Source of the DNA: Monodelphis domestica
Lineage: Eukaryota; Chordata; Mammalia; Didelphimorphia; Didelphidae
NCBI RefSeq assembly: GCF_027887165.1
Contig: NC_077229.1
Span: forward strand, 205,592,253-205,656,252
Length of the DNA stretch: 64,000 nucleotides
Reading direction: 5' to 3'
The position numbers and the translations under genes are program-made. How positions within the stretch are numbered: position 1 is the stretch's first letter; each line of letters opens with the position of its first letter. The notes under the pieces are model-generated. The model had not been told where the DNA came from and did no database searches. It saw nothing but the letters and a program-made list of their open reading frames with translations. Shown here piece after piece: positions 1 to 64,000 of this stretch.

Positions 1-1565
1 CCTGGGTCTTTTATCTGTAAAATCAGTTTTAAATTCCTTTTATTACTAAAACTCTATGAATGTCTTTCATTAAAATCTCAAAGGAATACATATGTACTAT
101 GTAAATATGCTAGTATATCAACTTGTATGGCACAAAGAAGATGTTAAAATAAATTTTGGCAGGTTTTGGATTAAATGAACCCATCCTCCAGAGTTGGAGC
201 CACTCATGTAAGTAGTACAAGATGTAGAGACAAATGAAATGTAATGATGGCATTGGTAATGCAGTGCACCCTTGAAAGGAAAAGAATGGATAGAGTAGGA
301 AATAGATTTGAAAATTATGCTTGTCTAAATAGCTCAGTTTTCTCTTTATATTTTAATTGAGTTTAAAAGCTTTTATGTGGGCTTATTGTAGTAAATTAGC
401 AAGGGGAATGCTTAATAATATGTATTTTCCTATTTACATTCAAGTATATTTGGAATGGGTTGTATATTATTGGTTAGATAATACATGAAATCACAGGGCT
501 GAAACAACTTAGAAAAACCACTTGATCTCTTAGTTCTCCCCCTTGTGGAATTGCCTCTAAGCCATTCAGATTCAAGGATCTATGTTATTCCAAAGAAATT
601 CCAAGGTTTTAATTCATAGGGATGAATGAGACCATTTATTACTATGATACCTTTTTTTCACATTTTCAGATATTAAGATTTAAATACCATTAAATACTGT
701 TTCCTAATGTTAAAAAATAAACGAAGTTGCAAATACTTTTTAAATTGTGAAGCAAAATATCACTTAAAAAAAACCACAAGTACATCCTCTAGGTTATGTG
801 CTTTGAATGATGAGTTATAATGAAAATTTCAAATAAACTGCTAATAAAAACATCCTTGACATAAATGAGAAAATAAATGAAACTCAGAAAGACCTCAGAA
901 TTGTATTTGATCCTCAGTTGTTAATGTCTCCTACCCCAGATCAATTTGTATTTATTTTGTATAGAATCTATGTTAACTTGTCTATGAACCTTTGCATTTT
1001 TTCTCCTTCTTACATCATCCTCTGCAGAATGTAAACTTGCCAGAACTATTTCTCTTTGGGATCTGTATCCCAAAGTCCAGCACACTGGCATGGTGGGGCT
1101 TGATAAATGTTGATTCATTGATTCAGTGCTATAAAATCATGGATTATAGGGATATATATAGAAAGGCACCAAGGAACAGAAGTAGACTGAGGGCTAGTAG
1201 GTTAAGAAGTCTGAGCTTTCGGTTCTCTCTATGATATATTCTATTCTAGCTATTGGAACCTAGGCAGATACCCAAGAAATGTATTTGACTATTGACTTAT
1301 CTAGGCAAGTCTCTAAGATTATAAATTACAGAAGAGATGTCTGTCTGTGGCGATGAAGAAAAGGTGTCTGCAGGTGTGTGTTCTCAAAAATTTCTAAATC
1401 AGCAGTTCTCCATACTCATATAATCCCAAATCTAGAGCAAAACCAAAATGGATGCCCTTAGTAGAATCTTGTTCAACAAGAATCATAACAACCAGCCTCA
1501 TTGAACAAACTTTCTATCCAACTTTGTCACCCCAACCAAAATCTGAAGGAAATTGTGGTAGGACA
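1..1565. other. Upstream intergenic DNA, no recognised feature
   Basis: AT-rich sequence with only short chance frames. I see no gene and no clear repeat family here. Confidence 0.6.
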
Positions 1566-1569
1566 AAAA

Positions 1570-1745
1570 CAGGCAGTATGGCATAGTAGAAAGTGTCCTG
1601 CAATAGAAGTTAGGGTGACAGTTTCAGGTCCCAGTTTTGCAATTAATTTCCTGAAAGACTTCATGCAAGTCATTTCATCTCTATAGGATTTAGTTTCCCC
1701 TTATGTAAAATGAGGGCATTAGAATAAATGATCTTTAAGATTGCT
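1570..1745 (+). repeat. MIR-type SINE
   Basis: tRNA-like head (GTATGGCATAGTAGAAAG), then core and tail with TTTCCCCTTATGTAAAATGAGG, the usual MIR order, diverged. Confidence 0.7.
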
Positions 1746-1764
1746 TTCTAAACATTTCTATTTG

Positions 1765-1915
1765 ACCACATGGGATTTTAGAGATAGAAGGGAACTAAAA
1801 AGGTCATCTGATCTAAGTAGTTCATTGTACAGATCAGGGCAACTGAGTCCAGAGTAAATAGCAGAGCTAATACTTGAACTCTTCTCTTCAAACTCCAAAT
1901 CTATTATTACTAAAT
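1765..1915 (-). repeat. MIR-type SINE
   Basis: Reads as the reverse of MIR: 'GGGAACTAAAAAGGTCATCTGATC', then a gapped core and a region resembling a B box. Diverged. Confidence 0.55.
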
Positions 1916-2791
1916 GTAGTTTCTCTGGGGCTAGATCATTACTAGAAATCCTGCATAGAATTAATTATAATTTTGTTTTTTAGGGTGTTGCCACCTGGTA
2001 AATTGGTAAAATAGTTATCAGCTCATAAGTAATATGATTACTTAAATTGTTGTTTTCTAACAAAGGCATTGACAGTATATTGTATTGCTACAGTCTGGAT
2101 TTCTTCACTTCCCTATCATCTATTTTGACCATCAGAGTAAAGGGCGGAAATGTGATGAACACATTGCAAATAAGAGGAAGGATGACTGGTGTGTGTAAAT
2201 GTAATTTTCAACATATTTGATTATGGGCTAATGCCCATTATCTCAAAAGGACTGTCTGAGGTTCAATATTAAATTTGAACTAAAAAACTTTTATGAATAT
2301 ACCTAAGTCCAAATTCTGCTCCCTTGAATAAATTACTTTATCTATCTTTTCCACAGTTTTTTCATCTGTAATTGTAGCCACCAGATGATTTCTGAGGTAC
2401 CTTTTTCTAATTTCCATATACTCATGAGAAGTCATAATTCTGAACAAAATCTTGGTTTCCATGGTGCAATGGTTAGAGCGTGGAGGTTAAAAATAAAAAT
2501 AAAATTGATAAATGCTTATAAATTAAAATACTATATATCATTATATTCTTATCTGCTAAGCATTAGGGAGATATTTGATCACTTTTGAGAATCACAGAAT
2601 GTTGTAAATTGGGTCTTATTAGAACTATAAAGAGCAATTATAATCTATAAGACAATAATAGACTATAAGGCAATAAAAGACAAAGTTGAGACAATTATAA
2701 TCTGTAAGACAAATTTCTTTGTGGAAAATGCGGAGGGGCCTAAAATATGATCACTATTATATTTTCAGGAGCATATGTGAGCGTGCGTGCA

Positions 2792-2797
<6 letters not shown>
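1916..2797. other. Intergenic DNA, nothing recognised
   Basis: AT-rich with short A/T-rich duplications near 2640-2710 (repeats of 'TATAAGACAA'). No gene seen. Confidence 0.5.

Positions 2798-2844
<47 letters not shown>
2798..2844 (+). repeat. (TG)n microsatellite
   Basis: About 23 uninterrupted GT units after an imperfect GTGCGTGC start. Likely length-variable. Confidence 0.95.
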
Positions 2845-2847
<3 letters not shown>

Positions 2848-3023
2848 TGAAGAACTGTGATGCCAGGTTTTTTTTTTTAATGGGGCAGGGGTTGGGTTGG
2901 AAAAGACAATGATCCAGGTACTAAATTTATTTGGGGAGGAAGGAAAAGGACCTAGAGGTATCAAAATGACAACAAGGATCTGGATAGGATGCAACAAACT
3001 TTAAAGAAGGAAGAGTGGGGAAA

Positions 3024-3204
3024 GCTAGATAGCATAGCAAATAGAGTGCCAAGCTCTGAGGATGGGAAAAGCTGGATTCAAATTTGGCCTCACATACTTC
3101 CTAGGTGTGTGACCCTGGGCAAGTCACTTAACCCTATTTGCCTAACCCTTGTACTTGTCTTAGAGTTGCTACTAAGACAAAAAGTATAGTTTAAAAAAAA
3201 AAAG
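3024..3204 (+). repeat. Marsupial SINE1/WSINE-type element
   Basis: tRNA-like head (AGCTAGATAGCATAGCAAA), a GGATTCAAATTTGGCC B-box region, TGTGTGACCCTGGGCAAGTC, and an A-rich tail near 3190. The same family recurs near 32105, 37760, 38958, 42895, 56435 and 60575. Confidence 0.85.
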
Positions 3205-3904
3205 GAAGAAAGATAGGCAGTTTCTGAATGATGATAACAGATCTGATCAGAGGGAAGAGTGAAGGAGTATGCCAATTCCTTCTCTTCTGCATGTTGAGGA
3301 TTTCACGAGACCATAGAACTGGACCTCAAACAACAATCCTTTCATTCTGATACAATCCTAGATAGTGTCAGAGGTGGAATTTGAATACTGATACTTTGTA
3401 GTCAGAGTAAGTCCTCTTGTTACTATGTCATGATCAAATGAGATATTATTTGTAAAGCCCTTAACATAGTGCCTAGCATTTAATAAATAACTGCTGTTCC
3501 CTCTCCTTCATCTTGCCTTTGTCAGGATGCTTAGCTTCTTCTTCAGAAAAGAGAAAAGGTGCTTCTCTATGATCTCTAAAGTGCTTCCATCTTGGTTTGG
3601 CCAGGAATCCAGACCATGCATGATGCTTGCCAGCTCCTTCCTAATGACTCTGGCTACACCTTCTGCTGCCTTCTCTCTTCTCCTAAGACCCCATAGGAAG
3701 CAGAGATGGCAGGGCAGTCTGTACCATTCTCATGTAAAGGCAACCAGGAGAGAAGCATGCCTACTAGCAGATCCCAGCCTGGCAGGCAGCTTGGGCAGCC
3801 AGTGCCAGGGCAGGCAGGTCCCCTTGGGGAAGAATGGCATCCCAGGAATGTTGACATGTGGGGGACCTCTCCATGTTCGTTCTAGTTTTGCTTTCTATTA
3901 TACC

Positions 3905-4070
3905 ACCAAGTCAACTGAGAATCATAGAATTTAGGGCTGGAAGCACCTTAGAGATCATAAAACCCTTGAAGAAACTAAGGTCCAAAGAGACCTTTGCTAT
4001 GTGACCCGAGCACCAGTTTGAACCAAGGTCCTCCGACTACAAATCCAGTGCTTTCCCCTAGCTCAAGTTC
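3905..4070 (-). repeat. MIR-type SINE
   Basis: Begins 'AATCATAGAATTTAGGGC', then 'AGAAACTAAGGTCC' and 'TTTGAACCAAGGTCCTCCGA', the reverse order of a MIR. Confidence 0.7.
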
Positions 4071-4074
4071 TTGC

Positions 4075-4549
4075 ACTTCGTATCTAAAACAAAACATGAT
4101 CTTCAAGCTCATCTTTCTGGGTTAAGGGAAAGAGGTCTTGGATAAAGGCTTCTACTGCTCCTTTAGTATAAAAATATGACCCTTGTCAGGTAAGAAATCC
4201 TATGAAAACATAAACTGATTCCTCGTCCTCCCAGAAAGAACACGCTGGACAAAACCCTCCACTCCTCAGGATGTTTGTATTTTCCTACAAGGGCTTTAAG
4301 GGAAATTTTTTATTGAAAACATCTTTCTTAGTAATGGAACTGAGACCCTAACGCGCATGCAGCCTCCTAGGGGACACTGACCTAAAGAGGGCAGCTACTT
4401 CTCCAAAACTAGAACTCGCTCATCCCAAAGTCTTAGCTCTGGCTACCCACTACTTTTCCATTTGGCTCCCATCTTCAACCCCCACCAGCTGCTTCCTCTT
4501 TAAGTAGGAGGGAGGTGTCAAAAGCTCGGTGTGTATGTGTGTTGTGTAT
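4075..4549. other. Promoter-proximal upstream flank
   Basis: Unique-looking sequence that grows richer in C and G toward the promoter. No repeat or gene recognised. Confidence 0.5.
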
Positions 4550-4870
4550 AAGGGGCGGAGTTTCCTTTCTACACCCAACGAGGGCTAAGATCGGACCGGT
4601 GGCGCTGTTGACGTTTTTCTCTCTGCTCCCACCCCTACCCCGCCTACCTCCACACAAGCGCTGTGGGGCGCGCTTAAGAGAGAAGAGACGAGAGTCGTGG
4701 GTGAAGGCAGAATGAGCATGCGCATCAGGCGAGGAAGGCGGGGCTGGCGGCTCTCAGAATTCGTACGCGCGGGCGCGCAGGTGCGCGCACGGGGGGGTCG
4801 CCGGCCCCGGGTGGAGGGGGCGGTTCCTCGAGTGTCAAGGGCCGGCGGGCGGGCAGGCGGGTGGCAGGTG

Positions 4871-4927
4871 CCGCCGCCGCCGCCGCCGCCGCGGCCACCT
4901 CCTCCTCCTCCTCCTCCTCCTTTACCT
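4871..4927 (+). repeat. (CCG)n followed by (CTC)n in the 5'UTR or promoter
   Basis: About seven CCG units (4871-4892), then about nine CTC/TCC units (4897-4925). The G-rich complementary strand could fold. The tract is likely polymorphic in length. Confidence 0.9.
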
Positions 4928-5167
4928 CCTCCTCCGCTTCTTCTTCTAGCTTCTGTGGCGATGAGCGGGATCCCTACGGCCACCACACCTGCTTTTTGCC
5001 TGTCACCCGGAGCTTCTCGGTCCGAGTCCGGCCTCCTCCTCGACCTGCAGGGCCCCGCGGCGCGACACTGTCCCTGAAGAGGAGCGGCGGCCTCCCGGCC
5101 TCTCCCCGGTCCTATAGGGCCTGCGTTCGGGGGCCCCTTCCCTCCCCCGGCCCGCCAGCTGTCCTCA

Positions 5168-5407
5168 ATGTCTCCCCGGCGGGGAGGGGGCTGCCTTGGA
5201 GACGCGTTGAGCAGACCCCCCCGGCGGCCCCTCCGCAGCAGCAGCCCCAGCCCCAGCCGCCGCCGCAGCAGCAGCCCCCGCGGCGCCCCGCCCCCGGCCT
5301 CGGCGGCGGAGGCCTGGAGGAGCCGCCCCCCCGCCGCCGCCCCCCGAGCCTCGCAGCCCCCGCCGCCCCGGAGCCGCGGAGAGAGCGGCGGGCGCCCCCC
5401 GGGGAAG
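5168..5407 (+). other. In-frame upstream ATG, possible 80-residue N-terminal extension
   Basis: The ATG at 5168 is exactly 240 bases before the TMEM170B ATG, with no stop between. It would add 80 Arg/Pro/Ser-rich residues. Its context is weak (T at -3, T at +4). The extension looks like translated GC-rich 5'UTR, so translation is doubtful. Confidence 0.3.
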
Positions 5408-5504
5408 ATGAAGGCGGAGGGTGCAGATAACTCCATGATCAACCTGTCGGTGCAGCAGGTCCTGAGTCTCTGGGCCCACGGGACGGTGCTGAGGAACCTC
5501 ACGG
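5408..5504 (+). CDS. TMEM170B: TMEM170B coding exon 1
   Basis: Encodes residues 1-32 plus the first base of codon 33, ending ...VLRNLT. The donor reads G|GTAAAG at 5504/5505. The ATG at 5408 has A at -3 and A at +4. It carries the N-terminal part, presumably outside the membrane, with both glycosylation sequons. The exon lies wholly in the CpG-rich promoter region. Confidence 0.96.
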
Positions 5505-8500
5505 GTAAAGTCAGCGCCCCACATCCCAAAGACCTCTTGCACCCGGGGAGCCTTAGTGGGCCAATCCAGGGGGTTGGAACCGGAGGGGGGCAGTGATGTC
5601 TCTCCTCCTGGCTTGTTCGTGACATATCTCTCTCACCCCTCTGCCACTTTCCTACTAGGACGGGGGGGGGGGGGGGGGGCTTCACCAGACCTCCGTGATG
5701 GTCTTTTTAAAAAAATATTTTTGGATAATTGGTTTCCTTTGTGTTTTATTTTGTGCATTCAGAAACATTCAGAGAGAAGTCCATAGCCTTCAACAGATTG
5801 CCATAGGGATTCACGGAACAAAGGATAAGAACTTATTAGGCTAAAAAAGAATGCCCTCATCCCCCTTTCCTCTCTCCCTTCCACCCTCACCCCCCCCAGA
5901 TAGTGGATTTCCAATTTTGGAGGATACTACTATTAATAATAGTAACCTTCATATAGCGCTCTAAGGTTTATTCAATCCTCATTATAGATCTGAGAGGTAA
6001 GTGCTATCATTTTTCTTATTTTAGAGATGAAGATACTGAGGCCAAAAAGGGTTAAGTAAGAGTTATAAAACTAGTAAGTACCCAAGCAGGATTTGAACTC
6101 TGGTCTTTCTGACTCCTAAGTTTAGCACTGACTCCATTTCCAGTGAAATGTATTACTTTTGGGGGCTTTCAGGTGGAGAATATTAATTTTCTATCCCAGT
6201 CCCCTTCCCCTCCTGCAATTAATTTCTTTAAATAGTATAGGAAGCATTGTAGTCCACTTCTTTGGGGGTATCTTAAAGGCTATTTAGTCTCTGTAGTAGT
6301 ACTGATATTTTAGTTATGCATGCGAAGTGACTAGGATTCAAAATAGTTTATTTCCTTCCAGACATCCTTTTTTAGGTGTTGTTGCATTTTGGGAGGGAGT
6401 GTGTGAGGAGTAAGAGATTGGATATTTTTGTTTGTTTGTTTCAGATCTTCTCAAGTAATATAATGGAACTTGGATCAGACAAACCAAGTTGTCAGATTGC
6501 TTCAGCAATTTAGTTGGTTCATGATTTCTGATGAATTAGACTACAGTGAAAGCAGTGCAGGACTCAAGGTCTAATTAGAGAAGAAACATTTAACTTAAGT
6601 GTATGTGATTGTGGTATGTAATTTCCTTTAGAATTATATGAAGCTTCTCTCTAGGACAGTGAATTTTTACCCCATTTTATTTTATAAGCACAATAACTTA
6701 AACTGTAGTTACTTTTGCCTTCCAATCTGGAATAGTGGTGGAGCTTCATTCCCTCTAAGCCCTTTAAAATTTAATATTACCACACCATTCTTTCTTTACA
6801 TATTCACAGTTGATAGAAATTAGTTTGATAATAGATTAAAGAAAATTTAAAAATTCATATAATATATGTACATATATGAGAGCTAACTTAGTTTTGTTTT
6901 GTGAAGCATTTAATATGAAAGTTAGATTGCTTTTTATTAACATACACAGCTTTAAAAGCATATTTTAAAATTACAAATGAAGATATAACCAGTTATGTGC
7001 TTTGCACTATAAGTGACCTGAGATTAAAAATGATTTTAGATATAAGAAGTTCAAGCTGCTTTTTATGGCTACTTAGTATTTAGTACCTCAAAAAATAAAC
7101 TTGAGTATTATAATAGGTGGGTTAAAAGAAGGATTCAAAACTAACTATATATCTAAAATAACAGGTTTATTTAGCTAAAGGGAAAAGGGGAATTAGGGGA
7201 TACCTAACTTTTTAACCCAAAATAGAGATTAAAACCCTTATACCTTCTATAATTATTCTAAACTAAATTCTTACAGTAGTAATTAAGGCTAGGGAGTTTT
7301 GTAGGAATAGGGCCAACGGGCCAAAGAATCTTACAATACAGGAGTCCTCTGATTCAAACAGTATCCAGTAGTAAGTCACCAGCACTGTTAAAATCCACTT
7401 CTCTGTAGCAGCAGCAGCAGCAACAGCAAGGACAGACAGAAGAAGAAGAAAGCCAAAGAAAAGGGAATCACTGGCCTTCTGGATCCACCCCAGAAATACC
7501 AGACAGAATTTAGTTCTTGAAAATATCTTAGGTGCATTCCAGTTTTGTAAAACATTAGTATTTCAGTATGTAGGAAAAAGGTAGTGTGGTGGGCACTATA
7601 CTAATCCTTTGTACCCAAAATGAAAATAAATTAACAAATTAATATTTTACATTATATGGAATTAAATTCTGGAAGTAGATAGAGGAATTTGAAGTGAATT
7701 ATAAGCAAGCATGTTTTAAAGTTAGTTGTCATCATTTGGAAGTTAACGTTCTTTTGGATTTAAGGTTACTGATTCATCTTGATAGCTTCACTTTGAAACC
7801 ATGGTCTTAAGCATTGTCTTTGGGCAAAGTGGCATTAAGATAATAACTGGTTTTTATAGTCTAAGCTATATTCAAATAAGAGGTGTGTGCTTTTTTATAA
7901 TTTAACTCTTAGTAAGGGCCACCACCCAAGGAGAAACATAAACCAAATTATTACAGATTCTTTCTTCTATTTCTCCAGGGTTTGATTTAGCTCCAGGTAA
8001 CTTCATTTTTCTGGAACTTAGTTGAGGATTAAAAGGAAAAGAAAAAAAAAGACCTCTGAACAACCAAAATATGTGATTACAGTCCTTAATAATGGCCTTC
8101 AAATCAGAACCTGTTTAATCTTCCTTTACATGAAATTTTAACAAACTTTATTTTGGAGTTTTCATTAGCAGATTAGCCTGGAAGAAGGGCTGCAACAGGC
8201 TAGTACATCCTCAGAAATTTGAATTGACATGTGTGATTATAAGGTAGGGGACATATACTTAAACAAACACATACTATTAGATTTAGAGCTGGAAAGGCCC
8301 TCATAAGGTGGCTAATTCAAATCCTTTTATTTTACACATGAACTGAAATGAAGCTCATGGAAATTAAGTGACTTGCCGAGGGACACATAAAGGGAGTCAT
8401 ACAGGTTTGATTCCAGCTAAGGTCTTCTTATTCAAAATTCAGAATTTTTCCATGGTACTTTGCTGCCTCATGATTGAAAAGGGCAAAGGAGATCTAGGGA

Positions 8501-11500
8501 AATTTATTGTGAACCAAGACACATAGGTTACAGTAGGTTCTGAAAGTATAATCATGCAGTACTGTAATCAGTATTTGAAATGACCCTGTCATCAAAGAAA
8601 TTTAAATTAGGTTTAATATATTCTATTTCAGAAGGTAGGGTGGTATGTAAAACATTTTTAGAAAGGTTTATATCCCAAAAGGTAGAAAACAAGCTAGCCT
8701 AAGTTGCTTATTCTTTAAGGATCTGGATTCCTTGAGAGCAAGAATTTACTAAGTATATACATATATATATATATATATACTCATGAAGTGAGGTGTTAGC
8801 ATATCTGAAGTGTTTTAAATTATATTTAGAAAACAGTAAATTATTTTTTGCTTTGTCTCAACACATTGTTTAAAACATTTTGAGTCTTTAATAATAGTTC
8901 ACATTTATGGGGCACTTTACTTGCAACAACATTGTTAAGCAAGAAAGGCAAGTATCATAACTTTTTTACACAAGAGGAAATTGAGGTATAGAGAAATGAA
9001 ATGTTTTGACCAAGTTAATATAAATAACACATGTCGGACTTTAGATTTAAACTTGGGTCTATCATTTTCCATTCTACCAGTGGTTTCCAAGTTATGAATC
9101 TGTGGATTCTAGTGAAGCTAGGGAATCCGTTCTCAGCATTGTCACCCCCCCTCCCCCATCCCCTTAATCACTGGCTATTTATAGTATAATTACTGTCATG
9201 CAAAGCTATAAAATTAAAAGGTTGTAGAGGTTGGGAACCATTGGATTCTAATATGTTGAGTATGATAATCTTCAAAAAACAAAACAATTTGTTTATTTGA
9301 AGACTATTGATAGAGACAGCTCCTTGAATACAAATACAGTGACACTAAACTTGTGCAATATAGAAACTACTATATTAAGAAATACTAATTTAAAATATTT
9401 ACATAGGCACTGGATAAATGTATAAGTAAATAAGTATTTATTAAGTGCTTACAGTGTGCTAAGCTTTGAGGATACAAATAGAAAAGCAAGATAGACACAT
9501 TAACACTCAGTATAGGTTTCCTAAGAACTCTAGTCGTAAATGAGGGAATTATAGAAATTAATCCATCATTTTACAGTGCCACTTGAAATTCTCCCACTCC
9601 TTTGAAACTTCCAAAATAAACCTGGTTCAATTGTAGTATCCAGGGATTTCCCACTGTACAATTGTAACCCTGTATTAATAATTCTTTGATTTAATCCCTG
9701 ATACAATAAACAATATATGCAATTTCTGATTTTGGGCCTGTGATAAGCAATATCAACTTCCTTTGATTGTTCATTGATGACAACAGTTCCTTTGAAAGTG
9801 GTTTCTTGTTGCTGTTTTGAAAACAGTAGCTTTCAAACTGAAGAGTTAGAGAATTTTGAGTGCAATCAATTGTAATCAAGATGCTTTGCTTTTAAAGCAA
9901 GACTTTCATTTGATATGCCTTCCCTAAGTAACAGTTTAACAGATCTTAAAAATTTTAATTTTTAAATAAATATAATTTAATTATTTTAGTTGAGGCTAAC
10001 TTTCAAAGGTTACCAATATCAATAGATTGCTTTCTGAGGTGTTAGTGGGACTGCCTACACTGACGAAAATGTGGTTCTTGGAAGTATATTACCAAAAAAA
10101 ATGTTATCAGTTCTGCTTTGGAATGGTCTGTTAATCAAACAATCTGCTTAATATCTGGACACCTTATGTTCTTAATATATCATCTACTGATGCAGATTGC
10201 AACTCATTCATGTATTCCCATTTGTTGTGATTCATATTCATGTTTTTCCATAATGCCTTCATATAGAATCTACTGAACACAATAGAGAATTTCTTCTTAA
10301 TATTTTAATATTTTATGAATTCTGGTGTAGCACTTGACTTGTCCACTGGTTGTCTTTCATTCTATGCAACTAAGTCAACTCCTTTTTAGGTCATTCATGG
10401 CAGTGATAGATGTTTTTTATGTTGCCTTGTGTGTGTAAATCTTCTTTTATAACATGCTACAAGCTACTTATAAACTATCTTGAGTCTTTCCCTATCAGAC
10501 AGAGAGATATCACAATAGGTAGACTGCTGAACCTGGAGTAAAGAAGAATAAATTGTAATCCAGCTCCAGACACTAGCTGTATGACCCTGGTTATTAGCTT
10601 ATAACTAGTTATATTCTAGTTACTTAATCTGTGTCTACTTCAGTTTCCTCATTTGTAAAGAGGAATTAATAACAGCAGCTTCCTCCCAGGGCTTTTACAT
10701 GGACAAAATGAGATTATATTTGTAAAGCACTTTGAAAACTTGAGGATGCTATCTAAATATTAATTATTGCATTACCTTTAGCTACCTTATATTTTGAATT
10801 TCCTGAGACCATAGTGTTTTATCATTATTAAATGTTTTCTCCCCCAAATAGTGTCACAGAGATTAATGCTGGCTGGAGGAAGAGCTTAAGAAGTGAAATC
10901 TAATTTAATGTCTTTTTAATTATATAGTTAGTCAGGTAAAATTGAACTGTAATTCCATTTGATTTTTTTGTTAATCCCAATAGCATGACAATGTTAACAA
11001 AGCAACTGAAGGACAAAGTTAGTGTCCAAAAGCATCTGGACTAGATTGCTTTCTACTTCATATTCAGTTCTCTATTAACCTCAATGTATTTAAAAAATGC
11101 ATGGTCAAATGATTTTGTTTAAAAAATTATTTTTTAATAAAAAAAGAATTTATATTCTCTCCTTCACATCTTTCTCCCCACTTGAAAAAAAAAAACTTTA
11201 GTAAAAAATATGCATAGCCAAGCAAAGCTAATTCTTGATTTGACTGTGTCCCAAAAATATACCTCAGTCCACACCCAGAGTCCCATCGCTTCTCAGCCAG
11301 GAGGTAGGTCATGTTTCATACTCAAGAATTAAGACCTCAGGATTGATGGTTAGTCATTGATCACAACTGGTTAAGTAACTTTTCAGAATATACTTACTGA
11401 TTGAGAGTCAGCAAACTCAAGTTTAAAGAATAAATCTAGGGAAGCCAGTTTTTGTATAGCCCTTGTGCTAAGAATTATTTTTAACTTTTTTGAGTACAAG

Positions 11501-14500
11501 AAAACTTTATTTAAAAATGTAAAAAGCATTTTTTTAGCTTTTTGAGCCTTTACAAAAAATGGTTGAGACCATTGTTTGCCAGTCCCTGGGCCAAATTATC
11601 AGACTTTCCATTTAACTACATTTCATCATCTAGATAATATTCATTTTTCCCCCCTATCGTTTTTTCCAGTTGTCCAGAATGGCCATTTGGGAGGTGGGGA
11701 TTGTGTTAATTTAGGAAGTCAGTTCATGTGCCAGGACTTGATTCAATAAGCACAATGTCCTTTGCTGTCTAGGGAATCTTACTATTTATCTATATGCTAC
11801 ACTTCTTTAGATTATGCTTGTACATCTTTTGTGATAATGGCAAATACCTTTTGGTAAGTCTTCCTGTTTTATGCTTCACATCATATTGATAACCAGAAGA
11901 TTGTTGAACAGTTATTTCTGTGGTTGCATTTATGTCATAATGTGCTCAATGGTTATAACAGCATGTTTAAATATACTAAAGAAAAGAATGGCTTCATGAG
12001 TTTTGGCATTCTGTCAAATAGATCAGAAAGAAACCTGTGTGTAACTTAGGATATAGTCTTTGAGGGTAGCTTCAGATAAAATATATAATATTACTGATGT
12101 ACTTGAAAAATCATAATTTTAAGATCTGTTAAAGTGTAACTTAAGGAACATCAAACTGGGGACTTGCTTTAAAAACATAAGGTATCTTGTTTTACAGTAG
12201 AGGCTTTCAAAACCCTGCTCCATTCAGATCATCTACCTTGACATTCTAATCTGAAAGTTATTGTTTCAAGTAACAAGGGGAACCATGTTAAAGATGCCCA
12301 GGAGACACCTAGAGTCTTTACATAGACCAATTTTTTTAAACTAACAAATTTTAATTAGGCACAGGGGAATCTTATATTTACATTTTTTCAGTTGTGTAAC
12401 TTAAGATGTGCTCTATTTTAAAGAATAATCAGTGAAAGTATGCTTTCTTCTCATGTATTCATTAAGGGTACAGTAAATTTGTTCATAGATCATTCCATAA
12501 CAATTTTTTAAAGATGTAAGAGAAGGCTATAGGTCAATAGTTCCTGGTAGAACTAACAGGTGTGGTTGCTCAGATATTGTCAGGGATCCTTAAAAGCCAG
12601 TAGTTATTCAGTAAGCATTTACTAAGAGCCTAGTATGTACCAAGTGCTGTTTTAATCACTGGTGATAGAAAAAAAAGAAGCAAAAGACAATTCTTGCCCT
12701 CTAGGAACACAATGTAGTAAGGACCTCACAGTTTAATGAGTAAATAGTAGAGAGTAAGAAAGGTACCAAAGAATTAGAGAGCTATTTTTTTTTATAAGGG
12801 AAGAGGCTGAGTTGCTTGCTTTTGATTTCTGCTAAAATTCTAGAATATATTATTTTTTTTCAGTTGGATTTTTTAAAAATTTTAAACATTATTTTATTTG
12901 GTAATTTCCAAACATTATTCACTGGAAACAAAGATCATTTTCTTTTCCTCCCCTCCCCCCCTCCCACCACCTTTCCCTCTCCCATAGCCAACGCAAGATT
13001 CCACTGGTTATCACATGTGTTCTTGACTCGAACCCATTTCCCTGTTATTGGTATTTGCATTAGAGTGTTCATTTAGAGTCTCTCCTCAGGCATATCCCCT
13101 CAACCCCTGTAGTCAAGCAGTTGCTTTTCATCGGTGTTTTTACTCCCACAGTTTATCCTCTGCTTGTGGATAGTATTTTTTAGATCCCTGCAGATTGTTC
13201 AGGGACATTGCATTGACACTAATGGAGAAGTCCATTACCTTCGATTGTACCACAGTATATCAGTCTCTGTGTACATTGTTTTCCTGGCTCTGCTCCTTTC
13301 GCTCTGTATCACTTCCTGGAGGTTGTTCCAGTCTCCATGGAATTCCTCCACTTTATTATTCCTTTTAGCACAATAGTATTCCATCACTAACATATACCAC
13401 AATTTGTTCAGCCATTCCCCAATTGATGGGCATCCCCTCGTTTTCCAATTTTTGGCCACCACAAAGAGTGCAGCTATGAATATTCTTGAAAGTCTTTTTC
13501 CTTATTATTTCTTTGTGGTACAAACCCAACAGTGCTATAGCTGGATCAAAGGGCAGACAGTTTTATCACCCTTTGGGCATAGTTCCAAATTGCCCTCCAG
13601 AATGGCTGGATCAATTCACAACTCCACCAGCAATGAATTAGTGTCCCCACTTTGCCACATCCCCTCCAGCATTCATTACTTTCCATAGCTGTCATGTTAG
13701 CCAATCTGCTAGGTGTGAGGTGATACCTCAGAGTTGTTTTTATTTGCATCTCTCTGATTATAAGGGATGTAGAGCACTTTTTCATGTGCTTATTAATAGT
13801 TTTGATTTCTTTGGCTGAGAACTGCCTGTTCATGTCCCTTGCCCATTTATCAATTGGAGAATGGCTTGATTTTTTTGTACAATTGATTTAGTTCTTTGTA
13901 AATTTGAGTAATTAAACCTTTGTCAGAGGTTTTTATGAAGATTGTTTCCCAATTTGTTGCTACCCTTCTGATTTTGGTTACATTGGTTTTGTTTGTACAA
14001 AACCTTTTTAATTTGATGTATTCCAGATTATTTATTTTGCATTTTGTAACTCTTTCCAAGTCTTGCTTTGGTTTGAAGTTGTTCCCTTCCCAAAGGTCTG
14101 ACATGTATGCTATTCTGTGTTTGCCTAATTTTCTTATAGTTTCCTTCTTTATGTTCAAGTCATTCACCCATTTTGAATTTATCTTGGTGTAGGGTATGAG
14201 GTGTTGATCTAAACCTAATCTTTCCCACACTGTCCTCCAATTTTCCCAGCAGTTTTTATGAAATAGTGGATTTTTGTCCCAAAAGCTGGGATCTTTGGGT
14301 TTGTCATATACTGTCTTGCTGAGGTCGCTTGCCCCCCAGTCTATTCCATTGATCCTCCTTTCTGTCTCTTAGCCAGTACCAGATTGTTTTGGTGACCGCT
14401 GCTTTATAATATAGTCTGAGATCTGGGACTGCAAGGCCCCCTTCCTTTGTATTTTTTTTTTCATTATTTCCCTGGATATCCTTCATCTTTTGTTCTTCCA

Positions 14501-15160
14501 AATGAACTTTGTTATGGTTTTTTCTAAATCAGTAAAAAAAATTTTTGGAAGTTCCATGGGTATGGCACTAAATAGATAGATGAGTTTGGGTAGGATGGGC
14601 ATTTTTATTATATTGGCTCGTCCTACCCATGAGCAGTTAATGTTCTTCTAATTGTTCAAGTCTAGTTTTAGTTGTGTGGAAAGTGTTTTGTAGTTGTGTT
14701 CATATAGTTCCTGTGTTTGTCTCGGGAGATAGATTCCTAAGTATTTTATTTTGTCTAAGGTAATTTTGAATGGGATTTCTCTTTCTAGTTCTTACTGCTG
14801 AGCTGTGTTGGAATTATATAGAAATGCTGATGACTTATGTGGGTTTATTTTGTATCCTGCAACTTTGCTAAAGTTGTTGATTATTTTGATTAGCTTTTTG
14901 GTTGAATCTCTAGGATTCTTTAAGTAGACCATCATGTCATCTGCAAAGAGCGATAATTTGGTCTCCTCCTTGCCTATTTTAATGCCTTCAATTTCTTTTT
15001 CTTCTCTAATTGCTACTGCTCTCTAGAACATATTATTAAAGGAATGATCTGTTGACCTTTAGAAAGAGAAATGATGGTCACTGAATGACTCAAGAAGAGA
15101 CAATACCAGACTAGCATCATTTCCGTTTTTTTCACTGAAGGGCCATTGGATTTGTAGATA

Positions 15161-15196
<36 letters not shown>

Positions 15197-18100
15197 CATA
15201 TATATGTAATATAGTTTACTTATATTTGAATAAAGCATTTTTGACAGTCTTTTTATTGTGAACAAGATAGAAAGGAATGGCCTACATGATGGTATAGATA
15301 AGTGAATTCAGGACTTGATGAGTGGCAGGACCTAAAGAGTAATTGTTAATAGGTCTAATGTCACCTCTCTAGCAAAGTACTGCACAGGGATATCTTTGAT
15401 CCCATTTTGTTCAACAACATAGAGATTTGATTGATGGAGTAGATGGCATGCTTATCAAATTTGCTGGTGTCATAAAGCTGATATTTGTATCAGGAACTTT
15501 GAATGACATAGTTGCCATTCAAAAACATCTGGACAGTCTAGCATGCTGAACTGAAACTACCAAGATTAAATTTAATAGGGGTAAAATCAGAAATTTAAGT
15601 TTAAAAAAATCTTTCTGAATATTCCATGGAGAATCATTGCTATACAACACTCAAAAAGAATAACTTCTTACTACATTGAAAGCTTTGTTGTCTAGAATAT
15701 TAGAGGAGATAGCCCCACTGTACTGTGCTTTGGGTCAGAACACATCTGAAGTGTAGTATTTGTTAAAAGTTTGATTTTCTCTTGTAGGATATACTATTTT
15801 TTCTTGGGTAAATTATTTTTGGTCATTAAGCATTTATATTTCGTGGAATGCTGTATTCCATGTTTTTTGTGGGTGCTAAATTATGTTGATCCTTACCTGT
15901 GTTGCTTCAGTACTTGAATTCTTTCTGGCTGCTGGATATTTATTTTTTCTTTGACCTTGATTTTGGCTATAAGGGTGATAAGTTTTCATTTGGAGATTTC
16001 TATTGATGTGAAATCAATGGGTTCTTTCTCTTCCCACTTTGCTCTCTGGTTCTTGTAGGTCTGGAAAATTTTCTTTTATGGGTTTCTAATGAAATAGTTC
16101 TTCTATTTTTTCATTCTTTTGATTTTGTTTTATTGCTTCTTGATGTCTTACTTTCCACTTGCTCAGTTCCAATTTTTTTTTTAATATATTTTATTTGATC
16201 ATTTCCAAGCATTATTCGTTAAAGACATAGATCATTTTCTTTTCCTCCCCCCCACCCCCCATAGCCGACGCGTAAGTCCACTGGGCATTAGATGTTTTCT
16301 TGATTTGAACCCATTGCTTTGTTGATAGTATTTGCATTAGAGTGTTCATTTAAAGTCTATCCTCTGTCATGTCCCCTCAACCTCTGTATTCAGGCAGTTG
16401 CTTTTTCTCGGTGTTTCCACTCCCATAGTTTATCCTTTGCTTATGAATGGTGTTTTTTTTCTCCTGGATCCCTGAAAGTTGTTCAGGGACATTACACTGC
16501 CCCTAATGGAGAAGTCCATTACGTTCGATTATACCACAGTGTATTAGTCTCTGTGTACAATGTTCTCCTGGTTCTGCTCCTCTCGCTCTGCATCACTTCC
16601 TGGAGGTTGTTCCAGTCTCCATGGAACTTCTCCACTTTATTATTCCTTTGAGCACAATAGTATTCCATCACCAACATATACCACAGTTTGTTCAGCCATT
16701 CCCCAATTGATGGGCATCCCCTCGTTTTCCAGTTTTGGGCCACCACAAAGAGCGCAGCTATGAATATTTTTGTACAAGTCTTTGTGTCCATTATCTCTTT
16801 GGGGTACAGACCCAGCAGTGCTATGGCTGGGTCAAAGGGTAGATATTCTTTTGTCGCCCTTTGGGCATAGTTCCAAATTGCCCTCCAGAATGGTTGGATC
16901 AGTTCACAACTCCACCAGCAATGAATTAATGTCCCTACTTTGCCACATCCCCTCCAGCATTCATTACTTTCCTTTGCTGTTATGTTAGCCAATCTGCTAG
17001 GTGTGAGGTGATACCTCAGAGTTGTTTTGATTTGCATCTCTCTGATTATAAGAGATGTAGAACACTTCTTCATGTGCTTGTTAATAGTTTTGATTTCTTT
17101 ATCTGAGAACTGCCTATCCATTTCCCTTGCCCATTTATCAATTGGAGAATGGCTTGATTTTTTGTACAATTGATTTAGCTCATTATAAATATGAGTAATT
17201 AAACCTTTGTCAGAGGTTTCTATGAAGATTTTTTCCCAATTTGTTGTTTCCCTTCTGATTTTAGTTATATTGGTTTTGTTTGTACAAAAGCTTTTTAGTT
17301 TGATGTAGTCAAAATTATTTATTTTACATTTTGTGATTCTTTCTATCTCTTGCTTGGTTTTAAAGCCTTTCCCCTCCCAAAGGTCTGACATGTATACTAT
17401 TCTGTGTTTACCCAATTTACTTATGGTTTCCTTCTTTATGTTTAAGTCACTCACCCATTTTGAATTTATCTTGGTGTAGGGTGTGAGGTGTTGATCTATT
17501 CCTAGTCTCTCCCACACTGTCTTCCAATTTTCCCAGCAGTTTTTATCGAATAGTGGATTTTTGTCCCAAAAGCTGGGATCTTTGGGTGTATCGTATACTG
17601 TCTTGCTGAGGTCGTTTTCCCCCAGTCTATTCCACTGATCTTCCTTTCTGTTTCTTAGCCAGTACCAAATTGTTTTGATGACTGCTGCTTTGTAATATAG
17701 TTTGAGGTCTGGGACTGCAAGGCCCCCATCATATGTGTTTTTTTTCATTATTTCCCTGGATATCCTTGATCTTTTGTTCTTCCAAATGAACTTTGTTATG
17801 GTTTTTTCTAAATCAGTGAAGAAGTATTTTGGTAGTTCAATGGGTATGGCACTAAATAGATAAATAAGTTTGGGTAGGATGGTCATTTTTATTATATTGG
17901 CTCGTCCTATCCATGAGCAGTTAATGTTTTTCCAATTGTTCAAGTCTAGTTTTAGTTGTGTGGCGAGTGTTTTGTAGTTGTGTTCATATAGTTCCTGTGT
18001 TTGTCTTGGGAGATAGATTCCTAGGTATTTTATTTTGTCTAAGGTGATTTTGAATGGGATTTCTCTTTCTAGTTCTTGCTGCTGAGCTGTGTTGGAGATA

Positions 18101-21100
18101 TATAGAAAAGCTGATGATTTATGTGGGTTTATTTTGTATCCTGCAACTTTGCTAAAGTTGTTGATTATTTCAATTAGCTTTTTGGTTGAATCTCTAGGAT
18201 TCTTTAAGTAGACCATCATGTCATCCGCAAAGAGTGATAACTTGGTCTCCTCCTTGCCTATTCTGATGCCTTCAATTTCTTTATCTTCTCTAATTGCTAC
18301 TGCTAGTGTTTCTAGTACAATGTCAAATAGTAGAGGTGATAATGGGCATCCTTGTTTCACTCCTGATCTTATTGGGAATGCATCTAGTTTATCCCCATTG
18401 CAGATGATATTAGCTGTTGGTTTTAGATATATACTGTTTATTATTTTTAGGAATGACCCTTCTATTCCTATGCTTTCTAGTGTTTTTAATAGGAATGGGT
18501 GTTGTATTTTATCAAAGGCTTTTTCTGCATCTATTGAGATAATCATGTGGTTCTTGCTAGTTTGCTTGTTGATGTGGTCAATTATGTGGATGGTTTTCCT
18601 AATGTTGAACCAGCCCTGCATCCCTGGTATGAATCCTACTTGATCATGGTGAATGATCCTTCTGATCACTTGCTGGAGTCTTTTTGCTAGTATCCTATTT
18701 AAAATTTTTGCATCTATATTCATTAGGGAGATTGGTCTATAGTTTTCTTTCTCTGTTTTTGACCTGCCTGGTTTTGGAATCAGTACCATGTTTGTGTCGT
18801 AAAAGGAGTTTGGTAGAACTCCCTCTTTGCTTATTATGTCAAATAGTTTGTATAGTATTGGGGTTAACTGTTCTCTGAATGTTTGATAGAATTCACAGGT
18901 GAATCCATCAGGCCCTGGGGATTTTTTCTTAGGAAGTTCTTTGATGGCTTGATGGATTTCAATTTCTGATATGGGATTATTTAAGAATTCTATTTCCTCT
19001 TCTGTTAGTCTAGGCAGTTTGTATTTTTGTATATATTCATCCATTTCTCCTAAATTGGTGTATTTATTGCCATATAATTGGGCAAAGTAATTTCTAATGA
19101 TTGCCTTAATTTCCTCCTCATTGGAGGTGCTGTCCCCCTTTTCATCTTTAATGCTGTGAATTTGCTTTTCTTCCTTCCTTTTTTTAATTAGATTGACCAG
19201 TACTTTGTCTATTTTGTTTGTTTTTTCAAAGTACCAGCTTCTTGTCTTATTTATTAAATCAATAGTTCTATCACTTTCGATTTTATTAATTTCTCCCTTA
19301 ATTTTTAGGATTTCTAATTTGGTTTTCTGCTGGGGGTTTTTAATTTGATCGCTTTCGAGTTTTTTCAATTGCATTTCCAATTGATTGATCTCTGCTCTCC
19401 CTTGTTTGTTAATATGAGCTTTCAGGGATATGAATTTGCCTCTGATTACTGCTTTGGCTGCATCCCAAAAGGTTTGAAAGGATGTTTCGCCATTGTCATT
19501 TTCCTTGATGAAATTATTAATTGTTTCTATGATTTCTTCTTTAGCTAAACGGTTTTGGAGTATCATATTGTTTAATTTCCAATTGGTTTTAGATTTGGTT
19601 TTCCATGTACCATTACTAATCATTATTTTTATTGCCTTGTGATCTGAGAAGGCTGCATTCATTATTTCTGCTTTTTTGCATTTGTGTGCTATGTTTCTGT
19701 GACCTAATGTATGGTCAATTTTTGTGAATGTGCCATGTGGTGCTGAGAAGAAGGTGTATTCCTTTTTATCCCTATTTATTTTTCTCCATATGTCTATTAA
19801 TTCTAATTTTTCTAAGATTTCATTCACTTCTTTTACCTCTTTCTTATTTATTTTTTGATTTGATTTATCTAAATTTGATAATGGTTGGTGTAAGTCTCCC
19901 ACTAGTATGGTTTTATTGTCTATTTCTTCCTTCAATTCTCCTAGTTTCTCCATTAGAAATTTGGGTGCTATATTATTTGGTGCATACATGTTGATTAATG
20001 ATATTTCCTCATTGTCTAGAGTCCCTTTTAACAAAATATAATTACCTTCCCTATCCCTTTTGATCAGGTCTATTTTTGCATTGGCTTTATCAGATATCAT
20101 GATTACCACTCCTGCCTTCTTTCTATCAGTTGAGGCCCAGAAGGTCTTACTCCATCCTTTAATTCTGACCTTGTGGGTGTCAACCCGCCTCATGTGTGTT
20201 TCTTGAAGACAACATATGGTAGGGTTTTGGATTCTAATCCATTCTGCTATTCGTCTACGTTTTATGGGTGAGTTCATCCCATTCACGTTCAAAGTTATGA
20301 TTGTCATTTGTGGACTCCCTGGCATTTTGATTGCCTTCCCTAATTCTAACCTTTTCTTCTTCGGCTCTACCTTTTAGTCCAGTGATTTACTTTGAATCAG
20401 TCCCCCTTGTCCCCTCCCTTGATGTTTCCCTTTTTAGTCCCTCCCTTTTTGTTCCCTCCCCCTCCCCCCTCTCTTTCCCTCCCTTTTTGTTCTCCCTCTC
20501 CCCCTCCCCCCCTTGGTTTTCCCTTCTCCTTACCCTTGTTGGGTAAGATAGAATTCAAGATCCCAATGGATCTGGATGTTTTTCCCTCTCAGAGTTGATT
20601 TCCCTGAGATTGAGGTTTAAGTAAACCCCCCCCCCCTCTCTTCCTCTCCTTCTTATAGGAGTTTTCTTCCCCTCCCCTTCCCCTGTGAATCTTTGTGTGA
20701 GAACCATTATTCTATTTGGTCTTTCTTTACCCCCTATTTATACATTACATTTTCCCCACATATTAGTATACATAGGTTGATATAAATGTAGTCCTTATAG
20801 AAGAGAGTTTGAGTAAAAGAAGATAACATTTTTCCCCTTTCCTTAATATTTACCTTTTCAGGTATTCCTTGCTCTTTGATTTTCGGTATCAAACTTTCCA
20901 CAGAGCTCTGGTCTTTTCTTTGCAAAAAGTTGGAAGTCTTCTATTTTGTTGAATGCCCATACTTTCCCTTGGAAGTATATAGTCAGTTTTGCTGGGTAGC
21001 TGATTCTTGGTTGGAGACCCAGCTCTCTTGCCTTTCTGAAGATCATGTTCCATGCCTTACGATCATTCAGCGTAGAACTTGCAAGGTCTTGTGTGACCCT

Positions 21101-24100
21101 GATTGGCATTCCTTTATATCTAAATTGTCTTTTTCTGGCTTCCTGTAGGATTTTTTCTTTTGTTTGATAGCTTTGGAATTTGGCAATTACATTCCTGGGA
21201 GTTGTCTTTTGGGGGTTTAGTGTAGAAGGTGTTCTGTGAGCTCTGTCAGTGGATGTATTGCCCCCTTGTTCTAGAATCTCTGGGCAATTTTCTTTGATTA
21301 TATCTTGTATCACCATGTCCAGTTTGGTGTTTATTTCTGGCTTTTCTGGGAGTCCAATTATTCTTAAATTTTCTCTTCTCCCCCTGTTTTCCAGATCTAT
21401 CACCTTGTCGGTGAGATATTTTATGTTCTCTTCTAATTTCTTGGTGTTTTGGCTTTGCTTTATTAGTTCTTGCTTTAAAGCCTGGTTTTCTTTTACAGTT
21501 TGGTCAAACTGGTTTTGTAGATGCGTGAATTTCTTTTGCATCATTTCCCACTTTTCCTCCCAGAGGGCTTCCATCTTTTTGGTCCTTTCTGATTCAAATT
21601 CTTCATGGGTTTGTGGAGAGTTTCTATTTCCTTTGGAAGATTTTGGAGAATTTTCTTGTATATCTTCTTCTATCTGCTCTGTATTTTGTATTTTGGCTCC
21701 ATAGAATGTGTCCAGAGTCGCCCCTTTCTTCTTATTTTTCTTGGTATTTTGGGGCTTCTGTGCTTCTGTGGAGTTTGTCATCTCTGAACGTGGAGGATTG
21801 GCTTTTCTTGTCTTTGTCTGGTGATCAGAGGCTTTAGTCCTGGGCAGATGTTGGTTCTATGAGCGTTCCCTGGGTTAAACTGAATATGCCTCACTGGAAC
21901 TGGAATGGAAGGGTCTGACCACGAGGCCACACTCTCCCCCTGGCTCGATTTCCGGAAGTTGCCTTCAGAATCCCTGGCCGTGAGGCTGTTTCGTTGGCCT
22001 GCGGGGGGATGGGCTGCCGCTTCCCCAAGCTCCGAGAGCACAGACTTTCACTGAGACTTGGATAGCAGGATCCCGCCTGTGAGGCTGTCTTGCCCGCCCT
22101 GAGGGTTGCTGTTGTTTTGACCAGCTCTCTGCAGCGGAGGCCCCAGGCAGTAACTTTCACCCGGACCGACAGGCTCTTTGCAGCGGAGGCCCCAGGCAGT
22201 AACTTTCACCCGGACCTACCGGCTCTTTGACCAACCGGCTCTTTGCAGCGGAAGCCCCAGGCAGTAACTTTCACCCGGACTGGGACTTGGGTAGAAGACC
22301 CTGAGGGTTGTTGTTCCTCAGACCCTGCTCTCTGAGCCCGGCGCGGCTGCCGCTTCCGGGAGCCTTGGACTCTGCGCTCCTACCCCTGAGGTCCGAGGGA
22401 TCTCGGGTTCTGGCTTTTAAGGGGAGCCGTACCTTTTGAACCGGGTCCAGGTCCAGGAGGAGGGTTCCCAGGGTCTGTGCTGTTGATCGTTTTGAATTTC
22501 GGCGCCTTAGGAGCTTCTAGTTTGAGATCGGTCGGGAAGGGTTTTCCGGAGATCTGAACTTCAGCTTTCTCTAAGCAGCCATCTTAACCGGAAGTCTCTC
22601 AGTTCCAATTTTTAAGGAATGATTTCTTCAGTAAGCTTGTATGCCTCCTTTTCTGTTTGGCCAATGCATTTTTGAAAGTAGTTCTTAAGTGAATTTTTGT
22701 GCTTCTTTTTCCTCTTTTTGACCAATTTTACATTTTAATGAGTTCTTCTCTTCAATGAATTTATACAAATCTTTTTTCTATTTGGCCAATTCTGCTTTTT
22801 TTTTTTTTTTACTATTTGGCCAATTCTATTTTTCTTAAGATGTTATTTTCTTGAATTAATTTTTTGTGCCTCTTTACCATGCTGTTATTGACCCTTTTCC
22901 CATAATTTCCTTGCATTCGCCTCCCCTCACTTTTTCTTTTACCTTTTTTTTTATTTTAAAATTTCTTTTTGAGCTTTTTCAGGGCTTGAGATTAATTGAA
23001 ATTTTGTTGTCTTTTTAATCTGTTTTCATCTTCTTTATCACCACAATAACTTTATATGATCAGGTTCTTTTCGGTTGTTGTTTGCTCATTTTTCTAACTT
23101 AATTCTTCACTTTTTACTTTATGTTAAAGTTGTGTTCTTCTCCTAGGGTAGTGGGATTACCATCCCATGCTTCAGGTTTTTTGTGCTGCTGTTTTCAAAG
23201 CTAATTCTGGGAGTCCGTACAGTTTTCAGTTCTTCCAACATAGTGTGATCCAAGAAGGGGTGTGATTACTGCTCTCCTGGCCTATACTGTGGTCTGTGAG
23301 TGATCACAAGGACTCTTTTCCTCCCTTAAACTGTTAACAGGATCCTGGCTCCTGTTAGTGCTCCTCCTTGCTCTAGTATTGTGACCTAGAACCACATAAT
23401 GGGCAATGAAACAGAGCACTACTCCTGGTGTCAGTAAAGGGTTCTCTATAATCTCTTGACCAGTTTTCAGATCCTTTTACTATTGGTAGGATGAGAGCTC
23501 TGGAAGACATAGCATCTGTCTATTTATTCTCTTTTACATTCTGCTTCTGGCTTGCTCATGCTTGGTTTGTGCTAGACTGTGTTCCTACTCCAATGAAATA
23601 GACCTTTCCCAACTTGTCTTGGGCTGGAAAATTGTTCTACCCTATCGTTTTTTGTTGTTGTTGTTGTTGTTTTTTTTGGTTCTGCAGTTTTAGAATTCAT
23701 TTCTTGGAATTATTTTAATGTTGTTTGAAGGGGAATTTGGGAGAACTCAGTCAAGTACCTCTTTACCATTTTGACTACAACCTTATTTAATTATATCTTA
23801 AAAGAAGAGAGGGACTATGTTAATTAGAAGTTAGGAAGGAATCTATTCTAGCCACGGGGAGAGCCAGTACTATAGCACAGAGTAAGGAAATGGAATGCCA
23901 TGTGTGAGAAGGCCATTATAAGCTAGATTAAAAACGAGGAACAGTGTTCACTGAAGCTAGAAAGATAGTTTGAAATTTGGTTGTACAGGATTTTAAAAGA
24001 TAAATAAAAAAGTTTGTTTTATCCAAGAGGCAATAAGAAGCCACAGAATTTGATTAAATAGAGGACTCACATGATCTGAGTTTAAGGAAAATTACTTTGG

Positions 24101-27100
24101 CAGTATTTTGAGTGGTGAGAGGTTTGAGGTAGAAAGACTAAATACATGACTGTTACAAATATTCTAAGTTAAAGGTATTGAGAACTTGAACTAAAGTGGT
24201 AGCTATGTGAGTAAAGAATAGGGATTGAATATGAGAAATGTGAAAGTTGAAACAGCAGTATTTAACAACTGACTGGATATATAGCTTAGGAAGGATGAAG
24301 AATTGAGGATAATGCTATGGTTATGAACCTAGGAAAGTGAAAGAATAGTGGTATCTTCAGCAGAAATAGGAAAGTTTTTGGAAGAGGAGGAAGGTTTTAG
24401 GGAAAAGATAGTTAAGTTTTGGATGTGTTGAGGTAAAGATGTTTCTGGTATATCTAGTTTAAAATATCCAGTAGACAGATGATGTGAGATTGAAAGTCGG
24501 GAGAATCTGGGATATATATACATAGATATACGCACACACATATATTGGGGGGGGGTCATCTTTATAAAGATAGTTATACCCATGGGAGTTGATGAGATTA
24601 GAGAGAGAGTGTGTAGAAAGAGAAAAGACAAGGATCTGATATAGACTTTTGGAAAATGTAGTTAAAGGGATGTGATAGGGATGATGAGTCAGCAAAAGAG
24701 ACAGTCAGGAAGAGAGCTAGAAGAGGATAATGTTGCAAGAACTGAAGAGAGGAGAGAACATTCAAGAGGCAAGGATGAACAACAGTGTCAAAAGCTGATA
24801 GGTTTAGATAAGATAGTTTTAGAAAGCGAATGTTGAAAAATTACCATCATATCTATTATCTGTTGAAGAAATTATTAGTAACTTTGGAAAGAACAGTTTC
24901 AGTTTAGTGACTAAATCAAAAGCCACATTTCAAATGGTTGAGGAGTGAGTGAGAGAAGTGGAAATTGCAAGTATAGACAGCTTTTTCAAAGAATTTGGCT
25001 GAGAAAGGGAAAAAATATAGGATTATAGCATGAGGTGAATATGGCGAAGATGAAGATCTTTTTCAAGATGGGCGAGACTGACATTTTTGACGGCATTAAG
25101 AGAGGAACCAATTCATAAGAGAGGTTAAAGTTTTGAAAAGGTGGATGATTGAGTTTGTAGTTTGCTGAAGACGATGGGAAGGTTCAGATTAAGTGCACAT
25201 ATTGAGGTTTGGGCTTTTGCAAACAGAAGGATTATCTCTTTGTGAGAGACGAAGGAGGGGTGAATGAGAGATGATGCTGAGGGGTTTGTGTTGAAGAGAA
25301 GGGGAGAAGAGGGAGCTCATGTTTAATGGTCTCTGTTTTCTCAAAGTAAGAGGCAAGCTCCTCAGCTAAGAGAGGGAAGTAGAGTTTTGGGACTTCACAA
25401 AGGAAAAAGTTTGAAGGAGCTTCAATGGAAATAGAGAATCATTTAGGGAGGAATGAAAATTCTACTTTCTTCAGCTAGAGCTTACTTGAAGTTGAATAAT
25501 GTGAATTTGTATTGAAACCAGTCAGCATTGTTATGAGACTTCCGGGGCTCTTGAGGAGGATTAAAAGAGACAAGTATAATCCAGGGCTACAGTTTGGCAA
25601 GAGATGAGCAGAAGGAAGCATGGCTTTCAAGAGCAGAGGACATCGTAGAGGTGAGATTCTAAATATTAGATTGAGGTTGGAGGTGGATGAGAATGAAGTC
25701 AGAATAGTGGTAATGGCCTGAGAAAGTACTAAGAGGTGGAAAGATTAGAGAATCTTGGTGAGGGCAAAGATTAGTTTAAATGAGATATGAAGCAGGTAGC
25801 ATGATAGGCATTTGTGCTCATACAGGAGAATATCAGAGTTTCTAAGTAAGGAAATAGAATACTAGAGTGGCCTCTAGTTTGTGAGCATCTTTTGTGTTGC
25901 TATATGAAGTGAAGAATTACGTTATGGGATTTAAAAGAGTAATTGAGAGATTGAGTAGCTCGAAGGGGCATCAAGATAAATATTAAAGCCCCTCTAGTAT
26001 AAGGACAAGTTTTACAGAATAGAAGAAGGTGGTAAAGCCAGGTTCTGGACTTGAAAACAGAAAATAACTTAGAGGTCTGTAGTTACCATAATTTGGATTG
26101 AGTGTGCCTTAAAGGAGCAAAAGTTGCAGTATTAAGGAGGTGAGGGGATAGTCTGGAAGTTACAGGGGGAGCAAGGAGTATTCTGACTCCTCTTTCAAGA
26201 CCAGTGTATCAGGGGCTGAGAGAGAAGGTATGACATCTTAGACTAGAGATACAGAGAGGGAAAAGTGAAAAAATCCTTGCTCCCAAAGGGATTATGTTCT
26301 CTTGGAAAACAATAATACATACATAGAGAAGTATGAGAAGTATCTGTGGGGTAAATATTTGTAGAATAAATACATAGTTGTTAGGGAGGGGTCCATCAGT
26401 TGTGACAATCAGGAAGAACACCATTTGAAAGCTAGTGTTTAAGATGAGCTTTGAAGAATTTAAGGGATTCAGAGGTGAAGGGGGAGGAGGATGCACATTT
26501 CAGGCATGGGGGAATATAGCCAGTACAAGGGGACAGAGATGGGGAAAGTGCTATCTATGAAGATTTGAGTGCTATCTATGAAGAACATGGAGAAGGCCCG
26601 TGATCCTGGACTGTAGAATTTGGGAAAGATGTGTGATGAGGCTAGGAAGATAAGTTGTAAAGGTCTTTAAAAGCTAAAGAGGGGTTTATACTGGATCCTG
26701 GCATCAGTAAAGACCCTGGAGTTAATTGAGTAGGTAAATGACATGGTCAGGAAAATCCATTTGACAGCTATGTGGAAGATATATTAGAGTAGGAGAAACT
26801 TGAATTAGGAAGACCAGTGAGAGTATTTCACCAGTCATTGTGAGAAGTAGTGAAGGAAGACTTGAACTAAGGTAGTGTCTGGGTGAGTATAGCAAAGGGG
26901 TCATACACTAAGAAATTTCAAAGTTATAGGAAGCGAAATTTGCCTCCTCATTTAGAACATGGGGGGAAGGAGAGTGAAAAGTTGAGGATATACTCAGGTT
27001 ATGAATCTAGGAGACTAAAAGAATAAGAGTGCTCTTGACAAAAAGAAGTAAGTTTGGCAAGAAGTAGCTTTGGTCAGGGAAGATAACGAATTCTGTTTTA

Positions 27101-30100
27101 GAGAGTTCATGGATGTCCAGTTTGAAATATTTAATAGATTATGGTTGATATAGGATTAGACTCACTAAAGATAGGGGATATCTATCTATCTAAATCTATC
27201 TATCTATCTATCTATATCTATCTAGTTGTCATCCTTATAAAGGTTATGCTGATAAAGAGGAGAAGGGAGAGAGAAAGAAGAACAGGTATATCTCTCTCTA
27301 GATATTCCTTTTTAATTCAATTTAATCCCTATCAATTCTACCTCAGTCTTTCTCTTATTTAGCAACCAGAATCAGGGGCTCCTAAGATAGGAGGACACAT
27401 AGGATTCAGAGAATTTTAGAGTTGAAATTTGAAGATAATTTAGTACAACCCCCAATTTTATAATTAGGTAGTCAAAGAAGAATTTAATAAGCATCTATTA
27501 TAAATAAATATTGCTTTTGATCAAAATATTAAAAAATATTCTCTCATTTAGCAATCATTTAAAAAAAGAAAATGAAAGTTAATTTGGCATTGTCCTTAAA
27601 GGAACTCATGTTGATTCTTATTTAGCAGTAGTAAAGTGGTAAAGGAGAAAAACTATATTTTGTAGGTGAATTTTGCTCATGTCTGATTTAGAGAAGAAAA
27701 AAAAATTAAGGTTAATACTGTAATCCAATCAGGTTCCATTTAGTGCAAATAACCTAATCCAATCCAATAAATATTTAGTAAGGGTCTGTTATGTGTCAGG
27801 AACTATTCTAAGTACTGGAGATACAATTACTACAAATAGTCCCAACATGCAAGGAACTTTTAATCTAAATGAGAGAGAAAAGATATAAAAGGAGATAGGA
27901 AAGGAAGGGGGCAGGAGGCCAGGGGGTACCTGGTATGGAGGCTTCTTGTTTCCAAGAGTTGAAGCCAGGTAGACTAGCAGATTCAGAATGGAGTGAGCTA
28001 AAATGTGCAGTTTCTGTACTCTGTAAAGAAAGGCACTGGGAAGAGTTTGGCACTTCACCCTCCATCCCTCAAATCTCAGGAGAGGTGACAAGGTAAGGTG
28101 ATGTTAAGGCTTGAGTTAGTAGCATGGTGATGAAATTTTTCTTGTAGTTTTTTGGTTGTGTCCCACTGTTCTTGATCCCATTTGGGCTTTTGTTTTGTTT
28201 TGTTTTAGGCAAAGATACTAGAATGGTTTGCCATTTTCTTTTCCAGCTCTTTTTATAGATGAGGAAAATGAGGCAAACAAGTTTAAGCATTTTATCCAGG
28301 GTTGCTAGTTAAGTGTCTGAGGCTGGATTTAAACACAGGAAGATGAATCTGCTTGATTCCAGGTCCTGTATTCTGTACCTTCCCCAAGATGAGATATGGG
28401 GAGATGAGCTTAACTTTGGAAAGGGATAATCTTGTTCTTTGAAATTGAAATCAGTCAGAATAACAGATGTGGTGTCCCATGAAATGGTTACAGTATTTGA
28501 ATTTGCACTATTTTGAAGAAAAAAAATTAAAAATAAGTTTTAAAATTTTTTCACTATAATATAATGGCAAGTTTGTTGTTATTGTTATTATTACAAAGTA
28601 ATAGTGTAGTTATAGAAAACAAAATTGAAAACAAAATTTAAATTACTCAATACCAATTGCAAAATACTTTTAATTCACTCAACTACTAGTGTTCTTTAAA
28701 ATATTTTATCAACCATAAAAAAGTGAACTGCTTTTTCTTTTCTTACATCTTAAGAAATTTCTGGTAGGTAAACAACATATTGGCAAAATTGCATACACAT
28801 TCGCACATAAAACTAGTATAGCTGGATGACCTGAAACTTTATCTGAAATCATTAATTCTTTAAGAAAGATACTACTGTCCTTGAATTATTTTTCAACAGC
28901 AGTACTAAAATAACTTGAAAACAAGTGTTTAACAAGTTTTGGTTACAAATGCTTTCTTATTTATTTGACCACTAGAAAACTGCAAGTAATAGAATGTTGA
29001 AACTTTTCAGAGCATGAAAATTTCAGGACAGATAAACTTATTGGTTTTAATTTTAAGTCTCTTTCTGTATTATCTCCCAATAAACGTGTTAGGTAATCCT
29101 TAGATAGTTTAAATCCATTTATTTTTTCTGAAATATATAAATTCTGGAAGGCATCTTTCCCCATAATCTGTCCATTCATAGTAAAAATCTCTTGATTAGC
29201 ATATTCAGCTTATTCAGTTGTTTTCTTAAAAAAACATCATATTAGGCTGCTATATCCTCACCTGCACAGGCCACCTCTCCATTAAATTTAAATTATGCAT
29301 TTGAATTCTGTTTTTAAAATGATTGAACTTACAGATATTTGCAGTCTTCACTGTCTACTTATTTTTATTTTATTTTGCTTCCTTAAGTAAATTTGAAGCT
29401 TTTGTCTGAACAGCTGCCTAGCTAAGTAGAATGCATTTTTTATTGCAATCTTAAATCTGTACAACTAAAAGAGATTCTATTTCCATTATTTTAACTCTTC
29501 TCTTTGTAGTTATTTGTAAGCCACAAAAAGTTAATGCAACTTTCCCATTTCCTTTTATTTTTCCTGCTTGTTTTATAATATTCTGGTTCTGTATATTAGG
29601 CATTCTGACATCTTATCACAAAATTAGTGTCCAGATTCATGCTATTCAGTTACATCATATTTTTGATCTAATGTAATAACAAGCCTCTTCCATTTTTTCA
29701 CATTAACTTTGTTTCCATCTGTATTCTTCTTAATGTCCATTTTTATCTTAAAAAAAAAATAACCCAACTGTTGGTAATATGGAACACAGGAGCATATCAT
29801 ATCTACAGGATGATAGTATAAAGATAATTTTAGCATTGTGACTTAAAATCTAGATTAATTGGTCATCATGGGATATTCCAAATAATAAAATACCCAAGTC
29901 AGCTGGAAATTATGGTGATTTTAATTAATATAGAGAGAAGGAATTAAGGAGAAGAGAGAGAGAGGGAAAGAGTTAATTAAAACTGCTCCGGCTCAGGCTG
30001 AACCAGGCAGGAATTAAAGGCCTTAGCCAAGGGGGCCCAAGGAAAAAGGGAGTCAGTCTTATCACTCACCATGAGATTGTCTCAAGGAAGCTGTCTGAGG

Positions 30101-33100
30101 GAGCTCCTCCAGGCTGAGTTCCAAGATCGAGCTAGCACCCAGCTGCTCACAGGAAGTGATCAGCCAGATCCACCTCTCTGGGGAAAGGGGCCGAAGAGAG
30201 GAAGTGACATGCCCTATATAGACGGTTTTACATCACTTTCCTGCGTCTCATCTGTACCAATGGTAGCTTAGCTTGACTTGGGACAGCCCAAGGGTCTGTC
30301 AGCTGTTTCTACATGTGTCTGTTGAAGGCCATCCTCCTAGATACTTAATCCTTGAGTATGGGTACAGACATGCTTGACCTTGTTAGACTAAGTAGGGTGG
30401 AGCAATGTAGAGTTCCCAAGACATTCCTGATTCTGTTAGACCAAGTATCTCCATAGTTACAATCAGGAAATAGCTAAATCAAATCTTCTAAAGTAAGGTC
30501 TGAGTAGGGTGGAGTAGTTTTAAAGTTCACAATAGACAAGTACAGGCTGATATCAGAATGATATATTAGAATTTTCAAGTAGTCCATACACATTGCATTA
30601 ACTGAATTTTAGTTTCTGTTAAATATGACCCGATAACATTTTTATAATTCACACCCAATCAAATTATATTATTTGAACTTGCATTAATTGTGAATTTTCT
30701 GATCATTTAAATGGCCATATAATTAATGATGAGGCTAGCCCTTGATAAAATACCTTTTGATCAGTGTGTCCCAACCATTTGGCCTAGATAATTTTTGGAA
30801 CTATGCCTCAAAAGCTAGTAAACTGGAATATTGTTTGACCCAGCAATGCCAATACAAAGTCTATACCCGAAAGAGGTGAGATATGTACAAAAATACTTTA
30901 AAGCAGCTCTGTTTTTGGTGGCAAAGAATGGGAAACTAAGGGAATGCCCATCATTTAGAAAATTCCTGGAGTAACTTAGAGTATATGAATGTGATGGAAT
31001 ACTATTGTGCTGTAAGAAAAAAGAAAAGATATGGTTTCATAGGAACCTAAGAAGACTTGCATGAGCTGATACAGAGGGAAGTGATTAGACTCAGAACAAC
31101 AATTTATACAACAACAATATCATAAAGACAGCTTGGGAGACTTAAGAACTCGGATCAACATAATTACCAACCTCAATTCCCAAGGACTCATATGAAACAT
31201 GTTCCTGATAGAGAGGTGATAGACTCAAAGGGAATCCTGAGACAAAATCTTTTTTGGACATGGCCAGTGCAGGAATTTATTTTGCCTGGTTACATATGTT
31301 TTCAGAAGGGGTTTTGTTTTTCTTACTTTTTTCAATAGGCCTGATGGATTAATGGAAAGGAAAGTGTAAAAAGCTGATCTTTCTTTGAAAAAATAAAAGA
31401 AAGTAAGATTTTCAAAATTATCTAGGTTCATAAAGCTAGAGTCAGAATATGTGAAGATAATTCAAAAGGGGAAAATGTTAATATTTATAAGGACACAGAA
31501 AGGCCTCCCTTCAAACAGATTATTTTAGTCTTAAGGAAAACAGAGAAACTAAGAGGCAGAAATGATTGGTCAGGCATTGGGGATAGCCAGTACAAAAGGT
31601 ACTGAGATATGAACTGTCTTATTCAAAGAACTGCAAAGTAGGCCAGTGTAGCAGTAAGCAATCCATGACAAGAACATTTTCCTTTTCTAAACATTCCTTT
31701 AATAACACATTCTGGAATTTTTTTGAGGAACCAAAGTCGTTTACTGGACTCTAGAAGAAGCTACTCTATCCCTTCTTTGAAAAGGATGACATTTGTCTGT
31801 ATGAAGCCCAGGAAGGTGAGCAAGAACAAAGAACCTGAAATATACAGAACAACTAGGTCAATGGAAATGAGGATGGACCTTATTATTATTATTATTAATA
31901 TTAATATTATTATTATTTGCCACAGTGTTCTCCCAAAGACAGCATAAAATAGACCCTAAGAAAAAACTGATTTTATTCTTTCAAAGGAACAGTGTCATAA
32001 CTGGAGGCTCCATTTCTGAAGGACTAAGCATCATGCAGATCAACTACAACAGTGCCATAAAAGCAAAACTGTCAATATCTCTGGACCACTTTATTTTATT
32101 TTATTGTATTTTTTAAACCCTTACCTTCCGTCTTGGAATCAATACTGCGTATTGGTTCCAAGGCAGAAGAGTGGTAAGGGCTAGGCAATGGAGGTCAAGT
32201 GACTTGCCCAGGGTGACACAGCTGGGAAGTGTCTGAGGCCAGATTTGAACCTAGAACCTCCCATCTCTAGGCCTGACTCAATCCACTGAGTTACCCAGTT
32301 GCCCCCTGTGACCACTATAAATTGTTTTTTAAAATATAAGAAATTATTTAAAAGCAATAAATTCAGTAGTATATAATTATATGTCACCCTATTGTTACTG
32401 TTAAATACTTTCCACTTGAAAAATGACATTATGTAAAAGGCATAAGTAGAAGTATATAATTAAGGAATAATATGAACAAGTGATTGGGAACCTATAAGAA
32501 TAAAGTCCCAAATGATGGTAGAATTATAGATTTTTAAATTAAAAAGAAATATAGAGGTCATCTAGATCAACTCCCTTACTGTATGCCAGAACAGGCCTAG
32601 AAAGGCTAAAAGACTTGCCCAAAATCACACAAGTAGTAGACATAAGAACAAAACTGGGCTTGAGGAAAATAAGATAATAAAAAGCATTTTGGAAGCTATC
32701 TTCAGCTGAAGAAGCAGGACAAAGAATGGACCCACTTTACTGTTTGTGGCAGATGGTGTAATGTTAACAGATGACAGAGAAAGCAGAGCTACACAAATGG
32801 TGTTTTGCTTCTATCTCTGTTACCTAGAAATATGATTTTCAGACTTAAAATGATAGAATAAACACAGTGAAGAAGGAACTGGGATGGAAGAAACAATGCC
32901 ACTGATTACAAGGATACCTTAAAGGATCCTTGATTTTATTGCTGCAGGTACTCTTTCCACCCATGCATATTGAACCTTGCCCACTCTTTTATCTTTTATG
33001 AATGTACTTATAGTCATGTTTTTCCATAAACCCTCCATATGTATGTATTATATGTATTATGTATTATAAATCTTCTTCCATCGTTTTTAGTGTCTAAAAG

Positions 33101-36100
33101 TTCTTAATGGATCAATATTGTGCTATCCATTTCTTGTCTGTTTGCATATTATGCATAACTTATGCTCTTTATTGTTCCCAATAAAAGATCTTCATAATAC
33201 ATATGAAATGGCAGCAAATTAGCCTTTGTCATTAGCATATTACTTCCACCATATAGCATTTATACCCACCATGCATCTTTCTACTACAATTTTAGTTGCT
33301 TTTAATTTTGATTTTCCAAGATCATGATGTTCTATGATTTGTAGTCATATAGCATCTGGGAGAACATTGTTGTTAAAGAACTGAACAGTTCTAGCAGTGA
33401 GCAATTAGAGATCACCAAAAGTACCATACTGTTTATAAGAGACAGTCTGAAGTTTTCCTGATTATCAATCCTGGATCAAGCTTATTGATATCTTTCCCCT
33501 AATCTTCCTAATCTCTTTATTTCTGGGTCAAAGGGCATAGCTCCAAGTTGCTTTACAAAATGAATGAAGCAGTTCATGACTCTACCAATAGTTCAGACAT
33601 GTACCTGTTTTTCCATAATCCTTCCTACGTTTATTATTTTTCCTTTTTTTTTTTAAGTCTGATAGGTATGTAGTAGTACCTCATAGTTAAAAAAAATTAT
33701 TATTGTTTACTTGTTTTCAGTTGTGTCTAATTCCTCATGACCCTATTTGGAGTATCTTAGCAAAGATACTAGAGTGATTTGCCCTTTCCTTCTCCAGTTC
33801 ATTTTGCTGATGTGGAACTTATGCAAATAGTGTTAAAATTCTCATTGTCACACAGCTAGCAAAATCCCAAGGCCTGGAGTTGAATTCAAGAAGAGGAATC
33901 TTCCTGACTTTGGGCCTAGTGCTCTATCCTCTGGGTCACCTAGCTTCCCTTTCAAAAATGTTTAAAATGGACATTTCTCTAATTGGGCATTTTTCATGAT
34001 TGCTAAATCATTCAGATTTTTTAAATATGATAGACCTATTCATATTTGTTCACCATATATGAATTGATGAATATATCTAGATATTTACATGCTTTCTTTT
34101 TTATGTTAGAATATATTCTCCTTGAGAACAAGGACTGTGGATTTTTTTTTTTTTGTTCCCAGGGCTTAGCACATGGCAGGTATTAAATAAATGCTTGTTG
34201 ATTTGACTATATTATTTGATGTATTATAGTTATTATAGTGAATATATTATATTATTATAGTTGGACCTTCTGCCTCACTTATTTTCCTTCTTCAAATTTA
34301 CTTTCACACAACTGCCAAACTGGTTTTTTAAAATCACAAATATGACTCAGTATATTTCACTTTATTTTTATGTGTACTATAGACATGTATCCTGCCACAC
34401 TGGCTTTCTTACTGTTCTTTGTAGGTTGTACTCCCACCTCCATGCCTTTTCTCCTGCTGTCCTCCATGCTTGGAATGTACTCTTCTCTCTCCAAATTCTT
34501 TCATCGTTCTAGGTTCAACTTCTATACAAGACTTTTCCTGATCCTGTTCCCTGAAGATGCTAGTCCTCACCTCCCTTCATAAACATATATGCTTTTTTCT
34601 ATATGAGTCCCTTCTTCTTTAGCTAGCTTGTAAACTTTCTGATGGGAAAGACTTCTCATTTCTCTTATTATTTTGACAGGGATGATTCATAATTAGAAAA
34701 ACTATTCTCATGATCAAAAATGCTAAAAACAAAAACCTCGTGATTATGGTTTCAAGTAATGCCAAAAGACACTCTTGGTACAATTATAACATTTATATTA
34801 AAACTTGTAAAAAGCTCAGTCATTAAACCAAAAAGTAGTATCATTTATAATAGAGGAACATCAGAAACTTTCCAAGTTGAAACTAAAGCAAAGAAATATG
34901 TTCTTTCTAATTCTTATTATTTGACATAATTCTAGAAAGAGTATAACAAAGTGAAGGAACAAAATTAAAGTTATACGTTTTTACAAAGAAGAGACAAAAT
35001 TATCACTTACAGATGATATTATGGTGTACTTAGAAAACAAAACCCCAAAAGTCTTCCAAGAAACTAATTGAGATGAATGGATTGGCAAAGAAATTACATT
35101 CCAAGTTCCTATAAACTATGTCTGGAAACTAACATATTAATACACAAGATTTATGTGTTTGCAACTAGAAAACATTTTTTATAGAAATAAAAGAAGGCTT
35201 AAAAGATTGGAAATATAGACACTATCCTATAGTGTTTATAGGCTACAATGAGATTATTTTAAAATAAAATATTTTATACAATATATTATATATTTCTATA
35301 ATAATAATATAAATTAAATTAATTAGCATTTTAATGATATATTAGTCATATTTTCAAAGGAATAATATCTCATCTCTACACAAAGTTAAAATTAATTTGG
35401 AAAAACAGAACATATAAAGTTTTTAGGAAAATTAGACAAAGTATGAATGAAGGAGCCATAGTCAGACCTCAAACTATAAAGCTGAATGATGTTGATTAAA
35501 AACAAGTCATTAGAGCAGACAAGGAAAAATAAGAAACCAAAAACAAAGCCCAGTGTCTGAAAAACTCACAAACAAATCACTAGAAGAAGGACTAACTTTT
35601 TGACAAGAACCCACAGAGAAAGTGGAAAACAATTTTGATAGAAATTCCAAGGAGGGGTTCTTGACTTAGAGTCTGTGAATTTGCTTTGGTTTCTATTGTA
35701 ATTTTGTATATTTTTATTTTATGCATTTAAATGTAAACCAAGAAGTGGTCCTTAGGTCTCATTATACTACCAAAGGGGATCCATAATACAAAAAAGTTTT
35801 AGGATATCTGACAGCTTCAAACTCATCAGTGTGTTAAAGGGGGGGAGGGGTAGTCTAGGCATTCATATATCTTCCCCAGCAGAATGACTTCCTGAGAATA
35901 ATTTGTGTAAATGTCTAAGAAGATGGTAGAAGCTGGTGCTCTGGAATTTGATTAGACATGGAAGAAATCAGAGTCATTCACCATATCCCAGGTTATTACT
36001 GGTCATCTTGACTTTTGTCTTGCCACTAGCCTTGCCTAACTGGAAGAAAGAGACAGAAAACTATGCAACTTGCATCATTTTAATCCAATTTATGCATGAG

Positions 36101-39100
36101 TCAAAAGATATCACCACTGATACCATTTTGGTTCTCTTTGAGTACAAAGGATAACAACTAATCCCACACTGAACTGAAAATACCCTGAATTTAAAAAAAG
36201 AGAAATCATAAAGAAGAGGTAACAGGATCATAGAAAGCTTAGATTTAGAAAAAGAAGGAACTTAGAGAAGTACAATTGTTTTGTTTTGCAGAAGAGGAGA
36301 CTGAGGCCAGATGGGATTGTGACTTGCTAATGGGTACACAGGTAATAAGTTGTAGGGCTAGAACTAGAGCCCAAGTCTTCCAACTCCCATTTCCCTAATT
36401 TCAAGCATGCTTCATACTCTTTGTAACAGTGGCTAAGGTTAGAATTCTTAAAAGAAAACATAAAGGATAAAATAGTTTTTATTAAATTACTTTTTTATAA
36501 TGCATGAATACAATCAGTAAGGACTGAATAAAAACAATCTGTAGAGTTAGGAAAATAGTTGCATTATCACCTCTAAAATATGATATTCAAAATATATAGG
36601 GATTTGACACAAGTGTTGAATAATAATGACAGCCAAACATATTACAATTATTATCTTATCCTCAGCACAAACTTGGGGTGCCATCATTATCCCCATTTTG
36701 AAAATGAGGAAACTGAAGCAAACATATTAAGACATAGAATCATATGGCTAGTAAATATCTGAGATCACATTTGAATTCAGGTCTTCCTGACTTCAGAAAT
36801 AGAAGATCAAAAGCTGTTTACTTGATAATGCATTCCAAGGATATGAATGAATAAATACCTTTCAAATTAAATGCAAATTACAAATGAACATTTGAAAAAA
36901 ACCTCAATCATTAGTAGTAAGAGAAATGCAAATTAAAACAATTCTTGTTAAGTGTACTTAAAATCATACATAATGCATTATGAAGATTAGTTGAAGAAAT
37001 TTTGTCTGTAATAGAAAATTTTTAAGGAGTATTTGATAGACCTCTTAAAACATTGAAGGAATGATTGCTGGAGTTTGCTGGATTTGGTGTAAGCATTTAA
37101 TACCTTGGATATTAACAAATGATATAAATCAGCACCTTAATTTTGTTTTGTTTTTTTAATTTTCTGAACCAATGATGTCAAACTCAAATAAAAATCACTA
37201 AGGCCACATATTAATTTGGAAACTACCATGAATATTATTATCTATGTTATATACTTAGTGTCAAACTTTCCCAGTTACATTTTAATCTGATTGGGCCTTC
37301 TGTTTAATATCTTCCTTCTAGGTCACGATGACTTTATGACAGTTTCTGTAGCACAAGTTTTCCTGTTGTGGATATTCTCATAAGAGAGAAAAAGAAGTAT
37401 ATATTTACACCTAATATAAATAAGATATGTAACATCCGTACATTCTAATCATTATATGAGCATTCCAACTTTAAAATATTGTATTTGTTGTGGAAGACAG
37501 AAATAAAACAAGGGCAGATGCCAAGGGTCCTACACTTTGATAATAGGAAATAAAAAATGTCAATTGGTAGAAATAGATCAAGTGCCCAAAACTTATTATA
37601 GTGATAAATTCAAAATATTTAACACAATGTATGGAAGTTTCTTATAGCAGTGAAAAGACTTCAGGAGCAGAATGCCATTGATACGGCAATCATTCTTAAA
37701 GTCTAAATCAGAATGATCATTCACAATTCTATAGTGCTTTACAATTTGCCAGAGTACTTAAAAAAAAACAAACCCCAAAACTCTTACCTTCTATCTTACT
37801 AGTTCTAAGACAGAAGAGTGACAAGGGCTAGGCATTTGGGATTAAGTGATTCACCCAGGGTCACACAGCTAGGAAGTGTCCAAGGTCAGATTTGAACTTG
37901 GATTCTCCCAACTCAGGCCTAGCACTCTGTCCACTGTACTACCTAGCTGCCCTCCAAAGTACTTTATTTACTTACACAAGCATAAGTATTATCCTCACTT
38001 TACAGATGAAGAAAGAGGGGCTCAGAGAAGTTATGGATTGTCTGGGGTCACATCAATAATAAATAGATTGCAGATAAATTCAGGTCTTCAGACTCCTTGT
38101 CTAGTATTCTTGCCATTCAACTCATTTTCTCAAGAGAATCGTCAACAATTACTTAAACCAAGTATTAGGCATGCAGAGAGATGTATAATTTTTAATATAT
38201 TTCTGTTTTTAATGAAGTTTTAGGATATTACTCAAACCTCTTTTTAGGGCAGGAAAAGTGATGATGTTTCCCCACAAGTTTCCTTTTGTTGCTTTCAGAA
38301 AGTGCTAAGCTTAATGGAACTTTAGTATAAGTAATTTTGGCATTTCGTGTTGTCTCAGGTTCCTTAAATTTTCAAAGCTTTGAACAGAATTAACTGCCTT
38401 TAATTTTAATTCACACACTCAATCTGTTCACCTCCTTTTTTTTTTTTAATATCATCCATTTTGGCTTAATAGATTAAGCACCTCATATCTGTGCAGCAGT
38501 GTAATGTCATTGTAAGAATGGCCTGTAATCTGAAATTTATTTTTGTAGTAAACAAAATGCTGAAGTTTTTTCTTCTATTTTGTGAAAAGTTACTATTTTT
38601 TAAAACACGTATTTTTTTTAATGTTTTAATAGAAATTTGAGATTGGCTATCACTACAACCAGCTTTCTTTACTTGTTAACTACAGATAAATTAAGTTCAG
38701 TGAATTAAATATCATAAAGTTTATTAATTATTTCTTTTGAGGACTTGGAATTCTTTGTAATTATTCAGTTTTTCTTTTATATGCTCACAGTGTGTTTTAA
38801 TTTTGGTTTTGCTTTTGTTGTTTTGTATTATTTTATGACTATTTCTCCAAATTTCTTTGTATCCTTCCTCTTTGATGCTTTTCTGTTACAGTATGTTAAT
38901 GCACCACCATTTAATTAACTATTACCCTGTTGTAATTTAGTTTTTCTCTAGTTTCTTTTTCTTTTCTTTCTTTTTATAAAAACCCTTACCTTCCATCTTG
39001 GAATTAATACTGTGTATGCGCTCCAAGGCAGAAGAATGGTAAGGGCTAGGCAATGGGGTTCAAGTGACTTGCCCAGGGTCACACAGCTGGGAAGTGTCTG

Positions 39101-42100
39101 AGGCCAGATTTGAACCTAGGACATCCCATCTCTAGGTCTGGCTCTCAATATACTGAGCCATCCAGCTGCCCCTCTAGTTTCTTAAAACTATAAAAAGTGC
39201 TGTTGTAAAAATTACTGAACAAATACTCTCTTTGATTTTGGTAACATTTTCAAGATCTCTTCCCAATTGAATTACTGGGTGATGGTGTGATAGAGAAATG
39301 ATGCAGAGATTTGTTATTTTGGGAAGGGGGGGAGTAGTAAACAGAATAGATAGATTACATAGGAATAATTTAAGGTAAGTAAGTAGCATGGTATCAGGTT
39401 GATTGCATGCTATAGACAAAATGCAGGAGTTGTGATAGAGGAATGATCCAGAGATTTTGAGGGACAGAACCTGGAGGACATGCTGAGGTTTGCATCCATA
39501 GCAGAGGATGGTGAAGCAGGGGTGGCATCTTGAGGGGAAGAGGAGATTCCAAGGGAAGACAATTGATTTCTCTCTCTTACCTGAGAAAGCCAAGGGAGAT
39601 GGGCTGATCAGAGATTTCTCTCCTGAGCCATACAAAATACCACATTGATTCTAATCACCCCCCCCCCCAAAGACACCAAGAGTTGTGGCAGAACCTGAGA
39701 AGAACAGCATCCGAAGATTTCACACAGCTCCTGGGATACCCTAAGTCTGAACATTGGCTCTGCTGTGCTAAGACCAGGGATCACCAAATCCTGAGCCTCT
39801 TAGAGAGCAGGCAGACAAGCCTGGGTCTCTCAGCTTTTGGGGGATGGAGAAAGATATTTTTAGACAGACAGGGACTTTCCTTACCCTCTTTCCTATAAAC
39901 TCCAACCAGCAGACATCTTGTTTATCTTACCCTTAACCACCATTTGTTAGAATAAAGTGTCAGTTGTCTTAAATTGACTTCCTTGTTGAAGGGGGAGAGA
40001 GCTGATTTCTCTCTCCTTCCCCAAGGGAACAGGTTCACCCATTAATCAGTTATTAGAGGGGAATAAAGGCAAGGTTAATGGAGAGACATATTTGAAGAAA
40101 ACTGGAGGAATCCATCTCACCCTCCTCCTACTTTCTGGGATCATCTACTCTTTCTCCATTATACACAAACCAACCTTCTAATACAATTGAGGATGATTAC
40201 TTTTGTAACCTTTATTGCATAATGCCAATTTGCTTTCTGAAAAGATACAAGTTTTTGGTGCCATTAGAAATGTACAAGTGTACCTGTTTCTTCATAACCC
40301 TACCAGATCCAAGTTTTAATTGCTTTTAATTATTTTTGTCATTTTGATGAGTGTAAAGTAGTACCAAAGAGTTGTTTTTAATTTGTATGATTTTCATTAT
40401 TAATGAGATTGATCTTTTGGGCCATCTCTTTTAAAAGTTTTTTTTATTTGTGCCATTTATTCATTTTGTACTTGAATTGCTAATTAATTGTAAAATCATG
40501 AAATGAGGCAGGCACTCTTGGTTCTTTGGGTCCTTCACAGGAAAGACCTTGATGGCAGTGGGGTGTAATGTTTCATTCATTTTATAATGGCACAGAAAGT
40601 ACAAAGTCAAGTAAGAAAAGGGCTAGGGGTACAGAGGCAGACAATTTTGGGAGGTAGATGAGATTATAGAGTAAGGCAGACAATGTGGAGAAGACAATAA
40701 GGAAGAAAGTCATGTAACTTCAGTTACATGAGTTGGGAACACTGGAGCAGCCTGGACCCTTAGAAGATAGAACAGTGCTCAAAGGATAGGAATTTGGGGT
40801 CTCATTTTTCTAGGATTTTTGTAGGGGATATGTTAACTCTTATCCATGTCACCCTGGGTTAAAGTTCATTAACATAGCCACATCATCTCAAAGTTATCAG
40901 CACTATTGGTGTTCTGCTGGTATTGCTGAAGATATCTGGAATTTATCTAAGGTTTACATATCATAGAATCCAAAAATCCCTGATAGGAATACTTAGGTCT
41001 CTTTTCCCTTATTTAGCAATATAGTCTCAGGATGTGATTTTTGGTCAAAATACAGTTTGTAAAATTTCCACCTTTGATTTTTGGGATATTGCATATATAA
41101 CCTCTTGGGTTCCCCTTTGCAACATTACTTCCTGCTTGTCTTACTTTATACTGGTTATTTGTAAATTTACTATATTAACTAGAAGCTGGTGGCAGGGGAG
41201 GGGGAGCATTCAGAGGGATTAGGATAAGACACAGTTTAACTCAGCACTGATTTGAATAGCTTTTTATATATTTTGGCTGCCAAATTTCCTCAATTGTTAT
41301 GAACATTTCCCCAATATTTCTTTTCTCTTTTGTTGAACAGTGTTTTTGTTTGTTTTATGCAGTTAAACAATCCCTAACAATTCATTTTATTGAACTGAAA
41401 AAGTAATTTCTATTCACAGTTAAGATAAATACTTTATTCTATTATCTTTCTATTTTGATTGTGTTTTTTAAAAGGTTGTCTCTAATCTGTCTAGAATTTA
41501 CTATGGTTGGTGCATAATATAGGATGTAGGTTTAACCCTTATCCTGCCTGATTATCAAATTATTTTTCTAAATTAAATAATAAATCCTTTCCCCAGTTAT
41601 TTTCTGTAGGTTTATCAAATACTAATCTTTTGTATGCATTTGGTTGGATGAATGGCATGTCTGTTCTGTTTCATTGATCTATTTCTCTCTTTTTCAGATA
41701 TTTTGAGAATAACTATTTTGTAATATACTTTAAGGTGTATATTTAAGCCCCCATCAGCTTTACTCTTCATTGTATCCCAACAATTTGTACAACATATTCT
41801 TGGGCATTTGTTTTTCCATATAATTATATTATGATTTTGTCTAATTCATTAAAGAAGTTCTCTATATTTTGATTGGTAGCATATAAATATATAGATTAAT
41901 TTATGGATTTTTGAAATTTTTGCTATCCAAGAACATTGGTATCTCTTCAGTTCTTTGCTTTTATTTTGGTTATCAGAGTTTTGTACGTGCCTTATATAGA
42001 TGTTTTTTATTCTTAAAAAACTTAATTTCCAAATATTTCATCATTTCTTTTGTTGTAAAAAGAGACCAACAAAATAATTAAAAAGATCTAGTTTTGCAAT

Positions 42101-45100
42101 TATAGAATTAGTAAATATAGATGCAGATGGTAATAATAACTGACATTTATATACATATCACTTTAAAGTGTGAAAACATTTTACTTATATTCTTGGTATT
42201 TTTTAATTCATTTTGTATCTTGCAACTTTGTTCAAGAAACTTGTCTTATATCAGTCATTCAACAAAATTAACAGTGCTTTGATTTTCTTTTCAGAGATGT
42301 GGTACTGGATTTTTCTGTGGGCTCTCTTCTCTTCTCTCTTTGTCCATGGTGCTGCAGGAGTATTGATGTTTGTCATGCTACAGAGACACCGGCAGGGAAG
42401 AGTCATCTCTGTCATTGTGGTCAGCATAGGATTTCTGGCTTCCATAACAGGAGCAATGATAACCAGTAAGTTGGTTTGTTTAAAAATATAATTTAGCATA
42501 ATTTTTCAAAAATTTTATAATATTATAATCAAACATAATGACTTTCTAAGAGGTACTGTCTTTTACATATAATTTATTTTTTAGCTCTGGAGCAGGGTTG
42601 TTGACATCCCAATAAACTTGAACCTGGAGTAAATGGGAACATTGAGGTGGGGCTACAGCTATATATCTAATTTGTTCTTCCCCCAAATCAAAGATATTTA
42701 AGCCTCAAATATGAAGTTTGAAGGGAACTCAGTAAATAATTATATCTGGGAAAAATATTAGAACTAGAAATCAAGAATCTGTACCATATATAATTGTATA
42801 TTTCAGAATTAATAACTTATCTGTGTGAAAGAAGTAAGTGCATATAGAATTCTTCCAACTTTTGTCTTAAAGATAAAGTGATGGAGTTAATTGGAGGGAG
42901 ATGTTAGCTTGGTGAATTGTTGTTAGCTGCATGAACTGCTGGGCAAGTCAATTAACCTCAACTGTCTAGTCCTTACCACTCTTCTGCCTTAAAAATGACA
43001 CTTAGTATTGATTCTAAGACAGAAGGTATTGTTTTTTAAAGACCATTTTTCATGTCATTTGTTAAATTCAAATATTTATTGAATGTCATTTCTAATTAAC
43101 AGGGATACAAAAATGATAAACGACACAGTTCCCACCCTAAAGTAATTGAAGGAATTACAGTGTTAGAATGTGATAAGTAGTAAAAGATTATTGAAATGTA
43201 CTGCAATAGTTGAAAACAATGAAGTTTCCATCTCCTACTGAAGGCAATCAAGAAAAATCTCATTAATTTGAGATGCTCCTTGAAGGATGGGTTAGTATTC
43301 TGTAAGTGGAAATGGAGAAATAATGCCACATTAGGCAAGGGAAATAGCATCAGCATTTCCTTAAAAGGAGGAAAACATATTTGGGAATGATGGAGTTAGA
43401 CCAGTATATGGTATTTTTCAGCATAGAGAGAATAGTTGGTTTGGTAGGATTTTTATTGTTTATTTAGTTTTATTGTTTTATTGTTCTTGAGTATCACATT
43501 GAGGAATTTAGACTTAATCGAAAAGAGAATGAAAAATAATGTTTTAACTTATGTAATACTAGACTTTCCTTAATTTAGTTATCTGAATTCACCTCAGAAT
43601 TATGAGTTCCCTTAAAGTCACTTGTTTAAAGCTTCATTGAGGTCTTAAAACATGCTGAACTTGTTGATTTTTATTGCATTATTTTTGAGCTTGTATTAAT
43701 GCTTAAACTGCTTCTAGACAGTGAGACACCTTTAATAAACAAATCTTTGGAAAAGTGAATGCAGCTATTTTCCTGTAAACGAACTCCATCTTATTTTTGT
43801 CTTGAAGAGGATGGAAAATGATTGCCAGTTACTCTAAGGTCTTTGTTGTTGTTTTTTAACTTTATATATTGTTTTCAGACTTCAGTTTTAGTTGAATATG
43901 ATACTGAATATGAACTTAATACAGTAACCTTTCTTTACATGTGCAACTTGGCGAAGTTAAATGGTTTGTCTAAGGGTATAGGCTTAATTGATGGCAGAGT
44001 TAGGGCTAGTAACAATCTAGATCCTTTGAATCTTAATTCACTGTACCAATATAATACTTCATGATTCTGAAGCTCTTTCTATACATTACTTCAATGTGTC
44101 TTACAATTCTTTGTGAGGATTAGAATCTCTTTTGTCAATGAGCAAACTTAGGATCAGAGGAATTAATTTGATGAAAGGTCATAATATGGATCAAGTAAGT
44201 CACAAAGCAGGTATTTGAACAAAGACCTGCCTGACTCAAAATCCAGTGTTCTTACTCTGACAGTAATGTGGTTGATAAAATCATTATTGTAGTTAACCAG
44301 GTTGTCTATGTGAATTATCTACTTTTTAAAGAAATATATGATAACATAATTCCTAAACTTTCTCATATGAGGTCAAAGTGTAGCAGGTCCATTTAATTAA
44401 AAAGGCTTCTAATAAAGATCTGGCAGCAAATTGTCATTAATTCTACCACTTTTCTTCCCCCAAAGTTCCCCACCCAAGGAACAGTTAATGTTCAGAGGGG
44501 CTAATTGTCAGAATCTTGGCCACCAGATACATTTTCTATTTTTGGTCATAAAAATTCTTGAAGACTTTCTTCTAAGGCATTGAGTTTTGCTACATCAGTA
44601 GATTTACCCAAGTCAGTTAAATAATAGGTTCTTTTAAAGTACATAAATTTTAAAACCATTTGAACATTGTGATAATTTAGTATTCAGTTTTAGAGTTTTA
44701 TTTGTAATGACAATCCAAAAGGCAACTGCATCAGCCCTCATTTAAGAAGATAGGTAGTTTAGTTTAAAAAACACTAGACTGGGAATCCGAAGATCTGGGC
44801 TCAGATTCTGGTGGCAACTTTGCAGTTATGCAGTCATAGGCATATTAATTAAATTCATTAGGCCTGAGTTATAACAGAGTATCACTAGCTTGTCTCCAGT
44901 CCTTTTCTTTTTAAAATCTGTGGAATGTCATTTGTAAAACATAGATCTTGAAGTTTAATAGAAAAAATGTTTTTGAAACTTGTAGTTTAAACATTTGTAG
45001 AAGAGTTAATAAGGCCTTTTACCAATTTTTAAAATTAGAAACTAATGAATAACAAGATTAAATTATAATTGGACATCCAGATCACCATTATTTAATAAAC

Positions 45101-45267
45101 GAATGTATCATTTTGCTTCTCTCCTTTCTCCTTTAGGTGCAGCAGTAGCTGGCATTTACAGAGTAGCAGGGAAAAACATGGCTCCCTTGGAAGCATTGGT
45201 GTTAGGGGTTGGACAGACTGTACTGACATTAATCATCTCCTTTTCAAGGATCCTTGCAACACTTTGA
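5408..45267 (+). CDS. TMEM170B: TMEM170B, transmembrane protein 170B (three coding exons)
   Basis: Joining 5408-5504, 42295-42465 and 45137-45267 gives a 132-residue protein, the length I recall for human TMEM170B and nearly identical to it. Both introns are GT-AG, and the split codons give Glu33 (G|AG) and Ser90 (A|GT). Three hydrophobic segments are visible, at about residues 34-61, 70-97 and 107-130. They are linked by a basic loop (QRHRQGR) and a short [11 protein letters not shown] loop. Two N-glycosylation sequons (N12-L-S, N30-L-T) lie before the first segment. The family consists of multi-pass membrane proteins. TMEM170A has been linked to ER and nuclear-envelope shape, and TMEM170B to restraint of Wnt/beta-catenin signalling; that is literature knowledge, not visible here. 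The paralogue TMEM170A was considered and rejected because the N terminus (MKAEG...SMINLSVQQ) is the TMEM170B type. The start is set by conservation and an A at -3. No break is seen. Confidence 0.97.
5662..5679 (+). repeat. Poly-G run of 18 in intron 1
   Basis: Eighteen consecutive G 157 bases after the exon 1 donor. It is able to form a G-quadruplex and is prone to sequencing and length error. Confidence 0.9.
5930..6140 (-). repeat. MIR-type SINE
   Basis: 'TATAGCGCTCTAAGGTTTA' start, 'AGATGAAGATACTGAGGCC' core and 'GGATTTGAACTCTGGTC' B-box side, in reverse order. Confidence 0.75.
6141..8270. other. Intron 1 sequence, mostly unassigned
   Basis: AT-rich intron DNA. The part at about 7110-7500 has a TTTATT near one end and a richer segment with a short CAG run (7406-7426). 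It could be an old LTR on the - strand, but I cannot support that firmly. The rest is unremarkable. Confidence 0.4.
8275..8475 (-). repeat. MIR-type SINE
   Basis: 'TTAGAGCTGGAAAGGCCCTC', 'TTTTACACATGAACTGAAA', 'AAGTGACTTGCCGAGGGAC' and 'GGTTTGATTCCAGC' in reverse MIR order. Confidence 0.75.
8757..8780 (+). repeat. (TA)n microsatellite
   Basis: A short run of alternating AT of about 24 bases. Confidence 0.85.
8885..9085 (-). repeat. MIR-type SINE
   Basis: 'TTTATGGGGCACTTTACTTG', 'ACACAAGAGGAAATTGAGG' and 'TTTAAACTTGGGTCTATC' in reverse MIR order, diverged. Confidence 0.65.
9090..10505. other. Intron 1 sequence, largely unassigned
   Basis: AT-rich. A short piece near 9415-9500 ('AAGTATTTATTAAGTGCTTACAG' region) resembles the end of a CR1/L3-type or related old repeat. 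Nothing else recognised. Confidence 0.4.
10510..10770 (+). repeat. MIR-type SINE
   Basis: Head with 'AGACTGCTGAACCTGGAGTA', core 'CACTAGCTGTATGACCCTGG', tail 'TCAGTTTCCTCATTTGTAAA' and 'TTTGTAAAGCACTTTGAAAA'. An AT-rich insert splits the core near 10595-10630. Confidence 0.75.
10771..12590. other. Intron 1 sequence, nothing recognised
   Basis: AT-rich intron DNA with only short chance frames. No repeat family could be named. Confidence 0.4.
12595..12800 (+). repeat. Old CR1/L3-like or CORE-type repeat tail
   Basis: 'TCAGTAAGCATTTACTAAGAG', 'TACCAAGTGCTGTTTTAATC' and 'TCTTGCCCTCTAGGAAC' match a widespread old therian repeat end. A similar piece is at 27755-27900. The family name is uncertain. 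Confidence 0.45.
12855..15022 (-). mobile_element. 5'-truncated L1, sister of the full-length copy
   Basis: A collinear match to the 3' third of the L1 at 16178-22597, covering the 3'UTR (with its C-rich tract on the + strand near 12945-12965) and the ORF2 C-terminal half. It stops where the intact copy reads near 18304. The flanking 15-base duplications differ at one place (CTAGAATATATTATT at 12840-12854, CTAGAACATATTATT at 15023-15037), so it is an ordinary 5'-truncated target-primed insertion. The ORF2 frame is broken into several pieces (about 13235-13462, 13546-13833, 13850-14230, 14304-14501), including a run of extra C near 14330. The copy is dead and older than its neighbour. Confidence 0.93.
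15158..15206 (+). repeat. (TG)n(TA)n microsatellite
   Basis: About 12 TG units followed by TA-rich units. Confidence 0.85.
15255..15745 (+). mobile_element. CR1/L3-clade LINE fragment
   Basis: Reading forward, 'AATTTGCTGGTGTCATAAAG' corresponds to the conserved DDTKLG region of CR1-type reverse transcriptases. It is followed by the LDDR..IQKDLD-like stretch (about 15500-15540) and the SALVRPHLEY-like stretch (about 15715-15760). It is heavily decayed with no open frame. Confidence 0.6.
15760..16161 (-). mobile_element. Older L1 (ORF1 side), part split off by the young L1
   Basis: Antisense L1/HAL1-like ORF1 region; 'GGATATTTATTTTTTCTTTG' and 'TAGGTCTGGAAAATTTTC' are familiar old-L1 ORF1 segments in reverse. 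It continues at 22614 on the other side of the young L1. Confidence 0.55.
16162..16177 (+). repeat. Target-site duplication, left copy
   Basis: CTCAGTTCCAATTTTT, repeated at 22598-22613. It brackets the full-length L1. The last Ts merge with the tail. Confidence 0.9.
16178..16518 (-). other. L1 3'UTR with G-rich polypurine tract
   Basis: Runs from the ORF2 stop to the A tail. On the sense strand a GGGGGGTGGGGGGGAGG tract (complement at 16245-16261) resembles the conserved G-rich tract of mammalian L1 3'UTRs. Confidence 0.85.
16519..20325 (-). CDS. L1 ORF2p: endonuclease and reverse transcriptase
   Basis: A 1268-residue open frame, close to human L1 ORF2p in length and start ([16 protein letters not shown]). 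The N-terminal APE-like endonuclease nicks target DNA: N13, E42 (CLQETHM), Y114, D144, the [12 protein letters not shown] stretch and SDH are present. The residue aligned with catalytic Asn147 of human L1 is His146 (GDLHQPLS; codon at 19888-19890), preceded by Leu rather than Phe. The Z region ([18 protein letters not shown]) and RT motifs follow: [22 protein letters not shown] and FADD at residues 699-702. The C-terminal Cys motif is C1123-X3-C1127-X7-H1135-X4-C1140. The protein reverse-transcribes L1 RNA at the nicked site. No stop or frameshift is seen; the stop is TAA at 16519-16521. The His146 change could impair nicking. Confidence 0.97.
20326..20857 (-). other. Long purine-rich spacer between L1 ORF1 and ORF2
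   Basis: About 530 bases with no conserved frame. On the element's sense strand it is rich in G and A (GGGAGGGGG blocks; C/T-rich on the + strand near 20395-20660). Human L1 has a spacer of only about 60 bases. How ORF2 is translated across such a gap is unclear. Confidence 0.9.
20858..21781 (-). CDS. L1 ORF1p: RNA-binding chaperone
   Basis: A 307-residue open frame. A basic, polar N terminus (residues 1-60) precedes a predicted coiled coil (about 66-132, for trimer formation). Then comes an RRM-like domain (about 136-215, starting [13 protein letters not shown], with the DRAHRTP stretch at 179-185) and a C-terminal domain (about 216-290). The C-terminal domain carries [10 protein letters not shown], also found in human ORF1p. 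The protein coats L1 RNA in the ribonucleoprotein particle and acts as a nucleic-acid chaperone. The frame is unbroken and ends with TGA at 20858-20860. The start ATG is at 21779-21781, matching the length of therian ORF1p. Confidence 0.96.
   Translation of the reverse strand: MTNSTEAQKPQNTKKNKKKGATLDTFYGAKIQNTEQIEEDIQENSPKSSKGNRNSPQTHEEFESERTKKMEALWEEKWEMMQKKFTHLQNQFDQTVKENQALKQELIKQSQNTKKLEENIKYLTDKVIDLENRGRRENLRIIGLPEKPEINTKLDMVIQDIIKENCPEILEQGGNTSTDRAHRTPSTLNPQKTTPRNVIAKFQSYQTKEKILQEARKRQFRYKGMPIRVTQDLASSTLNDRKAWNMIFRKARELGLQPRISYPAKLTIYFQGKVWAFNKIEDFQLFAKKRPELCGKFDTENQRARNT
21782..22597 (-). promoter_or_regulatory. L1 5'UTR / internal promoter
   Basis: GC- and CpG-richer than its surroundings, and the expected internal RNA polymerase II promoter of the element. 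The 5' tip on the - strand contains AAGATGGC (complement at 22578-22585), about 13 bases from the element start, a YY1-type site placed like that of human L1. Tandem units fill the middle. Confidence 0.8.
22124..22283 (-). repeat. Three tandem units in the L1 5'UTR
   Basis: Three copies of a unit with GCAGCGGAGGCCCCAGGCAG followed by TAACTTTCACCCGGAC start at 22124, 22173 and 22238 (+ strand reading). Spacings are 49 and 65 bases; the second unit carries an extra CCGGCTCTTTGACCAA-like piece. A looser outer duplication links about 22030-22120 with about 22265-22350. Confidence 0.9.
22598..22613 (+). repeat. Target-site duplication, right copy
   Basis: CTCAGTTCCAATTTTT, identical to 16162-16177. 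Confidence 0.9.
22614..23790 (-). mobile_element. Older L1, ORF1 start and 5'UTR
   Basis: Continuation of the split element at 15760. It contains the reverse of an old marsupial L1 ORF1 N-terminal half (to about 23095), then a 5'UTR ('TGATTACTGCTCTCCTGGCC' at about 23264). It ends near 23790 with the complement of a CAAAATGG start. No open frame survives. Confidence 0.6.
23800..26190 (-). mobile_element. L2-clade LINE remnant, copy A
   Basis: On the - strand, frames near 24329-24695 read like the L2 reverse transcriptase: [23 protein letters not shown] (the YADD motif region) and then [13 protein letters not shown]. The order of further familiar L2 segments to about 25400 is collinear; the limit beyond that is approximate. 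An imperfect TA/CA microsatellite sits near 24513-24545. Decayed. Confidence 0.75.
26200..27310 (-). mobile_element. L2-clade LINE remnant, copy B (3' part)
   Basis: The same orientation and family as copy A, covering the more 3' region. Complement of 'CCTGACCATGTCATTTACC' near 26740 and the segment around 26800-26900 match the L2 3' coding region. It overlaps copy A in content near 27000-27260, so it is a second insertion and not a continuation. Confidence 0.75.
27179..27226 (+). repeat. (TATC)n microsatellite
   Basis: About 11 TATC units with two interruptions, inside L2 copy B. Confidence 0.9.
27755..27900 (+). repeat. Old CR1/L3-like or CORE-type repeat tail
   Basis: 'CAATAAATATTTAGTAAGGG' then 'GTCAGGAACTATTCTAAGTA'. 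The same old family as near 12595; name uncertain. Confidence 0.4.
27901..28130. other. Intron 1 sequence, nothing recognised
   Basis: A locally G-rich stretch of mixed sequence without a nameable family. Confidence 0.4.
28135..28385 (-). repeat. MAR1-type marsupial SINE
   Basis: 'GGCAAAGATACTAGAATGG', 'TTTGCCATTTTC', 'GATGAGGAAAATGAGGCAAA', then 'GGCTGGATTTAAACACAGG'. The same family is at 33700 and 54520. Confidence 0.75.
28390..29885. other. Intron 1 sequence, nothing recognised
   Basis: AT-rich, with no repeat family I can name and only short chance frames. Confidence 0.45.
29890..30560 (-). mobile_element. Possible solo LTR of an endogenous retrovirus (fossil)
   Basis: A sharply richer block in AT-rich intron. 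On the - strand a TATA-like TCTATATAGGG (complement near 30212-30222) is followed about 300 bases later by an ATTAAA signal (complement near 29910). That order fits an LTR. Ends and target duplication were not resolved and no internal genes are attached. Confidence 0.4.
30830..31430 (+). mobile_element. Old L1, 3' end of ORF2 and 3'UTR
   Basis: 'TGGTGGCAAAGAATGGGAAA', 'ATGCCCATCATTTAG' and 'GATGGAATACTATTGTGCT' are the diverged forms of the ORF2 C-terminal segment also seen in the young L1. Decayed. Confidence 0.75.
31431..32100. other. Intron 1 sequence with an (ATT)n tract
   Basis: Unassigned DNA. 31879-31917 is an imperfect ATT/AAT microsatellite. Confidence 0.6.
32105..32308 (-). repeat. 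Marsupial SINE1/WSINE-type element
   Basis: T-rich tail side at 32105, 'CCCTTACCTTCCGTCTTGGA', 'GTGACTTGCCCAGGGTGACA' and a tRNA-like head ending 'CCCAGTTGCCCC'. Flanks share an imperfect GACCACTTTA/GACCACTATA duplication. Confidence 0.9.
32525..32650 (-). repeat. MIR-type SINE fragment
   Basis: 'GGTCATCTAGATCAACTCCC', then 'GACTTGCCCAAAATCACAC'. Confidence 0.65.
32651..33475. other. Intron 1 sequence, unassigned
   Basis: AT-rich DNA with repeat-like texture, but no family I can support. Confidence 0.35.
33480..34070 (-). mobile_element. Old L1 ORF2 fragment, split by a SINE
   Basis: 'CTGGGTCAAAGGGCATAG', 'CTCATAGTT' and the following text match the antisense ORF2 C-terminal region, as in the young L1 near 16830-17060. 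A MAR1-type SINE interrupts it at about 33700-33952. Confidence 0.65.
33700..33952 (-). repeat. MAR1-type marsupial SINE inside old L1
   Basis: 'GTTGTGTCTAATTCCTCATG', 'GCAAAGATACTAGAGTG', 'GTCACACAGCTAGC' and 'CTCTATCCTCTGGGTCACC'. Confidence 0.8.
34075..34212 (+). mobile_element. L2 3' end
   Basis: 'CTCCTTGAGAACAAGGACTG', then 'CCCAGGGCTTAGCACATGG' and 'AAATAAATGCTTGTTGA', the typical L2 3' terminus. Confidence 0.75.
34255..34690 (+). mobile_element. L2 remnant (ORF C-terminus and 3' region)
   Basis: 'CTTTTCTCCTGCTGTCCTCC', 'ATGCTTGGAATGTACTCTT' and 'CTATACAAGACTTTTCCTGA' match the L2 coding end in sense orientation. Confidence 0.7.
34700..35650 (+). mobile_element. Old L1 ORF2 fragment (RT region)
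   Basis: 'TATCACTTACAGATGATATT' reads LSLTDDI, the decayed FADD motif, followed by MVYLEN. Further on, 'GTCAGACCTCAAACTATAAA' matches the downstream V(R)PD/QTIKL stretch. Sense strand, many breaks. Confidence 0.7.
35651..36210. other. Intron 1 sequence, nothing recognised
   Basis: No family named. A G run (GGGGGGGAGGGG) lies near 35839-35850. Confidence 0.4.
36215..36420 (-). repeat. MIR-type SINE
   Basis: 'AGAAGAGGAGACTGAGGCC', 'TGACTTGCTAATGGG' and 'GAACTAGAGCCCAAGTCTTC'. Confidence 0.7.
36600..36800 (-). repeat. MIR-type SINE
   Basis: 'TTATCCCCATTTTGAAAATG', 'AGGAAACTGAAGCAAAC', 'TTTGAATTCAGGTCTTCCTG'. Confidence 0.75.
36835..36960 (+). mobile_element. Old L1 ORF2 scrap
   Basis: 'AGTAAGAGAAATGCAAATTA' followed by AAACAATTCT matches the sense ORF2 stretch before the Cys motif. 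Confidence 0.5.
36961..37705. other. Intron 1 sequence, nothing recognised
   Basis: AT-rich, no family named. Confidence 0.4.
37710..38110 (-). repeat. MIR-type SINE split by a SINE1
   Basis: 'CTATAGTGCTTTACAATTTG' at the left, and 'TTACAGATGAAGAAAGAGG' with 'CAGGTCTTCAGACTCC' at the right, in reverse MIR order. The gap at about 37760-37955 holds a SINE1. Confidence 0.7.
37760..37955 (-). repeat. Marsupial SINE1/WSINE-type element inside MIR
   Basis: 'CTCTTACCTTCTATCTTACT' side, 'CACCCAGGGTCACACAGCTA' and head 'CTACCTAGCTGCCCTCC'. Flanks share GAGTACTT / AAGTACTT. Confidence 0.85.
38111..38715. other. Intron 1 sequence, nothing recognised
   Basis: AT-rich with poly-T runs; no family named. 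Confidence 0.4.
38720..39285 (-). mobile_element. Old L1 ORF2 fragment with a SINE1 insert
   Basis: Antisense ORF2 C-terminal text before and after the SINE at 38958-39171. It appears to resume after an LTR-like block at about 40190 ('ATGCCAATTTGCTTTCTGAA'). Confidence 0.55.
38958..39171 (-). repeat. Marsupial SINE1/WSINE-type element with target duplication
   Basis: Full set of family segments ('CCCTTACCTTCCATCTTGGA', 'GACTTGCCCAGGGTCACACA', head 'CATCCAGCTGCCC'). CTCTAGTTTCTT occurs on both sides (38946-38957 and 39172-39183). Confidence 0.93.
39286..40188 (+). mobile_element. Possible solo LTR (fossil) inserted in old L1
   Basis: Starts TGTGATAGAG. A TATAAA-bearing segment near 39890 is followed by an AATAAAG near 39952, the order of a TATA box and poly(A) signal in an LTR. 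The element interrupts the antisense L1 text on both sides. A 30-base segment near 39286 recurs near 39431. Exact 3' end and target duplication were not resolved. Confidence 0.45.
40189..40440 (-). mobile_element. Old L1 ORF2 fragment, continuation
   Basis: 'CATAATGCCAATTTGCTTTC', 'ACCAAAGAGTTGTTTTTAA' and 'TTTGTATGATTTTCATTATT' follow the order of the young L1 near 16865-17040, diverged. Confidence 0.6.
40480..41265. other. Unassigned block, perhaps partly LTR-derived
   Basis: Repeat-like texture at about 40490-40990, beginning 'TGAAATGAGGCAGGCACTC'. I could not establish ends, signals or family. Confidence 0.3.
41270..42235 (-). mobile_element. Old L1 ORF2 fragment close to exon 2
   Basis: Antisense ORF2: 'TTGGTGCATAATATAGGATG' region, then 'TTTGTATCTTGCAACTTTGT' near 42213 (compare 'TTTGTATCCTGCAACTTTGC' in the young L1). 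A MIR scrap interrupts near 42120-42190. It ends about 60 bases before the exon 2 acceptor. Confidence 0.7.
42295..42465 (+). CDS. TMEM170B: TMEM170B coding exon 2
   Basis: A 171-base exon (phase 1 to phase 1) encoding the end of codon 33 to the first base of codon 90. It covers the first hydrophobic segment ([18 protein letters not shown]), the basic loop and most of the second segment. The acceptor is TTTTCTTTTCAG and the donor is A|GTAAGT, a strong consensus. Old L1-derived sequence ends about 60 bases upstream of the acceptor. Confidence 0.97.
42895..43030 (+). repeat. Marsupial SINE1/WSINE-type fragment
   Basis: 'GCTGGGCAAGTCAATTAACC', 'CTTACCACTCTTCTGCCTTA', then 'TTGATTCTAAGACAGAAGG'. 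The head is decayed. Confidence 0.7.
44075..44260 (-). repeat. MIR-type SINE
   Basis: 'CTTACAATTCTTTGTGAGGA', 'GGTATTTGAACAAAGACCTG' and 'AAATCCAGTGTTCTTACTC'. Confidence 0.65.
44740..44850 (+). repeat. MIR-type SINE fragment
   Basis: 'AACACTAGACTGGGAATCCG', then 'GGGCTCAGATTCTGG', the tRNA-like head of MIR. Confidence 0.55.
45137..45267 (+). CDS. TMEM170B: TMEM170B coding exon 3 with stop
   Basis: The acceptor CTCCTTTAG precedes GT GCA GCA. The exon finishes codon 90 (Ser) and encodes residues 91-132, ending FSRILATL, then TGA at 45265-45267. The end of the second hydrophobic segment, the connecting loop and the third segment lie here. Confidence 0.97.
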
Positions 45268-47069
45268 ACTTCTCACTTGATAGAAGGAAATGCACGCGCA
45301 GATTCCCTGACAGTAGTGCCAGTAGCAAGTGGATAAGAAATTGTGTTGAGAATGTGAATTGTGCTCTTCATGTCTGGAGGCCTTGAGCTGTGGGGAAAGA
45401 CTGCCCTCTAGTGTCTGCGCCGCGGCACTATTTACTGAATCGCACCTTATGTGCCTCTGTCCCAGGCAAGGTGCAGCTGTACCACTGGATGTGAAAGAAG
45501 CTACAAGAAAACAGCACCTTGTTGTTTAGCTGCCAATCAGGGTGATGTGGGTGATGATCATTATTCTTAACAGTGTTGTGATAAAGTACAGGGACATTTC
45601 TGAAGAACTGATATGTGCCAAACTTGAATTTTTTTTTTTTAAACATTGATCATTTGGTGATTTGCAAGTGTTAGAAGTAGGATTGCTGTGAACATATTTC
45701 ACATGAATTCAGGTAAAATAGTAATACTAACTTTTAAAATACTAAATCCCAGTAAGAATGCTGAATACCCATTAAATGTGGGTACACATTACTTGATTTT
45801 TAATATTGAGCATTACTGAGATATAGGGATCTAGTATAACTGTCTAAGAATAATTGTGATTTGCGCTAATTTATGTGAAAAAATACTTAAAGGAAAGCTC
45901 TAAACCACTCTGAAGACTCATAAAGTAGATCTATGTGGTATAATTTTCACTATCTGAAATAAATCTCTTTTAATGATTTTCCCTAACACACATATATCCT
46001 ATCTGTTTATATCCAGAAGTCAGAGACTGTTAGTCAGACATGGATTACAGTTTGTGTATGCACAAAAAAATATAATTTGAACTTTTTCTTATAAATTTTG
46101 TAAAAAAAAAATCCAAAATGCATGTTGCATACCCTAACCCTTCTAAAGAAAGTATTTGCTATGTATCTCATAGGAAAGCTTTTCTTTCCTAATATCACAG
46201 TGGGACTATACTACTTATTGCAGTTAAATCTTGATTTTTAATAACATTTTAGAAATTTTTCATTCAGAAGCACTAACTGTAAAGTGTGGCCTAAATTAGG
46301 CAGTGTGGGGAGGGTAAGACCTCATTATAGATGAGTAAGGGTGGGGGTAAATCACGTTTGGAATATATGGCAGCATTATAATTCTGCTGAACACAATATT
46401 TGGAATATAGTTTCTCAGTAATAGAATTGGAAATTTATATTATTTCCATCTGTTTAACCCATTATTGACTTGAGCTTGTACTTTCAGTGTGACTGTCAGA
46501 TGTTTTAAGATTTGTTTCTTTTTTCAAGGATTAAGGTAGTATGCATGTGAAACATGTCTTTAGTATAAAGTAGTTTAAGAGGCTTTAGAATTTAAGTGAT
46601 TGTTTATAGAGAGTTAGAAAATAAGGAAAACAGGAACATGATAGCGTGAATCTGCCTCCTACTGAAATGTTCTGTACCATTTACACTTATGGATGACTGA
46701 TGATTTGTGCACATGGAAGGAGAGGTAAACTTCAGGAAATAAAAAAATAATAGACAATCTCCCAGATTATTTATGAATTGCGGTTTAGCCATAATGTAGT
46801 TCAAGTTGGGTATTAAGCTTACTACAATTCCATTCAAAACAGTGAAAAAAATGTTATTTAGCCTCTTCCTCCTCAAATCCCAAGTAATCAAAAATCTTAG
46901 CAGAAACAAAACAAAAATAGAAACTTAATAGTTTATGTGAACAAACGAGTTGTTGGGGTAGAGCTGTCTTAATCCTTTAGTTTAAGAATATGTTAGAAAT
47001 GGAACATATGAGTCTGACTTACTAGGAGAAATAGTTCAACATAATAATACATGTAAATTTATTTTGATA

Positions 47070-47230
47070 GCTTGTTAAAGCTATAAAGGAATTTAATGAT
47101 CATCTGGGAAAACTGGAGTACTACAGATGAAAAAGTGGAGTGACTGTTCTTGTTTGCAATTACCATTAGTGATAAAGCCAGAACTAACCCAGGTCTCTTG
47201 ACTCCTAGTCCAGTGTACCTTGCTGCCTCC
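47070..47230 (-). repeat. MIR-type SINE in the 3'UTR
   Basis: 'CTACAGATGAAAAAGTGGAG', 'AACCCAGGTCTCTTGACTCC' and 'AGTCCAGTGTACCTTGCTGC'. Confidence 0.7.
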
Positions 47231-48629
47231 CCTTATATTCTCTTAATTTTTTAGGTATATGCCCTTTTAGGCACCATAACCAAAAACAATTTTTCTAAGT
47301 CCAATTGAAAGGGATTTTTTTTTGTTATTCTGAAAATTAAGGAAAATAGGTTCCCCCCCATTTTTAGTAAATATCACCAATCAAATTTTGAAATTGTTTT
47401 TAAACATAACAATGAAAATTAACTTGTTTTAATGCATTTTCATTTTTAATTTCAAGATGATCATATTGTAACATGCTCATTAAGGACATATGCTCTAAAA
47501 ATAACAATTTTAACTTAGTTGAATTTATGAAACAGACCAAAGAGGTTTTTAAATTCCTGTCTTTATTGTAGTGTAGATGTATAATTGGATGTGTTGAATG
47601 TATAGGGATATTGTGGTCATCTCATTTCCAGGATGTGTTAAGTGTGCTCTTCCTCCCCCCCACCTCCCCAGCCCCACTTAATGTTTATTTTGCTATGTCA
47701 TCACTTGTGATTTCTACTGTGATTTTGCATAGCCTATGTTTTGTGTTAGAGCAGATGATAAGTGTGACTTTGTTATTTTTCTGATAGCCATGCTGATAGT
47801 TTTTAGCTTAGTTTGTCTCCCTTTGAGGTTTTAATGTGTTACATAAACAATATTAAGGCTGCTATAGTAAAGTCGTTTTTAAATTGTTTCTTAAACACAG
47901 GAGCATGTTCTAGTGGACAGTTTTGACTAGTGAACCAACCAATTATGTTAAATCATTCAGACTTGCTTGAATTTAGTTGAAATGTTTGTACAGTGAAAAC
48001 ATTTCCTGAATTAATAGTGGCAAGAGGTTTTTATGATAGAGCAAAAACATCCTTATTTTACTTGCTCATATATTCATTTTTCTACAGCTTGTACCTTTTA
48101 AATTGACCATCTATGTTTCCATTATTCCTACTCTTCATAGATCTAGTTTGAATTCTGTTTCTTGCACTTTGCACTCCCTTTTCACAAATGTTTGGGAAAT
48201 ATTGTGAAATGGGTTTCCAATCTAAGCAGTTGATGGATGTCAGTCTTTCTTCTGACCCATAGGCAAAGCTCACTGTATAAAGTACAACTTATTCAGTTTA
48301 TTGTTGTTCATTAGGGCTGATGCCTAAATTAACACTAAGTAGTTATAAATAACTTACCCCTTGGAAAGGTTCTTTTTGGTTACCGGTGATAAGGAAAGGC
48401 CAAAGGATTTGTAATAGTTATTCTTTTTGTATACTTTATGGCAAACACAGTTCTAATTCAGTAATTTTTCTTTTCCTCAGTAACTTATTCTTTAAGTGTC
48501 TAGGATAATGTAAAGAAAAGGACTGATTACTCTAAAGGTAAAAATTTACTTTATTAAATAGTAGAGTTTTCTTCATAGTGAGGGTTTAAGAAAGTTAAAT
48601 GATTTGTATAACAAACTTCATAGAATTGT

Positions 48630-48715
48630 GAGAATGCAATGAGATAGTTCATATAAAGCCCTTTGCAAACAAAACCTAAGGTGATCTGTAACCATCAGCT
48701 ATAATTATTATTTTA
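48630..48715 (+). repeat. MIR tail in the 3'UTR
   Basis: 'AATGAGATAGTTCATATAAA', then GCCCTTTGCAAAC and 'GCTATAATTATTATT', the MIR 3' end. Confidence 0.55.
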
Positions 48716-51700
48716 ATTTGAAAAGAAAGGAAGTATGCTGATTTATTAACCAACACAATCACTTTAAAAGGGTAAATCCATTAAAAATATAACAAGATAG
48801 TTCCAGATTCTGAAAACATGTAGATGATATCCCAGAGCCCCATGCTTTTTTTTGTCTATCAATTCTTTTTTTCTAGTTTTTTCAGTATCAAATATAATTC
48901 CGTATTCTTATTATAAGAAGATAGGGTCATTGCCAAAAATGAGTGGTCATTCATAATTTCCAAGAAATACCAGTTGAGTTCATTGCAACTTTTCCAAATC
49001 TAATCACATTTGTCTGTTTTCCTTTTGGTATATTCCTTGCACAAACATCTTGAGAAGAAAAACAATTTATTTTTGGCATTTCTCCTTTTTGGCCTCTAAC
49101 ACTACTTTGAGGGACCCATCATTATCAGCAGATATTTCTTTAAGTTGAATGCACTTTCATTTATTGAATTTTTTTATGTTTTGACTGGCTAGACAAAAGG
49201 TGAAATAAGGTTCACCCCCTGGCTGGAATAGAAAGATTATAGAATTAGTTAAATCTCACCCCTTTTTGCCCCTTCCAGGGTACTTCTCATACTTTTATCT
49301 CCTTATCTCTATTGCTCTCCTTCCTCTTATAGCTGGATATACTGGGCTTTTATAAAATCACTTTAGTATAACTGCCAATTATGAAGGAAGACATGAGCAG
49401 TGAATTCAAAAGATTGGAGCTATTCCTTCCCTTGAATTAAAGGTACTTCAGGCTTATGTTTGACATTCAAAAGGAATTAGATATTTTTTGCACAAGTAAT
49501 ATAACTATTTTTTTAAAAATTAAGTCTTAAAAGTAAACGTGATTTTGCAAATTTCTTTTACTTTTCTTTTTTTATTTAAAAAGGCAACCTTACTTAAAGC
49601 AGTATTTTGTCCTAAATTGCAAAGAATTGATAAATAAATGCTGAGAGAATTATATCCCAAATAACAGTGGCACTTAATCAACATGTAAATGTGGGTGAGT
49701 GAATCCTTGTTTTAATAAAGGAGGCGAAAATTTTAGATTGAATGAAAATTATGGATAGTGGCAATGAACTAGTAACCAAGTGTTCTCAGAATCTCATCCC
49801 ATCAAAACTCCCTAAAATTTTTGAGTAAAATTGAGGGTAAATGAAAGAAATTATGTGAGTAAAGACAAAAAATTTCCAAATATTTTGTACCTTTTTTATA
49901 GCAAAAGGAATCATGTCATTTTGATTTGTATTATGCATGCACAAGTGCCACATGTTGTACATCAAATTAAATTTTACTTAACCTTTTCAGAAAGTCAATA
50001 CTGAAGACTTGGATTGAAATTATAAACTTAAAAATTGTAAGCAATAGGAAGGATCTTAGATTAGCCCTACTTTCCTATTTTGCAGATGGTAATGATCTCA
50101 AATGTTACATTTCTCTTTGATGGTCTCTCTTTGTAGGGAATGCAGTATTTTTTTTTAATTGTCAAGATTGAATATTGATGCTGATTAAATTACTTGATTT
50201 GGTATCAACTTCCTTTTAGGGAATGATACTTAATTTTTATAATACTTCCATTGTAACTTATTAAATATGCCAATAAATTTTACACTAATTTAGTGAAAAC
50301 ACTGAAGTTGATTTATTGGCTGTAATTTTCATTTGCCCTAAAATTAAGGAACTCATTTTACTATTCATATAAATACACAAGTATGACTTTTACACCCTTT
50401 GATGATATTATGAGAGTTATTTTTGCTATTACTTAAAAGTTCCCTACCTGGAAATTTTTTAAAGTTTTAGTTATATGTAATTATGTATACCACACATAGT
50501 TTTGTTCATGGCCCTGGTTTAGAAGAGTATGCTCTTTTAGAGCCTTTTGGCTATTTTGTTTTAGGGTAAAACGAATACTGTAGGAAAGTCAATTTTGTTA
50601 AATCATATATGTTTTTTTAAGCACTTTTACATGTTAACCCAGTATACTCTTGATGTCAAAATGACTACATCCTTTTAAGGAAATATGTACATAAGTAATA
50701 TGTGACACCTAAACACAGAGATACTACTTGTAATGAACAGTCATCTAAAAACCCTTTTCTTATGTCTTTAATTGCATTATTTTATGTTTTTATTTTCCCA
50801 ATTATTACTCTATATTGGTAATTTCTTTCTAATCAGTTATAACTTGAATTCAGTTATGCAAATGTTAGTTTGAAAATATTACTGATAAATAGGAATGTTT
50901 TTATTTTGTGTGTAAGTGAAATTGTTAGTAGTCTGTTGTCATGTATTTTGGAGATGAAATATTTTCAAGGTATCTTTGTAGAAATCAAATTATATTGATT
51001 TCCTTGAATTAAAAAAAAAAGATTACTTCCTAAATTGAAAGTTTTTTGAATGATTCTTTTAAAGATAGCATTTGTTTATCTTTGATAAAGTGCTATTCTA
51101 AGAAGTGATTGCTGGAAATAATTTTTAGAACTAGATTTTTTTTTGTACTAAATGAATTTACCATGCAGAATTAAAAATAACTTCCTTCACTGAGTTGCTA
51201 CATAAACATGCATGTAGTATTCAATATTTAAGTGTTTGGAATCCTCTAAATTTTTCATTTAGTAATATGGTTGAATCCAGATTATTGTAACAGTAATTGC
51301 TAGTCTTAGATTTTAATCATTCTAGAAAAAAATTAAACCTTATAGTTTCAGTTAATATCTATATCTTTAAATTTAACAGTGTGGAAGTGCTGACACCATG
51401 AGTAAAAAGTTCACTTTAAAAACTATATTAATCCTGAGACCACTAAAGAATCATTTAGCAAATTATAGTTCTGTTTTTAAAAGTGCTAAATGATGTCTTA
51501 GTGCCTTCTAAGATTTAGGATATATTTGCAAAGAAAATTTACTGGATTCAGGATCAAGAAGGGATTAATAGGATTTGCTCAAATTACTGTGTTTTAAGAT
51601 AGTGTGGTGAAGTATAATATCAAGAAATTGAACCAACTCTTTAAAGAATAAAATCCTTGACAACTTATACTATTCTTATACTCACCTATTTGATTTTGAG

Positions 51701-52220
51701 GTTGAGTTATCTCTGCTATCGTCCATTATTTAAAGCTTGTGATAATTGAGAACTATTTTCTTCGAGGGCTTTTTTTTTTCTCTTTCTATTGTGCTTTCCT
51801 CTACTAGGTTGATGTGTAAGGGGGAAGAATGTAGCCAAGAAAATCAAATGTAAATTCTTATTTTATTCTTATTGCCAATGAATCTAGTGTGGCAGCATTA
51901 GTTTTATATTGAACTCCTGGGGCAGACATTTTATGTAACCCTTAGAAATAAGTTTATCATCAGGGATTTATTTTTGTTATAAAGATTTTTAATGTACTGT
52001 GAAGCTTAAGGATAGGGACAATAAAAGCTAGGAAGTAATTTAATGCTGTAAAAACATACATCCTTGGAAATACCCTACATTATGTGAAAATGGTTTTCCC
52101 CTCCTGTTAAGAATATAACCTACACTATATGAGTGTATGTATACTGCATGTTTACATATACAGTTTCAGTTAATTTGAAGGATGGCATAAAATTTATGTT
52201 TATGATACATTAACTAAAGT

Positions 52221-52308
52221 TGTAAATATTGTATATTATTGATTTTTAATTTTATAAAAACAATTTTTTAATTTCCCTATTCATGTATAAACTTCATTAT
52301 TGTATATA
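52221..52308 (+). promoter_or_regulatory. Two Pumilio-type motifs near the 3' end of the mRNA
   Basis: TGTAAATA at 52221-52228 and TGTATATA at 52301-52308 both match the UGUANAUA element bound by PUM proteins. They lie 17-105 bases before the proximal AATAAA. Function is inferred from motif and place only. Confidence 0.45.
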
Positions 52309-52324
52309 GTATAATTTCTTGGAC

Positions 52325-52330
52325 AATAAA
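52325..52330 (+). terminator. TMEM170B: Proximal poly(A) signal AATAAA
   Basis: AATAAA followed within 30 bases by a T/G-rich stretch. Two Pumilio-type motifs lie just upstream. Confidence 0.55.
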
Positions 52331-52709
52331 AGTTTTGCAGTGAATTTTATGTATTTTAATTTCAGTAAACATCTTAGTATGGTCTTAGCTGTTCATTTTA
52401 AGTTCTTTGCACTCCCATTTTCTTCAAAGGGCAGCAATAAACATATGCAAATTATTTTGGTTATAGAAAGTTGGTCTGCAAAGACAGGTTACAAGTTACA
52501 CTTTATTGCTTTAAAGCAAAGATGCACAATTTGTATCACCCAATGTCTAATCATGAGACCATTTCTGGGATCCATATATGGTACTTGTCATTTGTAATAT
52601 ACAGGGTGAATTCTTTAATAACATGGACAAACAACTGTTATAAATACATCCAGCACTTAAATGTCATTACAGATTTATTGGATTAAAACTTTGTAATATA
52701 CAGTATTTT

Positions 52710-52750
52710 AATAAACTTTCGGTATTCAATTTCATGCACTTATAAATAAA
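52710..52750 (+). terminator. TMEM170B: Distal poly(A) signals AATAAA (two)
   Basis: AATAAA at 52710-52715 and again at 52745-52750. The second is followed by a T/G-rich element (TTTCGTGTTTTTATTTT), as expected downstream of a cleavage site near 52770. Confidence 0.6.
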
Positions 52751-52770
52751 CCTGTCTTTAAAAGCCTTAT

Positions 52771-53575
52771 TTCGTGTTTTTATTTTCATGCTGGTAATGT
52801 GAAGGAAGAGAGTAAAGCATTTCTTGGTAATAATGCCCTGGGGTCTCATTTTTCTGTCCCTGCCTGTTTTCTGGGTTTTCTAGACCAGGCTTACATATTA
52901 ACTAGGTTGATGATGCCAGAAGAGAGAGAGGGGTAGTTCAGACAAACATTGGCTTAAGTAAAATCTTTAGAGTAGGTCAGACTGATCTTTTTTGAAAGAG
53001 TTTAGTGAACATATGCTACACAACTAAAGACTTCTACAGCAATGGAGCCATTGTTTGCTAGTCCTGTGTTAAAACAAGCAAGAAGCAAGATGCCTATGGA
53101 TACCTGAAACAAACTGGGATTCAGATAAGGAATGTAAAATTACTTAAATGAGTTTGTCACGTAGGAAATTTTTGTATATTGGAATAACTATATTAGTATG
53201 CTAATATAATTTTTGGACACAGATTATTGTGTTGTATAAGATTATTGAAACAGACTTGGATTTTTAATATATTTTTATTTATGTACATCTTGGAAATACT
53301 ATTTTTCTATATGCGTGCATATGTTTTAAATATGTGCATGTATTTTTTAAACTAGTTAGTCAAACTGTAGACTATATTTTAGGAATTGATAATTAGAAAG
53401 GATTTTAGGAGTCACTCATATTTTGCAAGTAACTGAATAGCTCCAGAGGAATGGCTACTTAACCAAATAAAAGACCAAGCCAAAGACAAACCAAGACTAC
53501 AACCTGATTGGATTAGATCCAAGCTAATCCTTTCTTATCTCAGTCAGATTTAAAAAGCACCAAAATTGTGATTCA
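52771..53575. other. Downstream intergenic DNA, nothing recognised
   Basis: AT-rich sequence after the presumed mRNA end. No gene or nameable repeat. Confidence 0.4.
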
Positions 53576-53581
53576 CTATGG

Positions 53582-53907
53582 CAATGATGGCAAACCTTTT
53601 AGAGGCGGGAATTTGGGGCCCTGCTTCCATTATCCCCCAAGTGCCTTGCCCAGCCCCCCCAGAGAGCATGCGATGCCCCCCCCCCCCATTGAGTGTTGGG
53701 TGTGCCCCTACCTCCACCCTTACCCCACACAGGGTAAGTAGGAAGCACTCCCATTGGGCTATTGGGCAGAGGGATGGATGATGTAGAGAGAGGGAGGGGA
53801 GCAGCTCTGCCCAAGTCTGGGGGTAGGGGTGGGGGAGCAGCTGCATGTTCACAGAGAGTGCTCTGTGTGCCACCTTTGGCACCTATGCCATAGGTTCACC
53901 CTCATTG
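53582..53907. mobile_element. hAT-like nonautonomous DNA transposon (MITE)
   Basis: Left end CAATGATGGCAAACC and right end GGTTCACCCTCATTG form an imperfect 15-base terminal inverted repeat (13 of 15). The centre is GC-rich with a C run (53685-53693) and no transposase. Imperfect CACTATGG / GAGTATGG flanks may be the 8-base target duplication of hAT elements. Confidence 0.6.
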
Positions 53908-54083
53908 AGTATGGATTCACTGTCAAAGTAGTTGAAGCCTTTATTAAATAATTTTGGATTAACTCAAAATTGAAGGTAATTAAAATTGATAAAGTAATTG
54001 AAAGTAAGCATGGAATGTTGTCATCAATAGGATTGAAGCAGGTTTTAAGTTTCCCTGGGAGTCTTGCTTCTTTGTTCCTCATT

Positions 54084-54108
54084 AAAAAAACAAAACAAAA
54101 CAAAACAG
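54084..54108 (+). repeat. (AAAAC)n tract
   Basis: Four AAAAC-type units after a short A run. Confidence 0.85.
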
Positions 54109-54339
54109 TATATCAGTCAGCACACGGAATTCACTGTGCACTGCAAAAATAGAATCGGGATTTGACCGTAGGGCCTCTGGTACCCACTTTTCTTTCCATC
54201 GTACCATGTTGCCTATAAGGAGAAAAGAAGCTGACTGTTACAGATGTCTACATATTTTCCAGGATGTTTTTTAATTCTAGAAACTGACAGAGTACTAGTA
54301 CATAATTTGAGTAGGACTACTCAAATTAAGGGATCCAGA

Positions 54340-54515
54340 GTTCTAAAGTATATGTTTCATAGAATCTTATAATTGTTTGGGACTGAAGGCTATTTTGTCC
54401 AACCCATACCTGACCAAGAATCCCTTAGTGGCCAACAAGCCTTTAATGTAAGACTTTTAAGGAAGAAGAATTGACTGCTTCCTAAGACAACCATTCCACT
54501 TTTGGAGTCCTGCGA
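54340..54515 (-). repeat. Old therian repeat, family uncertain
   Basis: 'TTTGTCCAACCCATACCTGA', 'CAAGAATCCCTTAGTGG' and 'CAACCATTCCACTTTTGGAG' recall a widespread old mammalian interspersed repeat. I cannot name it safely. Confidence 0.35.
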
Positions 54516-54519
54516 CCAC

Positions 54520-54785
54520 ATTTGTTGTGATTCAATCATTCAGTCATGACTTAACCTATCAGCATATTGTCAATGGGGTTTTCTTGGCAAAAATATTGGA
54601 GTGGCTTGCTATTTTCTTCTTGGGTTCATTGTTTTTTTTTTTTTACAGATAAGGAAATAGGGCAAATGGGGTTAAATGACTTATCCAGGGTCACACAGCT
54701 AGTAAGTGTGAGGGCAAATTTAAGCTCAGGTCTCCTGACTCCAGGCCCAGTGCTCTATCCACTGGGCAACCTAATTATCTCTGTA
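54520..54785 (-). repeat. MAR1-type marsupial SINE
   Basis: 'GGGGTTTTCTTGGCAAAAAT', 'GATAAGGAAATAGGGCAAAT', 'CCAGGGTCACACAGCTAGTA' and 'GTGCTCTATCCACTGGGC'. Confidence 0.9.
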
Positions 54786-54789
54786 ACCA

Positions 54790-55295
54790 AACAGTGAACC
54801 TAAATTTGCCTCCTCTAGAACTTTCCCTCACTGTTTCTCATTTAATTTTTTTGAAATGGTGTGTTAAATGTCTGATAGTTGGGAGTAGATGGGAAAGCTT
54901 TGGAGTCAACATGAGGTGCATTAAATACTCGGCCCTGTGGTGTACTCTTAAGTAGCATATATAGTATACTCTTAATATCTTCTATCAGTAGAATCTATTG
55001 GTATCTAAGCCACCAAAAGTTACTTGATCTGTTAAAGAAACTAGAACTAAAGAAACTAACTAGTAAGTTGATGACATGTTGAGATTTGCATTCAGATTTT
55101 GTTTTTCCTCTTAAGAGCAGATTTGATCATGCAGAAATTTGGGATAATTCCTTGTGGCTAAAGAAAATATTTTGTTTCCCCACACTGACAAATCTTGAAG
55201 GAAAGTGTTGAATAAACTATATTCCCTCAGAATTGTTCCAAAATCAATGTATGATTAAAGGATGTGAAGTACATTCAAAGTAAGAAATGTAAACT
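54790..55295. other. Intergenic DNA, nothing recognised
   Basis: AT-rich, no family named. Confidence 0.4.
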
Positions 55296-55299
55296 ATCA

Positions 55300-55840
55300 A
55301 CTATATAAAAAACCTATAAAAAGGCAACCATCATATAAAAAATCATGTTTAAACAACCCTAAAATATTAACCGGTATCTATAAAATTGGAAAAAATGATG
55401 TTAGAATAGGAGAAAATAGCTGTACTGAACCAATCATACATTTTACTCCAGTAATATACTGGATATATATTCTATGGAATATACAACTGGATATATAGTC
55501 CATGGAGGATGGAGACAGAAAGATTAGTTTCTAAAATTGTTTCTAAATTGTTCATTTTCATGAATATAGTAATTCCACTGCTGGGTTTATATCCCAAAGG
55601 AGGTTAATGCCCAAAAGAGCACATATACCAAAATATTTATAACAGAACAATTTGTAGGCAGCAAAAGGAATCATCTGCCCAAAGAGTGAACAAACTGTGG
55701 TATAGGGATATGATGAAGAATGGAGGAATTCAGTGAGTTATGGGGAAGCCTTGTATGACTTGATCCAAAACAAAGGAAGAACTAGAATGTCATACGCAGT
55801 AACGACAAAAAGATAAAGATGTTAATACATATTAATTAAT
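55300..55840 (+). mobile_element. Old L1 ORF2 3' part
   Basis: 'TGCTGGGTTTATATCCCAAA', 'GTGAACAAACTGTGGTATAG' and 'ATGAAGAATGGAGGAATTC' match the sense ORF2 C-terminal text. Decayed. Confidence 0.7.
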
Positions 55841-56430
55841 TAATGCATATTGATTCCAGAAGACTAAAGTTAAAAGTGAACTTACTTTATGTTCTTCAGA
55901 AATGTAAATTATAAGAGTAAAAAGTTGTATGTGTTGTTCAGTTACATATATTACATGGTTTTGCTTATAAGAAGAAACTCTGGAAGAGTGATTTATGGAA
56001 AGTAAATGATAGGTCAAAGCAAAAGCATAATTTCATGATCAATTAAAAACAATAAAACAATCGTTCTTTTAACTTTCCTTCTCTCAAATCTTATTCAGCC
56101 AGAGATTTTTAGTTTTCCTTACCTTTCACTGAATTTTTGGGCAAATGATAAACCTTTCTCAAAAAATTAGCAACTGTTTGGCCCCTAATGATTTAAAAGT
56201 TCCATTTAAAAGCATGGTGTTAATTACTTAGAAGAGCAATTTTCCAATTCTCTGAATGAGTGACATTGAACTCATTACTCACCTAAGGTTAGATGGTAAC
56301 TAATGTATTAATTTTTAAGCCTTTATAACCCTTTATAGGCCAGACTAACATCAGGTGATGAGATGCTTTATCATGTGGCATCAGAAAGACAAAGCAGATT
56401 AAAAAGATCTCAAAGCTTCAAGGCCTTATC
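55841..56430. other. Intergenic DNA, nothing recognised
   Basis: AT-rich, no family named. Confidence 0.4.
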
Positions 56431-56434
56431 TCTT

Positions 56435-56565
56435 TTATCTTTTACTAATCCTTTCCTTCCATATTAGAATCAACTTGTCCTAAGGCAGAATAATAGTATG
56501 GACTAGGAAATGGGGTTAAGTGACTTGCCCAGGATCACATAGCTAAGAAGTCTCTGAGGTAAAAT
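56435..56565 (-). repeat. Marsupial SINE1/WSINE-type fragment
   Basis: 'CTAAGGCAGAATAATAGTAT', 'AAGTGACTTGCCCAGGATCA' and 'ATAGCTAAGAAGTCTCTGAGG'-like text. The head is missing. Confidence 0.7.
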
Positions 56566-56789
56566 TTGAATTTAAATAATGAAAAAAAAAGTCTCCTTTC
56601 ATCATCATCATTATCAAAAATGTGTTAGTGATTTGTGTGATAGTCACCAAACTGTTTAAAAATTTTGACTTATTCATCATACTTGGAATAAAAATCCCAA
56701 GGTTGTCCAAGATAGAAGGTCCACTTATACATCGAAATTTCCTCACATCAGTTCTTTCTGTAATAGAAAAAAAAAAAACTGGCAGCAAA

Positions 56790-57170
56790 GTGGGTACCTG
56801 CTATTTAGGAAATGACTAAACAAATTGTTACATATGAATGTTCTGGACTTTTGTGCTATAAGAAATGACATATAATGAATTCAGAGAAGCCTGAAAAAAT
56901 TTTCATGAACTGATGCAGGGAAAAGAACCAGTAGTCCAACATATATACTAATTACACTTATTTAAATAACATTAAATGTCATTGGAATTCCCCTTCCATT
57001 GAATGCTATGAACAATGAGTTATGAGACAGTTGTTACAGAAACATAGTTCCCTCTACTAAGTAGAGAGTTGGGGATCTACACGTATGTGGTGTGGTACAT
57101 AGAGGTAGTTACTGTGACTTAGTTTTGTTTAAAATTTTTTTCTTTGCTAGAAAAGGGGAAAGCTACAGAA
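56790..57170 (+). mobile_element. Old L1, ORF2 end and 3'UTR
   Basis: 'TTCATGAACTGATGCAGGGA' and the surrounding text match the last ORF2 codons. The 3'UTR runs into a polypurine minisatellite. Confidence 0.65.
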
Positions 57171-57238
57171 GGGGAAGGGAAGGAGAAAGGGAAGGGGAAG
57201 GAGAAAGGGAAGGGGAAGGAGAAAGGGAAGGGGAAGAG
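57171..57238 (+). repeat. Polypurine minisatellite, period 18
   Basis: Three to four units of AAGGGGAAGGAGAAAGGG, all purine on the + strand. Confidence 0.9.
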
Positions 57239-57294
57239 ATAGTTAAGGGAGTGTAAAAATAAAAGCAAAATACATTAATAAAACTTTAAAATGT

Positions 57295-57505
57295 ATTATC
57301 TATTGATTACAGAAATGGATATTAGAACAACTCTGAGGTGCTATTTCACACTTTCAAATTAGCTAATGTGATAGAAAAGGAAAATAACAAATGCTAGAGA
57401 GATGGAAAAGTAAGGGCACATACACTGTTGGTGGAATTGTGAACTGGTCCAACCATTCTATAGAATAATTTGGAACTATGCCTGAAGGATTTCAAATTGT
57501 GGATC
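57295..57505 (+). mobile_element. Old L1 ORF2 scrap, sense
   Basis: 'AACAACTCTGAGGTGCTATT' and 'GTTGGTGGAATTGTGAACTG' match the ORF2 Cys-motif region in sense. Confidence 0.75.
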
Positions 57506-57509
57506 TCTT

Positions 57510-57800
57510 TTGACTCAATAATACATTAGTGTCCCAATTTTGTGACATTCCCTCAACATTTATAATTTTCCTTTACTGTCATATTGGTCAATCTGATATG
57601 ATAGGTATGAGATGATACCTCAGAATTATTTTAATGTGCATTTCTCTAGTCAAGAGTGATTTAGAATATTTTTTCATATGATTATTGATAACTTTTATTT
57701 CTTCATTTGAGAATTGCTTGTTCATATACTCTTACCATTTGTCAATTGAGAAATGACATATTCTTATGAATTTGGCTAAGTTCTCTATCTAGAGCCTAAG
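57510..57800 (-). mobile_element. Old L1 ORF2 scrap, antisense
   Basis: 'ATTAGTGTCCCAATTTTGTG', 'TATGAGATGATACCTCAGAA' and 'TTTGAGAATTGCTTGTTCAT' follow the antisense order seen in the young L1 near 16925-17120. Confidence 0.75.
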
Positions 57801-57899
57801 TAATTGTTAAAGGATTAAACCAAAAAGTTTGAGAACCACTGATCTAAAATTATGGCATCTTTGGGTAAATTGGCCTTGGAAGATTTCAGAATAAGTATA

Positions 57900-58130
57900 C
57901 CTAGATTTATAGTCATGGAGATTATGAGATCAAATTCTATTTTAGACATTTGATAGCTATTTAATCCTGGGCAAGTAATTTAACTTCAGTTTCATTTTTT
58001 TCATCTGTAAAATTGAGTTAATAATAGCACTTCCCCCCCAACCCACCCCGAGTTGGTGAGAGAATCAAATAACATATGTAAAACTCTTTGCAGTCCTTCA
58101 AGAGCTATATGAATGCTAATTATATTGTTG
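57900..58130 (+). repeat. MIR-type SINE
   Basis: 'TTTAATCCTGGGCAAGTAAT', 'TTTTCATCTGTAAAATTGAG' and 'AAACTCTTTGCAGTCCTTCA'. Confidence 0.75.
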
Positions 58131-58179
58131 TTATATTTAATCTTTCTGTAGGATAATGGAAAATCATAAGTAATATAGT

Positions 58180-58450
58180 GTAAAACAGACTGCATCTGGA
58201 GTCAGAAGACCTGAATTTTAATTGCAGCTCTTCTCCTTTTTATTGATGTCCATTTGGATGTCACAACATCCCTGGACCTCAGTTTCCTTACCAATCAGCA
58301 AGGTGACACAAATGGTCAAGGCTAGTCTTGGACACTTATCTGCTGTGTGACCCTAGGCAAGTTACTTAACCTCTTTCTGCTGCTGTCTCCTTATCTGTAA
58401 AATGAGGATAACAGCACCTACCTCTCAGAGTTTTGAAAATTATAAGAAAT
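58180..58450 (+). repeat. MIR-type SINE, 5' part, split by an LTR
   Basis: 'CTGGAGTCAGAAGACCTGAA' head, 'TGTGTGACCCTAGGCAAGTT' core, 'CTTATCTGTAAAATGAGGAT' tail. The tail resumes at about 59175 ('GAATCAAATGAGATTATAAT'). Confidence 0.75.
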
Positions 58451-58459
58451 TCGATTTAG

Positions 58460-59170
58460 GGTTTGACTAAATATGAGAATCCTAAGGTAATATTATGGTT
58501 GCCAATTTAAAGATATTATAACTTAAGTCAAAAATGACTTTTAGTAGCTTTATTTACAAAGAGGTAGAAAGAGTGAAAATGGGAAGCGGTAGCTAAAGAG
58601 ATAGGTTTTTAACAAGCCTACTAATTCTTCTCTGGTGAAGTGAGGCTCAGCCCCACAGGGGCTTCCCCACATCTGGTAATGTCTTCAGCTAGAGTTATAC
58701 CAACACAGTCTCTTCCAAAGCCAAGGCAGGAATCTCCAGAACCAATCTCTCTAGAAGCCAGGAAAGGAAAGTCAGCTACTCACCCACTAAGACAAACTCC
58801 AAAGGAGAAGACCTAAGGTCAAGTCCCAAGGTGAAGTCCTCCAACACTGAAATCCAAAGGAGAACATCCAGGAGCAGTCCTCCAAGAAGCATTCCAAGAG
58901 CCAAGGTCCAAGGTCTAAGGTCGAAGTCAAAGTTCAGAACTTTTTATAATTCTTTTTCCATGTCACTTCTTGTCCCTTCCTCTACTTTATGAGACCAATT
59001 CCAGTCTTTTAATTTGCCTAGCACTGCCCAGGGCAGGGCAGTGGCCTCTGGAGTTGTCACCCACTTTAGCAAGTGACTTTTGAACAATCTTACTTAGTGT
59101 TAAATAGGGGTGCTTAAGTTTTTGATTGGTTAATTTAAAAGTTGATAGACAAAGAAAATTTGATTCACTC
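58460..59170 (-). mobile_element. Probable solo LTR (retrovirus-like fossil) inside a MIR
   Basis: On the - strand a TATAAAAAG box (complement near 58943-58951) is followed by an AATAAAG signal (complement near 58547-58553), the order found in LTRs. The block separates two halves of one MIR. Exact ends were not resolved. No internal genes are attached. Confidence 0.55.
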
Positions 59171-59174
59171 TTTA

Positions 59175-59265
59175 GAGAATCAAATGAGATTATAATTGTA
59201 AAGTATTTGGTCAAGTGCCTGGTACTAGTAAGCTTTATATAAATGTTAATTATTATTATTATTAT
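59175..59265 (+). repeat. MIR 3' part, continuation
   Basis: 'AAGTATTTGGTCAAGTGCCT', then GGTACTAGTAAGC and an (ATT)n end at 59250-59272. Confidence 0.65.
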
Positions 59266-59524
59266 TATTATTAAAATGGAGATAGTAATACATTTAAGAG
59301 AAACAAATGATACAACTTAAGTTCTCTGCAAATTTTAAAACATGATATATGAATATTTGCCCATACAATCTGTAAAAAATTAGGGGAATGACTTAATTAT
59401 TGATCTTCAAACTTTTTTTGATTGTATACCTCAATCATTAGAAATCATTTGAGCATGTACTCAATGTGCATATTTAAATTATTTAAATATGTGTATGTTT
59501 ACTTATTTATAAATGATATTTATA

Positions 59525-59587
59525 TCCTGCGTGGTGGATAGAAAGAGAACTTCAGAGTAAGGAAGGACTGAATTTTAATCTTTCTTA
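59525..59587 (+). repeat. Head of a SINE cut by the retrovirus-like element
   Basis: 'GTGGTGGATAGAAAGAGAAC' and 'AGTAAGGAAGGACTGAATTT' look like the tRNA-derived head of a MIR/marsupial SINE. It stops where the LTR begins; its other half should lie beyond the second LTR, outside the window. Confidence 0.5.
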
Positions 59588-59947
59588 TGTAAAAATGGAG
59601 ATTTGAATCCCAGACTTCAATCCCCAGAAGTCCTTGGCAGTTCCCAGAATTCCCTATAATATCACCTGAATTCCCACCTGGGCCAAGAACAAAAATTGTA
59701 TTTAAACTTACTGTATTGCCTACTTGATCTCTCTGCTTCCACTTCTAAGCACACACATCTCTCTACATGCAGGCAAGATGTGAGTGGCTATGAATGGGCT
59801 CTGTGCCCTAAGCACGTGCTTTCTTATTTTGTATTTTCTTTAATTCTTAATTCTAATAATCTTTAATAAACCTCTAAAAATATAATACTTTTAAAAGAGA
59901 AACTAATTTAATTTTAAGTTTGGCTAATCACGTTGGTTGTGACGAAA
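59588..59947 (+). repeat. 5' LTR of the fossil element
   Basis: About 360 bases. AATAAA at 59863-59868 is the poly(A) signal. The 3' limit (CA near 59947) is provisional. Confidence 0.7.
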
Positions 59948-60574
59948 TACCCTCAATCTTCTTAACTTTCCTAAATCTTTTCTCTTCTGTGACTAAGTTC
60001 AGCTTTTAATAGCTACTGCCTAGATTTTTTTTTAAGCCAAGTTTCTCCAAGGTTTTTTATCAGGCCTCTTGACTCATCTCACTCCTGCCTGCAATCCAGA
60101 CCTGTTTGATTCAGATCGATCCTGCTCCAGCTGCCCACCTCGGCTTCGGGCCGACTCTTGCTCCTGGCCTCTCTCTCATTCACCTGGCCCAGTTGATCCA
60201 GACCCCAGCAACTCTGGCCTCCAACCCAGATGGCTCATGACCCCAAGCCCAGCCCCAGGACCCAGGCTGCTGGTAGAAGACCCAATTTCTTCAGGATCAA
60301 AAACCAGCTGGTAAAAAAACGGGGGTGATTTTTCCTTAGGCTACGATTAGACTCCATGTGGCAAGGGGCAGGGGGCACAGGGGATAAGAATGAAGAGAAG
60401 GAAGAGACTTTTCCAAACAGGAAGTTACAAGCATGGGGTATTTAAAAGGATATCTTTTGACTGCATTGATCCTTTTATTTATATCCCCTGAGAGTCAGGG
60501 GAAAATTTCAACTCCCTGTAATTCTTTGGCAAGAATTGAGATTCCTAAAACCCACCCTCACTATGGGGGAAGCA

Positions 60575-60748
60575 GCTCAGGGGCTCAGTGAATTGAGAGC
60601 CAGGCCTAGAGATGAGAGGTCCTGGGTTGAAATCTGGCCTCAGACACTTCCTGGCGGTGTGGCCCTGGGCAGGTCATTTAACCCCCATTGCCTACCCCTC
60701 ACCGATCTTCTGCTTTCTGATAATAGGCATCTAAATGGATAATTAAAA
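60575..60748 (+). repeat. Marsupial SINE1/WSINE-type element inside the LTR element
   Basis: 'GGCTCAGTGAATTGAGAGCC', 'GAGGTCCTGGGTTGAAATCT' and 'GGCCCTGGGCAGGTCATTTA' with an A-rich end at 60740. It is one of the better preserved copies and is younger than its host element. Confidence 0.9.
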
Positions 60749-60987
60749 AAAACCCAAGGAACTTTAAAGAGACTGGAGGTTATATTTTTAAGGCATTTCA
60801 GACTCCAATGTTTTATAAAAATCTCTGTATTCTATTGAATTTACTGATTGTTTTAAGATTTAACTTGGTGATTTTAAGTTGATATATCAATGTATTCAAT
60901 ATTATTCTGTTATACTGAATCATTTTAATGTACTGGATTTTAACTACTGTTATATTCGGTTGCTTTTCCCTATGCTGAATAAACTGA

Positions 60988-61066
60988 TAATAAATAAAAT
61001 AAATAAATAAATAGAAATAAAAATAAATATAAATAAAAATTTAAAAAATAAATAAATAATAAAATA
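60988..61066 (+). repeat. A-rich (AAAT)n low-complexity tract
   Basis: Irregular AAAT/AAATA units over about 80 bases. Confidence 0.85.
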
Positions 61067-63739
61067 TATACTGAATACTGAATAAACATTATTGAGTAAG
61101 CCCATATAAAAACAGCTTTTCTATTTTTGACTTTGTAAATTGTCACATAGAGAATAGATGGACTCCATCAGAAAATTGCTACAATTGTATAACAACCTTT
61201 GGAAAATTTAATGAGCTAACTATCTCAAATTGATTTTAAGGGTTCTTTAGACATGGTGTAACATACCAGGCATGAAAGTATGGTTGATGTATTAAATACT
61301 TGATCAGATCAGTTAATGATCAATGTATAGACAGTTCTAAGGGCAGGAGAATTCCTGAGCCTAAGCCTCAAAGGCTTAGCACTCACCTTGTCAAACCTCA
61401 TTCCTCTGAAAAGCGCATGTCAGGTGAATCCCCACCTCCTCCGATCTTGTCATTGTCTATTCATGCCTGTTACATACATACATGCTATGTTACGTATTCA
61501 TTGATCACCTCTCAATCCACAATGCTGGGGTGAGGGGCACTACTCTCTCTCTTGATTCCTGCAACCTTGGAGATCTTCCTTCTATCTCTCTTTATCTTTC
61601 CTAGCACCACTCTTGTCCACGTGCTGTCTATCTCGGAATTCTTACTTCCACGTGTTTTCTTATTTCTCATGTTTTCCTTTTATTAATTTTCAAGGGAAAC
61701 ATATCAGGATACAGCACCACTCCCTATTTCAATTAACTTGTCTTTGAGTCTTCATTTATCACCCATTTTCCTTAGACTCCTTTCTCCTTCTCAAGTTACA
61801 ACCCACAAAGGAAAATCTTTATGTAGCAACCTCTGGTTGGATTGCTATACATGGTTTTTAGAAAATTTTTAACATCTGGTCATTTTGCCTGCTCCTAACA
61901 GTAAGTAAGACCCATTTTAGTAGCTGAAGTGAAATACAATTATAATTCCCAACTCCCACATTTATAAAAATGTGAATGGAAGCTGGGAAGCTAATCCCAG
62001 GGCATTGTACCCCTAGAAGACTCCCAAAAGAGGAGCATATCTCATTTATAACTCTTCAGCTCATCACTTTACTTCCACCAGAATGATATCTAGATTCCTT
62101 GTTGATGTTCTAGGCCCAAATAAGTTTTACTTTGTTTAAAAATGTATTTGCCAAGGTTAAAAGATTTGCTATGTTTGTAAACATTTTGACAAATATCCTA
62201 CAGTTCATAGGCTTTTAAAAATACCATACAGCAACTTATGTGAAATATGATAGTGGGTTTGTTTGCTATTGTAATTAACTGGACTATTGAGAATTTTGGG
62301 AATATTGATACCTACATATTTGTACTACTGTTCTTTATTAAAAAATACTGTTACTTGTAAAATTCATTTGCTTGTACTCACAGTGGATCATGGCCAGATA
62401 TGAAGAGGAAACGGATCTCATTTTTGGTGAGAAAGCCTTGTATTCTATATTTTCTTAGCTGATACAGTGTGTCAATGATTATAAGCTATATTTTTGAATT
62501 TTAAAACTCTTTTATTATTATATTTTCTTGCATGTGCAATATACTATTTCAGTTTTTTATCTTTTCTCTCCTTTTTATATTTGAAGCACATCACCAGTAT
62601 TAAGATTTTCTTTAACCTTTTTGAGTTAGCAGTAATATAAGTTTAAAATACATTTGCTATAATGTCAATGCATGCCCCCCAAAACTTGAGACTATAAAAA
62701 TGATGCCACTAATTGTTTAAAAAAATTATGGGACTTTGCTTAATGATTCTGTCTGATTCCAGGACAATATATAGAAAAGAGCCATTTCACAGGGCCAAAA
62801 AAGCAAAACTAAACCTGAATTGTGCCAAAAGAGCACACAGGTCAACAAATAAACAAATCCAGGAAGGATTGATGTACATCTAAGCCAATACAAAGGACTT
62901 GAACCTAGTGTGAAGACTCAAGGTTGTGACGCTTAACATACGTTAAGACGTAGGCCTTCCTTGTATCCACACTCTTTCTGAAAATACTTATAGACGAGTA
63001 TCCCAAACTTGGCTCCTAACCTGATTACTATAATCTAGTTCCTTTTCTGTCTTTCATAGCATGGCAAACTTTCTGTAGTCCTTGCTACTGACTGGGTAAA
63101 TGCTTACTTGCTTATATTATTTTAATTGAGCCCTGATTCAAGGACCTGTTATAGATTTATTTTTCCTTTACTTAGAATTTTTACACATAAGACTTTGATA
63201 GTCTATATTTTCATCCGGAAATTATCTTTTTTTATTTGGATTTTTTCTGATGTCTTTTTAATTTTTCTTGCCAATTGATTCATATACTTCTTAACTCAGC
63301 CATGCATCCCTAAATGATCTCTGTATTTTTCAATCACCCTCTTCATAGGGGAATGTAAAAATATTATTATTTTAAATTGCAAAGTTTAAATTCCTTTTGA
63401 GAAGAATTTTAGGTTAAGAAACATGCTACCTCTCTGAATCCAGAAACTGAACTGTTTGGAGAAGACACTATGAAGATGCCTCCAGACCACAAGCTGTACA
63501 ATGCACAAGAAGATCAAGAATGAACTTTGGGTATGGTTGATTGAACATTTATTTGTATGTATACTTTCATGCCAAAGGGGACTGCCCCCTAACTGGCTTT
63601 TTGTCAATGTTGTCAATGCATCTAGCAATTATTGGTTTTGTTCTTTTCCTCTTATCCTCAAATTATTGTAATCTTTAAGTTGATTATGTTTTCATGATCC
63701 TTTTGGGGAAACTTTTCCCAATAGGATCAAATGGTGGAA

Positions 63740-64000
63740 TGTAAAAAATGGAGATTTGAACCCCAGACTTCAATCCCCAGAAGTCCTTGGCAGTTCCCAG
63801 AATTCCCTATAATATCACCTGAATTCCCACCTGGGCCGAGAACAAAAATTGTATTTAAACTGACTGTACTGCCTACTTGGTCTCTCTGTTTCTGCTTCTA
63901 AGCACATGCATCTCTCTCTACACACAGGCAAGATGTGAGTGGCTGTGAATGGGCTCTGTGCCCTAAGCACATGGTTTCTTATTTTGTATTTTCTTTAATT
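63740..64000 (+). repeat. 3' LTR of the fossil element, truncated by the window
   Basis: The first 261 bases of the LTR seen at 59588, with the same order throughout. It runs off the end of the window before the poly(A) signal. Confidence 0.85.

What the first reader, a model, noticed from the sequence alone, without database searches (positions are those of the whole stretch)
16162..22613. Full-length L1 with both ORFs open and perfect target-site duplication, antisense in TMEM170B intron 1
The 5' tip, ORF1, ORF2, A tail and a 16-base perfect duplication are all present without an obvious break. Such copies are rare and are the source elements for new insertions. The position inside a host gene also makes it a candidate for effects on TMEM170B transcription.
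Basis: partly seen in the sequence, partly recalled or inferred. Interest (0 to 1): 0.75.

Follow-up and report, generated by a model that had tools for sequence, protein, structure and literature searches.

The report
Young opossum jumping gene, endonuclease hit
A complete and young copy of the LINE-1 jumping gene lies backwards in the first intron of the opossum gene TMEM170B; it is one of many similar copies, and a change in the active site of its DNA-cutting enzyme probably cripples it as a source of new copies.

Summary
Observation confirmed: between two perfect 16-base target-site copies (16162-16177, 22598-22613) lies a 6420-base minus-strand LINE-1 with 5' UTR, open ORF1 (307 aa), open ORF2 (1268 aa), AATAAA and a short A tail. 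It is antisense in intron 1 of TMEM170B, in Monodelphis domestica (protein hits).

It is young: 7 of 6387 compared bases are found only in this copy, and 39 other places in the genome match its last kilobase at 99-100% (a lower bound).

'No break, hence a source element' is only partly supported. ORF2 residue 146, human Asn147 of the endonuclease active site, is His. Asn stands there in 141 of 150 protein relatives (none has His) and in 14 of 14 genome copies with that codon. The insertion itself has a canonical TTTTT/AA site and perfect duplication, so a working endonuclease made it; the change probably arose during or after insertion.

Prediction: normal ORF1 protein and reverse transcriptase, impaired endonuclease, poor autonomous mobility. 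Intact copies are not rare here: 4 of 12 near-full-length relatives have both frames open. Ordinary, with one useful natural endonuclease variant. Polymorphism, expression and enzyme activity are untested.

The parts
16162..16177 (.). target-site duplication, copy next to the 3' end of the L1
   Evidence: exact 16-mer, two places in the window only
22598..22613 (.). target-site duplication, copy next to the 5' end of the L1
16178..22597 (-). LINE-1 element, 6420 bases between the duplications
21782..22597 (-). 5' UTR, 816 bases, 57.6% G+C, CpG observed/expected 0.56 (whole window 0.17)
22578..22585 (-). AAGATGGC at base 13 of the element (YY1-type motif; the name is recalled)
22124..22229 (.). 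49-base tandem repeat, 2.2 copies, inside the 5' UTR
20858..21781 (-). ORF1, 307 aa, RRM-like and dsRBD-like domains
20326..20857 (-). 532-base purine-rich spacer between ORF1 and ORF2, with two G-quadruplex-like runs
   Evidence: 528-532 bases in 14 of 14 genome copies spanning it
16519..20325 (-). ORF2, 1268 aa, endonuclease and reverse transcriptase
19888..19890 (-). codon of ORF2 residue 146 (human Asn147), here His
16178..16518 (-). 3' UTR and short A tail, 341 bases
16190..16195 (-). AATAAA polyadenylation signal
5408..5504 (+). TMEM170B coding exon 1
42295..42465 (+). TMEM170B exon 2
45137..45267 (+). TMEM170B coding part of exon 3 with stop

Best explanation
This is a young, full-length copy of the currently or recently amplifying L1 lineage of Monodelphis domestica. 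It was inserted by ordinary target-primed reverse transcription at TTTTT/AA in intron 1 of TMEM170B, antisense to the gene (shown: anatomy, duplication, target site, near-identical copies). During or soon after insertion its ORF2 endonuclease lost the active-site Asn (now His) (shown: the residue is private to this copy among those examined; inferred: the timing). Asn147 in the human enzyme touches the scissile phosphate and, with Asp145, holds the water thought to attack it, so the copy should nick DNA poorly and be a poor autonomous source (inferred). It may still make ORF1 protein and a working reverse transcriptase (inferred from intact conserved positions).
For: Anatomy and target site. 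Domains and human homologues. Residue 146: Asn in 141 of 150 protein relatives with a residue there, His in none (9 others have K, W, Y, F or S; one more has a gap, 25 more do not reach it). It is the only one of 76 columns conserved at 90% or more over 192 relatives at which this copy departs. Asn in 10 of 10 opossum representatives with a residue there, of 12 chosen. The codon is AAC in 14 of 14 genome copies that have it, of 20 fetched; one has it deleted and five are truncated before it. Youth: 7 of 6387 bases are window-only (3 in the 5' UTR, 4 in ORF2 of which 3 change the protein), and divergence from 12 near-full-length copies is 0.27-0.62%. Asn147 contacts: passages of PMC8565326; APE1 Asn212 in the same role: passages of PMC12557600.
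Against: No measurement of an Asn-to-His enzyme was found: the held papers gave one listing for 'N147' with LINE-1, endonuclease and catalytic and none for 'N147A' with endonuclease and retrotransposition. The human endonuclease tolerates several mutations, even S228A near the catalytic His (PMC4837594, passages). His can also form hydrogen bonds. Among relatives of 40% identity or more (125), the copy departs at 14 of 359 conserved columns, though at the other 13 its residue is shared by 1 to 5 relatives. The A tail is short, which fits a very recent insertion less well.
Confidence: 0.78

Rival explanations
1. Fully competent source element: His at position 146 is tolerated and the copy retrotransposes in cis.
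For: Both frames open, no other departure among the 76 most conserved ORF2 columns and none among 99 in ORF1; the endonuclease tolerates some mutations (PMC4837594, passages).
Against: No protein relative examined has His there, and 0 of 14 genome copies with the codon share it, so no offspring of this copy was seen in that small sample. Asn147 contacts phosphate and attacking water (PMC8565326, passages).
Confidence: 0.12
2. A one-base sequencing or assembly error: the real copy has Asn and is a normal intact L1.
For: A single private base; only one assembly seen. The copy has just 7 window-only bases, so one error would matter.
Against: The gene and both long frames read cleanly, as expected of good sequence; no positive sign of error.
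Confidence: 0.06
3. A sublineage of opossum L1 carries His here and still moves, by an altered or endonuclease-independent route.
For: Not excluded: only 20 of 39 near-identical copies were fetched, and members inside protein clusters cannot be seen.
Against: 0 of 14 genome copies and 0 of 10 opossum proteins have it; this insertion has the marks of an endonuclease-made one: canonical site and perfect duplication.
Confidence: 0.04

Closest known systems
Young L1 lineage of Monodelphis domestica
   Same: ORF1 99.3% identical over 307 aa to P0121, ORF2 99.0% over 914 aa to P0002 and 97.5% over 1224 aa to P0001; 0.27-0.62% DNA divergence from 12 near-full-length copies; same 528-532 base spacer.
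   Different: Private His at ORF2 residue 146, and 6 further window-only bases.
Human LINE-1 (L1HS; ORF2p 8uw3, endonuclease 1vyb and 7n8s)
   Same: Colinear ORF2p, E = 0 over residues 5-1257, and ORF1p C-terminal half; target TTTTT/AA (abstract in listing).
   Different: About half identical in ORF2; spacer 532 bases, against a 63-base inter-ORF in the human-based constructs of PMC3091869 (passage); catalytic Asn replaced.
Tasmanian devil L1
   Same: Marsupial L1 with 75% ORF2 identity to P0011.
   Different: PMC4476161 (passages) cites loss of L1 activity in the devil but activity in M. domestica; the papers it cites were not held.

Membership tests
LINE-1 (L1) retrotransposon | ORF1 with L1 RRM-like and C-terminal dsRBD-like domains | tested here: met
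   PF02994 and PF17490 above cut-off; human ORF1p structures
LINE-1 (L1) retrotransposon | ORF2 with APE-like endonuclease, reverse transcriptase and cysteine-rich end | tested here: met
   Pfam hits, colinear human ORF2p, FADD at 699 and CWRGCG..HCWW at 1123-1138 (the naming of the last motif is recalled)
LINE-1 (L1) retrotransposon | Target-site duplication and TTTT/AA-type insertion site | tested here: met
   16-base perfect duplication, empty site TTTTT/AAGG
LINE-1 (L1) retrotransposon | 3' end with polyadenylation signal and A tail | tested here: met
   AATAAA 12 bases before the end; tail of 5 A, short
Retrotransposition-competent source L1 | Complete endonuclease active site | tested here: not met
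   Nine of ten positions examined carry the usual residue; residue 146 is His instead of Asn
Retrotransposition-competent source L1 | Both frames open without truncation | tested here: met
Retrotransposition-competent source L1 | Active promoter and transcription in the germline | not testable with these tools
   no RNA data; only CpG-rich 5' UTR and AAGATGGC seen
Retrotransposition-competent source L1 | Offspring insertions sharing its private bases | tested here: inconclusive
   0 of 14 copies with the codon share the His codon; the genome-wide pattern search did not complete

The most novel reading that the evidence does not exclude
His at this position keeps the endonuclease partly active, perhaps with altered site choice, so that this copy, or an unseen sublineage with it, is a natural mobile L1 with a non-canonical active site.
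Probability: 0.05. Interest if true: 0.5.

Novelty: new member of a known kind. Interest (0 to 1): 0.25.

Why it matters
Frame integrity alone overstates how many L1 copies can move; this copy shows how a single active-site change hides in an otherwise intact element. It is a natural near-single-change variant of an opossum endonuclease, young enough to be compared with its relatives. As an insertion in a host gene it is a candidate for presence/absence variation among opossums. The 528-532 base purine-rich spacer shared by 14 of 14 copies is much longer than the 63 bases of human-based constructs (PMC3091869) and makes ORF2 translation in this lineage a fair question.

Tried and rejected
Assembly-wide codon count: two 31-base pattern searches of the own genome did not complete (with the first base of the codon left open; exact). 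IMG/VR scan for relatives of ORF2: 6 stretches matched a pattern, none encodes a relative. Papers not held: 10.1093/gbe/evw243, 10.1101/gr.6070707, PMC4408412, PMC1899126.

Rejected: chance duplication (the 16-mer occurs only at the two element ends). Rejected: damaged ORF1 as the cause of the long spacer (nearest ORF1 hit has the same 307 aa, and the spacer is 528-532 in 14 of 14 copies). Rejected: direct premature polyadenylation of TMEM170B by AATAAA inside the element: 0 AATAAA and 2 ATTAAA on the gene's strand; other effects remain open. The protein-level list of 13 ORF2 sites differing from every covering young representative was superseded by the DNA comparison (3 window-only protein changes in ORF2), because beyond residue 914 only one representative covered it. 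Structure prediction was not run: it would not resolve one side chain's activity.

Full report
Observation. The element lies between two exact copies of a 16-base target site (16162-16177 and 22598-22613), which occurs nowhere else in the 64 kb on either strand. On the minus strand it has 816 bases of 5' UTR, ORF1 of 924 bases (307 aa), a 532-base spacer, ORF2 of 3807 bases (1268 aa) and 341 bases of 3' UTR with AATAAA at 6403 and 5 A before the duplication. ORF1 and ORF2 match the L1 domains of Pfam and the solved human LINE-1 proteins. The joined flanks read TTTTT/AAGG at the insertion point, which fits the L1 endonuclease consensus TTTTT/AA (abstract of PMC8565326 in a listing).

Host and locus. 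The nearest proteins are from Monodelphis domestica: P0002, 99.0% over 914 aa; P0001, 97.5% over 1224 aa; P0121, 99.3% over 307 aa. The own genome has 3,586,138,614 bases in 13 contigs. TMEM170B was located with a human protein typed from recall; its exons join to an open 399-nt frame with GT..AG introns. The element lies antisense in intron 1.

Copy number and age. The last kilobase matches 39 other places at 99-100%, from 40 scored of 363 candidates, so a lower bound. Twelve of the 20 are near-full-length. They differ from this copy by 0.27-0.62% substitutions outside the first 432 bases, and 4 of 12 have both frames open, 5 ORF1 only, 1 ORF2 only, 2 neither. The 20 were chosen by similarity, so this is no genome-wide rate. 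Bases found only in this copy number 7 of 6387 positions covered by at least 8 copies: 3 in the 5' UTR and 4 in ORF2, of which 3 change the protein. In the like-for-like count the window copy has 7 of 5988 private bases and the twelve others 5 to 25. With a neutral rate of about 2e-9 per site and year (recalled, mammalian, not measured here), 0.11% suggests an age of roughly half a million years. The short A tail does not help a very recent date.

The endonuclease. Residue 146 of ORF2 aligns with human Asn147 and is His (CAC at 19888-19890 on the minus strand). Of 192 relatives compared, 176 cover at least one of ten active-site positions; 150 have a residue at 146, and 141 of these have Asn, none His; the nine exceptions are K (4), W (2), Y, F and S, and one more has a gap. 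Ten of ten opossum representatives with a residue there, of 12 chosen, have Asn. Over all 192 relatives 76 ORF2 columns are conserved at 90% or more, and this copy departs at that one only; over the 125 relatives of at least 40% identity it departs at 14 of 359, but at the other 13 its residue is shared by 1 to 5 relatives. ORF1 departs at none of 99. In the genome copies the codon is AAC in 14 of 14 that have it; one lacks it and five are truncated.

Meaning. In the human enzyme the Asn147 side chain lies 2.9 A from the scissile phosphate and, with Asp145, holds a water; Asp145 is proposed to activate the attacking water (PMC8565326, passages). APE1 Asn212 plays the like part (PMC12557600, passages), and PMC3670995 (passage) lists N147 among putative catalytic residues. 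I found no assay of the His variant. Against my reading, PMC4837594 (passages) reports that the domain tolerates several mutations. Because the insertion itself bears the marks of endonuclease-made insertion, and L1 proteins act mainly on their own RNA (recalled), the parent very likely had a working enzyme and the change came during or after insertion. The copy is thus best described as an intact-looking L1 with a probably impaired endonuclease, which may still supply ORF1 protein and reverse transcriptase.

Known background. PMC4476161 (passages) states that L1 seems active in M. domestica, citing work I could not read, and lost in the Tasmanian devil. A young, open L1 in the opossum is therefore expected. 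The long spacer (528-532 bases in 14 of 14 copies) against 63 bases in human-based constructs (PMC3091869, passage) is a feature of the lineage and not of this copy; I did not search the literature for it beyond.

Effect on TMEM170B. Not testable here. The gene's strand carries no AATAAA and 2 ATTAAA within the element. A 5' UTR antisense promoter would point towards exon 2 (inference from human L1, recalled).

Verdict.

Noticed in passing
window 12880-15020: A second, 5'-truncated L1 of about 2.1 kb in the same orientation in the same intron, 88.9% identical to the last part of the full-length copy.
   Followed up: partly
window 20326-20857: Purine-rich (71%) 532-base spacer between ORF1 and ORF2 with two G-quadruplex-like runs; 528-532 bases in 14 of 14 genome copies spanning it. 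How ORF2 is translated across it is open.
   Followed up: partly
window 22124-22280 and 5' UTR of fetched copies: 49-base tandem repeat in the 5' UTR; several genome copies align with a break near base 364-432, which suggests that the number of repeat units varies between copies.
   Followed up: no
window 15762-16161 and 22614-23013: The insertion target looks like an older, decayed repeat with repeated TTTGGCCAATTCT-like motifs and many stops in all frames; the family was not identified.
   Followed up: no
window 57311-57752 and 30794-31026: Old L1 pieces at 69-74% identity; at 57.3-57.75 kb two neighbouring pieces lie in opposite orientations, as in an inverted L1 insertion.
   Followed up: no
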